Positions 1 through 64,000 of a stretch of DNA of 64,000 nt are shown here, in pieces; the first letter of the stretch is position 1, and every line of letters begins with the position of its first letter. The notes below the pieces were generated by a model. That model was not told the DNA's origin. It saw only the letters and a list, made by a program, of their open reading frames with translations, and made no database searches. The DNA comes from Anaerolineae bacterium (lineage in GTDB: Bacteria; Chloroflexota; Anaerolineae; Caldilineales; Caldilineaceae). Made by a program: the position numbers and the translations under genes. The stretch spans positions 124,001-188,000 of the forward strand of contig JAUIHI010000002.1 in the NCBI GenBank assembly GCA_030432295.1, read 5' to 3'.

Positions 1-13
1 TGTTGAGGTAAGA

Positions 14-2182
14 ATGTTCCGTTCCAAACGCGTGCCGGTAGTTTTGCAAATGAGCGCGGCCGACTGTGGCGCGGCCTGCCTGTCGATGATTCTCGGATAT
101 TGGGGCGGGCAGGTCTCGACGGGTGGGTGTCAGGCAGCCATGGGGGGTGGACAGAACGGCGTCACAGCGTTGATGATTGTCCGGGCCGCCCGTTCCTTTG
201 GGCTGGACGTGCAGGCATTTCGTCACACACCAGCGGGCCTGACCGACGCGCCCCTGCCCGCAATTCTGCACTGGCAGGGGGTCCACTTTGTGGTGCTGGA
301 AGCCTACGGCGAAAAGGCAGTGAAGATCGTCGATCCCGCGCTGGGTCGCCGCACGCTGACGCCCGATGAGTTTGCCGGGGCTTACAGCGGCGTCACCCTC
401 ACCTTCGCTCCCGGCCCGGACTTTGCTGATCTGATGGCGGCCCAGGCCCGAAACCCGCGGCCCTCCACCTGGCGAGCGTACGGGAAGCGGGTGTTGGCTG
501 TGCCGGGCAGTGTCCGCCTGCTCGCCTGGCTCTTTGCCGCTTCCCTGCTGCTGCAACTGGCCGGGCTGATCCTCCCGCTGGTAACCTGGCTGGTGGTGGA
601 GCGAATTCTGCCCGCGGGCGACGGCGGATCACTGGCTCTGCTGGGCGGGGGGATGGCCGTGGCTGTGCTGGCCCAGGCCGGGATTGTCTATGGCCGGGAC
701 CGGCTGGTCATCCATCTGCAACAGCGGCTGGACCGGACACTGATCCCCGACTTCTTCCGCCATCTCCTGCGCCTGCCCTACGCCTTCTTCCAGCAGCGCA
801 CCACCGGCGATCTGCTCTCCCGGCTGGAAGGCAACGCGGCGGTGCGGGAACTGATTACCTCTGGCGTGCTGACCGGCCTGCTGGACGGCGGGCTGTCCCT
901 GCTCTATCTGCTGATTCTCTACGCACAGTCTCCTCTCTTCGGGCTGGTGGTGACGGCGACGGCGTTGGGTCATTTTCTGCTCCTGGCCGCTACGGGGGAA
1001 CGGGTCCACGAATACAGCCAGATGGAACTGGCGACCCAGGCCGAGGAGGAGAGCCTGGCCGTGCAGATTGTGCGGGGCATCGAATCGGTCAAGACCGCGG
1101 GGGCCGAGGAGTGGATTCTGGCTGAATGGGGCAAACGCTTTGGCGCGACGTTGCGGGCGTCCACGGCGCGGGGGCGCTATGTGGCGCGTATCAATGCCGC
1201 GCTCCAATTTCTCAGCTTTGCCACTCCCCTGCTTCTACTCTGGCTGGGCGTGGGCGCAGTCCAATCCGGCCAGTTGAGCCTGGGGCAGATGCTGGCGTTG
1301 GTGGTGCTGGCCTCCTCCAGTCTGGCCCCGTTGGGAAGTCTGGCCGCCCACATCCACCGGGCGCAGCAGATTTGGGCCTATCTGGAGCGGCTGGGCGATG
1401 TGCTGGAGGCCGAGCCAGAGGAGGAAACTATCGAGTCTGGGCGGGTCGCATTGGGCGGGGCGATGTCAGTGGACGGGCTGACCTTCCGCTATGGCGAGGA
1501 GGGCATCTTTGGGCTGCATGACATTTCTTTCGCTGTCGAGCCGGGGGAGAGCATCGCCATCGTGGGTCCGACAGGCGCGGGCAAGAGTACGCTGGCCCGT
1601 CTGCTGCTGGGGCTGTACCGGCCAGAAAGGGGCGTCATCCGCTACGACGGGCGACGGTTGGACGAACTGGGGCTGACCCGTCTGCGCCGGGAGATCGGCG
1701 TTGTGCTGCAAGAGTCGTTTCTGCTCAGCGGCACAATCCGGGAGAATATCGCCCTGCAACAGCCGGATATGCCGATGGAGCAGATTGTCGAAGCCGCCAA
1801 ACTGGCAGCCATCCACGACGAAATTGAGCGGCTACCAATGGGCTACGAAAGCCGGGTGGGGGAAGGGGGCAGCGGACTCTCCGGCGGCCAACGCCAGCGC
1901 ATCGCCCTGGCCCGTGCATTGGCGACGCGCCCGGCCGTTCTGATTCTGGATGAGGCCACCAGCCACCTGGACGCAGTGACCGAAAGTGTCATCCAGCGCA
2001 ATCTGGACGGGCTGGCCGTCACCCGTATCACTATCGCCCACCGGCTGAGCAGCGTGCGCAACGCGGATCGGATCCTGGTGCTGGATGGGGGTCGAATTGT
2101 GGAGGCGGGGAGTCATACGGAATTGATTGGGCTGGGTGAGGTGTATAGTCGGCTGGTCGGTGAGCAGAGTGCTCGGTTGTAA
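14..2182 (+). CDS. C39-peptidase ABC exporter (bacteriocin-type, permease + ATPase)
   Basis: Full-length peptidase-containing ABC transporter of 722 residues. Such proteins cleave a double-glycine leader from a peptide substrate and export it across the inner membrane. The N-terminal C39 domain (about residues 1-135) shows the Cys in ADCGAACL (C18), His91 in GVHFVV and Asp107 in IVDPALG, so the catalytic set looks intact. A six-helix exporter domain follows (about 165-450), then the nucleotide-binding domain with Walker A GPTGAGKST (about 517), signature LSGGQRQR and Walker B VLILDEATS (about 642). The start follows a good ribosome-binding site (GAGGTAAG). The gene begins at the window edge, so the cognate peptide and maturation genes, usually adjacent, cannot be seen upstream. 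None is present downstream. Family assignment is secure; the substrate is unknown. Confidence 0.93.
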   Translation: MFRSKRVPVVLQMSAADCGAACLSMILGYWGGQVSTGGCQAAMGGGQNGVTALMIVRAARSFGLDVQAFRHTPAGLTDAPLPAILHWQGVHFVVLEAYGEKAVKIVDPALGRRTLTPDEFAGAYSGVTLTFAPGPDFADLMAAQARNPRPSTWRAYGKRVLAVPGSVRLLAWLFAASLLLQLAGLILPLVTWLVVERILPAGDGGSLALLGGGMAVAVLAQAGIVYGRDRLVIHLQQRLDRTLIPDFFRHLLRLPYAFFQQRTTGDLLSRLEGNAAVRELITSGVLTGLLDGGLSLLYLLILYAQSPLFGLVVTATALGHFLLLAATGERVHEYSQMELATQAEEESLAVQIVRGIESVKTAGAEEWILAEWGKRFGATLRASTARGRYVARINAALQFLSFATPLLLLWLGVGAVQSGQLSLGQMLALVVLASSSLAPLGSLAAHIHRAQQIWAYLERLGDVLEAEPEEETIESGRVALGGAMSVDGLTFRYGEEGIFGLHDISFAVEPGESIAIVGPTGAGKSTLARLLLGLYRPERGVIRYDGRRLDELGLTRLRREIGVVLQESFLLSGTIRENIALQQPDMPMEQIVEAAKLAAIHDEIERLPMGYESRVGEGGSGLSGGQRQRIALARALATRPAVLILDEATSHLDAVTESVIQRNLDGLAVTRITIAHRLSSVRNADRILVLDGGRIVEAGSHTELIGLGEVYSRLVGEQSARL

Positions 2183-2209
2183 GCAGACAGATGAGAGGTC
2201 CCGGTTTCG

Positions 2210-2238
2210 TTGACTTCGATTGGCCGGGGGCCTATAAT
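2210..2238 (+). promoter_or_regulatory. Sigma70-type promoter of the RNase II-family gene
   Basis: TTGACT (2210-2215), a 17-bp spacer and a perfect TATAAT (2233-2238). It lies after the exporter stop codon and about 60 bp before the ribonuclease start, so that gene is probably transcribed independently. Confidence 0.8.
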
Positions 2239-2299
2239 AGGCGCAGGTTCCGACCCAGACCGTTGACCCAACATCACCAGAGGACAGCCACAGCCGCTT

Positions 2300-4138
2300 A
2301 TGCCCACTTTGCCCAAAGACAGCCTACTCCTGTACAAACAGCGGGCCGTCCGCCTGGTCCAGACCGGCGACAAGAAGATCGAGATCAAAACCGCGGACGG
2401 CGAGAGCCTTTCGGTGCGCCCCAAAGATGTGGTGATCCTCCATCCCGGCCCGGTCTCCAATCTGGGATTGCTGCCCCCCGCCCACGGCGAGGTGATGGAC
2501 GCCTGGGAGTTGCTGGCTGGGGAAACAGTCGCTCTGGCGGAACTGGCGGAACTGGCCTACGGCGAATTCACACCGGCGGGGGCCTGGGCGTTGTGGCAGA
2601 TGGTGGACGATGGGGTCTACTTCAGCGGCGAGGTGGACGCGGTGCGCGTCCACACGGCGGAGGCAGTGGCAGAGATTCAGGCCAGCCGGGCGGCCAAAGC
2701 AGCGGAGGCCGCAGCCTGGCGGGCATTTCTGGATCGGCTACAGGCCGGTCAACACCCGTTGGAGAGCGAAGATCGCTATATGGCCGATGTGGTGGCCGTG
2801 GCCCTGGGCCAACAGAGCCAGAGCCGTACTCTGGCCGCGCTGGATCGGGAAGTGACCCCCGAATCGGCCCACGACCTGCTGCTGCGTGTAAATTATTGGG
2901 ATGCGCAGGTCAATCCCTATCCCCAGCGGATGGGCGCGGTTCTGCATGCGCCGGAACTGGCTTTGCCCGAACTGGCAGAGGAGGATCGGCGGGACCTGAC
3001 CCATCTGGTAGCCCTGGCGATAGACGACGAAGGCTCCCAGGACCCGGACGACGCCATCAGTTGGGAGGCGGGTCGGCTCTGGGTTCACGTGGCCGACGCG
3101 GCCGCGCTGATCCATCCCGGCTCGGCCCTGGACGGGGAGGCTCGTGCCCGAGGGGCTAATCTCTATCTGCCCGAAGGAACCACCCCGATGCTGCCCCCCG
3201 CGGCCACCCCCCGCTTGGGGTTGGGACTCAGCGAAATCTCCCCGGCCCTCTCCTTCGGCCTGGATGTGACAACCGCGGGCGAAATTGAAAATGTGGAGAT
3301 CGTGCCCAGTTGGGTACGGGTCACCCGGCTGACCTACGCCGAGGCCGAGGCCCAGTTGGAGACATCGCCTCTGCGGGAAGTAGACGCGATCTCCCGTGCC
3401 TTCACCGCCCGTCGCCAGGCATTGGGCGCGCTGGACCTGAATCTCCCCGAAGTGCGGGTGCGGGTGGTAGACGGCCAGGTGAGCGTGCGCCCCTATGCCT
3501 CCCTCTACAGCCGCAATCTGGTGCGGGATGCGATGCTTCTGGCCGGGGAAGGGGCCGCCCGCTTTGCCCAGGCCAACCAGATACCCGTCCCCTTCAGCAC
3601 CCAAGAGCGGGGGCCAGACCTGCCTATGCAGGCCCCCAGTACTCTCTCCGGCAACTTTGCCCTGCGCCGGTTGATGCGTCCGGGCCAGCTCAAAGGCGAG
3701 CCAAGCCTGCACGCGGGACTGGGCATGGAGCAGTACACCCAGAAGACCAGCCCTTTGCGCCGCTACTCAGATTTGCTGGCCCATCAACAGATTCGCGCCA
3801 TCCTGTCCGGCCAGCCGCTTCTGGACAGCCAAACGCTCCTAAGTAGCCAGGAGGTCATGCAGCGGATGGCTGAAGGAGCGATGGGAATGAGCCTTACCCG
3901 GCAGACCGAGCGCATCTCCAACCGGCACTGGACGCTGGTCTATCTGCTCCAGAACCCGACGTGGACCGGGGAGGCGGTGGTGGTGGAGAACAACGGTCAT
4001 CGCTGCCTGGCGGTGATTCCGGATTTGGACCTGGAGGGACCGCTCTACGGCGGTAGTTATGAACTGGACCAGGTGGTCCCGGTCACAGTGACCGGCATCA
4101 ACCTGGCCCAGTTGCAGTTCAACATTCATCCCCGGTAG
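2300..4138 (+). CDS. RNase II/RNB-family exoribonuclease
   Basis: Protein of 612 residues with an RNB catalytic domain, expected to degrade RNA processively 3' to 5' in the cytoplasm. The RNB signature AIDDEGSQDPDDA (about residues 239-251) carries the acidic cluster that binds metal. An N-terminal small beta-barrel-like segment (about 1-60, KIEIKTADGESLSVRPKDV) resembles the RNA-binding front domain of the RNase II forms of cyanobacteria and plastids. The C-terminus (about 545-612) looks like an OB/S1-type end. Later RNB segments such as RRYSDLLAHQQ are present. The gene stands alone behind its own promoter. The ribosome-binding site is weak (AGAGGA lies rather far upstream), so the exact start is slightly uncertain. 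It could be called rnb or rnr; the short length favours the RNase II type. Confidence 0.88.
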   Translation: MPTLPKDSLLLYKQRAVRLVQTGDKKIEIKTADGESLSVRPKDVVILHPGPVSNLGLLPPAHGEVMDAWELLAGETVALAELAELAYGEFTPAGAWALWQMVDDGVYFSGEVDAVRVHTAEAVAEIQASRAAKAAEAAAWRAFLDRLQAGQHPLESEDRYMADVVAVALGQQSQSRTLAALDREVTPESAHDLLLRVNYWDAQVNPYPQRMGAVLHAPELALPELAEEDRRDLTHLVALAIDDEGSQDPDDAISWEAGRLWVHVADAAALIHPGSALDGEARARGANLYLPEGTTPMLPPAATPRLGLGLSEISPALSFGLDVTTAGEIENVEIVPSWVRVTRLTYAEAEAQLETSPLREVDAISRAFTARRQALGALDLNLPEVRVRVVDGQVSVRPYASLYSRNLVRDAMLLAGEGAARFAQANQIPVPFSTQERGPDLPMQAPSTLSGNFALRRLMRPGQLKGEPSLHAGLGMEQYTQKTSPLRRYSDLLAHQQIRAILSGQPLLDSQTLLSSQEVMQRMAEGAMGMSLTRQTERISNRHWTLVYLLQNPTWTGEAVVVENNGHRCLAVIPDLDLEGPLYGGSYELDQVVPVTVTGINLAQLQFNIHPR

Positions 4139-4160
4139 CGGGTGAACAAGCGGGGCGCAG

Positions 4161-4595
4161 CTACTTTTTGCGTGTATAGCGAATGGCCCAGCGGGTCTGC
4201 CATTCCACTCCATCCGGCGACGATTCCCAGCGCCAGTGGAAGCTGTCCGGTGTGATGTCGGCGAAAATCATCCGCAGGTGGACGGTGCGCCCCTGGACCT
4301 CCCGTTGGGTAAAGAGGCGCATTTCCCCATCGCTGAACTCCCCGGCCAGATCGAGATAGCCCCCTTCGTTGTCCACCCACGTCTGCCGCCACTTGCCGAT
4401 GCCTTCGTCGTAGATGGAAAGACTTCTGCCCTGCAAAGCCAGGCCGGGCCGCCCGTCGAACTCCTCCTGAATCACCCGGCCATCCAGAATTTTCGTCACC
4501 CGGTTGCTGCCGCTGCCGCCCTCCCAGGCGCATTCCCATTCGCCCAGCCAGAAATCGAACTGAGCCAATGACGGGTTTTCGTCTTCGCTTGACAT
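4161..4595 (-). CDS. DUF1579-like small conserved protein
   Basis: Protein of 144 residues. It has the pattern FDFWLGEWECAW near the N-terminus, ending with WQTRWAIRYTRK, typical of small lipocalin-like DUF1579/heme-binding-barrel relatives that open with 'FLGEW'. The reading frame is open further upstream, but ATG 4595 is chosen because AGAAGGAG lies at good spacing before it. No signal peptide or membrane segment is seen. Function is unknown; a small beta-barrel ligand-binding fold is inferred from family resemblance only. It is convergent with the ribonuclease gene and separated from the upstream minus-strand gene by a strong hairpin. Confidence 0.7.
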   Translation of the reverse strand: MSSEDENPSLAQFDFWLGEWECAWEGGSGSNRVTKILDGRVIQEEFDGRPGLALQGRSLSIYDEGIGKWRQTWVDNEGGYLDLAGEFSDGEMRLFTQREVQGRTVHLRMIFADITPDSFHWRWESSPDGVEWQTRWAIRYTRKK

Positions 4596-4624
4596 TGAAT
4601 TTCTCCTTCTCTGTTCCAGGTACA

Positions 4625-4658
4625 CAGAGGCCCCCATACAACTGGGGGCCTCTGCTTT
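4625..4658 (-). terminator. Hairpin between the metalloprotease-like gene and the DUF1579-like gene
   Basis: Perfect 11-bp inverted repeat CAGAGGCCCCC / GGGGGCCTCTG with an 8-nt loop (4625-4654). The T-run (CTTTT) is on the plus side, so it is a classical terminator only for plus-strand transcription. For the minus-strand gene ending at 4689 it is a strong stem with a poor U-tail, so it may mainly act as a 3'-end stabiliser. Confidence 0.55.
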
Positions 4659-4688
4659 TACCGAATAAACGCTCTGCCTGGCTGTGGA

Positions 4689-7600
4689 TCAGTTCTGAAT
4701 GCTAGGCAGGAAGAACTGCCGCCAGAGTTGTATATCGATTTGCTTGACCAGTGTATCGGCGATGGCCCAGAGACGCAGGGCAGTCTGGTCGCTCTGCCAC
4801 GCCACAGTAGCCTTGCCGTCTTCACCTGTGGTGGCCTCCTTTGCGCCGCTAAGTTGGCCGCGCAGTTCACCCCCCGGATTGGCTGCCGTATGCACGTTTG
4901 CGTATAGCCCACCAGAGAGCAGGAGAGGGATGTCTGATGCCGTTACCGTGAATGTGCCTGTCACCGGGAACGCTCCGCTCGGTGCTTTAACGCCATTTGG
5001 GTCGTAGAGCCAATAGGCCACAGGTCCATTGACCCCAGCCACGCCGCGATGGAGATGGGCCTGTGTCACGCTCACCAACCCCGTCACGTCAAGGCTGTAA
5101 TCAGCCCGATTGGTGGCAGGATCGAAAGTGAGAACGAGGCGGCCACTGCCGGTTGTGTTGGTGATGGGTGTGGGGATTTCGTTGGCCCCGGAGAGATCCG
5201 CAGCGAGCGAGCCATCGGTGAAGGTGACCAGCCGGCCCACATCCGGGCTGCCTGCCAGGTCGGTGATCAGCGCCGTGACGCTAATCGGACGCCCGACGAC
5301 AGGCATTGCCGGCGTGGCGGTCAACTCAATGGCCGATACCTCGACTACATTGGAAACATCCACCACCACGCCTGCACTGGCAGAGAAACCAAAGCTGTCT
5401 GTCACGGCTACGGTAAAGGTCTCCTGGGGTCGGACTTCGTAGTTGAGCTGGCTGCTGTCGGCCACGCGAATCAACCCACTATCAGGATCGACGGCGAAGG
5501 CAGCGGAAGCATTCCCACCGACGATGGCGAATGTATGGCTGTCGTTCTGGTCCAGATCGAAGACAGGCATCTCGCCTATCACTGTATCGTTGGGGGTGTC
5601 TTCGGCCACTTGCAGAGATTGGCCTGCGGTCCGCGGGGCATCAACCACCTGCACTTCCACGGGCACCCGGACCAATGAGCGTTCAGGATCGTTGGTTGCC
5701 AGGCAGATGTTGCCCTTGTAGTTGCCGAAATCCAGGTAGCTGGCGTCGAAGCGCAGATCCAAGACGCCGCTGAGGCCAGGGGGAACGAAACCGACAATCG
5801 GCTGGTCGCCAGCAATCCACGGAATGTCACCGGGTTGACAGAGGGTAGGCGGCGTGAATGCCACATTGTCTACGAAGAAGCTGGTGGCGCGGCCTTGGCC
5901 CAGGAATACCTGAGAATGGAAACTAAGCAGGTGGTCCCCGTCGTCGGCGAAGGCGCGGATATCCACCATCTGTCTGGAATATCCCGACAGACCGCATTGG
6001 GAACTATCGCCATAGACGGTGTAGACGGGCCGGTTGTCGATGCGGACTTCCAGATTATCACTTTCACTGTCACAGTTCAGCAAGTCCAGATCGAATTCCA
6101 ACACAGGTGTATCGGCGGAGATGCGTATCTCCTGACTAAGCCATGCACTTTCCGGGTTGGCCGTGCCGCCGAACTGGACGAACCAGTCACCGCTTGCGGG
6201 GAAGCCACCGGGGCAGGTGCCGGAAGTGCAAAAAAGTGTCGGCTTCTGGTCGCTGGTTTCGCTCCATTTGGGATGGGGGAAGCCGATTTCAAATCCGCCG
6301 TCTATGAGGCCCGATGCGTCAGACTGGCGCGGTTCGCCGGCTCGGGCCGCGGGTGACTCGAATACTTCGACATTGAGTGAAAGTGTGCCCGCATTGCGGA
6401 TGGTCAGCGAATGGGTTGCCGTCTGCCCCAAAGGGGCGACGCCCTGCACACTCTGCGGATTAACCTGAATGCGGGGGCGGGCGATTACAGAGAGCGCTCT
6501 GGCTCTGTTGTTGTGCGGCGGGTCCGTGACGCCAGCGGGAGCAAACACGCCCGCTTCATTGATGACAGTGCCGTTGATGTCATTGACACGGGCCGAGAGT
6601 AGGAAGGTGGCCGTACTGCCCGGCGGCAGGTCAATCAGCACGTCCAGATTTTGGGTGTCGGAGATCGGCCCGGTTGCGCCACCCGTATAGCTGGCAGTCC
6701 ATTCTGGCAAAATCAGTTGCGCAGGCAGCAGGTCCACCACCACACTGTCGGTGGCACTAACCACACCGGTGTTGCTGACGATAATAGTGTAGCTGAGTGA
6801 ATCACCGGGTGCCACTTCAGTTTTGTCCACCTGCATACTGATCTGCAGATCGGCCAGATCATCGGGAGAACCATCCAGATTGGCATCGGGATACCAGCCG
6901 ATGTCCCGCATAAGGGCCGCAGTCAGGTCCAGCGGTTGGGCCTGGGGCAGGTCGCTATTGATGGACGGTTCCATCAATAGATTGGGTGTCGCTGAGGTGT
7001 CCCAGTGCGACATGGAGGAACCGGGCTGGACCGGGTTGGGTGAATAGAGCAGTGCCTGCCCATCCGGGGATGTCCCGGCCAGACGTTCGCTATCCACGCC
7101 CAATTCCACTTCCACATCCTCATACAGCAGAATTGACTTAAGTATGCCACCAGTTTGGCCGGAAACCATCACCGAGGGAATCATTATTGTCGGGTCGGAA
7201 CCGCCCATAGTGCCAAAGCCCAGAAAATCATTGTTAACCACAATCACGCCGATAGCACCTGCGGCTTGTGCGTTCGCCACTTTGGTAACGAAAGAGCAGT
7301 TGCCCCGATCAATCAGGGCAATGGTGCCGGTGATCACTTCGCTGTTAGTCAGCGGTTCGCAGCCATCAGTGTTGCTGCCCACCCCATCTTCGGCCAGCGT
7401 CACGGAGCCAGTGACTGGCGCACTCTCGATCGAAGGTCCGAAGTTAGCGGCCCCGATCTCATAGGTTCCAGCGATGTCGTTGGGTGAGAGTACCGTCAAC
7501 TGCGGGTAGCCTGGAGCCAGAAAATTCTCTACTTGAGCGCTCACATTAGGGCCATCCCAGGCTACGCCGCGGGGCGTCACCGCCGACACAACGCGCTCCT

Positions 7601-8696
7601 GCACGCTCATCTCATCCCAATGTTTGTCCTGCTGCAAATCCAGGGTAAATCGATCATAGATGCTGGGGAGACCGTTGAAAAATTGGCCGGTTGCCTCGTT
7701 GGTGAAGTTGGCAAAACCCAGGCCGTGGGCAAGCTCGTGCAGCAGCACGACCAGAAAATTGAACTGTGTATCTGGGGGCTGGTTGTCCACACCGTAATAC
7801 CATCCCGTATTCGGCCCCAGGCAAGCTTCATCAATGCTGCTGTTGAAAAATGTCACGATATCAGGAGCAGATGGGATAGCATCCTGTCCTGCCAGTTTGT
7901 CGGCCAGAGCAGAATGATACCAGGTATAGGGGAACGCTGCGCCGGGATGATTGTCTACGCCGTTAAAGTCCCGGAAAATACTGGAGGTTCCTGCAGATCC
8001 CAATACTGCGCCTGCAAACGGGTCGCAGAAAAGCGGGGAGAATTGGGCAAGGATGCGAACCTGGACATCCGTGTCCAAAGTCTGCGCCCATATACTCGCG
8101 GCCTGTTGAAAGAGGAAAAGGCGCTGCTCACCCAAAGTGGTGCCTGGGTTTCCGCCCACTGGAGCCACCGCCGTCGGATCATTGAAACCCACGCCGGGGG
8201 CATCGCCATTGACAATGACAATCGACGCATTGCCCGGCGCAGCCGATGTGCGCGGTTGGGCGTTCTGCTTCCAGCTTTGGGCCAGATCGGCCAGGCTGGG
8301 GCTATTGGTGATTTTCCCCCTCCCCCTGGCCTCTTCCAACAGAACTGTATCCAGCCCAAAGAAAGCACCGGCTTCCGCAAAATTATCGACTTCACCCACA
8401 ATAAGCTCGCCACCCTCGCCGATTTTTGCCACAGGCACCTGTAAAAAGCGCCCCTGCAAGTCCAGGGATACGCTTCCGTCGGGGTGTTCTACGGGTGTCA
8501 GCCCGGAGTCGCTTAGATTGTCGGCAAAGAGTGCGAAGAGTGTATCCGCGATACCGGTGTCTGGAGTATCGTCAGACTGTGTGGGGGGGGACATGGCCGT
8601 CGATGCCACTGCCCCGGAGGAGATAGCCCACAGAGAGAAACCGATCAGAAGCGCTACAAATGCCCAGCGCCATTGTCGTACCATAACTGTTAACAT
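4689..8696 (-). CDS. Secreted multidomain PA-domain/metalloprotease-like surface protein with CHRD domain
   Basis: Protein of 1,335 residues. A signal peptide (about 1-32) is followed by a region with HELAHGLGF (about residue 319), which matches the HExxH zinc-binding core with a downstream Gly, as in metzincin-like peptidases. Next are a protease-associated (PA) domain (about 425-530), a DUF11 repeat (about 615-730), a carbohydrate-binding-like or choice-of-anchor segment, a cadherin-like stretch (NYEVRPQETF) and a CHRD domain (about 1164-1282, with TQAHLHRG and NVHTAANPGGELRGQL). It ends in WRQFFLPSIQN, a tail also seen in the giant protein of this window. ATG 8696 follows GGAAA. A promoter lies about 240 bp upstream, leaving a long leader. 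Proteolytic activity is inferred from the HExxH motif and PA domain; the third zinc ligand was not confirmed. Confidence 0.82.
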   Translation of the reverse strand: MLTVMVRQWRWAFVALLIGFSLWAISSGAVASTAMSPPTQSDDTPDTGIADTLFALFADNLSDSGLTPVEHPDGSVSLDLQGRFLQVPVAKIGEGGELIVGEVDNFAEAGAFFGLDTVLLEEARGRGKITNSPSLADLAQSWKQNAQPRTSAAPGNASIVIVNGDAPGVGFNDPTAVAPVGGNPGTTLGEQRLFLFQQAASIWAQTLDTDVQVRILAQFSPLFCDPFAGAVLGSAGTSSIFRDFNGVDNHPGAAFPYTWYHSALADKLAGQDAIPSAPDIVTFFNSSIDEACLGPNTGWYYGVDNQPPDTQFNFLVVLLHELAHGLGFANFTNEATGQFFNGLPSIYDRFTLDLQQDKHWDEMSVQERVVSAVTPRGVAWDGPNVSAQVENFLAPGYPQLTVLSPNDIAGTYEIGAANFGPSIESAPVTGSVTLAEDGVGSNTDGCEPLTNSEVITGTIALIDRGNCSFVTKVANAQAAGAIGVIVVNNDFLGFGTMGGSDPTIMIPSVMVSGQTGGILKSILLYEDVEVELGVDSERLAGTSPDGQALLYSPNPVQPGSSMSHWDTSATPNLLMEPSINSDLPQAQPLDLTAALMRDIGWYPDANLDGSPDDLADLQISMQVDKTEVAPGDSLSYTIIVSNTGVVSATDSVVVDLLPAQLILPEWTASYTGGATGPISDTQNLDVLIDLPPGSTATFLLSARVNDINGTVINEAGVFAPAGVTDPPHNNRARALSVIARPRIQVNPQSVQGVAPLGQTATHSLTIRNAGTLSLNVEVFESPAARAGEPRQSDASGLIDGGFEIGFPHPKWSETSDQKPTLFCTSGTCPGGFPASGDWFVQFGGTANPESAWLSQEIRISADTPVLEFDLDLLNCDSESDNLEVRIDNRPVYTVYGDSSQCGLSGYSRQMVDIRAFADDGDHLLSFHSQVFLGQGRATSFFVDNVAFTPPTLCQPGDIPWIAGDQPIVGFVPPGLSGVLDLRFDASYLDFGNYKGNICLATNDPERSLVRVPVEVQVVDAPRTAGQSLQVAEDTPNDTVIGEMPVFDLDQNDSHTFAIVGGNASAAFAVDPDSGLIRVADSSQLNYEVRPQETFTVAVTDSFGFSASAGVVVDVSNVVEVSAIELTATPAMPVVGRPISVTALITDLAGSPDVGRLVTFTDGSLAADLSGANEIPTPITNTTGSGRLVLTFDPATNRADYSLDVTGLVSVTQAHLHRGVAGVNGPVAYWLYDPNGVKAPSGAFPVTGTFTVTASDIPLLLSGGLYANVHTAANPGGELRGQLSGAKEATTGEDGKATVAWQSDQTALRLWAIADTLVKQIDIQLWRQFFLPSIQN

Positions 8697-8845
8697 AGGA
8701 ATTTCCGTATTTGTTTAGTTGGGTATATTGGAGATATGGCAGGAGCAAGTTCGGTGCTGGAAGCATACCGAACTACAAATTCTGGAGGTCGAGCAATTGG
8801 CTGCTTCACACCCTTCAAGAGAATGATGGCGACCGTTTATTTCAT
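8690..8845 (-). other. SD-led ATG-AAA-TAA mini-ORF in the metalloprotease leader
   Basis: A perfect Shine-Dalgarno (AAGGAGG, 8854-8860) lies 8 nt before ATG (8843-8845), but the third codon is TAA, giving Met-Lys-stop. The same frame then stays open for almost 50 codons. It closes with a TAA (8690-8692) just past the ATG of the metalloprotease-like gene. This is either a regulatory minigene or a small upstream ORF inactivated by one nonsense change. No homology is recognised. Confidence 0.45.
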
Positions 8846-8933
8846 TTGTATTACCTCCTTCCTGTCACAAAACTTCAGCGCGCATGACTGCTGCTGCGCG
8901 TCTTTTCTCGATTCGGTGTCCTGGAAGGAGTCT

Positions 8934-8963
8934 ATTATACGATTGTTCACGGAGGCTTTGCAA
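8934..8963 (-). promoter_or_regulatory. Promoter of the secreted metalloprotease-like gene
   Basis: On the minus strand TTGCAA (8958-8963), an 18-bp spacer and a perfect TATAAT (8934-8939). The predicted transcript has an approximately 230-nt 5' leader before ATG 8696. The rest of the 8,964-9,101 gap up to the divergent promoter shows nothing I can support. Confidence 0.65.
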
Positions 8964-9101
8964 ACGGATAAAATGCAGGCATTTTCAGAGATTCGTATGC
9001 ATCCCCAGGCCAATGGGCTACCCGATTATATGTTTGACCGGTTGAAAAGTTGAAGAAATGTGACCCTATGCCTGCGACGAGTATACATATCGGAGACGGA
9101 T

Positions 9102-9130
9102 TTGACCTCTGCCGTTCTTTTTCATACACT
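9102..9130 (+). promoter_or_regulatory. Promoter of the BNR/VPS10-like gene
   Basis: TTGACC (9102-9107), a 17-bp spacer and TACACT (9125-9130), about 90 bp upstream of the chosen ATG at 9222. Confidence 0.65.
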
Positions 9131-9221
9131 GCTTTCTATACTTCCCCCCCTAAACCGGTCTCTTTCCAACGCACAGTCGCAGTCCTATCACCCAACCAAC
9201 CACCGCAAACGGAGTGAACCA

Positions 9222-12200
9222 ATGACCGCACAACCCAATCTTTCCAGTTGGAACGCCCTTAAATTTCGCTGCATCGGTCCGCCCCGGGGCGGACGGGTGG
9301 TGGCCGTGGCCGGACACCCGACGGATCGCAACACCGCCTACTTTGGCGGCTGCGCGGGGGGCGTCTGGAAGACCAGTGACGGCGGCACCTATTGGGAGAA
9401 TATTAGCGACGGCTTCTTCCGCACGTCCGCGGTGGGAGCCCTGGCCGTCTCGGAAGCCGACCCAAACGTCATCTACGCGGGGATGGGCGAGACTTCCATC
9501 CGGGGCGATGTGAGCTGGGGTGACGGCGTCTACAAATCCACCGACGGCGGCAAGACTTGGCAGAATGTGGGGCTGGGCGACACCCACCACATCGGGATGA
9601 TCCGCATCCACCCCAAGAACGCGGATATCGTCTACGTGGCCGCGCTCGGCCACGCCTTTGGCCCCAACCCGGAGCGGGGCGTCTATCGCACAGCCGATGG
9701 GGGCAAATCCTGGGAGCAGATTCTCCACGTCAGCGAACGGGCCGGCGCCATCGACCTGGCCCTGGATGTGACCAATCCCCGCATCCTCTACGCCTCCATC
9801 TGGCAGGTGCATCGCCATTTCTGGGAACTGGTCAGCGGCGGGCCAGACAGCGGCCTGTGGAAATCCAGCGACGGCGGCGACACCTGGACGGATATTACGC
9901 GAGCCAAAGGGCTGCCGCAAGAGGGCATTCTGGGCAAAATCGGCGTGGCGGTCTCCCCGGCCAAACCGGATCGGGTATGGGCGATTGTCGAGTCTGACGA
10001 CGAAAAGTCGGGCGTCTACCGTTCCGACGACGGCGGCGCAAGCTGGGCGCTGCTCACCACCAACCGGGATTTGATGGCCCGGCCCTGGTATTATATGCAC
10101 ATCTTCGCCGACCCCCAGGACGCCGACACGATTTATATCAACAACCTGAAGATGTGGAAGTCCACCGACGGCGGCAAGAACTACACGGAAATCACCACCC
10201 CCCACGGCGACAACCACGCGCTCTGGATCGACCCGAACGATCCCCAGCGGATGGTCCAGGGCAACGACGGCGGCGCCTGTGTCAGCTTCAACGGCGGCGA
10301 CACTTGGAGCACTATCTACAACCAGCTTACCGGCCAGTTCTACCACCTGGACGTGGACAATCAACTGCCCTACCGGGTCTATGGAACCCAGCAGGACAAC
10401 AGCAGCATCAGCGTGCCCAGCGCTACGGAAAAGGGGGCCATCCCCTGGACCGACTGCTACTCCGCGGGGACGGGGGAGAGCGGCTACATCGCCGTCAATC
10501 CGGACGACTCGAACATCGCCTTTGTGGGCGCGGTGGGGTCGTCGCCCGGCGGCGGCGGCGCGCTGCAACGCTACGATCACCGCACGAAGCAGATTCGCCT
10601 GGTGACTGTCTGGCCGGAACCCAACAGCGGTTGGGGGGCCAAGGATATGAAACACCGTTTCCCCTGGACCTTCCCGATTCTCTTCTCGCCCCACGACAGC
10701 GGCATCCTCTACACCTGTGGCAATACGGTTTTTCGATCCACCGACGAGGGCCATAGCTGGGAGATAATCAGCCCAGACCTGACCCGCAACGACGAGAGCA
10801 AAATGCAGCCCTCCGGCGGCCCGCTCAATCTGGACACCAGCGGAGCGGAACACTACTGCACGATTTCCACATTCATCGAATCTGCCCACGAGCCGGGCGT
10901 CTTCTGGGCGGGCAGCGACGACGGGCTGGTCCACATCAGCCGGGACGGGGGCGCAAGCTGGCAGAACGTCACCCCGCCGGACCTGCCCGCCTTCAGTCTG
11001 ATAACCGTCATCGAACCCAGCGCCCACGACCCAGCGACGGTCTATCTGGCTGCCACCCGCTACAAACTGGAAGAGTACGGCCCGTATCTCTTCAAGACCA
11101 GCGATTACGGCGCAAGCTGGCAGCGCATCGACGCCACTTTCCCCGCGGGGGAGATCACCCGCATCCTGCGTGCCGACCCGGAACGGGAAGGTCTGCTCTA
11201 CGTGGGCAGCGAGACCGGGCTGTTCGTCTCCTTTGACGACGGAGCCAACTGGCAGCGGATGCCGGGCAACCTGCCCGTCGTGCCGGTCTATGACCTGAAG
11301 ATTAAAGACAGCGATCTGGTCGTCGCCACCCACGGGCGGGCTTTCTGGATTCTCGACGATCTGACGCCGCTGCGAGAGATTGAACCACGGAAGACACTGA
11401 ATACACAGAATTTACGGCTATTTCCGCCGCGCAAGACCCTTCGCCGTTGGCTGCTGTGGGGCTTGGGCGGCAGCCAGGGAGGGGTGCGCAACTACCGGCT
11501 CTCCTTTGGGGCGCTGATTACCTATCGGGAAATGAAGGACGAGAACGGCGTGAAAGTGTGGCAAACCATCGACTCCGGTGAGAATCCGCCCCAGGGAGTA
11601 ATCGTCTACTACAACCTGCCCGCGGAACTTTCCGAGGACGTGAAACTGACGATTCTTGACGGCAAAGGCAACGAAATCAAATCCTTTGGACCAAAACCGA
11701 AGGAAGCGGCCAAAGCTAACGGCGGGGAAGATGTGTACATTTCCGCCGCGCCGGGACTCAACCGTTTCATCTGGGATATGCGCTATCCCGAAGCAGAGAA
11801 GTTGCCCGGCGATGTCATCACCGAAAAGGCGGTGACGGGCGCGATGGCGGCACCGGGGCGTTACAGTGTGCGCTTGCAGGTGGGCGACGCTACGCTGGAA
11901 GAATCCTTCGAGATTTTCGTGGACCCGGCCACCGGCGCTACCCCGGAAGCGATGGCGGAGCAGTTCGCCCTCTGGCAGACGGTCAACGGCAAAATCAGCC
12001 AGACCCACGCCGCCATCAAAAAGCTGCGCCGGGTGCGGGATCAGATGGCGCTGTGGGCGGAGAACGCGGGCAAATCTGGGCTGGACGAAAAACAGGCCAC
12101 GGCTCTGGCCGAACGGGCCAAGCAGATCGGCGGGCAGTTGGGCGAAGTGGAGAAGGAACTGGTCTCGGTGGATTCCAAGACCGCCTTCGACCGGCTGCGC

Positions 12201-12413
12201 AAGCCCATCCGTCTCAATGCCAAACTGATCAATCTAATCAGCGTCATCGGAGCTGCGGACGCTGCACCCACCCGCCAGACCCACGACGTCTTCGCCCATC
12301 TCTCCGAACTGGTGGACGCCCAACTGGGCAAGCTCGACTCGATTCTGGAGGAGAGCGTGGCCGACTTCAACGCGGCGGTGAAGGCTGCAGATGTCCCGGC
12401 GGTGGTGGTGTAG
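9222..12413 (+). CDS. BNR/VPS10 (sortilin-like) beta-propeller protein
   Basis: Protein of 1,063 residues built from many BNR/Asp-box blades of the type SxDGGxTW (for example STDGGKTW, SSDGGDTW, SDDGGASW, SRDGGASW). These fold as a large beta-propeller like the VPS10/sortilin domain or BNR glycosidases. The family opening KFRCIGPPRGGRV is clear. The C-terminal third (about 720-1,063) is a beta domain followed by a helical segment with repeated charged residues (about 900-1,060). No signal peptide is seen with the chosen start. The frame is open further upstream, but ATG 9222 has GGAGTG at proper spacing and begins where family similarity begins. Function is not known; related proteins are annotated as glycosyl hydrolase only by blade similarity. 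A dispersed repeat seems to be embedded near residue 725. Confidence 0.85.
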   Translation: MTAQPNLSSWNALKFRCIGPPRGGRVVAVAGHPTDRNTAYFGGCAGGVWKTSDGGTYWENISDGFFRTSAVGALAVSEADPNVIYAGMGETSIRGDVSWGDGVYKSTDGGKTWQNVGLGDTHHIGMIRIHPKNADIVYVAALGHAFGPNPERGVYRTADGGKSWEQILHVSERAGAIDLALDVTNPRILYASIWQVHRHFWELVSGGPDSGLWKSSDGGDTWTDITRAKGLPQEGILGKIGVAVSPAKPDRVWAIVESDDEKSGVYRSDDGGASWALLTTNRDLMARPWYYMHIFADPQDADTIYINNLKMWKSTDGGKNYTEITTPHGDNHALWIDPNDPQRMVQGNDGGACVSFNGGDTWSTIYNQLTGQFYHLDVDNQLPYRVYGTQQDNSSISVPSATEKGAIPWTDCYSAGTGESGYIAVNPDDSNIAFVGAVGSSPGGGGALQRYDHRTKQIRLVTVWPEPNSGWGAKDMKHRFPWTFPILFSPHDSGILYTCGNTVFRSTDEGHSWEIISPDLTRNDESKMQPSGGPLNLDTSGAEHYCTISTFIESAHEPGVFWAGSDDGLVHISRDGGASWQNVTPPDLPAFSLITVIEPSAHDPATVYLAATRYKLEEYGPYLFKTSDYGASWQRIDATFPAGEITRILRADPEREGLLYVGSETGLFVSFDDGANWQRMPGNLPVVPVYDLKIKDSDLVVATHGRAFWILDDLTPLREIEPRKTLNTQNLRLFPPRKTLRRWLLWGLGGSQGGVRNYRLSFGALITYREMKDENGVKVWQTIDSGENPPQGVIVYYNLPAELSEDVKLTILDGKGNEIKSFGPKPKEAAKANGGEDVYISAAPGLNRFIWDMRYPEAEKLPGDVITEKAVTGAMAAPGRYSVRLQVGDATLEESFEIFVDPATGATPEAMAEQFALWQTVNGKISQTHAAIKKLRRVRDQMALWAENAGKSGLDEKQATALAERAKQIGGQLGEVEKELVSVDSKTAFDRLRKPIRLNAKLINLISVIGAADAAPTRQTHDVFAHLSELVDAQLGKLDSILEESVADFNAAVKAADVPAVVV
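11383..11417 (+). repeat. Dispersed ACCACGGA/ACACAGA-type repeat inside the BNR gene
   Basis: The stretch AACCACGGAAGACACTGAAT and the following ACACAGAATTTACGG have the style of the intergenic ACACGGAT/CAGATTTACGC repeats seen elsewhere in the window (13,912; 26,497; 63,149). Here they are translated in frame as roughly EPRKTLNTQNLR, between the last propeller blade and the C-terminal domain. Confidence 0.45.
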
Positions 12414-12430
12414 GGGCGGTAGACAGCAGG

Positions 12431-12502
12431 CCGCGGACGGCGGACCGCAGACGACGGACGAACGCTGGGACCGATCTCTCGGCGTTCGTCTGCCGTCCGC
12501 GG
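12431..12502. repeat. REP-like GC hairpin (GCGGACGGCGGACCGCAG type)
   Basis: Inverted repeats CCGCGGACGGC (12431-12441) / GCCGTCCGCGG (12492-12502) and GACGAACGC (12457-12465) / GCGTTCGTC (12482-12490) form one long imperfect stem just after the BNR gene. A similar GACCGC-rich hairpin lies at 22,331-22,386. It may serve as the 3' end of the BNR transcript. Confidence 0.6.
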
Positions 12503-12568
12503 ATGTGAAGCTCCTATGAAAAACGTTAGCTGAAGCTATCGATCGAACAATCGCTGAGGAATCCCGTA

Positions 12569-12694
12569 ATGTCAATCATTGACAATCGTATGCTGTGGCG
12601 GCAGTTTGGCGCAGCCATCGAAATGCTCCACGACGCGCTGGCGGACTGCCCGGATGAACTCTGGGAAGCGCGCCGCCCACTAAGAATCTTCTGA
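12569..12694 (+). pseudogene. DinB-family protein N-terminal fragment
   Basis: Short frame of 41 codons. The pattern LWRQFGAAIEMLHDALADC, followed by PDELWEARRP, resembles the first helix of DinB-like four-helix-bundle proteins (Met-Leu-x-x-Ala-Leu, then Pro-Asp-x-x-Trp). It stops at TGA 12692-12694 instead of continuing to the usual length of about 150 residues, and the next gene starts 5 bp later in another frame. The rest of the DinB domain is not visible, so this reads as a decayed remnant. Recognition rests on motif resemblance only. Confidence 0.45.
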
Positions 12695-12699
12695 GGCGT

Positions 12700-12993
12700 A
12701 TGAACCTCGAACTCGAATTCAGCGGCGAAATCTGGTATTGGCGCGGTCCCGCGCCCTGGTATTTTGTGACGGTCCCCGATGAGGAATGCCAGGAGATCAA
12801 AGCCGTTTCTGGCTTGGTCACCTATGGCTGGGGGATGATTCCGGCAACTGTTCGGATCGGCAAAAGCCAGTGGGAGACCGCTCTGTGGCCCAAAGATGGC
12901 AGCTATATTGTGCCCATCAAAGCGAGTATTCGCAGAGCCGAAAAGATTGACGAAGGCGAGTCTGTGACTGTGCGCCTGGAAATCCAGCGGTGA
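12700..12993 (+). CDS. DUF1905 domain protein
   Basis: Protein of 97 residues. It matches the small beta-barrel DUF1905 family (ELEFSGEIWYWRGPAPWYFVTVP at the start, GWGMIPATVRIGKSQWETALWPKDG in the middle, VTVRLEIQR at the end), which often occurs alone or fused to YdeI/OmpD-associated domains. The length equals a complete single DUF1905 domain. It follows the DinB-like remnant by 5 bp and ends before a bidirectional terminator. Biochemical function is unknown. The frame, length and family pattern make it a convincing real gene. Confidence 0.78.
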   Translation: MNLELEFSGEIWYWRGPAPWYFVTVPDEECQEIKAVSGLVTYGWGMIPATVRIGKSQWETALWPKDGSYIVPIKASIRRAEKIDEGESVTVRLEIQR

Positions 12994-13044
12994 GCTATCG
13001 CGAGCAACAGTTTCCATCAGCAGTTGAACACTCTCGCAAAGAAA

Positions 13045-13080
13045 AAGACCCTTCCGTCTCTGGAAGGGTCTTCTTCTTTA
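13045..13080. terminator. Bidirectional terminator between the DUF1905 gene and fabI
   Basis: Perfect 11-bp stem AAGACCCTTCC / GGAAGGGTCTT (13045-13072) with a 6-nt loop. The plus side is followed by CTTCTTTA; the minus side reads into TTTTTCTTT. It serves the two convergent genes. Confidence 0.88.
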
Positions 13081-13091
13081 TGACGACTATT

Positions 13092-13883
13092 CTATTCTTT
13101 CTCATCCGCTGACGGGTCCGGTGCGCCCATAATATTGAAGCCGCCGTCCACATAGAGCACCTCGCCCGTCACCTTGCGCGACCAGTCGCTGAGCAGGTAG
13201 CGGGCTGCGTCGCCGATGTCCTCCTGGTCCACATTGCCCATAGGCGCAACCGACCCCACATAGTTCAGGCTCTTGCGAAAGCCGCTGACACCGGAGGCAG
13301 CCAGGGTTTTGATGGGTCCGGCGCTGATGGCGTTGACCCGAATCTGGTTCTGCCCCAAATCCCAGGCCAGATAGCGCACAGTGGCTTCCAGCGCGGCTTT
13401 GGCCACACCCATTACATTGTAGTTGGGCGTCACCTTCTCCGCGCCGTAGTAGGTCATGGCCATTATCGCACCGCCCTCTGGCATCAACGGATAGGCCCGC
13501 TTGGCCAGGGCCACCAGACTGTAGCAACTCACATCCATCGCTATGCGAAAGCCTTCCCGGCTGGTGTTGACAAAACGCCCACCCAACTCTTCCCGAGGCG
13601 CATAGGCGATGGAATGGACCAGAAAGTCTAGCTTCCCGAAGTGGGCTTCAACTTTGGCGAAGAGGGCGTCGATAGCCTCCTCATTGGTCACATCACACTC
13701 TTCCACAAATGTGACCCCCAGGCTCTCGGCCAAGGGTTCCACCCGTTTTTGCAGCATTTCGCCCGCATAGCTGAATCCCAATTCGGCACCTTCAGCCGCC
13801 AATGCCTGGGCAATACCCCAGGCAATCGAATTTTTGTTGGCAATGCCAAAGATCATCCCGCGTTTCCCATCGAAAAGACCCAT
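13092..13883 (-). CDS. fabI: Enoyl-[acyl-carrier-protein] reductase (NADH)
   Basis: Protein of 263 residues, the usual FabI length. It catalyses the last reduction of each fatty-acid elongation cycle, trans-2-enoyl-ACP to acyl-ACP, in the cytoplasm. The FabI form of the nucleotide-binding glycine motif is present ([11 protein letters not shown], residues 13-23). Active-site residues Tyr145, Tyr155 and Lys162 sit in [34 protein letters not shown] and the substrate-loop region follow as expected. ATG 13883 has AGAGGAG 8 nt upstream. The gene is monocistronic and ends at a bidirectional terminator. It does not sit with other fab genes here. Assignment is confident from motifs alone. Confidence 0.95.
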
Positions 13884-13911
13884 CGTTATTCTCCTCTATA
13901 TTGATGTGTAA

Positions 13912-13998
13912 AATAGCCAACGATGAACACCGATTCACACGGATAAGACGGATGGACAGGGATAAAATCTGCGCTCATCTGCGTCCCACTTTCATTTT
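13912..13998. repeat. Dispersed ACACGGAT/ATCTGCG repeat
   Basis: Upstream of fabI is a string of related short words: GATGAACACCGATTCACACG, then GATAAGACGGATGGACAGGG, then ATAAAATCTGCGCTCATCTG. It is of the same style as the repeats at 26,497 and 63,149. It looks non-coding. Confidence 0.5.
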
Positions 13999-14290
13999 TA
14001 TCGGCGTCAACCGGTTGCGTTGTCTCTTGTGAATATCCCATTGATGAACAAAGCCAGATATGGCTCAATTGCCCAGTGCGCTCGCTTGCCAAAGCATAAA
14101 CACCGGGACAAGCCGTCAGTTACGCGCGCGCTGCCTCTTCGTAGCCATTCCCGATCGAACTCGCGATGATACACAGGAGCCTGACACAAATCGTAAATTG
14201 AAAGTGCTTTCTCGGTGCATTTTGTAAACCAACCGAAAGCCCTCATGCCAATTTAGGCCAAACTCCCTCAAAAACTCGCTAAATTCGCAC
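13999..14290. other. Intergenic stretch with no supported gene
   Basis: Less GC-rich than its surroundings. Two overlapping minus-strand frames of about 80 codons exist, but they lack a ribosome-binding site, share sequence in different frames and match no family I recognise. I see no gene here; decayed coding DNA is possible. Confidence 0.4.
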
Positions 14291-14319
14291 TTTACAAAAC
14301 AAAAGTTATGTGATACACT
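14291..14319 (+). promoter_or_regulatory. Promoter of the candidate small RNA
   Basis: TTTACA (14291-14296), a 17-bp spacer and an extended -10, TGATACACT (hexamer 14314-14319). The same extended -10 style occurs upstream of the SUMF1-like gene (TGTGATACAAT). Confidence 0.6.
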
Positions 14320-14325
14320 TCCAAA

Positions 14326-14445
14326 TAAGAAGAACTGAGTTGTCACGTTGTGGTTGGAAGCCACTATCGGGGGAAGCGTGACGAGTCAGTTCTTCCCATT
14401 TAAGCAACAAATCAGGGGCAGCTACGCTGCCCCTGATTTGTTTTA
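14326..14445 (+). ncRNA. Candidate small RNA with a 19-bp stem and intrinsic terminator
   Basis: No protein-coding frame is convincing here, yet the segment has a promoter, a strong fold and a terminator. The fold pairs 14329-14347 (GAAGAACTGAGTTGTCACG) with 14377-14395 (CGTGACGAGTCAGTTCTTC): 17 Watson-Crick pairs, one G-U and one mismatch. The loop contains a small GTGG/CCAC hairpin and a G-rich TATCGGGGGAAG tail. A second perfect hairpin with a T-run closes the transcript (14406-14445). Predicted length is about 120 nt. It does not show the SRP or tmRNA core sequences I know. It lies between tyrS (convergent) and fabI (divergent). Confidence 0.55.
14406..14445. terminator. Terminator shared by the small RNA and tyrS
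   Basis: Perfect 17-bp stem AACAAATCAGGGGCAGC (14406-14422) / GCTGCCCCTGATTTGTT (14426-14442) with a 3-nt loop. TTTT lies on the plus side. On the minus strand it directly follows the tyrS stop codon. Confidence 0.85.
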
Positions 14446-14453
14446 AGTTGCAG

Positions 14454-15689
14454 TCAGGCAGAAACGATACGCAGGTAGCGACGTTTACCCACCTGCAAAA
14501 CCTGATCCTTGCCCGCTGTATGGGCTATCTCTTCTCCGGCATCCTCCACTGTCTCGCCGTTGAGTCGGACACCCCCCTGCTGAATCAGCCGCCGCGCCTC
14601 GCTGTTGCTGCGGGTCAACCCGGCTTCATTCATCAGATCGAGCAGCCCGATGGCCCCGGCGATGGCGTGCTCCGGCGCGTCGCTGGGAATGTCCCCCTCG
14701 AACATCCGTCGGGCATCCTCGGCGGCCTGGTTTGCGGCTTCGTCCCCGTGGAAGATGCTGACAATCTCCCAGGCCAGTTGGGCTTTGGCCTCCTGGGGAT
14801 TCAAGCGGCCCGCTTCGATCTCCGCCAACATTTCGTCGATCTTTGTTTGGCTCCAGCGGGTAACCAACTCAGCGAAGTTGCGGAAGGTGTGGTCGGCCAA
14901 GCTCAGTACTTTTGTGAAGATCACACCCGGCGCTTCGTGGATGCCGATGGAATTGCCGGTGGACTTGCTCATGCGCAATGTACCATCGGTCCCCACCAGA
15001 ATCGGGAAGGTCAGCACAACCTGGGGTTCTGTGCCTTTGGCTTCCATCAGTTTGCGCCCGGCCATCAGATTGAAGAGCTGATCCGTGCCGCCGATCTGCA
15101 CGTCCGTATTGAGCGCGACCGCGTCGTAGCCCTGCATCAGCGCGTAGAAAAACTCGTGCAGCCAGATGGGATCGCCTTTGGCATGGCGCTTGCTGAAGTT
15201 GTCCCTCGTCAGAAATTGCTGGACAGTAAAGTTGCTGGCCAGATCGATCACATCGCCAAAGCTCAGTTCGCCCAGCCATTTGTGGTTGTATTCCACAAGC
15301 GTCTTCTGCCGGTCCAAGACCTGGAAAGCCTGCTCGGTGAATGTGCGGGCATTTTCCATGGCCGCGTCCAGTGTCTGCTGCTGGCGGGCACTCTCTTTGT
15401 CGCTGGGGTCGCCGATTGTGCCGGTGAATGTGCCGATCAGAAAGACGACTTCGTGGCCCAATTCCTGAAACTGGCGCAGTTTGCGCAGGGGCACGGTGTG
15501 GCCCAGGTGCAGGTCCGAGGAAGTGGGGTCGAAGCCGCAGTAGACCCGCAGGGGCTTGCCGGTGGCGCTGGCCTTTTCCAGCCGGGCACGCAGTTCCTTT
15601 TCCATATTGGTGCGGGTCAGGTCGTCGCCAAAATCGACACCCCGCATGAGGATGCTCATCTGTTCATCGACAGGAGGGAAAGTTGTCAT
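14454..15689 (-). CDS. tyrS: Tyrosyl-tRNA synthetase
   Basis: Protein of 411 residues. It charges tRNA-Tyr with tyrosine using ATP. The class I signatures are present: HLGH (residues 61-64) and RMSKS (239-243), with tyrosine-pocket elements [13 protein letters not shown] and [11 protein letters not shown]-terminal S4 RNA-binding domain (about 345-411, [15 protein letters not shown]) matches the longer bacterial TyrRS form. ATG 15689 is chosen over an ATG 7 codons upstream because AGGAAC precedes it at usable spacing and the upstream one has no ribosome-binding site. Upstream lie a Tyr-rich leader frame and an intrinsic terminator, so expression is probably set by attenuation. It ends at a strong terminator. 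Confidence 0.95.
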
Positions 15690-15750
15690 TGCTCGTTCCT
15701 GTATATTCAAAAGTTGATTAGTTTACTGGTTGATTGGACACATGCCCCGC

Positions 15751-15783
15751 AAAATAAAAACGCGTGGCTGTGCGCCACGCGTT
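15751..15783 (-). terminator. Attenuator terminator in the tyrS leader
   Basis: Perfect 10-bp stem AACGCGTGGC (15759-15768) / GCCACGCGTT (15774-15783). On the minus strand it is followed by TTTTTATTTT, a textbook intrinsic terminator. It lies between the tyrS promoter and the tyrS start codon, so it must be bypassed for tyrS to be expressed. Confidence 0.85.
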
Positions 15784-15806
15784 CGGTACGGGAGAAGGCT
15801 GTCTGC

Positions 15807-15911
15807 TTAGATGGAGACAGAATGAACGGCGTGCGCGGACAGAGCGGGGCGTCTTGCGCCCCTCGGATACGAGTAGCCATATTCGCTGCACACAACCGGT
15901 TGCCTTTTCAT
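15807..15911 (-). CDS. Tyr-rich leader peptide of tyrS (leaderless start)
   Basis: Frame of 34 codons beginning MKRQPVV. The run EYGYSY at residues 10-15 puts three Tyr codons (TAT, TAC, TAT) in five positions, directly ahead of a GGGGCG/CGCCCC hairpin. The ATG (15909-15911) lies exactly 7 nt downstream of the -10 box, so its A is the predicted transcription start. The leader would be translated from a leaderless mRNA. The TAA lies in the loop of a CTGTCT/AGACAG stem, and the terminator hairpin follows. This is the layout expected for amino-acid-codon attenuation. The peptide itself probably has no function. Evidence is from sequence layout only. Confidence 0.7.
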   Translation of the reverse strand: MKRQPVVCSEYGYSYPRGARRPALSAHAVHSVSI

Positions 15912-15917
15912 GGGTAG

Positions 15918-15946
15918 ACTATAGCACGCCCCTCGCCGAAGGTCAA
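15918..15946 (-). promoter_or_regulatory. tyrS operon promoter
   Basis: On the minus strand TTGACC (15941-15946), a 17-bp spacer and TATAGT (15918-15923). It lies after the end of the dehydratase gene (15989), so the tyrS leader has its own promoter. Predicted start is at 15911. Confidence 0.8.
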
Positions 15947-15988
15947 AAAGAAGTTGGACTTTTCGGAAAAAGTCGAACTTCTCTCCGA

Positions 15989-17722
15989 CTAAAATTTCGG
16001 CTGATGCTCGGCGACCGCGGGGTCTGCACCCAGCAAAAAGCCGAAGTCCATCCCATCCGGGGCCTGTAGAATCGAATCGAGAAAGAGCTTGCCATAGCCC
16101 CGGCTGTAGTGGGGCGCTGGAGGCTGCCATTCGGCCCGACGTCGGTCCAGTTCGTCGTCGCTGACGTGCAGATGCAGGCGACGGTTTGCCAGGTCCAGCT
16201 CAATCTCGTCCCCGTCCCGCACCAGCGCCAGGGGACCTCCGATGGCCGACTCCGGCGCGACGTGGAGGACAATCGTCCCGTAGGCCGTGCCGCTCATGCG
16301 GGCGTCGGAGATGCGCAGCATATCCCGCACCCCCTGCTTGAGCAGTTTGGTGGGGATGGGCAGATTGCCCACCTCCGGCATCCCCGGCCCGCCGATAGGA
16401 CCGGCATTTTGCAGCACCAGCACGTCGTCGGGGGTCACGTCCAGGTCGGGATCGCCGTAACGGGCCTGCAAATCCGGGATGCTGGTGAAGACGACGGCCC
16501 GCCCCCGGTGTTGAAGCAGCCGGGGCGTGGCCGCCGAATGTTTGATGACTGCACCGTCCGGGGCCAGATTGCCCCGCACAATTGACAGCCCGCCCTGACT
16601 GTCCAGGGGATTGTCCAATGTACGGATGACATCCGGGTTGTGGATTTCCGCCTCCGCCACATTCTCGGCCAGCGTGCGCCCGGTGATAGTGAGCGCGTCG
16701 CCGTGGAGCAGTGGCAGCAGTTGCTTCAACACTGCCGGGATGCCCCCCGCGTAGAAAAGGTCCTCCATTTGATATTTGCCGCTAGGCCGCAGGTTAGCAA
16801 TCATCGGCGTGCGGCGACTGATCTCGTCGAAGAGGTCCAGGGGCAAGGGAATGCCCAGGCGACCGGCGAGGGCAGGCAGATGGACAACCGCATTTGTGCT
16901 GCCGCCGATGGCGCAGAGCAGGGTGATGGCGTTTTCCAGGGCTTCCCGTGTCAGAATGCGGGAGGGTCGCAGCCCTTCGGCCACCATCCCCACAATACGC
17001 CGCCCACTTTGCTCGGCCAGACGCATCCGCCGGGAATCGACCGCGGGAATCGCGCCGTTGCCGGGCAGGGCCATGCCCAGGGCTTCGGTCATGGAATTCA
17101 TTGTGGAGGCTGTGCCCATCACCATACAGTGGCCGTGGCTGCGCACCAGATTGTCCTCCACTTCGGCATACTGGCCGTCGGTCAGCTTGCCCGCCCGGAA
17201 TTCGTCGCTGAGCCGCCGACAGTCGGTGCAGGCTCCCAACATTTGCCCCCGCCAGTTGCCGTTGAGCATCGGCCCGCCGGAGACGAGCAGACTGGGCAGG
17301 TCCGCGCTGGCCGCACCCATTAGCGCAGCCGGGGTGGTCTTATCGCAGCCGGTGAGCAGCACAACCCCGTCGATGGGGTTGCCCCGGATCATCTCCTCCG
17401 TGTCCATTGCGGCCAGATTGCGCCAGAGCATCGACGACGGAGTCAGGTAAATCTCACCTAAACTGATCGTCGGAAATTCGAGAGGAAAACCGCCCGCCTG
17501 CCAGACCCCCCGCTTGACCGCTTCGACCAGTTGGGGGAAGTGGGCGTGGCAGTTGTTGAGTTCGCTGAAAGTGTTGCAGATGCCGATGACCGGCTTGCGC
17601 ATATCCTCCTCGTCGAAGCCCATCGACTTCGTGAAGGTGCGGTGGATCAGCCCGGCGGTAAAATTGTCTTGAAAGAAAGTAGTGCTGCGGTTCTTTTCGT
17701 CGCTGCCAGATGCAATAGTCAT
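15989..17722 (-). CDS. IlvD/Edd-family dehydratase, probably sugar-acid type
   Basis: Protein of 577 residues. The family uses an Fe-S cluster to dehydrate 2,3-dihydroxy acids or aldonic acids. Cluster-region cysteines are visible in GICNTFSELNNCH, LLTGCDKTTPA and GACTDCRR. The opening TTFFQDNFTAGLIHRTFTKS and the segment SMLWRNLAAMDTEEMIRGNP fit the aldonate/L-arabinonate dehydratase branch better than classical IlvD. The product is therefore more likely a sugar-acid dehydratase than dihydroxy-acid dehydratase, though either is possible. ATG 17722 is chosen over the longer frame because AGGGA precedes it and the conserved region starts there. A strong promoter lies immediately upstream. No sugar-acid pathway partners are adjacent. 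Confidence 0.85.
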   Translation of the reverse strand: MTIASGSDEKNRSTTFFQDNFTAGLIHRTFTKSMGFDEEDMRKPVIGICNTFSELNNCHAHFPQLVEAVKRGVWQAGGFPLEFPTISLGEIYLTPSSMLWRNLAAMDTEEMIRGNPIDGVVLLTGCDKTTPAALMGAASADLPSLLVSGGPMLNGNWRGQMLGACTDCRRLSDEFRAGKLTDGQYAEVEDNLVRSHGHCMVMGTASTMNSMTEALGMALPGNGAIPAVDSRRMRLAEQSGRRIVGMVAEGLRPSRILTREALENAITLLCAIGGSTNAVVHLPALAGRLGIPLPLDLFDEISRRTPMIANLRPSGKYQMEDLFYAGGIPAVLKQLLPLLHGDALTITGRTLAENVAEAEIHNPDVIRTLDNPLDSQGGLSIVRGNLAPDGAVIKHSAATPRLLQHRGRAVVFTSIPDLQARYGDPDLDVTPDDVLVLQNAGPIGGPGMPEVGNLPIPTKLLKQGVRDMLRISDARMSGTAYGTIVLHVAPESAIGGPLALVRDGDEIELDLANRRLHLHVSDDELDRRRAEWQPPAPHYSRGYGKLFLDSILQAPDGMDFGFLLGADPAVAEHQPKF

Positions 17723-17763
17723 CGCTATGTCCCTGAAAATGGAGGGGGAATGGATACAGCCAA

Positions 17764-17791
17764 AGTATAGCCCATCCCGTGGGGATGTCAA
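17764..17791 (-). promoter_or_regulatory. Promoter of the IlvD/Edd-family gene
   Basis: On the minus strand a perfect TTGACA (17786-17791), a 16-bp spacer and TATACT (17764-17769), about 40 bp before ATG 17722. Confidence 0.8.
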
Positions 17792-17831
17792 CCAAAACGA
17801 GTTGGAAACATCTCGCAGCCAGACAGTTTTG

Positions 17832-17840
17832 TGATACAAT
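17832..17840 (+). promoter_or_regulatory. Extended -10 promoter of the SUMF1-like gene
   Basis: TGATACAAT: TG at 17832-17833 with hexamer TACAAT at 17835-17840. No good -35 is visible, which is usual for extended -10 promoters. It is divergent from the dehydratase promoter and places the start codon downstream, supporting ATG 17894. Confidence 0.5.
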
Positions 17841-17893
17841 CAAAAGCAATCGTGAGTCCATTGATCCATACAGAAGCACAAGACGTATCCCTA

Positions 17894-19312
17894 ATGAGCA
17901 ATGCCCAGGTGGAATGGGAAACTGAAGATGAAGCCTATCGGCCGAGTTCGGCACGCAATGGGCGTAGATCGGCTGGTCCCTTTGACGGGCTGACCGGCGC
18001 AGACCGGGCCGCTTCTGTCCAGCGGCGGCTGAGCCAGGCAGTGGATAGCTGGTGGCAACAGGGCGAGATGCCCCCGATTGGATTGGTGCGGGATGGGCTG
18101 TTGGTCCTGGAGGCCGGCCACAAGCTGGACGAAGCATCCCTGACTTTGCTCCTGCGCAGCACCCTCTATTATGGCAAAGGGATGCGCACAGCCCTGCACC
18201 ATCTGAACAACCCAGAACGGGCTGCGTCTGTGATGCGGGATATGCTGCTGCACCCCACCCAGCCCCTGCCCCCTGCACAAATTGTAGAATTGGCGCGCAA
18301 AGACGACGAAAGCGGCGGGTGGCTGGTTACCCTGAACGACCTGTTGCGGGAAGAGATGGCCCAGCCCCTGGAACCCCGGCGCACCCTCGCCCACGCCAAC
18401 TTGGAATATCTACGCGAAGCTGGCTCAACCGGAGACAAAGTTGCCGGGTGGGTTCCGCTGGCGACCCAGACAGCGCCCGACAGCCGGTCTGCGAAGCGCA
18501 GGGGAAAGCGTAGACGCCGGGCAAAGGTGCCGCCACACTTTTGGCGCAGAGTTGCTACGCCCTTCGGACTGCTGGCGTTGGCCCTGCTCGTCCTATCCCT
18601 GGCCTTTTTCTGGCTCGACCTGCAACAATCCTTCGATCCCAACGGTCAGATGGTGTCAATTCCATCCGGCATCTACCGTATCTCGGACCCTACCCAGGCC
18701 GACACAGACCGGCTGGTGGAGTTGCAGAGCTTCTCGATTGACCGCACGGAAGTGACCAACGCGGCCTATCGCCTCTGCTTCGAGGCCGATGCCTGCACCT
18801 GGCCCACCCGCACTACCAGCGTCACCCGGCCCGACTATTTTCTCAACCCGGCCCTGGACAGCTTCCCGATGATCAATGTGACCCACGCCCAGGCTGCCCT
18901 CTTTTGCCGCTGGGCTGGCAAACGGCTGCCGTTGGAAGAGGAGTGGGAGACCGCCGCCAGTTCAGCCCTGAGCCTGCAACGGGCCTTTCGCTATCCCTGG
19001 GGCGACAACTTTGACAGTGTGCGGGCGAATGGGGCGGACACAGCCATCGGCGACACATTGCCGGTGGGAACCTACAGTCCTGGTGGCGACAGCCCCAGCA
19101 AAGCCGCCGACATGGCGGGCAATGTGGCTGAATGGACGGCCACCCCGGCCAACCCACGCCAGCAGCCAGCCGTGGCCTATGTGGTCAAGGGTGGCTCATT
19201 TCAGGATGACAGCGACAGGCTGGCGACCAACACACGAGTAGCGGTAAACGACGAGGAGAGCCACCCTTGGCTGGGTTTCCGCTGCGCTGTCACCAATCCT
19301 ACGGAGGAGTAA
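17894..19312 (+). CDS. Membrane-anchored SUMF1/FGE-sulfatase-domain protein
   Basis: Protein of 472 residues from ATG 17894. The first 215 or so residues are cytoplasmic in character and end in a very basic stretch (SAKRRGKRRRRAKVPP). One transmembrane helix follows (FGLLALALLVLSLAFFWLDL). The outer part (about 250-470) is a formylglycine-generating-enzyme-like fold: SFSIDRTEVTNAAYRLC, INVTHAQAALFCRWAGKRLP, AADMAGNVAEW, VKGGSF and a final GFRC. These domains bind ligands or sense extracellular signals unless the copper-site cysteines are present, which I could not confirm. The frame can also start at GTG 17831, but the promoter argues against it. The next gene follows after 72 bp and encodes another surface protein. 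Confidence 0.78.
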   Translation: MSNAQVEWETEDEAYRPSSARNGRRSAGPFDGLTGADRAASVQRRLSQAVDSWWQQGEMPPIGLVRDGLLVLEAGHKLDEASLTLLLRSTLYYGKGMRTALHHLNNPERAASVMRDMLLHPTQPLPPAQIVELARKDDESGGWLVTLNDLLREEMAQPLEPRRTLAHANLEYLREAGSTGDKVAGWVPLATQTAPDSRSAKRRGKRRRRAKVPPHFWRRVATPFGLLALALLVLSLAFFWLDLQQSFDPNGQMVSIPSGIYRISDPTQADTDRLVELQSFSIDRTEVTNAAYRLCFEADACTWPTRTTSVTRPDYFLNPALDSFPMINVTHAQAALFCRWAGKRLPLEEEWETAASSALSLQRAFRYPWGDNFDSVRANGADTAIGDTLPVGTYSPGGDSPSKAADMAGNVAEWTATPANPRQQPAVAYVVKGGSFQDDSDRLATNTRVAVNDEESHPWLGFRCAVTNPTEE

Positions 19313-19317
19313 GAGTA

Positions 19318-19380
19318 ATCAGTGACCAGTAATCAGTATTGTCGACGAGACACGCTGGTTGCGGTTTACTGCTCACTGCA
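19318..19380. repeat. Dispersed CAGTGACCAGTAATCAG hairpin
   Basis: CAGTGACCAGTAA near 19,320 is the near-perfect reverse complement of TTACTGCTCACTG near 19,367, forming a hairpin between the SUMF1-like gene and the next gene. It looks like a dispersed non-coding element rather than a terminator, because no T-run follows. Confidence 0.5.
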
Positions 19381-19384
19381 AGCG

Positions 19385-20446
19385 ATGAGACGATTTCAGA
19401 AACAGACTTTCCTATACGCAATTCTCTGCGCGCTTCTTATCGGGCTGCTGCCGGGTACTGCCCTGGCCTCGGAGCCGTGCGAAAAGGACGGACAGATGAT
19501 CGAGCGCTCTGTCTGCGATTTTGACGCGTTCTACGGCAGCCCGCCCCGCCAGATTCCCCAGGGCTGGGAGCCTTTTATTATCTACGGCGACCTGACTTAT
19601 ATGCAGGACGTGGACACCTATTTTGGGCCTCCTTCTCTGCGCATGTGGAGCAACGGGGGAACCTTCAAAGCGGGCATCTTGACCCAAGTGCGGGTGACGC
19701 CGGGCAACGGCTATCGAGCCAGCATCGCCTGGGGTGGCCCGAACGACCCGGACAATTTTGGCCGCCAATTGGGGATCGATCCCACAGGTGGCACAGACCC
19801 CAACAGCCCGTCTGTGATTTGGGGGCCGATGCACTTTGGCCCAGGGCGCTTTCTCAACTATCCGCCGGGGGAAGGGCCAAATATCGACATAAAGGCCAGG
19901 GCTGCCGGCGAGACGATGACCGTCTTCTTTGTGGTGGACCACCCGCGCAGCACCGGCGACAATCTGATTTATGTGGACGCCATCGCTCTCTATCCCGACG
20001 AGAGCGCACCGGGTGTGCCCACGCCTGTGCCCACAGAGATTCCTGCGGCAGCGCCGGTTGCCGAAGCCGCTTCTGTCCAGCAGCCGGTTGTCGTCCAGCC
20101 CACAGCGACACCTCTGCCCACGGCCACGCCGACAGAGACGCCCATTCCTACGGCAACGCCTACGCCGACGGATACGCCCACGGCTACCCCGTCGCCCACG
20201 CCGACGATTACCCCCACCTGGACGCCCTGGCCCACAGCCACCCCGGAGAGCGGGGCAGGCAATGGCGATCAGACGGCTTCTTCAGGCGGCACGATGAATG
20301 GGCTGAGTGGGTTGGTATCGGTGGGCGAAGAAGTCGGTCGTCAGGGGTTGTTGCTGTTCGGGTTTGGTGGGTTGGGAACGGCTCTCCTGCTGGGAGCGAT
20401 GCTGCTCTGGCTGCGACGCGAAAACGGAAAAGCGGTAGAGCGATAA
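19385..20446 (+). CDS. Secreted Thr/Pro-stalk surface protein with C-terminal membrane anchor
   Basis: Protein of 353 residues from ATG 19385. A signal peptide (LYAILCALLIGLLPGTALAS, about 9-28) leads into a 190-residue extracellular domain of unknown family with GWEPFIIYGDL and MWSNGGTFKAGI. The last 40% holds a low-complexity PTATPTPTDTP-type stalk (about 215-295), and a single transmembrane helix near the end (about 325-345) is followed by a basic tail. This is the layout of a membrane-tethered surface protein. The upstream Met of the longer frame lies within a dispersed repeat, so the Met before the signal peptide is preferred. It probably shares a transcript with the SUMF1-like gene. No function is recognised. 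Confidence 0.75.
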   Translation: MRRFQKQTFLYAILCALLIGLLPGTALASEPCEKDGQMIERSVCDFDAFYGSPPRQIPQGWEPFIIYGDLTYMQDVDTYFGPPSLRMWSNGGTFKAGILTQVRVTPGNGYRASIAWGGPNDPDNFGRQLGIDPTGGTDPNSPSVIWGPMHFGPGRFLNYPPGEGPNIDIKARAAGETMTVFFVVDHPRSTGDNLIYVDAIALYPDESAPGVPTPVPTEIPAAAPVAEAASVQQPVVVQPTATPLPTATPTETPIPTATPTPTDTPTATPSPTPTITPTWTPWPTATPESGAGNGDQTASSGGTMNGLSGLVSVGEEVGRQGLLLFGFGGLGTALLLGAMLLWLRRENGKAVER

Positions 20447-20503
20447 AACGGACGGGGGTCGCCCGCACGCTTCATCGCTCTACCGATTGAATGCTTCAAC
20501 GCT

Positions 20504-21397
20504 TTACCGCTCGCCCACTGTTACAGAAAGCTCGGTCAGCGCGCCGCCCCGCACAATCTGGGCGCTGACGGTCTGCCCCACCTGGCTGCCCTGCAAGAGC
20601 AGTGTCAGGTCTTCGGGACGTTCCACCGCTTCCCCATCCAGTGCCACCAGAATATCACCCACCAGCAGGCCAGCCGCGGCAGCCGGGCTGTCGGCTTCGA
20701 TGGAATTGAGCAGCACGCCCGTCGCCCGCTCCAGGGATTCGGCCACGGCTGTGGGCAGTTTGGCGGGCTGCGCGCCTACGCCCAAATAGCCCCGGCGCAT
20801 CCGCCCGTGGGTCAGCAGCGTCTCCACCACCGGCTTGGCCGTTGCCGCCGAGAGGGCAATGCCCCCTTCACGGGTCAGGGCAGAGGTCGCCAGCCCGATG
20901 ACTTTGCCATCGCCGTCGATCAGCGGGCCGCCGGAAAAGCCGGGATACATCACCAAATCCGGGCGGATGTAGTGGCTGACTTTGCCGCCCCCCATCGAAC
21001 GCCAGGCCCCGCCCAGGCTGCTGAGCACCCCCAGAGACGCCTGCACATTCTGTCCGGGTCGCCCCAGAGCCAATACCAATTCTCCCACCCCCAGACTCTC
21101 TTCATCCCGCCATTCCGCCGCTGACAGGCCGGTGGCTTCTATCCGCAAGAGGGCCAGGTCGGTGGACGGGTCCCGCCCGACAAGCGTTGCGGGCAACACT
21201 CGGCCATCGGCCAGCCCGACGCTGATACTGTCGTCCCGGCGCACCGCGTGGTGGGCGGTGAGGATCAGCCCATCCGCGGACCAGACGATACCGCTGGCCG
21301 GATGGCGGCGGCGGGCATCCACCCGTACGACACTCTGGCTGGCCTGGGCTACGACTGCGGCTGCACTTTTAGAAATTGTGGCAAAATCAGTTGACAT
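20504..21397 (-). CDS. HtrA/DegP-like serine protease with PDZ domain
   Basis: Protein of 297 residues. A trypsin-like domain (about 15-195) shows the His of LTAHHAV, the Asp of STDLALLRI and the Ser of YPGFSGGPLID, so the triad appears complete. One PDZ domain follows (about 205-295; GYLGVGAQ, AAAAGLLVGDILVALDG). HtrA proteins degrade or chaperone misfolded proteins, normally outside the cytoplasm. This one lacks any signal peptide or N-terminal transmembrane helix when started at ATG 21397, which has AGGAGA at good spacing. It may act in the cytoplasm, or it may be a shortened relative. The more upstream Met of the frame is unlikely because it lacks a ribosome-binding site. Confidence 0.87.
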   Translation of the reverse strand: MSTDFATISKSAAAVVAQASQSVVRVDARRRHPASGIVWSADGLILTAHHAVRRDDSISVGLADGRVLPATLVGRDPSTDLALLRIEATGLSAAEWRDEESLGVGELVLALGRPGQNVQASLGVLSSLGGAWRSMGGGKVSHYIRPDLVMYPGFSGGPLIDGDGKVIGLATSALTREGGIALSAATAKPVVETLLTHGRMRRGYLGVGAQPAKLPTAVAESLERATGVLLNSIEADSPAAAAGLLVGDILVALDGEAVERPEDLTLLLQGSQVGQTVSAQIVRGGALTELSVTVGER

Positions 21398-21536
21398 AGA
21401 AATTTCTCCTGTGTTTGTAGACCGGTTGCCCAGCCCACTGAATTGTTCGATATACACAGGATAGACGAAAGAATTGCGCGGCACATCACCGGATCGGGTG
21501 GGGACAACCCATCAATTTGGGTGGGGAAGAACAAAA

Positions 21537-21601
21537 GATATTGGGTATTGGATATTTCGTTGGGATCTCCAACCGGTGCCACTGCCAAATATCCAATACC
21601 C
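21537..21601. repeat. Dispersed ATTGGGTATTGGATATT hairpin
   Basis: Perfect 15-bp inverted repeat GGGTATTGGATATTT (21543-21557) / AAATATCCAATACCC (21587-21601) with an inner GTTGG/CCAAC hairpin. Bases 21537-21556 are identical to the reverse complement of 23982-24001 inside hisC, which shows that the element is dispersed. Confidence 0.8.
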
Positions 21602-21627
21602 ACTATCTGCTGCCCACTATCCGCCAT

Positions 21628-22275
21628 CTACAGAATTAACAGCCCCAATCGCGTCGCCCGCACCACCGCGTCTGTACGGCTCTGCGCGTCCAGTTTGCCC
21701 AGGAGGGATTGGACGTGAAATTTGACAGTATTTTCGCTGATGGCGAGTTGGCGGGCGATGGCCCGATTGGTCAGGCCGTCGGCCAGGAGGGCCAGGACAT
21801 CTTCTTCACGGGGGGTGAGGGGTTCGAGAAGCTCGGCGGGTGTGGCGTCTGGCGGCGTGGCAAGCAGGTCCCGCTGGCCGGGGTCCACCACCAGCAGCCC
21901 GGCGGCAATGGCGTTGAGCGCGGCAGCCAGCCGTTCCCCATCCACCTGCCGGGGCAACAGACCAGAGACGCCCGCAGCCCAGACCTGGCCAGCCTCTTCC
22001 CCATCGGGCAACAGAGCCAGCACAGGCAGGCGGGCAGAAAAATCGATCAGCCGTTCCAGCAATCGGCTGTTCTCTGCTTCGCCGAAATCCCAGCCCAAAT
22101 CCCACAGGAGCGCGTCGGGCGCGTGCTCCTGCACAAGCGCGTCCAGTTGGGGGCCGCAATCGCTCTGACCAGCAATAGACAGACCCGGCTGCCCAGCCAA
22201 CAGCGCGGCCAATCCAGCCCGGGCCAGCAGGTCATCGGCGACGATTAGCAGAGAGATTTCGGATGGTTGGCGCAT
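21628..22275 (-). CDS. NarL/LuxR-family response regulator
   Basis: Protein of 215 residues. The N-terminal receiver-like domain (about 1-130) has the acidic pair VADD near residue 13 and a candidate phosphoacceptor Asp in ALLWDLGW. The C-terminal LuxR helix-turn-helix (about 150-215) is typical: LTPREEDVLALLADGLTNRA, then IARQLAISENTVKFHVQSLL. It should bind DNA as a dimer after phosphorylation. The receiver is somewhat divergent (the usual Lys near its end is not obvious), so regulation may be atypical. No histidine kinase is adjacent, so the partner is unknown. The ribosome-binding site is weak. Confidence 0.85.
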   Translation of the reverse strand: MRQPSEISLLIVADDLLARAGLAALLAGQPGLSIAGQSDCGPQLDALVQEHAPDALLWDLGWDFGEAENSRLLERLIDFSARLPVLALLPDGEEAGQVWAAGVSGLLPRQVDGERLAAALNAIAAGLLVVDPGQRDLLATPPDATPAELLEPLTPREEDVLALLADGLTNRAIARQLAISENTVKFHVQSLLGKLDAQSRTDAVVRATRLGLLIL

Positions 22276-22330
22276 AGCTGTAGGCTATCACCGGTGGGGT
22301 GGGAAGTCTGTGAGGGGTGTACCGGTTGGG

Positions 22331-22386
22331 CAGGCCGACGGCAGACCGCGAAACAGAGCCTTCCGGCGGTCGGCGGTTCGCGGTCA
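22331..22386. repeat. REP-like GACCGCGAA hairpin
   Basis: GACCGCGAA (22344-22352) and TTCGCGGTC (22377-22385) form an inverted repeat flanked by GCCGAC/GTCGGC words, just after the methyltransferase stop codon. It is related in style to the hairpin at 12,431. Confidence 0.55.
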
Positions 22387-22387
22387 G

Positions 22388-23209
22388 CTATCTCTCCACC
22401 ACAAAACAGCCCACAGCCTTCGACATCCGCAAGACCCCTTCGGCGTCGATGATGGCCTGGACCTTGCGTTGGACAATTGCGGCGAGCGCGGGCCGGTGGC
22501 TGCCGTCGGCGGAGCCGTCCATCAGCGCGTCGATGCGCATAGACGCGTAGTAGGCCAGGAATGCCTCGGCAGAAGGGAAGAGGAAGGCATCCTCACGGAT
22601 CACCAGTTGGGCGTCGGGGAAGACCGAACGGACCAGCGGCTCACCGCTCTCCACAGTAAAATCAGCGATGGGCGAACGGCTGTCCGCGTGCAAACCCAAT
22701 TCTTCAGCGGCTTCGGCGTGGAGTTGGGTCATGCGTGCGCCGTTGTCCGCGCTGTTGGTGCTGATGAGCAGCCGTCCACCCGACTTCACCAACCGGCCCA
22801 TCTCCCGCAGTGCGGCGATTTTGTCCGGCACGTGATAGAGCATGTGGTTCGCCATCAGCCGGTCGCAGCAGCCGTCGGCCAGGGGCAGTTTTTCGGCGCT
22901 GGCTTGCACAGCGGACACCGGCAACCCATCCCGCCGGGCGTTGGCGCTGGCTTCGGCCAGCATTCCCAAGGACGCATCGACGGCCGCAATCTGCGCACCC
23001 CGTCGGGCCAGGAAGGGGTGATAGATGCCGTGGCCGGAACCCACATCAGCGATGCGTTCGCCGGATTGGGGGTCGAGCAGGTCCAGCACCCATTCCATAA
23101 AATTGTCTTTGCGCTCGCTGTAGAGCCGGTGGGCGTCCTGGCGGATGCGCAGCTTTTCGCTGTCGGCGTATTGATAGTCGAGGTAGGCGTTGTCGGTGAC
23201 GAGTGGCAT
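22388..23209 (-). CDS. Class I SAM-dependent methyltransferase
   Basis: Protein of 273 residues from ATG 23209. The methyltransferase core is clear: motif I IADVGSGHGIYHPFLA (about 51-66), the acidic residue after strand 2 in AAVDAS, then ASAEKLPLADGCCDRLMANH (a UbiE/Methyltransf_11-like motif II) and LKSGGRLLIS-type motif III (LVKSGGRLLIST). The substrate is unknown; the fold is typical of small-molecule methyltransferases. The frame is open 16 codons further upstream into a TTGGTTGATTGG-type intergenic repeat, so the internal Met is preferred. It is followed by a REP-like hairpin and preceded by the hisC stop about 100 bp away. Confidence 0.83.
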   Translation of the reverse strand: MPLVTDNAYLDYQYADSEKLRIRQDAHRLYSERKDNFMEWVLDLLDPQSGERIADVGSGHGIYHPFLARRGAQIAAVDASLGMLAEASANARRDGLPVSAVQASAEKLPLADGCCDRLMANHMLYHVPDKIAALREMGRLVKSGGRLLISTNSADNGARMTQLHAEAAEELGLHADSRSPIADFTVESGEPLVRSVFPDAQLVIREDAFLFPSAEAFLAYYASMRIDALMDGSADGSHRPALAAIVQRKVQAIIDAEGVLRMSKAVGCFVVER

Positions 23210-23316
23210 GGGATTGGGTAATTGGATAACTGGTTGATTGGACGACTGGTAGCGCAAGACTGACGGCCAGTGAAGGACGACAAAGGTAAGTACTCTCTAT
23301 TACGAAGTGTGCGTTC

Positions 23317-24465
23317 TTAGGATGCCAGACTGCCTAACGCTTCCAGCAGCCGATCAGTCTGTTCCGGGCGGCCTACAGAGATGCGGATGCAGTTGTCCAG
23401 GCCCGGTTTGTTGTAGTAACGGACGAGAATGCCCTGGCGTTCCAGCGCCTGCTTTAATTCGCCTGCGTCCCGGCCTTCCACCCGGCAGAGGACAAAGTTG
23501 GCTTCAGACGGATGGGGGCGCAGATAGGGAATGGCCGAGAGTGCGGCGTAGAGCCGGTCCCGCTCGGACTTGAGTTTTTCCACGACGGCGATTATCTGGT
23601 CCGTGTGGCGCAGACTGGCGAGACCGGCCACGGATGCGGCCACATTCACGTTGTAGGGCTGTTTGAACTTCCAGAGATAGGGCATCAGCCAGGCGGGGAA
23701 GATGCCGTAGCCCAGACGCAGACCGGCAATCCCCGCGGCTTTGCTGAAGGTGCGCAGGACAATCAGATTGTCGTGTGCCAGCACCCAATCGGCCCGGCTG
23801 GGCTGGTTGGCAAACTCCACATAGGCTTCGTCCAGCACAACCACCAGCGGCAGGGCCAGCAACCGGCGCAGATCCTCGTCCCCCAGCCACGTGCCGGAGG
23901 GGTTGTTGGGGGAGGTGAGGAAAAGGATTTTGGGGATTGGGGATTGGGGATTGGAGATTGGGGCGTCAGTAACTCTCGCCGAATATCCAATACCCAATAT
24001 CTTTTCGATACCAGCCACATCGACACTGTAGTCTTCCCGCCGCCACACATCGATGACCTGTCCGCCCTGCAATTTGGCGTCAAAACTGTACATCCCGAAG
24101 GTGGGCGGGGTGTTGATGATGGCGTCGCCGGGTGACAGGAAGAGGCGGCAGATGTAGTCGAGCAGTTCGTCCGCGCCTTGGCCGGGCAGAATGTGCTCGG
24201 CGGGCACACCGACAAAACCACTCAGGGCCTCGCGCAGTTCGCTCTGCTGTGGGTCCGGGTAGATGTGATAGTAGGGATATTCGGCCAGGGCTTCGGCCAC
24301 CGCGGGCAGAGGGCCGTAGGGATTCTCGTTGGCATCCAGCTTGACAATCTGGCTGGCAGGAATGCCCAACCGTCTGCTCAGCACCTCGAAGGGCTGGATG
24401 GGCGTATACTCTTCCAGGCCGGAGAGGTGGAGGTTCAATAGGGATTGAGGGACAAAGCTGGTCAT
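23317..24465 (-). CDS. hisC: Histidinol-phosphate aminotransferase
   Basis: Protein of 382 residues, a PLP-dependent class I/II aminotransferase. It converts imidazole-acetol phosphate and glutamate to histidinol phosphate in histidine synthesis. Key segments are [10 protein letters not shown] (43-52), the [10 protein letters not shown] substrate/PLP region, [11 protein letters not shown] (182-192), LDEAYVEF and the PLP lysine Lys242 in [16 protein letters not shown]. Residues about 156-178 ([20 protein letters not shown]) are an insertion absent from ordinary HisC; the DNA there is a dispersed repeat. The frame is intact across it. A promoter with TTGCAT-17-TAGAGT lies upstream. hisD and a HisC paralogue lie nearby but in separate units. 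Confidence 0.92.
23930..24001. repeat. Dispersed GATTGGGG / ATATCCAATACCC element inside hisC
   Basis: GGGGATT is repeated several times (about 23,932-23,962) and is followed by AATATCCAATACCCAATATC (23982-24001), a 20-bp exact reverse-complement match to the intergenic hairpin at 21,537-21,556. It is translated in frame as part of HisC. Confidence 0.8.
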
Positions 24466-24512
24466 TCGGCTCTCTGCTCGACAAGAAGGAAGTGGTTTTC
24501 AGGACATTTCTG

Positions 24513-24541
24513 ACTCTATCCCAGCTTTCCAGAGAATGCAA
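24513..24541 (-). promoter_or_regulatory. Promoter of hisC
   Basis: On the minus strand TTGCAT (24536-24541), a 17-bp spacer and TAGAGT (24513-24518), about 45 bp from ATG 24465. It overlaps the divergent promoter of the SWIM gene, so the two may compete. Confidence 0.5.
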
Positions 24542-24555
24542 AATTGCACTACAAT
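24527..24555 (+). promoter_or_regulatory. Promoter of the SWIM zinc-finger gene
   Basis: TTCCAG (24527-24532, weak -35), a 17-bp spacer and TACAAT (24550-24555), about 118 bp before ATG 24673. Confidence 0.4.
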
Positions 24556-24672
24556 TGTACAGGACGATTGCCACTTTCAGACGGGGGCCGCAGGCAAATG
24601 TCCCTACAACTTCGAATGTCTACACGAAGAAGAAATCCAGCATCGGTGTAATGCATCCAAATGGAGGCTACG

Positions 24673-26472
24673 ATGACAAAACGAATGGTCGATAAAGCAA
24701 TAATCCGCGCCCAAAGCAGCGGGGAATCCTTCAGCCGGGGCGAGGAATACTTTGAGGAGGGCGCGGTCCTCTCGCTTGTGTGGCGGGGCGACACCCTGCA
24801 CGCCGAAGTAGAGGGCAGCAGCTATCAGCCCTATACGGTCACAGCGGAGTTTACAGACGCCGGGATTGCCACCGCCGACTGCACCTGCCCCTACGATTGG
24901 GGCGGCTGGTGTAAACACATTGTGGCCGCGCTCCTGGCCTGTGCCGAGGAACCGGAGAGAGTGGAGGAGCGCCCAGCCCTCTCGGACCTGCTGGCCGGGC
25001 TGGATGCGGACCAGATGCGGGCGCTGATCGAAAAGCTGGCCCAGGCCTGGCCCGAAACCGTAGAGGTTGTGGAGCGCTGGGTTGCCTTGGGCAAAGTCGC
25101 CCAGCCGGCTCAATCCTCCCCCACCGCCCAAACGCAACGGCCCACAGTCACCTTTGACCTGACAACCATTCGCCGCCAGGTGCGCACGGCCATGCGCCAG
25201 GGCAGCGACGGAATGGACGACTATCTGGTACAGGTTGAACAATTGCTGGAAAACGACCAGCCCAGAGACGCCCTGCACCTGCTCGAAGCCATCACAGAAA
25301 GCGCAGTTTCTGCGTTGGACCCGGGTGGGCCGCCCTACGCCGGCGGCGGCTATCGGGGAGACTACTATTACGACGACGACGCTGGCAGCGACTATTACAC
25401 GCTCTTTGAAGGAATGTCTACGCTGTGGGCAGAGATTCTGCTCTCGGCAGAGTTTTCCCCTGACGAGCGAATCAGCTATCAGGAGATGCTGGGAGGCTGG
25501 GATGAGGAACTGGCCGGAATCGACTGGCTGGGCGCGGACGATTTCTTCTCGCTGGGCGTGGCCGCGCTCGAATACTATTGGGACTATCCGCCCCTGCAAC
25601 GGGTGCTGGCGGGGGAGATCACCGAACTGGGGGCGTGGGAGGGCGAAGCCCCCTTCCACGCCGACGCACTGGCCGTCGTTCGCCTGGGCGTGCTGGAACG
25701 GCAGAAACGGTTGCAGGAATATCTTTACCTGGCAGAGGCCGAGTCCCAGACAACCCTTTACATCAATATGCTGGCAAATGTGGGACGCAGCGAGGAGGCC
25801 GTAGCCGAAGCGCTGCAATATCTGAGCGACGCGCCGAGCGCGCAATTGGTGGCCCAAACCCTCTATGGCAACGGGCAGATCGCCGCTGCCTTTCGGGTGG
25901 CCGAACACGGGTTGACGACAGAGGGCTATGCCGTATACGATCTGGCCCTATGGCTTTGGGAGAAGGCCAGCGCCGCAGGCGAGACGTCAATGGCCTTGCG
26001 CGCAGGCAGCCAGGCTGTTCTGAACAGACAGAATTTGAGCGATTATCTGCGCCTGCAAAGTCTGGCCGGGGGGGAATGGAGTGCCCTGCGCGAGGAGTTG
26101 CTGTCAAAATTGCGCCAAAAACCGTCGGGCTTTGGGGGCAACGCCATCACCATTTTTCTACACGAAAAACTGGTTGACGACGCCATCGCCGCGCTCAGTC
26201 TCTATACCCACGACGGAGAGGTGATGGCTGTGATGGAGGCGGCCAAAGAGAGCCGACCGGATTGGGTCATCCCCGCGGCCCGGAAGAAGGCGGAAAGCAT
26301 TATGAATGCAGGCAAGGCGGACCGCTATAGTGACGCGGTGACGTGGCTGGGCTTTGCCAAAGCAGCCTTTCTGGCCCAGAGTCGGCGGGACGAGTGGACG
26401 GAATACCTGGCCAAAATCCGCGAGCAGCACGGGCGCAAATGGAAGTTGATGGGGTTGCTAGAGAGGATGTAG
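24673..26472 (+). CDS. SWIM zinc-finger protein
   Basis: Protein of 599 residues from ATG 24673, which has GGAGG just upstream. The N-terminal SWIM zinc finger has the CxC...CxH ligands at about C70, C72, C80 and H82 (CTCPYDWGGWCKH). The remainder is an all-helical, TPR-like region (about 95-599) with repeated Leu/Ala-rich helices, and an acidic Tyr/Asp patch near 230 (YYYDDDAGSDYY). SWIM proteins are thought to bind DNA or proteins, and some sit with SNF2 helicases or MoxR/VWA genes; none is adjacent here. Function is unknown. Family assignment is good. Confidence 0.87.
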   Translation: MTKRMVDKAIIRAQSSGESFSRGEEYFEEGAVLSLVWRGDTLHAEVEGSSYQPYTVTAEFTDAGIATADCTCPYDWGGWCKHIVAALLACAEEPERVEERPALSDLLAGLDADQMRALIEKLAQAWPETVEVVERWVALGKVAQPAQSSPTAQTQRPTVTFDLTTIRRQVRTAMRQGSDGMDDYLVQVEQLLENDQPRDALHLLEAITESAVSALDPGGPPYAGGGYRGDYYYDDDAGSDYYTLFEGMSTLWAEILLSAEFSPDERISYQEMLGGWDEELAGIDWLGADDFFSLGVAALEYYWDYPPLQRVLAGEITELGAWEGEAPFHADALAVVRLGVLERQKRLQEYLYLAEAESQTTLYINMLANVGRSEEAVAEALQYLSDAPSAQLVAQTLYGNGQIAAAFRVAEHGLTTEGYAVYDLALWLWEKASAAGETSMALRAGSQAVLNRQNLSDYLRLQSLAGGEWSALREELLSKLRQKPSGFGGNAITIFLHEKLVDDAIAALSLYTHDGEVMAVMEAAKESRPDWVIPAARKKAESIMNAGKADRYSDAVTWLGFAKAAFLAQSRRDEWTEYLAKIREQHGRKWKLMGLLERM

Positions 26473-26496
26473 AGGGTAGGCATACCAACCAAAAGA

Positions 26497-26576
26497 GGAC
26501 GCAGATTTCGCAGAAACCACAGATTTACGCAGATTTTTATCAGCGCCAATCACCTTTTTCAGCGAAATCTGCGTCC
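26497..26576. repeat. Dispersed ACGCAGATTTCGC hairpin
   Basis: Perfect 15-bp inverted repeat GGACGCAGATTTCGC (26497-26511) / GCGAAATCTGCGTCC (26562-26576), with internal CAGATTTACGCAGATTT words. It lies between the convergent SWIM and hisD genes and may act as a transcript-end hairpin, although it belongs to a dispersed family. Confidence 0.75.
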
Positions 26577-26582
26577 CAGTCC

Positions 26583-27926
26583 CTACTCTCCGCTCCCCAG
26601 TCTCTTTTTCACCGCGGCGGCGTGGGCAGTCAGCCCCTCGGCTTCGGCCAGGGCGACGGCAGCCGGACCGATCTTCGCCAGCGCCCGCTCATTGAGTCCG
26701 ATGACGCTGATCAGCTTCACAAAGTCCAGCACATTGGCCGGGCTGGCAAAACGGGCCGTCCCCCCCGTCGGCATTACATGGCTGGGACCGGCCACGTAGT
26801 CACCCAGCACCTCGAAACTGCGCTCGCCCAAGAAGACGCCCCCCGCGTTGCGCACGCTCTCCAGATGGTCCCAGGGATTTTCCACCAACAGGCAGAGATG
26901 CTCGGGCGCATAGGCGTTGGCGAGGGTGAAGGCTTCGGGCAGGGAGGCGGTGACGACAATCCCCGATCCCCGCTGCAACGCGCCCGCGGCGATCTCCGCC
27001 CGATCCAATGCCTCTAACTGATCCGCCACTGCGGCCTGCACCTGCTCGGCCAGGGCACGGCTGGGCGTGAGCAGAATCGCGCTGGCCAGGATGTCGTGCT
27101 CAGCCTGGGCTAGCAGATCCGCCGCGGCCAGACGGGGGTCGGCGCTGTCGTCAGCGATGACGACCGTCTCCGTCGGACCCGGCAGACCGTCGATGCCCAC
27201 CAGCCCGAACAACTGACGTTTCGCCAGCGTCGTGAAGAGATTGCCCGGCCCACAGATTTTGTCCACGGCGGGGATGCTGGCCGTGCCAAAGGCGAAGGCG
27301 GCGATGGCCTGGGCACCCCCGGCCACGTAGACCGCATCCACTCCAGCCACGGCAGCCGCAGCCAATGTGACCGGATGGGGCAGACCCGTCTCCCGCTGGG
27401 GTGGGGTGATGACGGCGATGTGGGACACACCCGCGACTTTGGCCGGGATGGCCGTCATCAGCAGTGTGCTGGGCAGGGGCGCAGTGCCACCGGGGACATA
27501 AACGCCCACCCGCTCAATCGGGCGCACCAGTTGGCCCAGTGTGCCGTCGCCGTCGTTGTGGATCCAACTGATGGCGGGCTGGCGGCGGTGGAAGGCTTCG
27601 ATGCGGGCCGCGGCCAGATGGAGCGCGTCGGCCACGGCTGGGTCGATCTGGGCCAGCGCGGCGTCGATAGCGGCCTGGGGCACACGCAGATCGCCTAGTT
27701 CCACCCGATCGATGCGGGCCGTCCAGTCGCGGATGGCCGCGTCTCCCCGCTCTCGCACATCGGCCAGAATGCGGCGCACAGCCTCGTCTGGTCCGATGCG
27801 CTCGCCAAAGAAGCGCTCGTTGGCATCCAGCAGAGAATCGGGCACAGAGAAAGCATCCCAAGCCTGACGGCGCAGGATAGAATTGCGGGCAGTAGGAACG
27901 TCGTAGATGGGAATGACAGGGGGCAT
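26583..27926 (-). CDS. hisD: Histidinol dehydrogenase
   Basis: Protein of 447 residues, the normal HisD length. It oxidises L-histidinol to L-histidine in two NAD-dependent, zinc-assisted steps. Family segments are complete: [20 protein letters not shown] (138-157), VDKICGPGN (221-229), LPGPTE (248-253), AQAEHD with zinc-ligand candidates Gln274 and His277, APEHL with catalytic Glu342 and His343, and [20 protein letters not shown] 27926 is preceded by AGGAG. It is not in an operon with hisC, which lies 2 kb away in the same direction but beyond the SWIM gene. Confidence 0.95.
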
Positions 27927-27977
27927 AGGACTCCTGAAGATGACAGAAGGAAGGGATGATTGCCGTTCCCTTCATTC

Positions 27978-28757
27978 TTACTGGCGTAGCCGCTCCGCGT
28001 CCTCAATACGGCCCAGGACGACGAGCAGATCGTTTTCCTCGATGCGGAAGGTGGCACTGGGGCTGACGAGCAGGTCGTCGCCCCGACGCACGGCCATAAT
28101 TGTCAGGCCATAGCGCTGACGCAGACTACACTCGGAGAGATTCCGATTCCACAGGCTGGGCGGGGCCAGCAGTTCGACCACACCCACATCGTTGCTGACT
28201 TCCAGATAGTCCACCAGATGGCCCGCGGAGAGCTTGCGCCCCAGGCGAATGCCTGCCTCGTGTTCGGGCAGAATCACCTCATCCGCGCCCACCCGCAGCA
28301 GAATGTCGCGTTGGGTGCGGGTGCGGGCTTTGGCGATCACCCGCTTGACGCCCAACTGCTGGAGAAGGACTGCGGCCAGGAGATTGCTCTCGAAGTCGGT
28401 GCCGATGCAGACCAGACCCGTGTCGAAGTTCTCCACCCCCACCTGGCGCAGCGCGTCAATATTGGTGGCGTCGAGTGCGACGACGTGGGGCAGAATTGTG
28501 CTGAGATGCTGAACCCGGCTCTCGTCCGAGTCGATAGCCAGCACATTGCGCCCGTGCTCCACCAGTGTGGTGGCGACGGATGTGCCAAATCGCCCCAGCC
28601 CGATGACTACAAACTCGTTGGAAGTCTGCTTGAAGGGGTTATGGGCCGTAGGAGAATCGGGCTGTGGACGGACCACACCCGGCTCTCGGGCGGCCAGCGG
28701 TGTCGATGTCCCTAAGCGGTGGACGACAAAATCGCGGAGGGAAGAGAGCAATGCCAT
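27978..28757 (-). CDS. TrkA/KtrA-like RCK potassium-transport regulatory protein
   Basis: Protein of 259 residues. The RCK N-terminal Rossmann domain (about 48-165) has the nucleotide-binding GLGRFGTSVA motif and the acidic residue in AIDSDES. An RCK C-terminal (TrkA-C) domain follows (about 175-258). Such proteins are cytoplasmic rings that bind NAD(H) or ATP and gate potassium transporters or channels. The first 45 residues (FVVHRLGTSTPLAAREPG) are a non-conserved extension and could be a remnant of a channel fusion. No TrkH/KtrB transporter gene is adjacent. It may share a transcript with hisD, whose start is 51 bp downstream. Confidence 0.85.
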   Translation of the reverse strand: MALLSSLRDFVVHRLGTSTPLAAREPGVVRPQPDSPTAHNPFKQTSNEFVVIGLGRFGTSVATTLVEHGRNVLAIDSDESRVQHLSTILPHVVALDATNIDALRQVGVENFDTGLVCIGTDFESNLLAAVLLQQLGVKRVIAKARTRTQRDILLRVGADEVILPEHEAGIRLGRKLSAGHLVDYLEVSNDVGVVELLAPPSLWNRNLSECSLRQRYGLTIMAVRRGDDLLVSPSATFRIEENDLLVVLGRIEDAERLRQ

Positions 28758-28921
28758 AGATGGTTCTGCCTTCTAGTATAACCGGGAAATACAACGCACT
28801 TCATTATAGCGCAGCCTGCGGTCAGGTCAATCTGGCAATGATTGCGCGTTTGATGTGGGCAGAAGCTATACTGTAAACAGTGCCGCTGCCGAAGGCTATT
28901 TCAAGAGAAAGTGATGCGTCC

Positions 28922-30019
28922 ATGCAGATCAATGTTGCTTTGTTCGACGAGACCACCCATTCGCCGTCGCTGATCGATTTGGTGGGCTACGAAGATGCCC
29001 AACAGATCATCGACTTTTGCTACATCGCCAACCCCTACTACCCGACCCAACCAATGCTGGATGAATTGACCCGGAATCTGCCTACCCTCATCAAAACCTA
29101 TCCGTCCAGCAACCCCGCGATCAATGCCCGCCACCTGGCCCGGGTTCTCCACGTGGACCCCGACCACCTGATCGTCGGCAACGGCGCTACAGAGCTTATC
29201 ACCGAACTCTGCCACTTTCTGGTGTCGGATATGGGCGTGCCCATCCCCACTTTTGGCGAGTACATCGAAAAGATCGACCGGGGCCGTCTGCGCCTCTATC
29301 AACTGGACCCTGCCCAGGATTACCAGCTAAATCTGGACGACTATCTGGCCTGGCTGCACGCTGAGAAACTGGGTGCGGCGCTGGTCATCAACCCCCACAA
29401 CCCGACAGGCCAGCTCTTTTCCCTGGCGCAGATGCAGGCGTTTCTGGAGAAGGCTCGCGGCCTGGAACTGGTGATTGTGGACGAGTCCTTTATCGACTTT
29501 TCCGCGCCCGACGTCCCCTCTCTGCTCGCCAGCGCGGATGACTACCCCAATCTGGTGATTGTGCGCAGTATGAGCAAACATTGCGGCGTGCCCGGCCTGC
29601 GCCTGGGCTACCTCTACACGGGCAACGAGCAACGGCTGGAGCGGCTGCGCTCCTCCCTGCCCACGTGGAATATCAACACCCTGGCCGAATTCTATCTGAG
29701 TATGCTGCCCGCCACCGACGCCGACTACCACGGCTCCCGGCTGCGGGTGATCGGCGACGTGGCCCAGCTACACAGGGAACTGGCCGCCATCCCTGGGATT
29801 ACGGCCTACCCGACCGGGGCCAATTTCGTCTGTTTCCGGGTGGACAACGGGATGAGAGCGCGGGATGTCCAGCGCCGCCTGCTGGTGGAGCACCACATGT
29901 ACGTGCGGGATTGTTCCAATAAAATGGGGATGGACGACTATCACATCCGGGTGGCTTCCCAGGGCTGGGAGAAGGACCGGGCGCTGATCGGAGCCCTGCC
30001 GCTGGTGCTGGCCGGGTGA
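28922..30019 (+). CDS. HisC/CobD-like PLP aminotransferase
   Basis: Protein of 365 residues from ATG 28922. It is a class I/II fold-type I PLP enzyme related to histidinol-phosphate aminotransferase and threonine-phosphate decarboxylase: YPSSNPAINARHLARVL, VGNGATELI, LVINPHNPTGQL, IVDESFIDF and the PLP lysine in VRSMSKHCGVPGLRLGY. It differs from the canonical hisC in this window (for example RSMSKHCG against RTFSKAAG), so it is probably not the main histidine enzyme. The frame is open for 14 codons upstream; the chosen Met starts the conserved part. It is convergent with the giant surface-protein gene, with only 24 bp between them. The substrate is unknown. Confidence 0.8.
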   Translation: MQINVALFDETTHSPSLIDLVGYEDAQQIIDFCYIANPYYPTQPMLDELTRNLPTLIKTYPSSNPAINARHLARVLHVDPDHLIVGNGATELITELCHFLVSDMGVPIPTFGEYIEKIDRGRLRLYQLDPAQDYQLNLDDYLAWLHAEKLGAALVINPHNPTGQLFSLAQMQAFLEKARGLELVIVDESFIDFSAPDVPSLLASADDYPNLVIVRSMSKHCGVPGLRLGYLYTGNEQRLERLRSSLPTWNINTLAEFYLSMLPATDADYHGSRLRVIGDVAQLHRELAAIPGITAYPTGANFVCFRVDNGMRARDVQRRLLVEHHMYVRDCSNKMGMDDYHIRVASQGWEKDRALIGALPLVLAG

Positions 30020-30043
30020 GAAGACTGGCTGTCCAGACGTCTA

Positions 30044-33000
30044 TCAGTTAGACACCGCGGGCAGATAGATTTCCACTTCGTCGGATCGGTTGCGCTCGGT
30101 CTCTGTCTGGCTTTGCAAGAAGGGCAGGAAGAAGCGCCATTCATTCTCCCCAACGAGCCAGCGGTGCTCTACAAAATTGTCGTCCGGGTTGGGATCAAAG
30201 AGGCTGCTCTCAATTGTCCAGACAGATGCAAACGAGCCTTGTTGGGCGACGGGAACGGTGACAGCGATGTCGATTTCATCCCCCGGCATAAGTAGAGGCA
30301 GAGGGCAGACGATCCCGCTGTCCGCACGGGGACAGATCGCGATCGGGTCTGTGAGCAGACGGCCTGCAATCTCTGCATCCGACTGAATGACGACGGTTGC
30401 CCCCACAACTTCCCGAGGCCCTCGATTCCCTGCCCGGAAGATAAATTCGGCAGGTTCATCGAGCGCGATGGCAGTAGATGCCGAGCGCGCACGCAGCCAC
30501 AGATCCGCCATAGCCGTTGCCATTGAACTGCCACTTGCATTGAATCCGCCGGTGGTAACACTGTTGTTGTCAGGTGTGTCGTCGGTGGTTGTACTGGTGA
30601 TCACCACACTGTTGATCAGCTCCCCGCTGCCTGTGATTATACCGGTGAAGGTTATCAGGCCACTGCCCGTCGGCAGAGTATCGGTCATCCAAGAAACTGT
30701 GTTTGTTGTTGTTACGGCTGTACCAAAGAAATTGGATGGCGTCATCCCAATCACAGAGCCGAAGCTGACACTGACGGGTAGGGTATCAGTGATATATACG
30801 GACCGGGCATAAGATGGGCCATCATTTGTGATCGACAATGTATAAGTGACAGTGGAACCGGCCACAGGTGTATCAGTAACAACTTCGGATTTTGTGATCT
30901 GCAAATCGGCCAGGGTATTCACCGTTGTCGTCACCAGCGCGGGCTGCGCGATGCTCACCTCCGTGGCAGTCACGCCAGCCGTATTGGTAATTACCGACCC
31001 ACTCAACGCGCTCGCGCTGACTGTGCCCGTAATCGTCCAGGTCAGGCTACTGCCCACACCCAAACTCGGTAGATTGCAGGTCAAGCTGCTGCTTCCCGAA
31101 CAACTCAACACACCACCCGTCGTGGATGAGATGACATTCGAGAGCGCGGGCAGATTGTCCGTCACCACCAGATTCGATGCGATATTCGGCCCGCTGTTGG
31201 TGATGCGCACGGTATAGGTAATCTGATTGCCCGCCAGCACTGTGCTCGGGTAAGCGCTCTTTGTAATCGCCAGTGCCACCGACCGCTGTACAGTCGTCGT
31301 CACCAATGCCGTCTGCGCCACACTCACTTCCGTAGCTTTCACCCCGGCTGTGTTCGTAATCACCAGACCATTCGGCGCATTCCCGCTGACTGTCCCAGTG
31401 ATTGTCCACGTCAGGCTGCTGCCAGCACTCAGTGTCGACAGGTTGCAGGTGATGCTGCTGCTTCCCGAACAACTCGGCACACCGCCTGTGGTGGATGAAA
31501 TGGGATTCGTCACCGACAGGGGCAAAGTATCTGTCACCACCAGATTCGTCGCCGCATTGAAGCCCGTGTTGGTGATGCGCAAAGTGTATGTAATCAGACT
31601 ACCTGCCTGCACTATGCTCGGGTAAGCGCTCTTTGTAATCGCCAGTGCCACCGACCGCTGTACGGTTGTCGTCACCAACGCCGTCTGCGCCACACTCACT
31701 TCCGCAGATGTCGCTCCGGCTGTGTTCGTAATCACCAGACCATTCGGCGCGGCGGCGTTGACTGTCCCCGTAATCGTCCACGTCACGCCTAATCCCCCAC
31801 CCAAACTGCCCACAGTGCAGGTGAGATTGCTGCTCCCCGAACAGGTCATCGCCCCACCCGTAGACGAGATGGGGTTCGTCACCGACAGGGGCAAAGTGTC
31901 CGTCACCACCAGATTCGTCGCCGCATTGGAGCCTGTGTTGGTGATGCGCAAAGTGTATGTAATCAGACTGCCTGCCTGCACTATGCTCGGGTAAGCGCTC
32001 GTTGTAATCGCCAGTGCCACCGACCGCTGTACGGTTGTCGTCACCAGCGCCGTCTGCGCGATGCTCACTTCCGCGGATTTCACCCCGGCTGTGTTCGTAA
32101 TCACTGAACCGTTCAACGCACTGGCGCTGACTGTGCCTGTGATGGTCCAGGTCAGACTGCTGCCAGCACTCAGTGTAGACAGGTTGCAGGTGATGCTGCT
32201 GCTTCCCGAACAATTCAGCACACCGCCTGTGGTGGACGAGATCGGATTCGTTACTGACACGGGCAAAGTGTCTGTCACCACCAGACCCGATGCATCACTC
32301 GGCCCGCTGTTGGTGATGCGCACGGTATAGGTAATCTGGCTGGCCGCCAGGACCGGACTTGGGGAGGCACTCTTTGTAATTGCCAGCGCCACCGACCGCT
32401 GTACGGTTGTCGTCACCAGCGCGGTCTGCGCAACGCTCACCTCCGCAGCTTTCACCCCGGCTGTGTTCGTAATCACTGACCCACTCAGCGCATTGGCGCT
32501 GACTATGCCCGTAATCGTCCACGTGACGCTGCCATCCACAGCTAAACTCGTCAGCGTACAGGTCAGGCTGCCTATGCCTCCACAGATCAACCCGCCCGTT
32601 GTGGATGAGATGACATTCGAGAGCGTGGGCAGGGTATCGGTCAACTGCACATTCGAGGCCAGACTCGGCCCGCTGTTGGTGATGCGCACGGTGTACGTAA
32701 TCTCTTGCCCCGCCAGTACTGTGCTTGGATAGGCGCTCTTTGTAATTGCCAGCGCTACCGACCGCTGTATAGTCGTCGTCACCAACGCCGTCTGCGCGAT
32801 GCCCACTTCCGCGGATTTCACCCCGGCTGTGTTCGTAATCACTGAACCGTTCAACGCACTGGCGCTGACTGTGCCAGTGATTGTCCAGGTCAGGCTGCTG
32901 CCAGCACTCAGCGTAGACAGGTTGCAGGTGATGCTGATGCTTCCCGAACAACTCAGTGCACCGCCTGTGGTGGACGAGAACGGATTCGTTACTGACACGG

Positions 33001-36000
33001 GCAAAGTATCTGTCACTACCAGACCCGACGCATCACTCGGCCCATCGTTGATGATACGTACAGTATAGGTAATCTGGTTGCCCGCCAGGACCGGACTTGG
33101 GGAGGCGCTCTTTGTGATCGCCAGTGCCACCGACCGCTGTACGGTTGACGTTACTTGGGCAATCTGAACAATGCTCACATCAGCGGCACTCACCTGTGCG
33201 TTGTTCACTAGTTGTTCATTGTGCAGGGCTGTGGGGGTGACTGTCCCTGTCACCGTGAGGATGGCGTTGGCATTCACACCCAAACTGCCTGCTGTACAGA
33301 CAACGACGCCACTGCCCATACAGGAATCCCAGTTGGAACTCGACAAAGTGACACCAGTCACTGTCACGGGCAGCGAATCGGTCAGAGTTACAGTCGATAA
33401 CGTACTTCCACTCGTATTAGTGACGCGTACAGTGTAGGTGATTGACTGGCCAGCAGTCACCAAATTGGTTGTGGCCATCTTTGTAATTGCGAAGGCCGAA
33501 TTGACCGCAAATGTGCCCGACGCGTTCGTCGTCGTTGTACCGCCCTGTGCTGTCGTAATCGTTCGATCCCCACTCCCTACCACCGTCGGCGTCACGCTGA
33601 TGCTGTCTACAAACCCACCCGTCCCGATATTCGCTGACACCGTCCCGGCAAACGCATTCGAGGTCAGGCTCACATTCCCTGTGTAGCTCGTCACTGTGTT
33701 CCCATTCGCATCCTGGGCCGTCACCCGCACATTAAATGTTGCCCCCGCTATCTTTGCCACCGCCGACAGCGCTGTTGTACCACCGCTCATTGTCACCGCA
33801 AATTTGCTGAGTGCCCCCGGCGTGAAGGTCACATCCGCATCGTCTGTGATTGGGCTTCCGCCCACTGTTCCCGTCACTGTCGATACGCCCGCGGTCGTCG
33901 TAGAGGTCAGGATGGCTGTGTAGATCCCATCCCCGTTGTCCGTCACGCTGCTCAACGATCCAAGCGTCTGGGACAGCGTTACTGTCGCCCCACCACTCGT
34001 CAGGTTGTTTGCATTCACGTCTTTCAACTGTACGGTTATCACACTCGTACTCATTCCGTCCGCTGTGATGCTCGTCGGCGATGCACTTATCGTCGAGGTC
34101 GCTCCACTTGCCGCTCCCGGTGCGAAGGTCACATCCACATCGTCCATGATTGGGCTTCCGCCCACTGTCCCCGTCACTGTCGATACGTCCACGGTCGTCG
34201 TAGAGGTCAGGATGGCTGTGTAGCTCCCATCCCCGTTGTCCGTCACGCTGCTCAGCATTCCACTCGTCTCGGACAGCGTTACTATTGCCCCACCGCTTGT
34301 CAGGTCGTTCCCGTTCGCATCTTTCAACTGGACGGTTATCGTACTCGTGCTCGCCCCGTCCGCTGTGATGCTCGTCGGCGATGCACTTATCGTCGAGGTC
34401 GCTCCACTCGCCGCTCCAGGATTGACAGCGAAACTGTTACTCGCCCCTGTAATCACGCCGCTCGTAGCAGTAATAATCCGTTCTGCACCGGCTAGCGTCA
34501 CTGTCACCGGCTGTGTAAGCAGACCACCGCTAAACAGGGCAGAAGTCGTCGGCGTAATCGTCCCTCCATTTGTGGTCAGGCTGACAGGCGATACAAAACT
34601 CGTCACAGTGTTGCTGAATTCATCCTGGGCCGTTATTGACACATTGAATTGCGTCCCCGCTGTCTGCGGACTGGCAACTGTGCCAAAAGCGAAGGCGCTG
34701 TGAGCAGTCGGACTGACTATAACCGCTAGATCGTCGGCACCAGAGGAACCAATCAAATTCACCGTATCGGTAACGCTGACCGTTGCACTCTCCGCCCTGT
34801 AGAGAGCCATTACGCCGTTGTTGCCAGCAGATACACTTGCGTTGCCACTGGAGAAATCAATCAGCGTCCCTGTGCCAAACCCCGTCGCTACCCCGGAATT
34901 ATTTTTGACTGTGGGTTCCGAACCATCAAGCGCAACGCTGGCCCCGCTGAAGACCAAAGTCTTGGCTCCATCATAAGACGTAGCTAAATTCCCAAAATTG
35001 TCCTGGGCAGAAATCGATAAGTTCTGAGTAGTGCCCGCAGTCTGACTGCCCGACCCACTGATCACCAGCTTCGCCGCCGCCGCTGGTCCTACCACAATAC
35101 TATTGCTACAGGCGGTCGTTACACCGCCAGTAGTGCTGTCCGCCGCCTTCAGATAGACAGTTTCCGCCTTTTCATAATCCAGACCACTGAAGGCGGCAGC
35201 TCCGGACGTAGCAACAGCGCTCCCCCCGTTCAGTACACCGGTGGCCGCGCTGGTACAGGCCGCATTTGTAAACGGTGTGAGAGTGATAGTATCCGCGCTG
35301 GTGGTCGGATTGTTGAACTGATCCCGAATCCGAACCTCTGGCTGCTGACTGAAGACAGCCCCAGCAGTGGCGCCGCTGCTGGGCTGGGTCGTGAAGATCA
35401 GATTATCCGGCCCCGCGCTGCTGACCGTCACCGTCAGCCCACCGCCAGCCGTAGAATTGATAGAACCATCCGCCACATCAACCGTCGCTACCTCCGCCTT
35501 GCGCAGGATCAACGCGCCGTTGCTGCTACCGCTGACTGTGGCAATACCGAGGCTAAAAGTAATCGGCGTTTGCGTGCCAAATGGGATAGGAGAACCGGTC
35601 TTGTCTGCTACCGTCGGAGGCAGCCCATTGGGTGCGGAATTGGCTCCGCTAAAGGTCAGATTTCTGTCCCCACCATAGCTTGTGGCTGTATTGCCGAAGC
35701 TGTCCAGCGCAGTAATCGTCAGGGTTTGGGTGATGCCCGCGGTCTGGGTGGCAGAGCCGCCGATGATCAATTTGGCGGCGACATCGGCAGAGACAGCCAC
35801 CGCATTGCTACACGCAGCCGTCAGCCCACCGCTGGTCGCCTTCAGATAGATCGTCTCGGCTTTTGTATAGTTGACGCCGCTAAAGGTTGCGACACCGGAA
35901 GAAGCCGGCGTGCCACTGCCACCACCGAGAATCCCCGCAGCAGCCGTCGTGCAGCCGCTGTTTGTGAAGGCAGTCAAGACAACGGTATTGTTGCCGGTAG

Positions 36001-39000
36001 TATTGTTGTTGAACTGATCCCGCAGGCGCACGGAAGGCTGGGGAGCAAAGTTCAGGCCCGCGGTGGCAGGGCTGCCCGGCTGCTGGCCAAAGGCCAGATT
36101 GTTGGCCGCGCCCGCGCTGACGGCCACACTCAGCCGATCCGTACCGGTGGCACTGGCCACACCGTCGGAGACAGAGAGCACCACAGATTCGGCCCGCACC
36201 AGACGCAGAGAGGCGGTTGCCACGCCATTGACAAATGTGATGGCCGTAGAAGCACCAATCGCCTGGGGTGTATTGTTGATGTCCAGTATCGTGGGGTTGG
36301 TCCCATTCGGGGCCGTACCCGTGCCCGTATCCAGGGCAAAGATGAGACTCTTGGATCCGCTGTAGGCGCTGGCTGTGTTGCCCAGGCTGTCCTTGGCCGT
36401 GATGGTCACAGACTGCGGGCTGTCAACCGATTGGGTCGCTGAGCCGGTAATAGTAAATTTACTGATGGACGACGAAGTCACCTCAAATGAAGCTGAATCC
36501 ACCGTCAATCCACCCTGAGTGAAGCGCAGCACATAACTCCCGGCAATGTCCAGACGCAACATCGTATACTCTGCCACCCCGGCGACAAAGGAAATCTGCG
36601 GTACAGAATTCGGATGGAATGTGCCCGGTCCGCTCTGCACCGAGGCTGTGAGGAGTGAACTGCTGTCGGACGTCACCCGATTGCCCAGGGCATCCCGCAG
36701 TTCGACTACCGGCGGCTGGACAAAGAATTGCTGGGATTCGGCACCGTCTGGCTCAGTGATGATTACCAACTGTGTGCCTGTGCCCGGATTGACAGTCACG
36801 GCCAAATTGCCGCTGCCTATCGAATTGATTGTGCCATCGCTGGCTGAAACCAGCGCGCTGCCTGTCTGCACCAGACGCAGGCCGCCATTGTTGCCGCCGC
36901 TCGCTGTCGCCACACCACTGCTGAAGGTGAAGGTTGTGGGCAGACCAAAGGAGATGGCTGCACCGCCGTTGCTCTTGACCGAGGGCAGGGAGCCGTTGGG
37001 CGCTGCACTGGCCCCGGAGAAGGTGAGGGTCTTGCTCCCCGTATAGGACGCGGCGGTATTGCTGTAAATGTCTTTGGCCGTAATCGTCAGATTCTGGGTA
37101 GCACCAGCGGTCTGAGTAGCGGAACCTGTGATGGCCAGTTTGACTGCTGTGTTCCCAGAAACAGTCACGGCCAGATCGCCGCCTCCCGCCGAGTTGGTCC
37201 CTCCGTTATCAGTCACAGAAATCGTGGCAGTTTCTGCCTTTACCAACACCATCGCTCCGTTGCTGTTGCCGCTGGCCGTCGCCACGCCATTGCTAAAAAT
37301 GATCGAAGTGGTGTTGCCAAAATTGATCGCCGTGCCGCTGCCATTGGTCACAAACGGCTGTGCCCCATTGGCCGCGCTGCTGGCCCCACTGAAGGTCAGG
37401 GAGCGGCTGCCGGTATAGCTGGTGGCCGTATTGCCCACACTGTCCTGGGCGGTGATGGTCGGGGTTTGGGTGATCCCGGCAGTGGCTGTCGGGCTGCCCC
37501 CAATCACCAGTTTGGCCGCGGAGCCAGGAGTGACTACCACAGCCAATCCCCCGCCGCTGGCTGTGCCGATGCCGTTCACCGTATCGGTAATGGCAACGGC
37601 TGCGGTCTCCACCTTCACCAGACGCAGCGCCCCATTGCTGCTGCCGCTCACTGTCGCCACACCGTTGCTAAAGCTGATGGCGGTGGGTGTGCCAAAGTTG
37701 ACGGCTGCACCACTGCTATTGCTTACCGACGGCAGAGTTCCGTCCGGCGCGGCAGCCGCGCCGGAGAAGGTCAGGCTCTGGGAGCCAGTGTAGCCAGGAA
37801 CTGTGTTTCCCGCGCTGTCCTGGGCTGTGATTGTCAGATTTTGCGTGTCACCCGCCACCTGGCTTGCCGAACCGGCAAGCGCCAGTTTGGAGACGGCCCC
37901 TGGGCTGACTGCGAAGCTGGCACTGGTGACTGTAAAAGCCCCCGCACTGGTAAAGAATGTGAGGGTGTAGGCCCCCGCTGTATCGAGACGCAAATTCGAA
38001 AAGCTCGCCACACCGCTGGAAAAGGCAACGGACGTAGAGGACGAGGAATGGAAGCCCCCCGGCCCATTCTGCACCACCGCCGTCACTGTAGAAGTGCTGT
38101 CCGAGGTGATGATATTGCCGCTGTTGTCGCGCAGGGCCACCACCGGTTGAGTAGACAGCGGCGCACCTGCCGTAGAATCGGCGGGTTCGGTCTGCACAGT
38201 CAACGAACCGGCCAGACCTGCGCTCACCGTCACAGTGCCGCTACAGGCCGTGGCAACAGCGCTGTTGGTGCTATCGCTGGCCTGCAAACGAATGGTCCCG
38301 ACCTGATTGTAGCTAACAGTGCTGAACGCAGCCACACCGCCGGACGCAGCCAGCGGCCCGCCACCACTCAATGTGCCCGACGCAGCCGTCGAACAACTGC
38401 TATTAGTGAAAGGTGCGAGCACAATCTCGTCGCTTACCCCTGCCACATTCTCAAAGATGTCCCGCACCTCTACCACCGGTTGCTGGGAGAAAGTGCCACC
38501 AGCATTGGCGCTGCTGCTGGGCTGGGTGGTGAAGACGAGTCGGCTGCTGGCCGCGGACGCAACCGTCACTGCCAAGTTCCCAGCGCCAGTGGACCCAATC
38601 GTTCCATCGCTCACGGCAACCGTCGCTGCCTCCGCTGCGTAGAGGGTCATCTCGCCATTGCTGCCCCCGCTGGCCGTCGCCACACCGCTGCTGAAGGTGA
38701 GAGTTGTGTCGGAACCAAAAGTGACCGTTACGCCGCTGCTGTTGACCACCGCCGGGTCCGTGCCATCGGGCGCGGCAGTGGCCCCGGAGAAGGTGAGGGT
38801 TTTGCTGCCTGTATAGCTGGTGGCTGTGTTGCTAAAGGCATCCTGCGCGGTGATCGTCAAAGATTGGCTCTCACCCGCGGTCTGGGTGGCAGAGCCGCTG
38901 ATCACCAGAGCCGTGGCATCCCCACTGCCGACAGTCACCGGCAAGTCCCCTGCACCGGTCGAAGCGATGCTGCCATCGCTAGCAGAGACCGTCGCTGTCT

Positions 39001-42000
39001 CTGTGGCGTAGAGGGTCAGACTGCCGTTGCTGCCACTGCTCGCCGCAGCCACACCGCTGGCAAAGGTGAGGGTGATGCTGCTGCCAAACCCAATGGCTGT
39101 GCCGTCTTTGTCCGTGACGGTGGGAATAGTGCCGTCCGGCGCGGTGCTGGCCCCGGAGAAGGTGAGGGATTTGTCCCCCGTATAGCCGGTGGCTGTGTTG
39201 CTGTACGTATCCTGCGCGGTGATAGTCAAATCCTGGCTGTCGCCCGCGGTCTCGCTGGACGCGCCACCGACAGCCAGTGCAACCGCGGCGTCGGCCCCGA
39301 CTACCACAGTCAGGTTGTCGCTGCCGGACGAACTGATAGTCCCGTCCGTCACCGCAACCTCAGCGGTCTCGGCGGCATAGAGACGCAGCACACCGTTGCC
39401 GCTGCTCACACTCGCCACACCGCTGGCAAAGGTGACAGTCGTCGCTGTGCCAAAGGCAATCGCGACCGCGTCTTTGTCTTCGACGCTTGGCAGTGTGCCG
39501 TCGGGCGCGGTGCTGGCTCCAGAGAAAGTCAATGCTTTGTCACCCGCATAGCCAGTTGCCAGATTACCCAGGCTGTCGTAGGCCGTAATCGTCAGATTCT
39601 GGCTGCTGCCTGCGGTCTGGCTAGCGCTGCCGGTGATGACCAGTTTGGCCGGGGTTGCCGGATCCACATCCGTGCTGGCGCTGGCGCTATTATTGCCTGT
39701 ATCGGTCTCCGGTGTGGAGGTCGAGACGCTGGCGCTGGCGCTGAGGGTTGTCACCGCGCTATTGGAGACAGCCGCGGTGAAGGTACGGCTGGCATTGACG
39801 GCCAGGGCGCTTGTGCTGGTACAGACCAGCGTGGGGAAGCCGCTCGTGTCACAGTTAGAAGCCGCGCTGAGCAGGGAGACACTGGAAGGCAGGGTGAAAG
39901 TGACCACAGGCGCGGCGGCCGCGGTGGAGCCGCTGTTGGTGACAACTGCCGAATAGGTCAGGGTCTCGCCCGCGGCCACCGGGTCTGGGCTGTCCACCAG
40001 CGCTACGATCAGGTCCGTAGCTTGGGAGACAACTGTAGCTGTCGCCGTATTGTTGACCCGGTTGGGATCGGGCATGGCCGATCCATCCGTCTGTTTGGCG
40101 CTGACAATCGCAGCCCGGTTGACCAGAGACTGGCCACCTGTGCCGCTGTCCACAGTGGCGGTGATACGCAGCCGGGCCGTGAAGCCGACCGGTGCGCTGG
40201 TATGGCTCCAGGTGGCGACAGTGCCCGCCCCATTCATCGAGACCGTCCCCGCGCTGACGGTCGGCGAACCGACCAGCGTCAACCCGGCGGGCAGGGTGTC
40301 GGTGACAACCACAGCCCCCGTGGCAAAGGGGCCGGGATTGGTCAATGTGACCGTAAACGAGACGGTCTCGCCCACATCCGGCGTCGTTTTACTGGCACTC
40401 TTGACCAGCGCCAGATCCGCGCCCACCACAGTAACCGTCACCCGGGCCGATGAATTGATGGCCGGTGTCGGGTCCTCCTGATCGGCGCTTTTGCCGTCGA
40501 TGGGATCCACAATCACCAGTCCACCGCCCACACCCGCCACCGGAACCACAGACAAAATCAGAGAGCGGCTCTGGCCGGGGCTGATGCTGCCCACGTCCCA
40601 GCGGCCTGTGTCGATGTTGTAGCCCGCGCCTGCCACAGTGGTGGTGATCCCAGTCGCCATTGTGTCTGTCACCACAACGCCGGTGGCCGTGTCTGGACCG
40701 AGATTGGTCACATTCAGGATAAAGGAGAAGGAATCCCCTTCCTGGGGCTGGGTGATGGTCGTCGATTTTTGTAGCACCAGATCCGCGGATGTGACACGGA
40801 AGCCGATGGCCGCGGTATTGTTGGCTGTGTCGCCATCGGCCACGCTGGAGGTCGCACTGCTGATAGTGTTGGTGATAATCTGATTGGCCGTGCCCGGAAT
40901 CACAGTTCCTGTCAGAACCAACGTTTCGCTGGCCCCCACGCCCAACTCGGCGATACGCCAGACGCCAGCGGAGCCAGGGGTGTTCGGTCCAAAAGCCCCC
41001 GCGCTGGTAGAGGAAATGATACCGGTCAGGCTGATGGGCAGACTGTCGGTAATGCGTACATTTGTCGTGGCGCTGGGGCCGTTGTTCAGCACAGAAACGG
41101 TGTAGACCACCGGCCCGCCCACATCCGCGCTGGCCCGGTCAACGCTCTTTGTAATCGCCAGATCAGCGCCACCCACCTGGAACGAGACACTGGCGCTGTT
41201 GGAGAACCGGCCCGGATCGTACTGGTCCAGACGCACCCCTTCGATCTCATCCCGCAGCAGTTGACCCGCCGCGCCTGGCTCTACCCTGGCGGTGATATTG
41301 AGAATCGTAAATTCACCCACGGCCAGGCTGGGAATCGTCCAGACGCCGGTTGCTGGCAGATAGGTGCCCGCGCCCTGCACGAAATGGGTGCGGAAGGCGA
41401 GGTTGGCAGGCAGGGTTTCGCTCACAACGATATTCGTGGCGACATCTGGGCCACGGTTGGTGATCTGAATCGGCAGCAGCACATCCTGGCCCACCAGTTG
41501 GCCGCCGCTGGCGCTCATGCCTACCTCCAGATCGGACGCGGCAGGCACAGTCAGAACAACCGACGATTGATCGTCCTCGCCGTTGCCCAGGCCGTTGCCC
41601 GGTGTGGAGTCGGGATCAAAGAGGCTGGCCGCCACAATCTCGGCCTGATTGGTCACAGAGCCGGAAAGGGAGAGCGCCCGGCTGATGACCAGTGTGGTGG
41701 ACTCTCCCACCCCCAGAGAGGGGATAGTCCACAGGCCAGTGGTCTGGCTGTAGGTTGTCCCAGCCGCGGGGGTGATGAACGAACCTGCAGCGGGGATGTC
41801 CGACACCCGCACATCCGCAACAGCGTCCGGGCCATCGTTCGTCACCCGCACAGTGAAGAAGAGGGTGTCGCCCACATTGGGAGCCGACGGCGAGGCCAGA
41901 TTGGTCAGGGAGATATCCGCGGCGGGTTCGACCGTCAAGCCGATGGCCGACGTATTATCGCCCCGGTTGTCGTCGTATTGGGCCGCGCTGATTATAGCGG

Positions 42001-45000
42001 TATTGGTGAAAGTGCCGGAACCGATCACCCGGGCCGTGACAGTCAAGACCGCGCTGGCCCCATTGGACAGAGAGCCAACCGACCAGAGACCGGTGGTGGC
42101 GCTGTAGGAACCAGCGCTGGCAATCTCTCCCACCGAAGTGAGTTGTGCTGGCAACAGAGCATTCACCTGCACGGGGCTGGCGGTTTCCGGGCCATTGTTG
42201 GTAGCCGTCAACACAAAAGTCACCAGACTTTGCACGGCTGGCGTGAGCGCGGATGCACTGCTGATCAGCCCCACATCCGCGTTGAGCGGCACAGTGAAGG
42301 TGACAACCTGACCGTTGTTGAGGGGCGTCGGGTCGGTCTGGTCCAATGTCTGAAGCAGGGCCGTATTGGTAATCACCTGACCGGAAGCAGCCGCGCCCAA
42401 GCGGCCAGCGACAGTCATCGTCAACCTCTGGCCCGCGGCAATCCCACCCACTGTCCACAGACTGCTTGACTGGCTGTAGCTGCCCCGGTTGACGGTGACT
42501 GTAGGCGCGAGCAGTTGCCCCGGCAGAATATCGCTGATCACCACACCCGTGGCGTTGCTGGGGCCAAAGTTGTCCAGATTGACCGTATAGGTGATGGTTC
42601 CGCCCACATTCAGATTGGCGATGAGGGCGTTTTTCGTCACCTGTAGATCGGCCAATTGGCTGGCGTTGATTGTGGCCGTGGCACTGTTATCTGCCACCCG
42701 GTCCAGGGCCGACGAGGCGACAGTGGCCGTGTTCGTCAGTGTGCCGCTGGCCGCGGAATCGGCTGAGACGTCGATGCGCACAGTTTGGGTGATGCCTGCC
42801 GGAATATCGCCCAAAGCGCAGGTGACAACTCCCCCGGAATGGCCACAGGCCGAGCTATCGGGCAGAAGGCTGCTGGTATAGCTCAGACTGGCGGGCAGGG
42901 TATCGGTGAGCAGCACCGAGCGGGCCAGGGACGGGCCGTAGTTGGCAATACTCAGAATGTAGAAGAGGCTGTCCTGGCCTGCAACCACAGCATTCGTGCT
43001 GGCGGCTTTGACCAGTTTGAGGTCGGCCTCGTCGGTGATTGTTGTGGTAACTGTGGCGCTGTTGTTGATTGGGTCGGCATCAAAAATATTGGAGCCGACG
43101 CTGACCGTATTTGTGATCACACCCAGCGCACCGCTGTTGACCCGCACAGTCACAGTGACCGTCGAGTGCTCCTGGGGCAGCAAGCCGGTAATTGTACAGG
43201 AGACGACCAGTGAGCCGGTGCAATTCCCCAGGCTGGTGGCAAGCCCGGTGATGGCGACATCGGCGGGCAGGACGTCAGTCAGAACGACAGAAGGCGCAAC
43301 GGACGGGCCAAAGTTCGTCACGTCCAGAGTATAGGTGATGTTCGTACCGGCGACTGCCGCGCTGTGGCTGGCCCGCTTCTCCACATGCAGGTTGGCCTGC
43401 TGTACAACCACTGATGTCAGGCTGATCTCGTCGTTGTCAGAATTGCGGTCGGCGTTGGCTTCGGTCAGAGAACGTACATGCGCGGTAGTGGTGATCGGTC
43501 CGCTAACGGTTGGCGACACAGCACCGGTCACCGTGACAGTCACAATCTGGGTGCGGACCAAAGTGCCCAGATCGCACGTAAACATTCTGCCGAGGGTACA
43601 ACTTCCTGCCCCCTCCACCTGGGGTGGAGCGATGGCAGCCATCTCTGCAGGCAGCGTGACAGAAATCTGCACATTCTCGGCGGAGGATGGGCCAAAGTTT
43701 GTCACCCCATAGGCATAGGTGATTGGGCCACCCGCGGCCAAAGGAGCAGGCAGAGCGGCAGCGCTGATCGCCAGATCAAATTTTGTGTTGACCGAATTTG
43801 TGATACTGACGCTATTATTCAGCGGGCGAGGATCGGTCGTCAGCGCCGATGCCACCACCGCCTGGTTGACAATATCCAATTCCTCAAATGCGGCTACCCG
43901 TGTCCGAATTGTGGGGGTAAGCCACGTGCCCGGCAGCATATCGCCCAGGCTACAGACAAGCACTCCGCTTAGCGCCTCGCAGGAATCGCTGGAGACAAAG
44001 GCGATACCCGCGGGCAGGGTATCGGTCACCCGGACATTGTGAGCCAGGGAAGGGCCAGTGTTGGAAATAGCCAGGGAGTAGACAATATCTTCCCCCTGCA
44101 GGGCAGTATCGGGCGAGGCACTCTTGGCGATGCCCAAATCGGCCAGCGCGCTGACACTGGTAGTCAGGCTTTGGGTATTGTTGGTGGGGTTGCGGTCCAC
44201 TGTGGTCAGGCTGGAAGCAACCACCTGGGTGGTCAAATCGCCCAGTGCATCCACGCCGGTCTGCACTGTGGCCGTCATTGTACGGGACTCGCCTATCTCC
44301 AAGCGAGAGAAGGCGCAGGCAACGGTCTGGGCGTTGACCGAACAGGCACTGGCCGGTTCGATTGTATCCAAACGCAGGCCGCTGGGCAGGGCCGCCTGCA
44401 CCTGCACACCGCTGGCAATCGCCTGGTCCAGGTTGGAGACTGTCCAGACATAGACGATAGAATCGCCCGCGATGGCATTGGCAGGGCCAGGGTTGGCAGT
44501 CAACCCCAAGTCGCTGATCGAGCATTCAACCGTCGAGATGCCCCCTTCATCCTCATAGAAGAGAACCGTGCCGTTGCCGCTCAGAACAGGCGCGCCCACT
44601 TCGCCCCTGGTGGGGTCAGTGCGGCTGCGAAAGACCTGTCGGCTCTGGGCCACCCCGTCGTAGAGGACTACCCATTGGCTGCCTGTGCTATCCAACCGCT
44701 GGTAGATCACCCGATTGCCGTCGGCGCTGATATTGGGATCGAAGTTGTCGGCGCCGGGTGTATCGCTGAGCTGCGAGAAACCTGTGCCTGTGGCCGGATT
44801 GGGGCTGAGAAAAACCTGTCGCCCACCCACAATATTCACTGTGCTGTCCAGCCGCTGATCCGACACAAAGGCAACCTGAGAGCCGTTTTGGCTGACCACC
44901 GGCATCTCATTTGTCCCGCCGGATGTGCTGGTGACAGCCGTCATCAGTTCGCTATTGAGCACATAGCGAAAAATTTCCAGATTGCCTTCCGGGTTGGATA

Positions 45001-45763
45001 GGCTCTGGGTGGAGGCAAAAACCAATGTGGAGCCATCGCCGCTCAGGTCCGGGGTATCGTTGAGCACACCCAAGGGGGTCTGGGTGATCTGGCGAAAGCG
45101 GGTCGGCGTCACAGAGAGATCGGCCACATAGACTTCCAGATTGCGCTCTGCATCTGACACCGACCCGGCCGTAGCGGGGTCCAAAGCGTTGTCGGAAATA
45201 AAGGCAATCCAGCGTCCGTCGTCGCTGATAGATGGGTAGAGATTGGCCCCCTGGGTGGAGTTGGTGATCTGGCGGAGGGAAGGATTGTTCAGGTCCGACA
45301 GATCGGCCACAAATATCTCGAAGTTGCCGTCCGTATTGTCGAAACCGCTGCCAAAATAGTGGCGATCCGAGAAGAAGACCAGATACCTGCCATCCGCGCT
45401 GACATCCGGAGCCAGATTGAAGCCGCCCAGAATCGAACCTGTCGAATTTGTGATCTGCTTGAATGAGCGGGTGACGGAGCCGTCGGCATTGAAGCGCAGT
45501 TCGGATCGGAATAGCTCAATGTTGCCGTCCGCGTTCTTGCCGTTGCCTTCCAGATCACCTGTGGACCAGAAAAATATAACGTTGCCATTCCCAGTGCTGC
45601 TGGGACCTGCGCTATAGAAGACACTCTGCCCAGTGTTGATCAGCGATTGAGCGACTGTCGTCGTGCAGCGGATGCCCTCTTGGGCGCGCACAGGCGACGG
45701 GGAGAATACACCTGCCGTCAGGGCAAGCAAGAACGAAAGCAGAAGCAGGCCGCGCCGGGTCAT
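30044..45763 (-). CDS. Giant secreted DUF11/Ig-like repeat protein (5,239 residues)
   Basis: Single open frame of 15.7 kb. Parts in order: signal peptide (about 1-27, LLLLSFLLALTAGVFSPSPV); a PD40/TolB-like beta-propeller (about 30-413, with ISDDGRWIAFISDN-type blades); thirteen DUF11 repeats (about 414-2,034, marker TYTVxVxNxGPS); a block of about fifteen Ig-like repeats (about 2,037-3,780, marker QNLTITAQDxxGNTATSYTG); two invasin-like Big-1 domains (about 3,777-3,983); and nine further DUF11 repeats to the end, several nearly identical. The tail WRFFLPFLQ...IYLPAVSN has no LPXTG and no transmembrane helix. It is likely a long surface filament or adhesin. Its ATG overlaps the stop of the upstream gene (ATGA), indicating translational coupling. 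Family assignments are solid; the role is inferred. Confidence 0.9.
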   Translation of the reverse strand: MTRRGLLLLSFLLALTAGVFSPSPVRAQEGIRCTTTVAQSLINTGQSVFYSAGPSSTGNGNVIFFWSTGDLEGNGKNADGNIELFRSELRFNADGSVTRSFKQITNSTGSILGGFNLAPDVSADGRYLVFFSDRHYFGSGFDNTDGNFEIFVADLSDLNNPSLRQITNSTQGANLYPSISDDGRWIAFISDNALDPATAGSVSDAERNLEVYVADLSVTPTRFRQITQTPLGVLNDTPDLSGDGSTLVFASTQSLSNPEGNLEIFRYVLNSELMTAVTSTSGGTNEMPVVSQNGSQVAFVSDQRLDSTVNIVGGRQVFLSPNPATGTGFSQLSDTPGADNFDPNISADGNRVIYQRLDSTGSQWVVLYDGVAQSRQVFRSRTDPTRGEVGAPVLSGNGTVLFYEDEGGISTVECSISDLGLTANPGPANAIAGDSIVYVWTVSNLDQAIASGVQVQAALPSGLRLDTIEPASACSVNAQTVACAFSRLEIGESRTMTATVQTGVDALGDLTTQVVASSLTTVDRNPTNNTQSLTTSVSALADLGIAKSASPDTALQGEDIVYSLAISNTGPSLAHNVRVTDTLPAGIAFVSSDSCEALSGVLVCSLGDMLPGTWLTPTIRTRVAAFEELDIVNQAVVASALTTDPRPLNNSVSITNSVNTKFDLAISAAALPAPLAAGGPITYAYGVTNFGPSSAENVQISVTLPAEMAAIAPPQVEGAGSCTLGRMFTCDLGTLVRTQIVTVTVTGAVSPTVSGPITTTAHVRSLTEANADRNSDNDEISLTSVVVQQANLHVEKRASHSAAVAGTNITYTLDVTNFGPSVAPSVVLTDVLPADVAITGLATSLGNCTGSLVVSCTITGLLPQEHSTVTVTVRVNSGALGVITNTVSVGSNIFDADPINNSATVTTTITDEADLKLVKAASTNAVVAGQDSLFYILSIANYGPSLARSVLLTDTLPASLSYTSSLLPDSSACGHSGGVVTCALGDIPAGITQTVRIDVSADSAASGTLTNTATVASSALDRVADNSATATINASQLADLQVTKNALIANLNVGGTITYTVNLDNFGPSNATGVVISDILPGQLLAPTVTVNRGSYSQSSSLWTVGGIAAGQRLTMTVAGRLGAAASGQVITNTALLQTLDQTDPTPLNNGQVVTFTVPLNADVGLISSASALTPAVQSLVTFVLTATNNGPETASPVQVNALLPAQLTSVGEIASAGSYSATTGLWSVGSLSNGASAVLTVTARVIGSGTFTNTAIISAAQYDDNRGDNTSAIGLTVEPAADISLTNLASPSAPNVGDTLFFTVRVTNDGPDAVADVRVSDIPAAGSFITPAAGTTYSQTTGLWTIPSLGVGESTTLVISRALSLSGSVTNQAEIVAASLFDPDSTPGNGLGNGEDDQSSVVLTVPAASDLEVGMSASGGQLVGQDVLLPIQITNRGPDVATNIVVSETLPANLAFRTHFVQGAGTYLPATGVWTIPSLAVGEFTILNITARVEPGAAGQLLRDEIEGVRLDQYDPGRFSNSASVSFQVGGADLAITKSVDRASADVGGPVVYTVSVLNNGPSATTNVRITDSLPISLTGIISSTSAGAFGPNTPGSAGVWRIAELGVGASETLVLTGTVIPGTANQIITNTISSATSSVADGDTANNTAAIGFRVTSADLVLQKSTTITQPQEGDSFSFILNVTNLGPDTATGVVVTDTMATGITTTVAGAGYNIDTGRWDVGSISPGQSRSLILSVVPVAGVGGGLVIVDPIDGKSADQEDPTPAINSSARVTVTVVGADLALVKSASKTTPDVGETVSFTVTLTNPGPFATGAVVVTDTLPAGLTLVGSPTVSAGTVSMNGAGTVATWSHTSAPVGFTARLRITATVDSGTGGQSLVNRAAIVSAKQTDGSAMPDPNRVNNTATATVVSQATDLIVALVDSPDPVAAGETLTYSAVVTNSGSTAAAAPVVTFTLPSSVSLLSAASNCDTSGFPTLVCTSTSALAVNASRTFTAAVSNSAVTTLSASASVSTSTPETDTGNNSASASTDVDPATPAKLVITGSASQTAGSSQNLTITAYDSLGNLATGYAGDKALTFSGASTAPDGTLPSVEDKDAVAIAFGTATTVTFASGVASVSSGNGVLRLYAAETAEVAVTDGTISSSGSDNLTVVVGADAAVALAVGGASSETAGDSQDLTITAQDTYSNTATGYTGDKSLTFSGASTAPDGTIPTVTDKDGTAIGFGSSITLTFASGVAAASSGSNGSLTLYATETATVSASDGSIASTGAGDLPVTVGSGDATALVISGSATQTAGESQSLTITAQDAFSNTATSYTGSKTLTFSGATAAPDGTDPAVVNSSGVTVTFGSDTTLTFSSGVATASGGSNGEMTLYAAEAATVAVSDGTIGSTGAGNLAVTVASAASSRLVFTTQPSSSANAGGTFSQQPVVEVRDIFENVAGVSDEIVLAPFTNSSCSTAASGTLSGGGPLAASGGVAAFSTVSYNQVGTIRLQASDSTNSAVATACSGTVTVSAGLAGSLTVQTEPADSTAGAPLSTQPVVALRDNSGNIITSDSTSTVTAVVQNGPGGFHSSSSTSVAFSSGVASFSNLRLDTAGAYTLTFFTSAGAFTVTSASFAVSPGAVSKLALAGSASQVAGDTQNLTITAQDSAGNTVPGYTGSQSLTFSGAAAAPDGTLPSVSNSSGAAVNFGTPTAISFSNGVATVSGSSNGALRLVKVETAAVAITDTVNGIGTASGGGLAVVVTPGSAAKLVIGGSPTATAGITQTPTITAQDSVGNTATSYTGSRSLTFSGASSAANGAQPFVTNGSGTAINFGNTTSIIFSNGVATASGNSNGAMVLVKAETATISVTDNGGTNSAGGGDLAVTVSGNTAVKLAITGSATQTAGATQNLTITAKDIYSNTAASYTGSKTLTFSGASAAPNGSLPSVKSNGGAAISFGLPTTFTFSSGVATASGGNNGGLRLVQTGSALVSASDGTINSIGSGNLAVTVNPGTGTQLVIITEPDGAESQQFFVQPPVVELRDALGNRVTSDSSSLLTASVQSGPGTFHPNSVPQISFVAGVAEYTMLRLDIAGSYVLRFTQGGLTVDSASFEVTSSSISKFTITGSATQSVDSPQSVTITAKDSLGNTASAYSGSKSLIFALDTGTGTAPNGTNPTILDINNTPQAIGASTAITFVNGVATASLRLVRAESVVLSVSDGVASATGTDRLSVAVSAGAANNLAFGQQPGSPATAGLNFAPQPSVRLRDQFNNNTTGNNTVVLTAFTNSGCTTAAAGILGGGSGTPASSGVATFSGVNYTKAETIYLKATSGGLTAACSNAVAVSADVAAKLIIGGSATQTAGITQTLTITALDSFGNTATSYGGDRNLTFSGANSAPNGLPPTVADKTGSPIPFGTQTPITFSLGIATVSGSSNGALILRKAEVATVDVADGSINSTAGGGLTVTVSSAGPDNLIFTTQPSSGATAGAVFSQQPEVRIRDQFNNPTTSADTITLTPFTNAACTSAATGVLNGGSAVATSGAAAFSGLDYEKAETVYLKAADSTTGGVTTACSNSIVVGPAAAAKLVISGSGSQTAGTTQNLSISAQDNFGNLATSYDGAKTLVFSGASVALDGSEPTVKNNSGVATGFGTGTLIDFSSGNASVSAGNNGVMALYRAESATVSVTDTVNLIGSSGADDLAVIVSPTAHSAFAFGTVASPQTAGTQFNVSITAQDEFSNTVTSFVSPVSLTTNGGTITPTTSALFSGGLLTQPVTVTLAGAERIITATSGVITGASNSFAVNPGAASGATSTISASPTSITADGASTSTITVQLKDANGNDLTSGGAIVTLSETSGMLSSVTDNGDGSYTAILTSTTTVDVSTVTGTVGGSPIMDDVDVTFAPGAASGATSTISASPTSITADGMSTSVITVQLKDVNANNLTSGGATVTLSQTLGSLSSVTDNGDGIYTAILTSTTTAGVSTVTGTVGGSPITDDADVTFTPGALSKFAVTMSGGTTALSAVAKIAGATFNVRVTAQDANGNTVTSYTGNVSLTSNAFAGTVSANIGTGGFVDSISVTPTVVGSGDRTITTAQGGTTTTNASGTFAVNSAFAITKMATTNLVTAGQSITYTVRVTNTSGSTLSTVTLTDSLPVTVTGVTLSSSNWDSCMGSGVVVCTAGSLGVNANAILTVTGTVTPTALHNEQLVNNAQVSAADVSIVQIAQVTSTVQRSVALAITKSASPSPVLAGNQITYTVRIINDGPSDASGLVVTDTLPVSVTNPFSSTTGGALSCSGSISITCNLSTLSAGSSLTWTITGTVSASALNGSVITNTAGVKSAEVGIAQTALVTTTIQRSVALAITKSAYPSTVLAGQEITYTVRITNSGPSLASNVQLTDTLPTLSNVISSTTGGLICGGIGSLTCTLTSLAVDGSVTWTITGIVSANALSGSVITNTAGVKAAEVSVAQTALVTTTVQRSVALAITKSASPSPVLAASQITYTVRITNSGPSDASGLVVTDTLPVSVTNPISSTTGGVLNCSGSSSITCNLSTLSAGSSLTWTITGTVSASALNGSVITNTAGVKSAEVSIAQTALVTTTVQRSVALAITTSAYPSIVQAGSLITYTLRITNTGSNAATNLVVTDTLPLSVTNPISSTGGAMTCSGSSNLTCTVGSLGGGLGVTWTITGTVNAAAPNGLVITNTAGATSAEVSVAQTALVTTTVQRSVALAITKSAYPSIVQAGSLITYTLRITNTGFNAATNLVVTDTLPLSVTNPISSTTGGVPSCSGSSSITCNLSTLSAGSSLTWTITGTVSGNAPNGLVITNTAGVKATEVSVAQTALVTTTVQRSVALAITKSAYPSTVLAGNQITYTVRITNSGPNIASNLVVTDNLPALSNVISSTTGGVLSCSGSSSLTCNLPSLGVGSSLTWTITGTVSASALSGSVITNTAGVTATEVSIAQPALVTTTVNTLADLQITKSEVVTDTPVAGSTVTYTLSITNDGPSYARSVYITDTLPVSVSFGSVIGMTPSNFFGTAVTTTNTVSWMTDTLPTGSGLITFTGIITGSGELINSVVITSTTTDDTPDNNSVTTGGFNASGSSMATAMADLWLRARSASTAIALDEPAEFIFRAGNRGPREVVGATVVIQSDAEIAGRLLTDPIAICPRADSGIVCPLPLLMPGDEIDIAVTVPVAQQGSFASVWTIESSLFDPNPDDNFVEHRWLVGENEWRFFLPFLQSQTETERNRSDEVEIYLPAVSN
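30915..33145 (-). repeat. Six-unit tandem array of about 369 bp in the giant gene
   Basis: The anchor GACCGCTGTA occurs at 31281, 31653, 32022, 32394, 32760 and 33132, giving spacings of 372, 369, 372, 366 and 372 bp. All are multiples of three, so each unit encodes one 122-124-residue DUF11 domain. The units are visibly near-identical at the DNA level, unlike the older DUF11 repeats at the N-terminal side. Confidence 0.9.
33815..34430 (-). repeat. Exact 300-bp tandem duplication encoding two Big-1 domains
   Basis: The text GAGGTCAGGATGGCTGTGTA occurs at about 33,903 and again exactly 300 bp later. The units differ by few bases, and each encodes ATSTISASPTSITADG followed by SVTDNGDG. Recent duplication is the simplest reading. 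Confidence 0.88.
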
Positions 45764-47313
45764 TGGCTGCCCCCTCTCTCTGCGCAGGCCGGGGCAAAAT
45801 AGCTTTGCAGACTATCCGGCCCTTCGCCTCCCGGCCCAACCGCGGTGACCAGATAGACAGCCCCACAGCTTTGACCAGCCAGGAAAAAGCTGGTGCGATC
45901 CCCGGCAACAACGCCCACCGGCTGGAATTCTCCATCAGCCCGGCTGGCGTAGATTCGATAGCTCTCCACCGAGCCACTATTCAGGGGGTCGCCATCGGAC
46001 GGGGGACGCCAATGTAAATTTAGACCGGCCCCATCCGTCTCGCCTATCAGCCCCTCCACTGGGCCGGGCGCGGGCAACAGGCGGGGGGCATCTCCGCTCC
46101 GGCTGCTGCCCTGAGCAAAGACCAGCGGCAGGAAGAGGGGTTCCCCTCCGCCCACCTGCACAGTGCCGGTAATGGATACAGAGCGTCCGATGGGGCAGGC
46201 CACGCCGGTTGCTGTCACCTGTACGGTATAGCTTCCCCCATACTGATAGGCGTGGTTTATGCGCTGACCGCTGACCAGCCCGGAACCGTCGCCAAAATCC
46301 CAGGTGAAGGTCATCACTCCTGTGCCTTCCAGCAGCAGACCCGTGAAGGCAACACTCTCCTGGGCGCTGGGGTTTGTCTTGCTCACGCGGAAGCTCACCC
46401 CCCGGGGCCAGATGCAGGTGGTCCCCCGCACCCGGAAGGGGGGGCTGACCGCGGCCATACTGCCTTGCTTCACTGGCCCCAGATTGTCCCCCTCCACCAG
46501 ACTGATGCGGAAACGGGCGTTCTCGCTGATGGCTTTGTCGGCCTGCGCGTCCCAGACAAAAGCGTAGTCCTGGCCGAGTCGGGTGGGGGTTACAGCGTCG
46601 AGGATGGAAGAGCCAGAGCCAGTAGACAACGACTCCATCTCAATGCTCCACTTACCGTCGGCCCGGATTTGCAGCTTATAGCTTCCCTCGGCGGGGATGG
46701 AGACTTCCTTGACTCCATCGAATGCACCAACTTTTTCAGCCAGCAATTGGGCTAATTTCCCCTGTGAATCGAGAAGCCAGACCGTAAAGAGATTTTGACC
46801 GTCGTGCTTGATATCAAATTGGACAGGGCCAGCAGGCAAAAAGACCGTTCGGTCAGCGTCCCCTGTGCCGTCCAGAGGCGTCAAAGCTTGGGCTGCGCTG
46901 CTGGAATTGCTGAGCACACCTGTTGCCCGCAACCAGCGTCCACCGTCATCCAAAGAGTATTGGAAGAGCAATCTTTCCGTTGGAATCGCAGTACCGATCC
47001 CATTGGAACCGGCCACATTGCGGATGCTGTCTGGATCGTAGAGACGGAAAGGCACAGTGACAGTGGGCTGAGACGGCCCGGAGAGAATCCCCGGCGCGGC
47101 ATAGAGTCCTCCCGACCCTTGCCCGCCGGGACGCCCCACGGAGAGGTAGGCCGGATTGACCAGCAGGGGAATGGCGGATCGGTATTCATCCACCAGATGG
47201 GCGGCGACAACTGTCGTATTCTCGTAGTAGCCGTTGAGACTGGTTACGCTGCCGCCGGCCTGACTTACCGCCAGGTCCAGATCACCATCGTTGTCCACAT
47301 CGCCCCAGGCCAC
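45760..47313 (-). CDS. FG-GAP/PKD/fibronectin surface protein, 3' part after in-frame TAG
   Basis: Open frame that starts inside an FG-GAP blade (AWGDVDNDGDLDLAV) and continues the gene upstream in the same phase. Then come a beta-rich segment, a PKD domain (FTWDFGDGSGLVSGQRINHA, about residues 330-400), an FLPLVF motif and a fibronectin-III-like domain at the end (SYRIYASRADGEF). No signal peptide and no ribosome-binding site mark its start, so it is almost certainly the second part of the 47350-50220 gene, separated by TAG at 47350-47352. Its stop codon overlaps the ATG of the giant gene. If the TAG is a real nonsense mutation this part would not be exported; if it is a sequence error or is read through, the full protein is 1,486 residues. 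Confidence 0.75.
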   Translation of the reverse strand: MAWGDVDNDGDLDLAVSQAGGSVTSLNGYYENTTVVAAHLVDEYRSAIPLLVNPAYLSVGRPGGQGSGGLYAAPGILSGPSQPTVTVPFRLYDPDSIRNVAGSNGIGTAIPTERLLFQYSLDDGGRWLRATGVLSNSSSAAQALTPLDGTGDADRTVFLPAGPVQFDIKHDGQNLFTVWLLDSQGKLAQLLAEKVGAFDGVKEVSIPAEGSYKLQIRADGKWSIEMESLSTGSGSSILDAVTPTRLGQDYAFVWDAQADKAISENARFRISLVEGDNLGPVKQGSMAAVSPPFRVRGTTCIWPRGVSFRVSKTNPSAQESVAFTGLLLEGTGVMTFTWDFGDGSGLVSGQRINHAYQYGGSYTVQVTATGVACPIGRSVSITGTVQVGGGEPLFLPLVFAQGSSRSGDAPRLLPAPGPVEGLIGETDGAGLNLHWRPPSDGDPLNSGSVESYRIYASRADGEFQPVGVVAGDRTSFFLAGQSCGAVYLVTAVGPGGEGPDSLQSYFAPACAERGGSQ

Positions 47314-47349
47314 ACCGGTGGTCCGCTGAGATGTGGCCGATGACCAGAG

Positions 47350-50220
47350 CTAGGCAAGTTGCACACTACTGCTGGGCACAGTCCGGTCCCGACGGTTGAC
47401 GTAAATCTGGTCTGCTTCGCCGTCGTTGCCCACAGCCAAGTCTATATCCCCGTCGTTGTCCCAGTCACCCCAGGCCAGCGAGGTGGTCTTGCTGGTCTCC
47501 ACCGAAACCCAGACAGGCGCCGACGAAATGAGAGGCACGCCATTGAAGATGCCCCGGTTTTCGTAGATGCGGTTGCTCTCGCCGTAGTTGCCCACGGCCA
47601 GGTCCAGGTCTCCGTCGCCGTCATAGTCGCCCCAGGCTACGGCCCAGGTGCGGGCCGCAGTCACGGGCCAATCCATCGGTTCAAACGAGTCGAGATTAGA
47701 GGCTTGGCCCCGCTGGTTGAGATAAATCCGATTGGGTTGGCCGTCGTTGCCTACCACAAAGTCCAGATAGCTGTCTCCGTTCAGATCAGCCCAGGCAATG
47801 GCCCGACTATTGCTAATCTCTGCCGAAGACCAGATGGGAGAAGTCGTCAACAGCCCGGCATTCTCATTGTGCTGGTTGCGGTATAGCTGGAGGGGACCGT
47901 TTGTGCTGGCAACCAACAGGTCCAGGTCCTGGTCGTCGTCGTGATCTCCCCAGGCCAGGGCAGACACATTGAAGAAGGGGCTGCTGGATGTCCAGGCAAC
48001 AGTATCCAATGCGCCGGACAGATAGAGGGATGTGCCCTGAGATGTGCCCACGGCCAGGTCCAGCGCGTTGTCGTTGTTGGCGTCGGCCACGGCCAGGGCG
48101 TGGGGGCCAAAGCCACCAATCGTCACTTCATCCCCCCGGTTGAAGGCGCCCCGGGTATTGGGGTAGACTTTGGTGGAAAGAGCAGTCGGCCCCGCGTTGG
48201 ACGGCCCTGCCGCAAAGATCAGGTCCGGCAGCCCGCCGTCGGAGACATCTCCCCAAACCACTGCGGCCGAGGGCGCAGTGGCCCGGCTGTCGGTAATCAC
48301 CGTTGTAGCGGGGACGGGTGTCAGCCTGCTCTTGAGCACAGGCGCAAAGTTAGTGAAGAGAAGGGATGGCCCGTCCCGGTTGGTCACGGCCAGGTCCAAG
48401 TCCCCATCCCCGTCCACATCCACCCCGCGCAGACCCCATATCTGCCCGCGCACACTGTCTGTAGAGAGCTGGGGCTGGCGCACAAAACCGCTGCCGGTCT
48501 GCTCAAAGACAACCGGCGACACATTGGCCACGGCCAGGTCAAGCAGCCCGTCCCCGGTGAAGTCGCCCCAGTCCAGCGTAAAGGGTGTCAGAAAGCGGTC
48601 TGTGCGCAGGGTGAAGGCAGGGGCAAAGCTGGTCCCACCCACATTGCGATAGATGCGGGCCTGGCGCAGCAGGGGATAGGCCGCGGCCAGGTCCAGAAAG
48701 CCGTCTCCGTTGTAGTCTCCCCAGGCAAAATGGTAGGGCAAGAAGCTGGTGGAGGTATCGATAGCCCGGTGCAGGGCCTCGGGGAATTTGCCGCTGCCGT
48801 CGTTGACAAAAAGCTGGACAGCGTTGGGAAAGAGACCCAGGGCCAGGTCCAGATCGCCGTCGTTGTCAACATCGCCGGGGACCAGCGCTGCGGTAGCCCG
48901 TGTGCTGACACAGCCCCCATCCGCATCGGACGGGCGTGTGAATATCCCCCCGCTGTTCTTAAATAGCTGGACAGGGCAGGGGGCGTTGATGGCATTGGTG
49001 CTGAGAATCAGGTCCAGATCGCTGTCTTTGTCATAATCGCCCGGCGCAAGGCGAACAAATGGATGGGTAGAGGTGAACCGGCTGGACTCCTGGACAGCCC
49101 CATCCTCAATTGTGTAGAGATAGTTGATCCCACTGCCATTATTTTCGTCACCCACGGCCACCAGTTGCAGCAGACCGTTGCCCAGAAAATCTCCCCAGCG
49201 CACGCCATAGGTGCGCCGACTGTTGGACCAGAAGGCACGCAGCCGCCCGTTGTCGTTGCGATAGACGGTTGTGCCTACCGAGGAACCCAGGGCCATGTCC
49301 AGGTCGCCGTCCCGGTCAAAGTCGCCCCAATCCAGACTCAGCGTGCCCCCCCGATCGCTGGAAAACCAGGTGGCAGCCCTGGCCAGCGTGGCGCCAGCAC
49401 CGATCAGCGCATCCACCTTCACGACGGTCTGGGTTTCGTTGCTGCTTGCGGCCTGGAGCAATCCCCCCTGCTGATAGGTGGCAAAGGCCTGATTTTTGAG
49501 AATTGAACCATCAGTCTGTCCCACCAGCCGTCCACTGAAACGGCGCACAGCGCTGGTTCCCGGCGCAATCGAAGCAATTGTCCAACTAATCTGGCGGGTT
49601 TCAGTGACAAGAATCGTGCCGCCCAAAGGTTCGGGAATCTCCTGGGCTTCAATAATCTTTTCACAGGCCACATTCGGGATACATTCGATGGGTTCCTGGA
49701 GCGCGCCTCGTGGCAGCACATCCAGCAGGGAGATGTTGCGGATGGTATCGGTTGTGTTGTTGGTGACACTGATGGCATAGGTGACCTGATTGCCGTTCAC
49801 CGCTTGCCCATCCGCGGCCAGCCCAGCCACCAACGCCTTCGAGACCATAACTTCCCCGTTGTTGACGCCCCGTTCCCCGCCGCGCAACATCAGATCGGCC
49901 ACCCAATCGGGCACATCCACAGATTGCACAGAGTGACCCGTCGCGGCCAGACCAGCAACCCGTGGCACATCGGGAAGAATGGAAGCACCTGTGGAGGTGA
50001 ATGGGGAAGCAGTTATGGATTCAGTTGTGGTGACTGCCTGGGACGGAGAGAGGGGTGGGCGGGCATTTTCCGTGCCCGTTGCAAGCCGTGGAGCGTCCGC
50101 GGCAGCAGCCATACCGGTCAAGAGAAGGAAGACAAATCCGAGCGCGGCCAAACCGGCCACCAGTCCCTGCCGGTAGAAAGTCTTAGTCCGATGAAAAGTG
50201 GTTTCACGAAATTGCCCCAT
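47350..50220 (-). CDS. Secreted FG-GAP/VCBS beta-propeller protein, 5' part ending at in-frame TAG
   Basis: Protein of 956 residues from ATG 50220 (GGAG about 10 nt upstream). The signal or anchor segment (QGLVAGLAALGFVFLLLTGM) is near the N-terminus. One DUF11-like domain lies at about 120-235. The rest is a long series of FG-GAP/VCBS blades with calcium-binding-like DxDxDGxxD loops, for example WGDFDRDGDLDMALG, AWGDYNGDGFLDLAA and AWGDWDNDGDIDLAVGNDGE. The frame stops with TAG in the middle of a blade, and the same blade resumes just after the stop in the same phase. It is therefore one gene interrupted by a stop. It probably forms an extracellular scaffold preceding the giant protein in the same operon. 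Confidence 0.82.
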   Translation of the reverse strand: MGQFRETTFHRTKTFYRQGLVAGLAALGFVFLLLTGMAAAADAPRLATGTENARPPLSPSQAVTTTESITASPFTSTGASILPDVPRVAGLAATGHSVQSVDVPDWVADLMLRGGERGVNNGEVMVSKALVAGLAADGQAVNGNQVTYAISVTNNTTDTIRNISLLDVLPRGALQEPIECIPNVACEKIIEAQEIPEPLGGTILVTETRQISWTIASIAPGTSAVRRFSGRLVGQTDGSILKNQAFATYQQGGLLQAASSNETQTVVKVDALIGAGATLARAATWFSSDRGGTLSLDWGDFDRDGDLDMALGSSVGTTVYRNDNGRLRAFWSNSRRTYGVRWGDFLGNGLLQLVAVGDENNGSGINYLYTIEDGAVQESSRFTSTHPFVRLAPGDYDKDSDLDLILSTNAINAPCPVQLFKNSGGIFTRPSDADGGCVSTRATAALVPGDVDNDGDLDLALGLFPNAVQLFVNDGSGKFPEALHRAIDTSTSFLPYHFAWGDYNGDGFLDLAAAYPLLRQARIYRNVGGTSFAPAFTLRTDRFLTPFTLDWGDFTGDGLLDLAVANVSPVVFEQTGSGFVRQPQLSTDSVRGQIWGLRGVDVDGDGDLDLAVTNRDGPSLLFTNFAPVLKSRLTPVPATTVITDSRATAPSAAVVWGDVSDGGLPDLIFAAGPSNAGPTALSTKVYPNTRGAFNRGDEVTIGGFGPHALAVADANNDNALDLAVGTSQGTSLYLSGALDTVAWTSSSPFFNVSALAWGDHDDDQDLDLLVASTNGPLQLYRNQHNENAGLLTTSPIWSSAEISNSRAIAWADLNGDSYLDFVVGNDGQPNRIYLNQRGQASNLDSFEPMDWPVTAARTWAVAWGDYDGDGDLDLAVGNYGESNRIYENRGIFNGVPLISSAPVWVSVETSKTTSLAWGDWDNDGDIDLAVGNDGEADQIYVNRRDRTVPSSSVQLA

Positions 50221-50310
50221 CGGGCTACACTCCAGTCCCATTGCCTACAACACTAAGGCCGCTCCATTGAGCAGCAGATTTTTTTTAGGATTGGCGGTCA
50301 AGCAAGTTGA

Positions 50311-50387
50311 CGACTTCGACCTTCCGGGAAGCGACCAAATCTTCTTCCGCATTCCTTGATTTTGTGGCCGCTTCCCGGAAGGCTGTC
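50311..50387. repeat. 14-bp perfect hairpin between the FHA-Ig gene and the FG-GAP gene
   Basis: CCTTCCGGGAAGCG (50320-50333) pairs perfectly with CGCTTCCCGGAAGG (50369-50382), with weaker CGAC/GTCG extension outside. It lies between minus-strand genes. An A-rich run on the minus strand follows further downstream (about 50,279-50,286) but no clear U-tail, so its role as terminator or dispersed repeat is open. Confidence 0.6.
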
Positions 50388-50418
50388 GCAGTCATCTAAT
50401 AGCCATCCCTGTGAACTT

Positions 50419-53400
50419 CTAGCATCCCGGACTGAAATAGCTGGTCGGGCTGGGTCCAGTCTCCAGAGGATTGCCCCGGAAGTCGGTATAAGTAGCCACC
50501 ACAAAATAGGCCAGTCCACAGCCCGGCAGGGTGGGATCAGTAAAATTGGTCACCAGTGGTTCGGTCTCGGCCACGGCTGCGAAATTCAGATCGCTGGCAT
50601 TGGCTCGGTAGATACGGAATTTTTCAATTCGCTGCTGATCCTGGCCCGCATAGCTCCAGGTCAGCACATTCTGCCCGGTCCCACTCACACTGCCAGACAG
50701 ATTGAAGGGATTGGAGGGCGTCACTTCCTTGGCCGTAATCTTCACGCTGGCGCTACTTGTCTTGGCCGTGGCTGGATTGCCCGCAGGGTCATTGGTGGCG
50801 GTCAGCACAAATTCTGTAATTGTTCCGTCGTATTGGATTACCAACTCCCCTTCAAAGGGTCGGGTTCCAAAGTTGAGGGATTGGGTTCCCTTTCCTTCCA
50901 GCATCAGAGAAGTAGCCGTGTTGGCGGACCAGGAAACCTTGAGCAGCGCGCCAACCTCCACTTCGTATTGATTGGTCCCCGTCTGTTTCACCTCGTCCAG
51001 ATTCGATGGCGTGGCCCCACTCTGAGCGCCAAAGTAGACGATACTAGGGGCCGGCACGGCTGTGGGCGCAGGTGTGGGCGGTATGGGGGTAGCTGTGGCA
51101 GTAGCCGTGGGTGTAGGTTCCAGCGCGGTTACATCCACCTGGGCAGTCACACTCTTGTCCACATTCACTGCGGTCAGAATAAAGAATGTGGTCTCGTTGA
51201 CAGCTACCGGCAGACTGCCCGTTCGGGAGAATGAGGTATTCAGCGAGATATCCGGGCTGAAAAGCGTTACGCTGGTCACGTCGCCTTTGATCGACCAGGA
51301 AAGTGTAACCCGTTGGGATTCGCCCTGGACAACTTCCTTGGGGCTGGACTGGAAAAATTCAATCACAGGCGCGCCGGGCAGAGGCGTCGCCGTGGGCTGG
51401 GGTAGGACGGTCACACCGACTTCCTGGCTGAAAGCATCCCCGCCCAGGGTTGTCGCCCGCAGTAGATAGGTTGTGTTCTGCGCGGGGAAGACCTGGCGGC
51501 TGCCCTCCGGCGGCAACTCGGAACCGATGCCTTCGATACTCACCGAAGGCGCGCTCAGCACCCGCCACGTCACCTCGACCGGTTCTCCTGCCAAAACAGT
51601 GGTCGGCTGCACATCGAAGACCAGCACTTGCGGGTTCGGCAGAGGCGTGGGGGTGGGCGTCTGGACAATCACCGACGAACTGCTCTGGGCGGCAATCGGA
51701 TTTTCGACCGAGGGATTGCCCGCCTCAATGCGGAAGGTGGTATCCACCTTGGGTTCCACCACAATCGACCCAATAAATTGTTCTGTGGGCAGAGGCTGTG
51801 GATTGCCATTGGTATACAGAGTCGCCTTGTCGGCCCGCCCGACCTGCCAGGAGACAATCACATTTTCACCCAAGACAACTGTGTCCCGATCAACCGACAG
51901 TTGGATTTCCGGGCTGACAGGCGTCACAAAAACCTGCACCTGTCTGACGTCGGTAAAGAGAGGCGGAAGTCCAAGACGGCTGAGCAGATTTTGGGATGAC
52001 ACCTCATAGGTTGTGGAGCGCACAGGCATAACCACTGCGGTTCCGTAGGGCGCTGGCTCAAAATCGATTACACCTGGTGGGCTAAATGATACGGAGGCAA
52101 AGCGTGAGGCTTCCCATTCAAGAACCACAGGTGTGCCAGCCACAACCGCTTTGGGTTGGGCATCGAAGGTGTAGACAGCCGGTGAAAAACTGATCAATAA
52201 GGCAATAATAAAGAGCAGAATTGTGGAGAGGATCGCCCATTTGCCAATCAGTGGCCGGGCGACCAATTGGCCGGCAATCGTGCGGGGGAACTGCTGCCCG
52301 CCCAGGGGTGTGGCCGTAATTACAAACTGGTACGTTCGGTTGCGAAACCCAATCAGCCGCCGCTGGTGGGGTTCGATAAACATTGTGATTTCCTGGGCTT
52401 CGCTGGGAATCAAGCGAAGCTCGGCCTGCCGTGAAAAAGTCTGGTTTACATTGGGCAGAAAAAATTCAAATTCCAGGGTGCGCTCATCGTCTCGCCCCTC
52501 TACCTGCACCTGCACAATACTGTTCCCATTGTTGCCGATGGCAAAGTCGGATTCACTGATGGGATTGTTGTAGGTGGATTCCTGCTTCTTGCGGGACAGT
52601 TCGCCGATCACCACTTCGTTATAGACGTTTATGTGCAGGGCACAGCCAAGCTGGGTGTAGCGATCCGTATATTCCGGCGAGGTAATACTGATGGCGAGAT
52701 TATGGCGACCGGCAGTGCTGCTGGGCAGGCGGGGCGGGGTCAGGGTGATGGTGACGATCCCAGACTCTTCTTCATTCAAATTGATCTGAGCGGGCAGAAT
52801 CACCACCCAACTGGGATCACAGCCTTCCACCGCCACATTGAAACTGGAGACCAGATCGCCCCCATTGGTGATGGTCAGTTGCAGAGCCACCGTAGCATCC
52901 ACATCCGCCACGATCTCCCGGTCGGCCAGGCTCGCCAGGATCAGTTCATCCACGTGGTCCATCACCGGCGTCACAATCGGGGTGTAGGGCAGTGGCTCGG
53001 CATAGCCCCCACTGCCGCCAAAGCCGTTGGCAGGACCCGCCGGGAAGCCTGCCCCATATCCGTTCCCGTGTCCATGGCCGTTGCCGTTTCCACCCATCGC
53101 CGGGCCGCCGGGACCAGCGCCGATCACCGCCAGAGGAAAAGCGCCCCCATTCCGTTGGCTGGCATGACCGTTGCCATTGGGTCGGGGCGCAGTAGGCCGG
53201 GACGTAGAGGATGGGAGAGGTTGGGAACGGACAGTGGACGTCTCCACACGGGGCGCGGACGGCTGGCCCCCTGCGGTCGGTGGCACAAGAACACCGGGCA
53301 AAGGCCGCGCCCCAAATCCACCCCCGGCCCCGGACCCACCAGGCACTCCGTTGGCCCCGTTCTGCGTGCCCAGGAGCAAAATGACCGTATGCTGACCGAT

Positions 53401-53676
53401 CTCCACCGTGTCCCAATTGTTCAGGGGTGTGGGAATATTCCCCCCCACAGACTGGCCAGCCACGCTGGTCGCGCTCTGCCCGTCTACCACCAACAACTGA
53501 TAGGGCTGCCGCCGGTGATCGACCACGCAATGAAAAGAGGCCACCCCGTCTCCAGAAAGAACAATGTCATTCTCCGGGTGACCGCCGATATTTGTGATTC
53601 CCTTGTCCGGCGTCAGATCATAGAACTCTACGATCCCGTTCGGGCGGATGATTTCAAGTTGATCAGAGAAGGGCAC
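50419..53676 (-). CDS. FHA-domain protein with transmembrane helix and extracellular Ig-like domains
   Basis: Protein of 1,085 residues from GTG 53676. The N-terminal FHA domain (about 1-100; NIGGHPENDIVLSGDGVASFHC) would bind phosphothreonine peptides in the cytoplasm. A Gly/Pro/Asn-rich linker (about 105-225) leads to a beta-sandwich pair (about 230-480). One strong transmembrane helix (ILSTILLFIIALLISFSPAV, about 490) is followed by a series of Ig-like domains marked by 'VLEWEAS', 'IVSWQVG', 'EVTWRVL' and 'TLSWSIK', a Pro/Thr-rich linker (PTPTATATATPIPPTPAPTA) and a C-terminal fibronectin-III domain. It thus connects an intracellular phospho-reader to an extracellular arm. The start lacks a good ribosome-binding site. 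It lies between the VWA gene and the FG-GAP gene, same strand. Confidence 0.85.
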   Translation of the reverse strand: MPFSDQLEIIRPNGIVEFYDLTPDKGITNIGGHPENDIVLSGDGVASFHCVVDHRRQPYQLLVVDGQSATSVAGQSVGGNIPTPLNNWDTVEIGQHTVILLLGTQNGANGVPGGSGAGGGFGARPLPGVLVPPTAGGQPSAPRVETSTVRSQPLPSSTSRPTAPRPNGNGHASQRNGGAFPLAVIGAGPGGPAMGGNGNGHGHGNGYGAGFPAGPANGFGGSGGYAEPLPYTPIVTPVMDHVDELILASLADREIVADVDATVALQLTITNGGDLVSSFNVAVEGCDPSWVVILPAQINLNEEESGIVTITLTPPRLPSSTAGRHNLAISITSPEYTDRYTQLGCALHINVYNEVVIGELSRKKQESTYNNPISESDFAIGNNGNSIVQVQVEGRDDERTLEFEFFLPNVNQTFSRQAELRLIPSEAQEITMFIEPHQRRLIGFRNRTYQFVITATPLGGQQFPRTIAGQLVARPLIGKWAILSTILLFIIALLISFSPAVYTFDAQPKAVVAGTPVVLEWEASRFASVSFSPPGVIDFEPAPYGTAVVMPVRSTTYEVSSQNLLSRLGLPPLFTDVRQVQVFVTPVSPEIQLSVDRDTVVLGENVIVSWQVGRADKATLYTNGNPQPLPTEQFIGSIVVEPKVDTTFRIEAGNPSVENPIAAQSSSSVIVQTPTPTPLPNPQVLVFDVQPTTVLAGEPVEVTWRVLSAPSVSIEGIGSELPPEGSRQVFPAQNTTYLLRATTLGGDAFSQEVGVTVLPQPTATPLPGAPVIEFFQSSPKEVVQGESQRVTLSWSIKGDVTSVTLFSPDISLNTSFSRTGSLPVAVNETTFFILTAVNVDKSVTAQVDVTALEPTPTATATATPIPPTPAPTAVPAPSIVYFGAQSGATPSNLDEVKQTGTNQYEVEVGALLKVSWSANTATSLMLEGKGTQSLNFGTRPFEGELVIQYDGTITEFVLTATNDPAGNPATAKTSSASVKITAKEVTPSNPFNLSGSVSGTGQNVLTWSYAGQDQQRIEKFRIYRANASDLNFAAVAETEPLVTNFTDPTLPGCGLAYFVVATYTDFRGNPLETGPSPTSYFSPGC

Positions 53677-53688
53677 GGGTGGGTAGAC

Positions 53689-53790
53689 GATTGGTTGATT
53701 TTGGATTGGTTGAATAGTCGGTTAGGTGAATGGGTGCTATGCGACTGGTGGATAAAACGATCAATCAACCAGTCAATACTCAACCAATCC
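53689..53790. repeat. Dispersed GGATTGGTTGA hairpin at the VWA gene 3' end
   Basis: GGATTGGTTGA (53703-53713) / TCAACCAATCC (53780-53790) and TGGTTGATT (53692-53700) / AATCAACCA (53763-53771) are perfect inverted pairs. The stop codon of the VWA gene lies inside the right arm, so the element overlaps coding sequence. Similar TTGATTGG words occur at 15,720 and 23,210. Confidence 0.65.
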
Positions 53791-56595
53791 ACCCCAAATC
53801 TGTGAGCAGGAAAGTCAGCATAAAGAGGACGACCGCCGCGCTGCCCAGAACAATCAACAAAGGCAGCAACAGCCAGGAAAGCCAGGAACGCGCCCGGATG
53901 TCTACCGTCGCTTCGTGGATGACCAGAGGCATCTCTTCGGCCTCGATAGACTTGGATACAATACGGAAAGGCAGAGCCTTGCCCTTGCCTGGAGTGGTCG
54001 GCTCAATCACCAACTCCAAATAGAGGGTATCACCCGGCTCAACAGCCGGTGTCTCGGTCCAGGCGTCATCGATCTTGCGGGTCACCCGCTTGAAGGGCAT
54101 ACCGTCGGCATCGTAGCGGAGATCGGGCATGGCCGGGGGGCGTGCACCCATCCCCACATAGGGGCCGTGACCGTTGGTGCCGGGCGCAGACCCGGACCTG
54201 CGTCCAGACAGGGCCAAAGCCGTGCCGCCTACTGGTCCACGCGCAACCGGGGCGTCTGCCGTAGCTGCCGCCGTCGCAGGAGCAGGAGCCTGGGCTGGTG
54301 TCTTCTGCCCCGTTCCCATAACCTCTTCCATATGGGATGTCCCAAACCCCGCGGCCTGCGCCCGCTCCAAATCCCGCTGTTGGGCCGCGGTCAGTGGAAC
54401 TTGGGGTCCACTGGTGGCGTTCTGGATCTGCCCGACATTGCGCTGCACCCGCTCCACAGAGCGCACACTCCGATAGGTGCTCATCGACCCCTGTCCGGCC
54501 CGGCGCAAAGCCGCGCCACCCAGCGCATCGGGCAGGAAACCGCCCAGAGCATAGAGCAGACTGGCCCCGGACCCAGCCACCTCCGCCACTTTCGTGGTGG
54601 ACTCGCCTGCTTTCTTAAGTTTTGCCATACCAGCGCCAGCGCCTGCTTTGGCCTTGCCCAGCCCGGCACTGGCACTCTCCTTGGCAGAGCCAAGTCCCCC
54701 GCGCTGGTCGCCCGCTTGGGCTGGTTCGGCTGGCATGGCGGGGGCGGCCGCATAGACCATTTCGGCATTGGCCATCTCGGCCTCATCCATCTGGACCGTC
54801 TGGGCACGGAATTGCAGATTCTCCCACTCCTCCTGGGTCAGTGCAACCCAATCCCGCACCGTGCGCCCGGCCAGAGCCATGCCCTGGTGCAACAGGCTGA
54901 AACGCAGTCGCCCTTTGGGATCGTCGGCCCGCACCAGATAGGCGCTGGGGACATTGCCCTGATTGTCCAGGGCCAAAGTGAAGCGACGGCGGCGGCGGCG
55001 GCGGGAGAGAGCCGCCAGATAGACCAGCAGCAGCCAGGCCAGCACAACAGTCAGCACAGCAGCCAGCAGGGCCACAATGCGCAGCCAGGTCTCGGCTGTA
55101 AAGATAAAGCGGGGCGCGGCTGGCAGCAGGTCCAGAGAAAATTTGGTGTTCTTCAGATAGCCGTTGCGGTCGCTGACCTGAATGGCAAGAATGTGCTCGC
55201 CCTGGGCGTAGGACGCGCTGTCCAGCCGGAAGACAAAAGGCGGTTCGGTGCGTCGCTCCTGCATCGTGCCGTCCACCAGGAAATCCACCGCGCCCACCCC
55301 GGCCAGGGCTTCCACCTGCACAGTCACAACCACCTCATCCCCCACATAGACCTGGCTTCTGTCGATGGAAGCCTGCACCAGCAGCGGATCCACTACCCGC
55401 ACAGTGACGGATGTCTCGCCCACATTGCCTGCGCTGTCGGTAGCCCGCACACCCAACACGTGGCTGCCCTGCACAAGCCCGGTCGTATCCCAGGCATAGG
55501 CGTAGGGGGCATCCGGCAAAATGGCCACAGATTGACCGTCCACCAGATATTCCATCGAACGAATCGGTCCGGGTGCGTTGACACCGGGCACAAGATCAAC
55601 GATCCCGCCGACGGACTGACCGGCACTGAGGCCGGGCAACGAAACCTCCACTGTGCCCGGCTGGGCGATCAGCGAGACCTGACTGACTACAGGCTCCCCA
55701 ACCGTACTGCTCCCAATCGTTCCGCCACCCACCAGATTGAGGGAGATGGTATGCTCGCCAGCATCCGCGGGCAGCGTGGATGTGTAGCGTAGCTGGTAGC
55801 CCCGCTCGAAGAGAGACCCCAAAGCCAGCAGGCGCAAGCGCGCGGCAGTGGCTGTATCCGTGACAAAGGGCTTGGCTTTGATGCGCAGGCCATAGGCTTC
55901 CATAGCGGAAACGGGTTGGGACTTGGGGCTGTAGGCAAAGAGATAGAGGGGGATATCCACCTGATCGGCCCGGGAGTAGACATCGGCCAGAGGCAGGGAG
56001 TTGATATTTTCCACACTGTCGGTGACGATGACCACTGCACGGCGCTTGACAGTCGTCATCAGTTCGGCCCGGTTGATAGCTTCTACCGTCACCCGGTTGA
56101 GGGACGTATAGTTGCCCGCCACCGACAGCCGATCCACCGCGGCCAGCAACTCGGCCTGGCTGCCGGTGAGGGGTTGGGCCACATCCACCCGTCAAAGGTC
56201 AACAGCAGAGCCTGATCCCCGGTGCGCATCCGGCTGATGAGCGTGCGCAGGCCAGACTTAATCTCCTCCAGATCGGCAACTTCCGTGCTGCGATCCACCG
56301 CAAAGACCAGACCGATGGGCTGGCTCTCGTCCGGTTCCAGCACAATCGAGCCGGCGGGCACTTTGCGCCCATCTTCAAATATCTGAAAATCTGCCGCGGT
56401 TAGCTGGGGCAGGGGCACGCCCAGGTCATCCACCACCGCCAGGTCTATCACCACAGCGGGGAAGCCAGAGGCGTCCACACTATCAATGGCAATCCGGGAA
56501 GCGTCCTGTGCCTGGACCCGCCAAAGGACCAAGAACAGGCCAAGCCCCGCCAAGAGACTGGCACGCATCAATTGGTGTACTGTGTGTCTAGGCAT
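53780..56595 (-). pseudogene. VWA-domain membrane protein, interrupted by a one-base frameshift
   Basis: Two overlapping frames make one protein of about 938 residues. The first (56089-56595) has a signal peptide and the VWA start: VFAVDRSTEV is the MIDAS region (DxSxS-like but with Thr), ending LLLTFDG. The second (53780-56188) continues directly with VDVAQPLTGSQAELLAAVDR. At GACGGGTGGATG one extra G in the G-run would rejoin them perfectly as TFDG-VDVAQP. After VWA come Ig-like domains (about 270-470), a transmembrane helix (LLAAVLTVVLAWLLLVYLAAL), a basic RRRRRRR patch, a long cytoplasmic region with low complexity, and a second transmembrane helix at the C-terminus. It is either a real frameshift mutation or a sequencing error in the homopolymer. 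Confidence 0.8.
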
Positions 56596-56673
56596 AGGTT
56601 TGCTACACAGGTGATAACAGCGATGGATACAAGGGAGCCGTACAGTTTAGCTGGCGTACGGCATCGACGGTGT

Positions 56674-57384
56674 TTAGACGTCTGCCAGAGTCAGGCGGAT
56701 GGCATGGCTATGGAAGGGATTAATCCGGATCGATTGGGTGGCAACCGCACTTTCGCCAGGGTAGGCATCGGGAGCGGTAGCCCGCACCGTCACAGCCCGA
56801 GGCCCTGCCGAAATGCCCGACTCTTTGGCGTGGCGGATTTGCAGCAGCACATCCTTCTGCGCGCCGGGAAAGAGGATGGGGCCGGGTCCCAGCGCGTACC
56901 ATTCGGGGGTCAGTCCCTCAATGGCGAGTTTGAACTGTGCGCCGGGCACAGTGCCCAAATTCTGAACAGTGATAATCCCGTCCAACAACGAATCTGTGGT
57001 AAGCCGGGTATCACTCAATTGCAGGCTGACACTGATGGAGGTAGAGGTGCCTTCGCGCATGACAAAATGGAAGGTATGCTCGCCGATGCGCACCACATCC
57101 CTGTCATAGATGTCGGTGGCTCCTCTGGGCGGCAACACCCGTGTGCCTCCATCCATAGGAATGGGCAACTGGCTCAGATTGACCAGGCGATAGCTGCGGC
57201 TGCCAGCCGTGGCTATCAATTGGGCGTGCCGGGCTTCGATACCCGCGCCCCGTCCTCCTTCCAGAACAATGTCGTTGCGACTGTCGCTGCCGATGTGCAG
57301 GATCGCTCTGTTCAGAGGATATTCTTTGCGCCATCCTTCCCGATCGATCACTTCAACTCGATTGCGGGTCTCCCGTGTATTCAT
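56674..57384 (-). CDS. FHA-domain protein
   Basis: Protein of 236 residues from ATG 57384. An FHA domain occupies about 10-110 with the key Gly-Ser-x-x-Asn pattern ILHIGSDSRNDIVLEGGRGA and the His of IEARHAQLI. A beta-sandwich domain follows (about 115-236), similar to the one after the FHA domain in the longer FHA protein of this block. It has no signal peptide or membrane helix, so it is cytoplasmic. In injection systems and type VI secretion, FHA proteins relay threonine phosphorylation to the apparatus. Here it is the first gene after an internal promoter and leads the VWA/FHA-Ig/FG-GAP/giant block. No kinase gene is visible in the window. Confidence 0.85.
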   Translation of the reverse strand: MNTRETRNRVEVIDREGWRKEYPLNRAILHIGSDSRNDIVLEGGRGAGIEARHAQLIATAGSRSYRLVNLSQLPIPMDGGTRVLPPRGATDIYDRDVVRIGEHTFHFVMREGTSTSISVSLQLSDTRLTTDSLLDGIITVQNLGTVPGAQFKLAIEGLTPEWYALGPGPILFPGAQKDVLLQIRHAKESGISAGPRAVTVRATAPDAYPGESAVATQSIRINPFHSHAIRLTLADV

Positions 57385-57434
57385 AGGCACAGACCTTTAG
57401 GGATAGCTATTGGTAAAAGAGGGCTTTGGATAGC

Positions 57435-57463
57435 AGTATACAGGTAGACAATTGTCTTGTAAA
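57435..57463 (-). promoter_or_regulatory. Internal promoter of the FHA/VWA/adhesin block with palindromic spacer
   Basis: On the minus strand TTTACA (57458-57463), a 17-bp spacer and TATACT (57435-57440). The spacer holds a perfect 12-bp palindrome, AGACAATTGTCT (57446-57457), a natural place for a repressor to block RNA polymerase. It separates the block from the upstream tail-like and methyltransferase genes. Confidence 0.65.
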
Positions 57464-57547
57464 GCTGTTCAACATTGAGAAAAGCTTATGCCATCAGAAG
57501 CCCAGCCGGATGATAAATGTCCTGACCGGTCGCCGTAAATATACGAT

Positions 57548-59203
57548 TTATGCGACGAGCAGCCCACTATTGGCGATCTGAGCCAGTGTCTCAACCACCT
57601 GCTCGGAGAGAGGGACCACCGGCAATTCGACTTGCGGATCGTCGGAAGCAGAGACCGGGGGTTGACGCCAAATCGAGCCACGCTCCGAATCGTCCGCGGC
57701 AATCAGATGACACAAATCATCTGCGGTGCGGGTCCCATCTAGCAGGGGCAGAAGGTAGTGGCAATGGGGGGTCAAAGCCACCCGGCGCAGACGCAAATCC
57801 GTGACGGTTGTCCTTTTCCCCGCTTCCCAACGTGCCCAGGGACTTGCCAGAGGACGGGGGGCAACCTCGGCAGTGTAGGAACCGGCGTGGCTATGCAGCG
57901 AGACCAATTCCCCGCTGGTGCAATAGGCTTGCAGCAGATTGCTGGCCAGAAGCCATCGATCCTCCCGCTGCCGTTCCGGATCAGCCCCAGTCAGAGCCGC
58001 ATAGAGTTCCGCCCGCAGATGGGGGTTCGTCTCCATTAGCTCAGTATAGGCCATCTCCAACAACTGATTCAGAGTTGCCCTGGCCGGCCAGATAGACTTC
58101 AGACAGGTCATTCCGACAATTGTGACCGGGTGATCACTGAGCAGCTTGGCCCCGTCGCCAGAGACAAACTCCACGGATGCCGCCTCCGGGTCTGCGCCCT
58201 CGGCCAGCAGCCCCTGGGCGTGGGCCGAAAAGTAGAGCGTGTCCAGCACATCCATCTCAATCGCCGGAGTCAGCGCAACTTCCTTGTGGCAGAGCAGAGA
58301 GCGGCGGAAGGTGCGGTTGACCACAAAGTCCAGATATTGGCCGCTGTCGCCACTCTTCCCGTTGGTCTGGGCCAGGGCCAACAGATTGGCCGATGTTTCG
58401 TCGGTCAAGCCAGAAGGCAGTCCGGTGCTAAACTCGGCATCGGCCACATAGGCCAGTTCGTGCTGCTCGGCGTGTGCCAGAAACTCGTGGAAATAGCAGG
58501 GATCGTTCACCACCTCCAACTCGTCGTGGAGAAACAGGGAATCGGCCCGTTCGGGCATATTCAGAATGCCGTGATAGTAGCCGTTGAGCAACTGCTCGTA
58601 GGCCGCCGGATAGGAGCTAAGCCGGTAGGAAGCCGCACCTGTGGCCTGGACCAGAAAGCCGATCAGTTCCTTGGCCGCCGCGGCCCGCTGGGCTGGCTCC
58701 GCAATCTCCCGGATGTGATAGAGCATCATCCGGCGCATGGACTCCATCATATGCCAGCCCGGATAAGTGTTGTAGCTGATGTAGGCCACGCCCTTGGGGG
58801 CCAATGCACTGCGGCAAAGGACAAGGAGCGCATCCCGCACTGGGGAGGGAACCCAGGAGTAGATGCCGTGGGCAATAATATAATCGAACTGGCCCAGGCT
58901 GCCGTCCCAGTCTGTCAGGTCCTGGTGGAGCATTTCCACATTGGGCACATCCAAATGGGCGGCAATTTCGCGCCCCTCGTCGATCTGCCGGGAGGATGCG
59001 TCGATCCCCACAAGCTCAGCGTTGGGCAGAGAAAACGCCATCGGAATCAGATTGTATCCAGCCGCGCAGCCGATCTCCAACACCCGGCACGTCTCGACGG
59101 GTGCGGTCGCCAGCCCCCGCAGACGGGCCACAGTCGCCAGCACATCCGGGTGGGTGAAGGCATAGGACCAGCCGCCGTAGGGGACCAGATCGTAGGAGGT
59201 CAT
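57548..59203 (-). CDS. Methyltransferase with regulatory domain, copy 2
   Basis: Protein of 551 residues from ATG 59203, 4 nt after the stop of the upstream paralogue. The N-terminal class I SAM-binding domain (about 30-210) shows CRVLEIGCAAGYNLIPMAF, the acidic VGIDASSRQ and IIAHGIYSWVPSPVRDALLV. A methyltransferase-regulatory domain (PF10119-like) and a beta-rich C-terminal part follow, with FRRSLLCHKEV and DHPVTIVGM shared with copy 1. Substrate is unknown; neighbours suggest modification of a component or cargo of the tail-like system, but that is inference. It is the last gene before the internal promoter. Confidence 0.85.
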   Translation of the reverse strand: MTSYDLVPYGGWSYAFTHPDVLATVARLRGLATAPVETCRVLEIGCAAGYNLIPMAFSLPNAELVGIDASSRQIDEGREIAAHLDVPNVEMLHQDLTDWDGSLGQFDYIIAHGIYSWVPSPVRDALLVLCRSALAPKGVAYISYNTYPGWHMMESMRRMMLYHIREIAEPAQRAAAAKELIGFLVQATGAASYRLSSYPAAYEQLLNGYYHGILNMPERADSLFLHDELEVVNDPCYFHEFLAHAEQHELAYVADAEFSTGLPSGLTDETSANLLALAQTNGKSGDSGQYLDFVVNRTFRRSLLCHKEVALTPAIEMDVLDTLYFSAHAQGLLAEGADPEAASVEFVSGDGAKLLSDHPVTIVGMTCLKSIWPARATLNQLLEMAYTELMETNPHLRAELYAALTGADPERQREDRWLLASNLLQAYCTSGELVSLHSHAGSYTAEVAPRPLASPWARWEAGKRTTVTDLRLRRVALTPHCHYLLPLLDGTRTADDLCHLIAADDSERGSIWRQPPVSASDDPQVELPVVPLSEQVVETLAQIANSGLLVA

Positions 59204-59207
59204 CGGT

Positions 59208-60854
59208 TCAACCTTCCAACAGAGCGGCCATGGCAAACCATTCGACCCGATCCCGTACAATCTTTTTCACTTGGGCCAGGGCTGGCGTCGTCCCGGGTGG
59301 GGAGCCGTCCTCCTGCTTCAAATGCCAGTGGCCTTCACCCAGCGGCCCGCCGATCAGCTCCTGGGCGAGATCGTCCAGGCCGCGGCTGCCATCCAAACGC
59401 AGCAGCAGAAAGCAGTCTGGCTCGTCCAGCAGCACCCGCTTGTGGAGCAGATTGCAGATGCTGCGGCTGTTCTGGCGCACCTGCCAGCGCGCCCAGCGGC
59501 TGGCAACCGGGCGGGCAGAGACTTCCGTTGTCAATTGGGGGGCGTAGCGGTGCAGTTCCATCAACACCGGGCTGACAGAGTATGCCTTCAGCAGATTGGC
59601 CCCCAACCCCTGCGCATCCGCTGCATCGCTCTTTGCGGTCTTTGTCGGTTTACCAGTCCGACCGACGCGACGGGTAGCCTCTTGCAACAGATCGTCAAAG
59701 CGAATCCGCTGCGGCCATATTTCACTCAAATAGTCGAAAGCCGCTATCGTCACCGGGTGGTCGGTGGTCAGGGAGGAGCCATCCGGGGCAATATATTTCC
59801 GAGCGGGGCGGCTGCCACTGGGCCGCTCCACCTCTTCGTCCCTGGCATTGGACGAAATGTAGAGAGATTGGAGCGTCCGCAGGGATGGTTTGCCTGTAAT
59901 CTGCACGGACTGATGGCAGACTAGCGAACGACGAAACATCCGGTTGCGCACAAAGTCCAGATATTGCTCAGCCTCCACCCGGCTGCGAGCCGAACTCTGA
60001 ATCACCTGGGCCACATTGGCCGGGACGTTCGTCGCCATCATACTGGCAAATTCGGTGTCGCCCACATATTGCAGACCCGCGGCTTCGCAATTGTCCACAA
60101 ACTCGCGCAGGTAGAAGGGCCGGTTGACCTCCTCCAATTCGTCGTGGAGCAGACCCGCATTCGAGCGCCCGGCCTCGTCGCCCAGATGCTCTTTATAGTC
60201 GTAGATAAGCTGTCGATAGGCTTTGTAGAAACCGCTGTAGGGGACAGTGCGGGCTTCGCCGGTCTCGGCCAGCAGGTCGATCCAGCGCCGGGCCTCGTTC
60301 GCCCGCTCCTGGGGCTTTTCGATGCGCCCGGCGTGAAAGAGCATCCCATCCCGCAGCGCGTTCATAAAATGGCCGCCGGGGTAGGCGTTGTAACTGATGT
60401 AGCCGATACCGTTGGGCCGCAGCAGACGGCTGTAGACGGCCAGCAGCCTATCCCGCACAGGCTGGGGAACCCAGGAATAGAAGCCGTGGGCGATAATGTA
60501 GTCGAATTGCCCCAGCGAGTCGTCCAGGGCCATCAGGTCCAGAGCGTGGAGCGAGACATTGGAGAGACCCAATTCGGCGATGGCCCGGTGGCCCTCTTCG
60601 ATCTGCACCGGCGCAAAATCGATCCCCACAAACTCGCTTGCGGGCAGATTGACCGCCATTGCCAGCAGATTGTAGCCCTGAGCACAGCCGATCTCCAGCA
60701 CCCGGCAATTTTCGATGGGCGCGGGGTCCATCCCCATCAGTGCGCCGACAGTGGCGAGAAGGCTGGGATGGGTTTCCGAATGGGTGAGACCGTCGTAGGG
60801 CACTTCGTCGTAGCTGACGGTCAGGTCGGGCGCGTGCTCGGCTTGCCAACTCAT
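59208..60854 (-). CDS. Methyltransferase with regulatory domain, copy 1
   Basis: Protein of 548 residues from ATG 60854, which overlaps the DUF4159 stop (ATGA) and has GGAGG upstream. SAM motif I is CRVLEIGCAQGYNLLAMAV, then VGIDFAPVQ, IIAHGFYSWVPQPVRDRLL and YISYNAYPGGHFMNALRDGM. The regulatory domain carries FRRSLVCHQSVQITG and DHPVTIAAF. It is clearly a tandem paralogue of the next gene with diverged linkers (a short basic TKTAKSDAADAQG insertion here). Translational coupling to the tail-like genes implies a role with them. Substrate is not known. Confidence 0.87.
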   Translation of the reverse strand: MSWQAEHAPDLTVSYDEVPYDGLTHSETHPSLLATVGALMGMDPAPIENCRVLEIGCAQGYNLLAMAVNLPASEFVGIDFAPVQIEEGHRAIAELGLSNVSLHALDLMALDDSLGQFDYIIAHGFYSWVPQPVRDRLLAVYSRLLRPNGIGYISYNAYPGGHFMNALRDGMLFHAGRIEKPQERANEARRWIDLLAETGEARTVPYSGFYKAYRQLIYDYKEHLGDEAGRSNAGLLHDELEEVNRPFYLREFVDNCEAAGLQYVGDTEFASMMATNVPANVAQVIQSSARSRVEAEQYLDFVRNRMFRRSLVCHQSVQITGKPSLRTLQSLYISSNARDEEVERPSGSRPARKYIAPDGSSLTTDHPVTIAAFDYLSEIWPQRIRFDDLLQEATRRVGRTGKPTKTAKSDAADAQGLGANLLKAYSVSPVLMELHRYAPQLTTEVSARPVASRWARWQVRQNSRSICNLLHKRVLLDEPDCFLLLRLDGSRGLDDLAQELIGGPLGEGHWHLKQEDGSPPGTTPALAQVKKIVRDRVEWFAMAALLEG

Positions 60855-62002
60855 CGGCTGCCTCCGCCTGCGCGGCGCTGCCAGGCATAAAGGAGCAGAT
60901 TGTGCCCCCACTCCATCCCCGCCCGAATCTCTTCCCGGGTGGCTGCGCCGCCGCGGCGATCCCCCTGCCAGAGACAGCCGTAATCCCCCGTAGAAACAAC
61001 GACACCGCCCCCGGCCCGCAGGTCCGGTGTGCCCTGATTTTCGTAGCCATCCGCGGGCTGGGCAAAGAAGAAGGGTTCCGAGAGCAGGGCCTCGTGGCGC
61101 TTGACCATCTGGGGTTTGCTGCCCAACACACTGATCAGATTGGCGAAGGAGTCGTCGGAGGCAGGTTTCGCCCCCCCTTCCCGGTGGCAGCTTTCCACAA
61201 AGATCGTGCCACCCTTGCGCACAAATTCCCGCAGATTGTTGACCTCAGCCACGTCCAAATCAAAGGTCGCCTTTGCCACTAGACAGAGAAGGGTGTAGTC
61301 GGTCAGATCACCGGCCAGGTCCACGCCGTCGTTGACCAGCACCCGCATCTCCGGCTGCATACTCACGCTGCGGGCCAGATGGGCCATCCCCCGACTGTGG
61401 CTGGGATCGTCCAGGGGTGACAGATTGGCGATGCCCACCAGCACTGTGGAGCGGGCCAGGGGAGCCACCTCTGGGCGGAAACGCAGATCGATCTCATTGA
61501 CGCCGGGCCGGTAGAAGTCGGTGGCGTTGTGGATGGGATCGTTGTGGCCCCGGCGCAGGATGCGGGCCAGTTCCACCTGGGGCGTGTCCGGGCGATCCAC
61601 CACAGTTTCTACGCTGTAACCGGTGTAGACAAAGAAGGGGTTATCGCCGTACTGGCCGTTCTGGGGCTGGGGGCGGGTCTCGTCGTAGGTCAAGAGCAGA
61701 TGGAGCGTGCCGTCCCGGTAGCGGCCCATATCGTAGGCCGCGTGCTGCTCCACAATTATCAGATTCCCGGCGGGATCGATGGCCGCGCCGGGCAGGATGT
61801 AGACGGTCTGGCTGGCTGGTTCCCCGGCGATGACCTCCAGCCCGGCCAGAATGCCTGTGCCGTGGCCGTTGAGTGCGTGCATCCGCTGCTGGTAGCGGTG
61901 GTATTCGTGGGCCTCTTGCCAAATATCAGCGGTGACAGTCATGCCGTCGAAGGCGCTGATGCGTCGGCCCGGGTTGTGGCGGAGGAGGGAAGCTAGGGTC
62001 AT
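60851..62002 (-). CDS. DUF4159-containing protein linked to tail-like genes
   Basis: Protein of 383 residues. The N-terminal half (about 1-190) starts with RRISAFDGMTVTADIWQEAH and YHRYQQRMHALNGHGTGILA, a pattern of proteins found next to phage-like baseplate genes, and is beta-rich. The second half (about 205-375) is DUF4159: LTDYTLLCLVAKATFDLDVA, NNLREFVRKGGTIFVESCHR and a late WGHNLLLYAW. DUF4159 has a glutamine-amidotransferase-like flavodoxin fold of unknown role. There is no signal peptide. It lies 30 bp after the tail protein I-like gene and overlaps the methyltransferase start, so it belongs to this operon. Exact function is unknown. Confidence 0.8.
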   Translation of the reverse strand: MTLASLLRHNPGRRISAFDGMTVTADIWQEAHEYHRYQQRMHALNGHGTGILAGLEVIAGEPASQTVYILPGAAIDPAGNLIIVEQHAAYDMGRYRDGTLHLLLTYDETRPQPQNGQYGDNPFFVYTGYSVETVVDRPDTPQVELARILRRGHNDPIHNATDFYRPGVNEIDLRFRPEVAPLARSTVLVGIANLSPLDDPSHSRGMAHLARSVSMQPEMRVLVNDGVDLAGDLTDYTLLCLVAKATFDLDVAEVNNLREFVRKGGTIFVESCHREGGAKPASDDSFANLISVLGSKPQMVKRHEALLSEPFFFAQPADGYENQGTPDLRAGGGVVVSTGDYGCLWQGDRRGGAATREEIRAGMEWGHNLLLYAWQRRAGGGSR

Positions 62003-62032
62003 GGGCGGGTGTTCCGTATTGCGTGCTGTGTC

Positions 62033-63097
62033 TTATTCATCCAGCGGCTCCAGCCGCAGCGTATAGGCGGTATGCACGGGCTTCTCCCGGTCGATGATGG
62101 CGGTGATGCGTTGGCGCCACTGCTGCATCTGGGCATCGTCGTCGAGCAGGGCCGGGTCCAGCCGCACAATCACAGTAAAGGTGTGGGGCCGGTTTTCCCT
62201 GCCCAGTGCGATGCTGTTGCCCAGATCCGCGGCCTGTCCTACCACAAAATTGTCGGCCCGGTGCTCGATGATCTGCACTTCGCCGCCGGTGTAGATTTCC
62301 AGATACTCTCGCAGACCAGAGGCCGTGCCCCGTTTTTGATAGAGGCGGCGGGCCGATTTGAGCAGCGCCCGGCGCTGGGACTCGGGCCATTCCGGGTCCA
62401 ATTGCAGATCGAGCCAGGAGGCCAGCCAGGGCAGCATATCTGTGGGCGTGACAGTTGGATCAAAAACGTAGGGAACCTGGCGAATCTGCTGGCTGATGGG
62501 CGCCAGAAAGCTCTCGAAGAGCATCAGAAAACGGCCCATCAATTCGTCCCGGGTGTAGAGGGAGGGCAGATAGCGCACGTAGTTGCTCTTGGCCGAGATG
62601 GCAATGGCCAGGGACTCCTCATCCCGGATGACGGGGCCGTCGGCAGTAGACCGAGCCAAAACCACCGCAGTCACATCCAGAACGAAATCGGCTGGGGCCG
62701 GGGCCACGACCGTTTCCAGCACGTACTCATACGTATCCTTTTCCCCAGCACCCGCGGCAAAATCATAGCTCAGGTAGAGATCGCCGTCGATGTTCCTCGC
62801 TGCGGGACGGGTTGGCCCGTCTCCTTGCAGGCAGACGCTCTCCACCAGCAGCAGCCCTTCGGGAATCCGCACCTCCACGCCACAGGAGGTCAGATCGATT
62901 TCGGGTTCCAGGCGCACGTAAAGGAAGAGAGCTTCGCCGGGAAAACGGCGGTTGTGGTCCGCCACCAGCGAGACCCGGATTTCCTGGGGGCGGGGGATGG
63001 CTGGCCCGCCCGTGCGCTTGGCCGGCTGCGCGGTAATTGTACGCGCAGCTAATGCGTAGATTATTGATTCGTTGTCGCTTTGCCTTTGCTCTGCCAC
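62033..63097 (-). CDS. Phage tail protein I-like baseplate component
   Basis: Protein of 354 residues from GTG 63097 (AGGATG upstream). The C-terminal 200 residues match the tail protein I / gpI-like fold used in contractile baseplates: YLPSLYTRDELMGRFLMLFE, DMLPWLASWLDLQLDPEWPE, RALLKSARRLYQKRGTASGL and REYLEIYTGGEVQIIEHR. The N-terminal 160 residues are a beta-sandwich-like extension (RVSLVADHNRRFPGEALFLY region) found in extracellular contractile-injection versions rather than in P2 phage. It probably connects the baseplate to fibres. It lies downstream of the baseplate J-like gene with a 140-bp repeat-containing gap. Type of system (eCIS or prophage-derived) cannot be decided without the rest of the cluster. 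Confidence 0.83.
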   Translation of the reverse strand: MAEQRQSDNESIIYALAARTITAQPAKRTGGPAIPRPQEIRVSLVADHNRRFPGEALFLYVRLEPEIDLTSCGVEVRIPEGLLLVESVCLQGDGPTRPAARNIDGDLYLSYDFAAGAGEKDTYEYVLETVVAPAPADFVLDVTAVVLARSTADGPVIRDEESLAIAISAKSNYVRYLPSLYTRDELMGRFLMLFESFLAPISQQIRQVPYVFDPTVTPTDMLPWLASWLDLQLDPEWPESQRRALLKSARRLYQKRGTASGLREYLEIYTGGEVQIIEHRADNFVVGQAADLGNSIALGRENRPHTFTVIVRLDPALLDDDAQMQQWRQRITAIIDREKPVHTAYTLRLEPLDE

Positions 63098-63148
63098 TAC
63101 ACATCCTAACCTGGCGCAGCCAGGAGAAAAAGAGTTTGTTACACAGCC

Positions 63149-63230
63149 TTGTATACACGGATTGGGAAAAACACGGATATTTTTCTGTTCTATCTGTGTT
63201 CTTTCCTATCCGTGTATACCAAAGGTTCTC
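63149..63230. repeat. Dispersed GTATACACGGAT hairpin
   Basis: Perfect 12-bp inverted repeat GTATACACGGAT (63151-63162) / ATCCGTGTATAC (63218-63229) with an inner near-palindrome AACACGGATA / TATCTGTGTT. It occupies the gap between the two baseplate genes and could act as a partial terminator or processing site. Confidence 0.7.
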
Positions 63231-63239
63231 CGGCGCAAC

Positions 63240-64000
63240 CTACCGATTGCGGCCATTGGTAGCCGGGATGGCCCGCCCATTGCCCTGGATGGCATGGCGA
63301 TTGGCGGACGCAGCAGCCGAGACCGGCGCGCCAGTCTGGGCATTGACAATCGTAATGGTGGGTTCCAGCACACAGAGAACGCCGTCCCCGCCTACAGACA
63401 ACATCTGACGAATGGGCACAGCCGCTTCCAGTCCCCGGTCGATGTCGGAAAGCAGGTCTTCGTCGTCGGGCAGGGCCTCGCGAGAGGGGACCACCCGCCT
63501 GCTCTCGGCCTGGACATCCTTCACGTGGCGCACGCCGGAGACCTTTTGCAGCAGGGCCAGAATCTCGGAAATGTAGAGGTCCCGGCCAAAGGGCCAACCC
63601 TCCCAACGGCCACCCACCACCGATTCGATAAATTCACTTTTGCCATCCAGGGGCAAAGGTGTGAGAAAGGCACGCAGGGCCTCCACCACCCGCACCCGCA
63701 CCACCTCCGGATTCAAATGATCCTCGGCGATAATTTCGGCGTAGACCCGCACGCCGATATAGGCCGGTTCCCGCACGAGGAGGGTTGTGGTCAGCAGGCG
63801 GTAGTCGTCCAGATAGGCCTGGACTTCGCGGACGAGTGCGGCAGGCATGGCAAGCCGGGAGAGGTCCCCCACGGCCAGAGCATTCCGGCATTCGGGTACA
63901 ACCAGCACCTCTACCATCCCTGGCGGGGGCGAAGCTGGCCCCTGGCCGGGAGCAAGCACTTTGACACGCGCCACCGCGCGGCTGGCCTTGCGGGTCAGTT
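63240..64000 (-). CDS. Baseplate J-like protein, C-terminal part (runs off the window)
   Basis: The frame is open to the right edge, so only the last 253 residues or so are seen. They match the end of 'putative baseplate assembly' gpJ-like proteins of contractile injection systems: a VEVLVVPE strand, then YLDDYRLLTTTLLVREPAYI, the EALRAFLTPLPLDGK helix, the hallmark GWPFGRDLYISEILALLQKV and GVRHVKDV. A linker and a final beta segment (VLEPTITIVNAQTG) extend beyond the usual end. In these machines the J-like protein forms the wedge of the baseplate that triggers sheath contraction. The upstream sheath, tube, spike and AAA ATPase genes would lie beyond the window. Identification is good; completeness unknown. 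Confidence 0.83.
   Translation of the reverse strand, partial: LTRKASRAVARVKVLAPGQGPASPPPGMVEVLVVPECRNALAVGDLSRLAMPAALVREVQAYLDDYRLLTTTLLVREPAYIGVRVYAEIIAEDHLNPEVVRVRVVEALRAFLTPLPLDGKSEFIESVVGGRWEGWPFGRDLYISEILALLQKVSGVRHVKDVQAESRRVVPSREALPDDEDLLSDIDRGLEAAVPIRQMLSVGGDGVLCVLEPTITIVNAQTGAPVSAAASANRHAIQGNGRAIPATNGRNR

Follow-up and report, generated by a model that had tools for sequence, protein, structure and literature searches.

A putative tyrosine-sensing leader-peptide attenuator of tyrS in Anaerolineae, with an apparently leaderless leader mRNA

The stretch of DNA analyzed here (the window, 64,000 nucleotides) belongs to a 6.7-Mb Caldilineaceae-type genome of the class Anaerolineae, phylum Chloroflexota. 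On its minus strand, a dihydroxy-acid dehydratase-family gene is followed by the leader element described below and then by tyrS (Table 1). The tyrS product scores 348.8 bits against TIGR00234 (cutoff, 113.8), and a homologue search gave Litorilinea aerophila as the nearest named relative (TyrS 91% identical), followed by other Caldilineaceae. The gene has a weak Shine-Dalgarno (SD) sequence, AGGA, at 15700-15697 (minus strand). A 34-nt hairpin with a T-run lies between the dehydratase gene and the tyrS promoter, overlapping the -35 box; it was missed by the consensus terminator scan of the region. It is probably the terminator of the dehydratase gene, insulating the leader from read-through, and its position ahead of the -35 box leads us to expect that tyrS has its own transcript.

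Table 1. Features of the tyrS locus (window coordinates)
Feature	Position	Strand	Basis or remark
Dihydroxy-acid dehydratase-family gene	15989-17731	-	Upstream of the leader element
Terminator-like hairpin GAAGTTcGACTTTTtccgAAAAGTCcAACTTC + T-run, 3' of the dehydratase gene	15945-15982	-	-13.0 kcal/mol
Sigma-70-type promoter, TG before the -10	15918-15946	-	Direct reading and scan
Leader peptide ORF MKRQPVVCSEYGYSYPRGARRPALSAHAVHSVSI, then stop	15807-15911	-	ATG at the expected transcription start
Region 1, just 5' of the Tyr codons; would pair with region 2 if ribosome-free	15883-15898	-	Minimum-energy folds
Regulatory Tyr codons TAT GGC TAC TCG TAT, proposed stalling site	15867-15881	-	Cluster conserved in relatives
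P1 hairpin GGGGCG-caaga-CGCCCC, immediately 3' of the Tyr codons	15846-15862	-	Proposed pause/spacer hairpin
Region 2 (GCGCACGCCGTTC); would pair with the terminator 5' arm as antiterminator	15824-15836	-	Pairing computation and positional constancy
P2 hairpin CTGTCT/AGACAG, leader stop codon in loop	15799-15820	-	Folding; recurs in relatives
Intrinsic terminator, stem GAACGCGTGGC/GCCACGCGTTT + U-tract	15751-15784	-	Terminator scan
tyrS, tyrosine--tRNA ligase, regulated gene	14454-15689 (ATG 15689)	-	TIGR00234

The promoter consists of a -35 box TTGACC (15946-15941) and a -10 box TATAGT (15923-15918) separated by a 17-nt spacer. It was the single promoter-like site found in a scan of the region, with 10 of 12 consensus matches, where shuffled sequences gave a mean of 0.1 sites. 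Six nucleotides (CTACCC) separate the -10 box from the leader ATG (15911-15909), whose A is therefore the seventh base after the hexamer; from this spacing, the expected +1 is 15911. There is no SD sequence before the leader ATG (GCTATAGTCTACCC), and the -10 box stands at the distance from the start codon at which it would stand from a transcription start. In Streptomyces lividans, 88.7% of the spacers between -10 box and transcription start are 5 to 7 nt long (PMC8079986), and leaderless genes had earlier been predicted at 4.7% in Chloroflexi (PMC3160421). Among strict promoters followed by an ATG in the present genome, the spacing from -10 box to ATG peaks at 6 to 7 nt (19/58), and among the loci checked from these 58 matches, a run of cognate codons was found only at tyrS. 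Because of the spacing and the lack of an SD sequence, the leader mRNA is apparently leaderless, with ribosomes loading at its 5' end. A transcription start farther upstream is less likely because of the terminator-like hairpin that follows the dehydratase gene.

The leader ORF comprises 34 codons and a TAA stop, with Tyr at codons 11, 13, and 15 inside the sequence EYGYSY (residues 10 to 15), which places a short ORF with clustered cognate codons directly ahead of a synthetase gene. An intrinsic terminator separates it from tyrS: its stem (15784-15758) is a perfect 11-bp helix, followed by TTATTTT, 69 nt before tyrS. An earlier note on this DNA, made from the sequence alone, had described the promoter with its ATG at the expected +1, the 34-codon frame, the GGGGCG/CGCCCC hairpin, the stop codon inside a CTGTCT/AGACAG stem, and the perfect terminator. 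Direct reading and the scans found all of these as it had described them.

The leader as a whole folds more stably than its shuffled versions (z = -2.58). The note had also proposed that late leader codons could pair with the 5' arm of the terminator, and computation recovered this pairing: region 2 and the terminator arm form ~12 pairs with one bulge at -19.1 kcal/mol, a value equaled by 2% of shuffles. Across leaders, the comparison with shuffles gave Fisher P values of 0.003 for the type A leaders (defined below) and 3e-5 for types A, B, and E together, values that ignore the relatedness of the sequences. In 11 of 12 Caldilineaceae leaders, the midpoint of the antiterminator segment falls 14 to 21 nt before the stop codon, which means that a ribosome terminating there would cover it. 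The SD of this position was 3.5 nt, compared with 20 nt in shuffles, and none of 500 shuffles was as tight (SD here being the standard deviation). In four leaders taken singly (L033, L047, L054, and L060), the antiterminator did not differ significantly from shuffles. A mutually exclusive antiterminator whose partner a ribosome could cover or free is thus found for the window and for the type A group, and is weak in some single leaders.

We also modeled the terminator arm of the window before its 3' partner has been made. Its probability of pairing with upstream sequence was 0.80 when a ribosome occupied the Tyr codons and 0.35 when one stood at the stop codon; without a ribosome, it was 0.45. 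In three relatives (L042, L007, and L060), the ribosome-at-stop model did not lower this pairing. At equilibrium, the terminator of the window wins in all ribosome states and no switch is visible; the switch must therefore be kinetic, relying on the order of events during transcription.

To place these features among relatives, we compared 125 distinct tyrS upstream regions from the class Anaerolineae. In about 40 of them, tyrS is preceded by a short ORF containing clustered Tyr codons, a number that includes SD-led leaders and two whose promoter is not clear. A screen for the leaderless arrangement (a TATAAT-like box 5 to 9 nt before an ORF of 8 to 50 codons containing YY or YxY) was positive in 26/125 regions; dinucleotide shuffles gave a mean of 0.13 and a maximum of 1. 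Twenty-one regions have a short ORF at a spacing of 6 to 7 nt, and 20 of these show the Tyr pattern; the next amino acid was Gly with 12, largely owing to the GGGG hairpin. Nineteen loci have a -10 box and ATG at this spacing before TAYNNNTAY; the Tyr codons are in frame 0 in 18 of them (exclusively so in 16), all free of stop codons. The leaders use 47 TAT and 37 TAC codons, and the codons between them vary. Since codon choice and intervening codons vary while the frame is kept, it is the decoding of Tyr that is conserved.

The earlier note had called for a comparison of this kind, and the Tyr codons proved to be conserved down to ~50% TyrS identity. So did the start: leaders of unrelated sequence share the layout of TATNAT, 6 to 7 nt, and ATG or GTG, which places the start codon at the expected +1. 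Nearly all homologous leaders have an intrinsic terminator 3' of the leader ORF. Grouped by eye, the leaders fall into types A (Caldilineaceae, including the leader of the window), B (YSYSGGDYAP), C (SD-led, Y[IT]YxxGL), D (very short, GYYYSCP), E (YIYPRGVDRP and similar), and F (YVYGYARV and similar). P1 is found in types A, B, and E. P2 recurs with altered sequence in most Caldilineaceae leaders and is clear in most of type A, and it is not clear in types B and E. The motif TAYTCGTAY-GGGGSG-SGCCCC occurs at 12 sites in 198 genomes, 11 of them ahead of tyrS (in one case as the head of an operon in which a VOC-family gene precedes tyrS) and 1 at a contig end; the reversed motif gave no sites in the same genomes.

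This comparative evidence, namely the Tyr codons, their frame, the terminator, and the positioned antiterminator, supports the reading advanced by the earlier note. The element is, with high probability, a ribosome-mediated transcription attenuator that senses the charging of Tyr-tRNA and controls tyrS. This assignment draws on the anatomy of the element, its conservation, the reading frame and specificity of the codons, and the constant position of the alternative pairing. The first transcribed base would be the A of the leader start codon, yielding a leaderless nascent RNA onto whose 5' end a ribosome loads. With ample Tyr-tRNA, the ribosome would reach the stop codon, open P2, and cover region 2, so that the terminator would form and tyrS would be off. 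With Tyr-tRNA scarce, it would stall at Tyr codon 11, 13, or 15 and cover region 1; region 2 would then bridge P2 to pair with the 5' arm of the terminator, and RNA polymerase would continue into tyrS. The proposed switch matches classical attenuation, and we infer the stalling, the order of events, the direction of regulation, and the exact +1.

One competitor is direct tRNA binding, by a T-box or by a miniature riboswitch, with UAC or UAU as specifier and a UGG in the terminator arm binding the tRNA 3' end. Firmicutes control tyrS by T-boxes, which are abundant in the class Anaerolineae as well, and the terminator arm does contain TGGC. The genome itself has six T-box matches (L111 to L116), before an M20-family hydrolase gene, trpE, alaX, pheS, serS, and valS. 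None of these lies at tyrS, where RF00230 had no match in the window and where the combination of a Stem I with specifier and the conserved T-box sequence is absent. A T-box core in place of conserved Tyr codons was one of two findings that the earlier note had set against its own reading, the other being a transcription start well upstream; neither was encountered. Twelve relatives without the leader likewise showed no T-box ahead of tyrS, the single match (L084) being on the other strand. A T-box at tyrS was rejected on these grounds. Nor would a T-box require three spaced Tyr codons in frame with a start codon, TGG is missing from the terminator arms of leaders L059, L065, L089, and L090, and UGGC is mismatched to the A73 discriminator expected of tRNA-Tyr. 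We therefore consider tRNA binding of this kind very improbable. Still less credence is due to a constitutive partial terminator, or the end of the dehydratase transcript, with a Tyr ORF arising by chance. The element does lie between two co-oriented genes; however, the dehydratase gene has its own terminator-like hairpin, and a chance ORF was rejected by the shuffles, the codon specificity, the frame, and the genome-wide motif search.

Alternatively, the peptide itself could act, as an arrest peptide or small functional peptide, rather than the decoding of its Tyr codons. In its favor, the leaders of types A, B, and E keep a fairly conserved core, YSYxxGGxxP. Across types, however, only the Tyr pattern is common (YSYSGGDYAP, YIYASGL, GYYYSCP, and YVYGYARV), the remaining peptide sequence follows the RNA hairpins, and the regulated enzyme is itself the one that uses Tyr, all of which makes an acting peptide improbable. 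A somewhat better, although still unlikely, prospect is an attenuator whose mRNA starts upstream and whose leader is translated conventionally. Six relatives have SD-led Tyr leaders with GAGG before the ATG (L059, L065, L068, L150, L154, and L162), so the mode of initiation is changeable. In the window, by contrast, the ATG has no SD sequence and the -10 box is exactly placed, the same layout recurs in many leaders of unrelated sequence and fits the genome-wide spacing peak, and a terminator-like hairpin lies just upstream.

Leader-peptide control as such is classical. The E. coli pheST attenuator, of the pheL/trpL type, shares with the attenuator proposed here a cognate-codon leader, exclusive structures, an intrinsic terminator, and a synthetase target; its leader contains Phe codons and is SD-led, and pheS of the Chloroflexota genome is under T-box control instead. 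The Bacillus subtilis tyrS T-box has the same gene, signal (uncharged tRNA-Tyr), and terminator/antiterminator output, but binds tRNA directly without translation, and no T-box is present at tyrS here. A survey of Actinobacteria assigned tyrosine to T-boxes. Closer in form are the Streptomyces synthetase leaders: cognate-codon attenuators were predicted for trpS and leuS (PMC1262725), and RNA-seq in S. lividans identified leader peptides on leaderless mRNAs ahead of leuS, trpS, and thrS, with no mention of tyrS (PMC8079986). In leuS, trpS, thrS, and also alaS, a short cognate-codon ORF likewise precedes the synthetase gene, and leuL2 is followed by a hairpin and U-tract; leuS, trpS, and thrS are leaderless by mapped transcription start, compared with spacing here (PMC8079986). 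They concern other amino acids and genes, offer no Tyr or tyrS case, belong to another phylum, and are unrelated in sequence. The Corynebacterium glutamicum AroR leader also has an aromatic codon cluster that includes Tyr (Phe-Tyr-Phe); as Neshat 2014 is summarized in PMC11802643, it controls DAHP synthase, not tyrS, and responds to Phe, and Tyr availability is reported there to be without effect.

We found no Tyr leader for tyrS in the open-access literature, to which the search was largely confined. The description of the element as unusual, made in the earlier note, therefore holds for tyrS as the regulated gene, for Tyr as the sensed codon, and for the phylum, none of which we found described, but not for leaderless attenuation of a synthetase gene, which is known from Streptomyces (PMC8079986 and PMC1262725). 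What is new is tyrS as target, Tyr as amino acid, and Chloroflexota as phylum. It seems likely that this is an undescribed Tyr-sensing attenuator of tyrS, widespread in Anaerolineae and mostly leaderless, in genomes where pheS, serS, valS, and trpE have T-boxes, and that evolution has altered both the RNA architecture and the mode of initiation, leaderless or SD-led, but kept the Tyr sensor. If so, tyrS joins the synthetase genes under leader-peptide attenuation, and leaderless attenuators extend from Actinobacteria to Chloroflexota. One genome would control pheS by T-box and tyrS by leader peptide, the reverse of the textbook assignment, and relatives differing in initiation mode would offer a way to test the coupling between leaderless translation and transcription.

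The element is absent from about two-thirds of Anaerolineae tyrS regions, including those of some Caldilineaceae (L037 to L041 and L043 to L045). Of the leaders present, L031 has no recognizable -10 box and that of L032 is weak. Two regions upstream of tyrS (L049 and L083) keep the promoter and a ACGCGTGG/CCACGCGT hairpin with no Tyr ORF, and are possibly decayed attenuators. Seven SD-led Tyr leaders ending in YxYxxGL and a stop (L059, L065, L068, L027, L150, L154, and L162) are built differently around the same sensor: their final codons (AGCGGATTGTAGC) can pair with a segment of the GCAATCCGCT type farther downstream. In one genome (L227, 1350-2800), a GTG-start Tyr leader in leaderless position heads a VOC-family dioxygenase-like gene and then tyrS. 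In another (L238), a Tyr leader and terminator lie at a contig end (G018:C54), with tyrS of the same genome on another contig.

Outside the class, 40 tyrS regions from other Chloroflexota contained no convincing leaderless Tyr leader, and the element therefore looks largely specific to Anaerolineae. No Rfam match was found in the 20 of these regions that were tested. The scan of the 40 did yield two weak candidates (L202 and L218) and one SD-led candidate (L203), an ORF MRGHAPLTHNRATHRVRQYIYLWRARGWGAIS ~240 nt before tyrS, which is possibly an independent Tyr leader.

Follow-up and report, generated by a model that had tools for sequence, protein, structure and literature searches.

In the window, the whole 64,000-nucleotide stretch of DNA analysed here, a gene for a VWA-domain protein lies in two overlapping frames, which raises the question of whether the gene has been broken by mutation, is intact in the cell and broken in the deposited sequence, or is expressed through some form of recoding or splitting. 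A sequence-only reading of the locus had put the break down to one missing G in a short G-run, with no residues lost, and had offered a very recent event, an assembly error, or programmed or phase-variable slippage as its origin.

The break in the VWA gene

Open reading frame analysis placed two long overlapping frames on the minus strand which meet at 56186–56196, inside the VWA domain, and comparison with related genomes, a check that the sequence-only reading had proposed, confirmed the break as a feature of the sequence: one open frame runs through the site and spans both parts in all eight relatives aligned, four of them congeners. The N-terminal fragment (56089–56595, minus strand; 168 codons) carries the first half of the VWA domain and, by eye, a hydrophobic N-terminus; its residues 1–135, ending in TFD, are in the native frame and share 69–79% identity with the congeners, and its final 33 residues are out of frame. 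The C-terminal remainder (53780–56188, minus strand; 802 codons in the other frame) carries the second half of the VWA domain, Big_7 Ig domains and, again by eye, hydrophobic stretches. It aligns with the proteins of the relatives from VDVAQP, where the N-terminal part leaves off, at 69–71% identity to four congeners (in G002 it covers the first 498 residues only). In the frame of the remainder, a stop at 56194 is followed by the first start codon, a GTG, at 56188, so that the change of frame is confined to a few bases; no further stop occurs in 802 codons.

At the break site itself (56186–56196, minus strand) the window has 8 bases from the Phe codon up to the Val codon, whilst the DNA alignment has 12 at this position in all ten rows of relatives. 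These rows come from eight distinct genomes (G001, G002, G004, G005, G020, G025, G038 and G048), L003 and L031 being the same gene, as are L005 and L032; more distant matches such as G027 and G047 were left out. When the G005 protein was compared with the window copy by tblastn the net shift was also −4. The Phe and Val codons are TTT and GTG in four congeners, and other codons are used in some distant relatives. As the window copy is 4 bases short of all eight relatives, at least one codon has been lost besides the shift of frame. The sequence-only reading was thus close on where homology ends (at TFDG in its account, at TFD, residue 135, in the alignment) and right on where it resumes (VDVAQP), but not in holding that no residues were lost, and the addition of one G does not account for the shortfall; the G-run at the site consists of three bases (GGG). 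A single 4-base deletion would be the simplest account of these alignments, with a 3-base plus a 1-base loss as the alternative.

The intact gene has approximately 945 codons in the congeners (stop-to-stop frames of 945–950 amino acids in G001, G004 and G005), and the G002 frame, also open across the site, is cut off by its contig end before the gene is complete. Within its own genome the C-terminal part had one match at E 0.001, which was itself, and a search of viral contigs gave 0 matches.

Protein domains cut by the break

In the relatives, VWA_2 (PF13519) was found at residues 107–195 (L031), 113–210 (L002) and 105–202 (L006), passing the gathering score of Pfam in two of the three relatives scanned (36.6 bits in L002 and 39.6 bits in L006) and lying just below it in L031 (25.1 bits against the 27 needed). 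TIGR03436 (acidobact_VWFA) matched L031, the only intact relative scanned, over residues 48–226 with 49 bits against a cut-off of 81.25. The likeness to TIGR03436 and VWA_2 proteins consists in the matches of L031 to both families; the differences are that L031 scores under both cut-offs, that Big_7 Ig domains come after the VWA domain in the relatives, and that the window copy is broken. The break maps to L031 residues 136–139, within both the VWA_2 and the TIGR03436 match, and neither window fragment alone matches a VWA family at E 0.001. Structure prediction for the N-terminal region of L031/L032 was poor (mean pLDDT 42.5) and was set aside, and a search of solved structures gave three matches, all to the Ig region. 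The product of the intact gene is a VWA–Ig protein that is probably exported and anchored in the membrane, export and anchoring being judged by eye from the sequence.

Recoding, phase variation and gene splitting

Long open frames on either side of a break, with a GTG start codon at the restart, could be taken as signs of a programmed frameshift or a phase-variable switch, in which slippage by ribosomes or during replication would restore the full protein in some cells. The continuous frame in all eight relatives aligned, however, means that there is no conserved frameshift, and programmed frameshifts are recognised by a split frame conserved in relatives together with an in-frame slippery heptamer, whereas a scan of the N-terminal frame found no heptamer of the form X_XXY_YYZ. 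A phase-variable locus would be marked at its break by a repeat or homopolymer that varies in length; here there is GGG only, and no homopolymer of 5 bases or more occurs in the 301 bases scanned for such runs around the site. By eye, no purine-rich ribosome-binding sequence precedes the GTG at 56188. With a shortfall of 4 bases and not 1 in addition, slippage of either kind, as put forward by the sequence-only reading, is very improbable.

We give still less credence to a true split into two working genes, with the C-terminal part translated from the GTG at 56188 or from a later start. In favour of a split, the frame of that part is clean for its 802 codons and 69–73% identical to congeners, but the cut falls within the VWA domain, so that the part starts mid-domain without the hydrophobic N-terminus, and none of the eight relatives aligned is split in such a way.

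A probable young pseudogene

Small frameshifting deletions form bacterial pseudogenes, and the window copy is like these in lacking a few bases at one place while being open elsewhere, with two frames where all eight relatives aligned have one continuous frame; it differs only in the particular gene concerned and in that a related genome has a second, different interruption (see below). We therefore consider that the gene is probably a young pseudogene which arose via a recent inactivating deletion, a case of ordinary gene decay and not a new mechanism. Midway through the VWA domain, a small deletion (net 4 bases, lost in one event or as 3 bases and 1 base separately) would shift the frame. 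Translation from the native start would then give 135 native residues followed by 33 out-of-frame residues, and the remaining 802 codons would lack the N-terminus as well as half of the VWA fold. Given a cut inside the VWA domain, it is likely that no functional protein results.

The age of the break was approached with a rate test, which gave no excess of amino-acid changes on the window branch for either part: nine of the ten comparisons had chi2 values of 2.57 or less, and the tenth, with a chi2 of 5.56, pointed to fewer changes on the window branch and used as outgroup L003, a sequence that groups with the window copy in the tree of that part. This is consistent with a break that is either recent or not real, and the result fits both. 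The suggestion of a very recent event made by the sequence-only reading agrees with it, as both halves are otherwise open.

Assembly error or mutation

An open C-terminal part and an unaccelerated branch are also to be expected of an intact gene that has been wrongly assembled. The main rival of the pseudogene is a local assembly or consensus error, by which a gene that is whole in the cell came out a few bases short in the deposited sequence, as might happen on the merging of strain variants. Besides halves that are otherwise open and not accelerated, such an error would suit the continuous frame in four congeners (the G002 contig runs out before the end of the gene).

The frequency of frame breaks was surveyed by reciprocal tblastn of 1.215 Mb of this genome and 1.475 Mb of the congener G005, keeping non-redundant matches of at least 60 amino acids and at least 50% identity. 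For this genome there were 90 matches from 87 distinct query frames (37,524 aligned amino acids) with one frame break, that of the VWA gene, and for G005 there were 94 matches from 91 query frames (35,893 amino acids) with none, so that the sampled assembly is not generally ridden with indels. These counts followed a stricter rule (identity of at least 45%, best-scoring non-overlapping matches), which retained one of nine raw candidate breaks in this genome and none of five in G005. By eye, the other eight candidates in this genome were antisense or shadow frames or gene boundaries; two of the five in G005 lay in regions inspected by eye and the others were removed by the rule alone. A generally indel-rich assembly thus finds no support in the 87 and 91 query frames surveyed, and a homopolymer miscall as the simple cause is ruled out by the 4-base shortfall.

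The same evidence bears on a local error. The shortfall is 4 bases outside a homopolymer and not a change in the length of one, the 86 further query frames in this genome contain no other break, the site lies approximately 180 kb inside a contig of 434,813 bases, and the copy in the related genome G006 is interrupted as well. An assembly error, the second origin offered by the sequence-only reading, is accordingly possible but rather unlikely, and we infer that the deletion is present in the cell and not merely in the assembly.

The neighbouring locus

The VWA gene is flanked by two FHA-domain proteins with intact open frames, one upstream (56674–57390, minus strand) and one of 1085 amino acids downstream (50419–53676, minus strand). 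Beyond the upstream neighbour, on the same strand as the VWA gene, lie genes like those of contractile injection systems or phage tails (57548–63998, minus strand), which comprise two methyltransferase-type genes, a weak match to CIS13, a tail protein I gene that matches CIS12 weakly, and a TIGR02243 baseplate gene present by its 3' end. The resemblance to contractile injection system loci lies in neighbours on the same strand that score above the cut-offs of TIGR02243, TIGR02242 and TIGR01634; the differences are that the CIS12 and CIS13 matches are far below their cut-offs (107.6 of 860 bits and 43.2 of 370 bits, respectively) and that the VWA gene is placed here as a neighbour of the locus. 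By these profile matches, the locus beside the VWA gene is of contractile-injection type. The FHA protein was found in 13 of 13 genomes searched and TIGR02243 in 11 of 13 (it was missed in G002 and G004), counts which do not amount to a survey because the 13 are the genome of the window, six congeners and six others picked for their VWA matches.

The two methyltransferase proteins (window 57548–60911, minus strand) are in tandem and carry regulatory (PF10119) and PKMT winged-helix domains, and G005 has frames matching them in the same order.

A second interruption in a related genome

By its neighbouring genes, G006 looks to be the closest relative of the window genome: its upstream FHA neighbour is 92% identical to that of the window, the highest among 12 relatives (the other five congeners are at 83% or less), and its downstream gene is 84% identical (at most 76% in the four other congeners searched). 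The N-terminal part of the VWA gene does not set it apart in this way, being no closer to the window in G006 (79%) than in G002 (79%). The VWA gene of G006 matches over residues 1–112 and then stops sharply, and the 136 bases from there to the contig end (L172:1–136, at the end of contig C33) are repeated sequence: counting this place itself, G006 has 22 matches to them, 18 at 100% and four at 80%, and the six other genomes searched, that of the window among them, have none. In the 13 loci read, the same nine bases precede the repeated sequence, which stops within 3 bases of the locus end. It may represent one terminus of a multicopy mobile element.

The C-terminal part was not found in G006 even at E 10. 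The G006 contig with the downstream gene starts at about residue 32 of that gene and not in repeated sequence, so that what is missing of the VWA gene may be on a short contig that was left unbinned, and G006 accordingly shows an interruption and not a proven loss. This genome is, moreover, listed with 7% contamination, and a junction at a contig end could be an assembly artefact. The G006 gene is apparently interrupted by a separate insertion, independent of the deletion in the window, and, provided that the junction is genuine, both genomes have the gene interrupted, in different places and by different means. Because the copy in the seemingly closest relative is also interrupted, and differently, this lineage seems able to do without the VWA gene.

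That two related genomes carry different interruptions is a modest hint that this gene beside a contractile-injection-type locus is easily lost. Active selection against keeping the VWA protein in the clade, for instance because it serves the neighbouring injection-type system at the surface or in assembly and its loss would alter targeting or resistance, is improbable; were it so, repeated independent knock-outs, by a small deletion here and by an insertion in G006, would mark an arms-race locus. In annotation, a single disrupted gene describes the two open frames better than two proteins or a recoding event would, and the break is of little importance beyond this.

G003 was uninformative, as neither part of the VWA gene was found in it at E 0.001; the downstream gene is truncated there, beginning at base 1 of a contig. 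Elsewhere on the minus strand of the window, a single frame of 5239 codons (30044–45763) lies downstream of same-strand PKD and FG-GAP repeat proteins.
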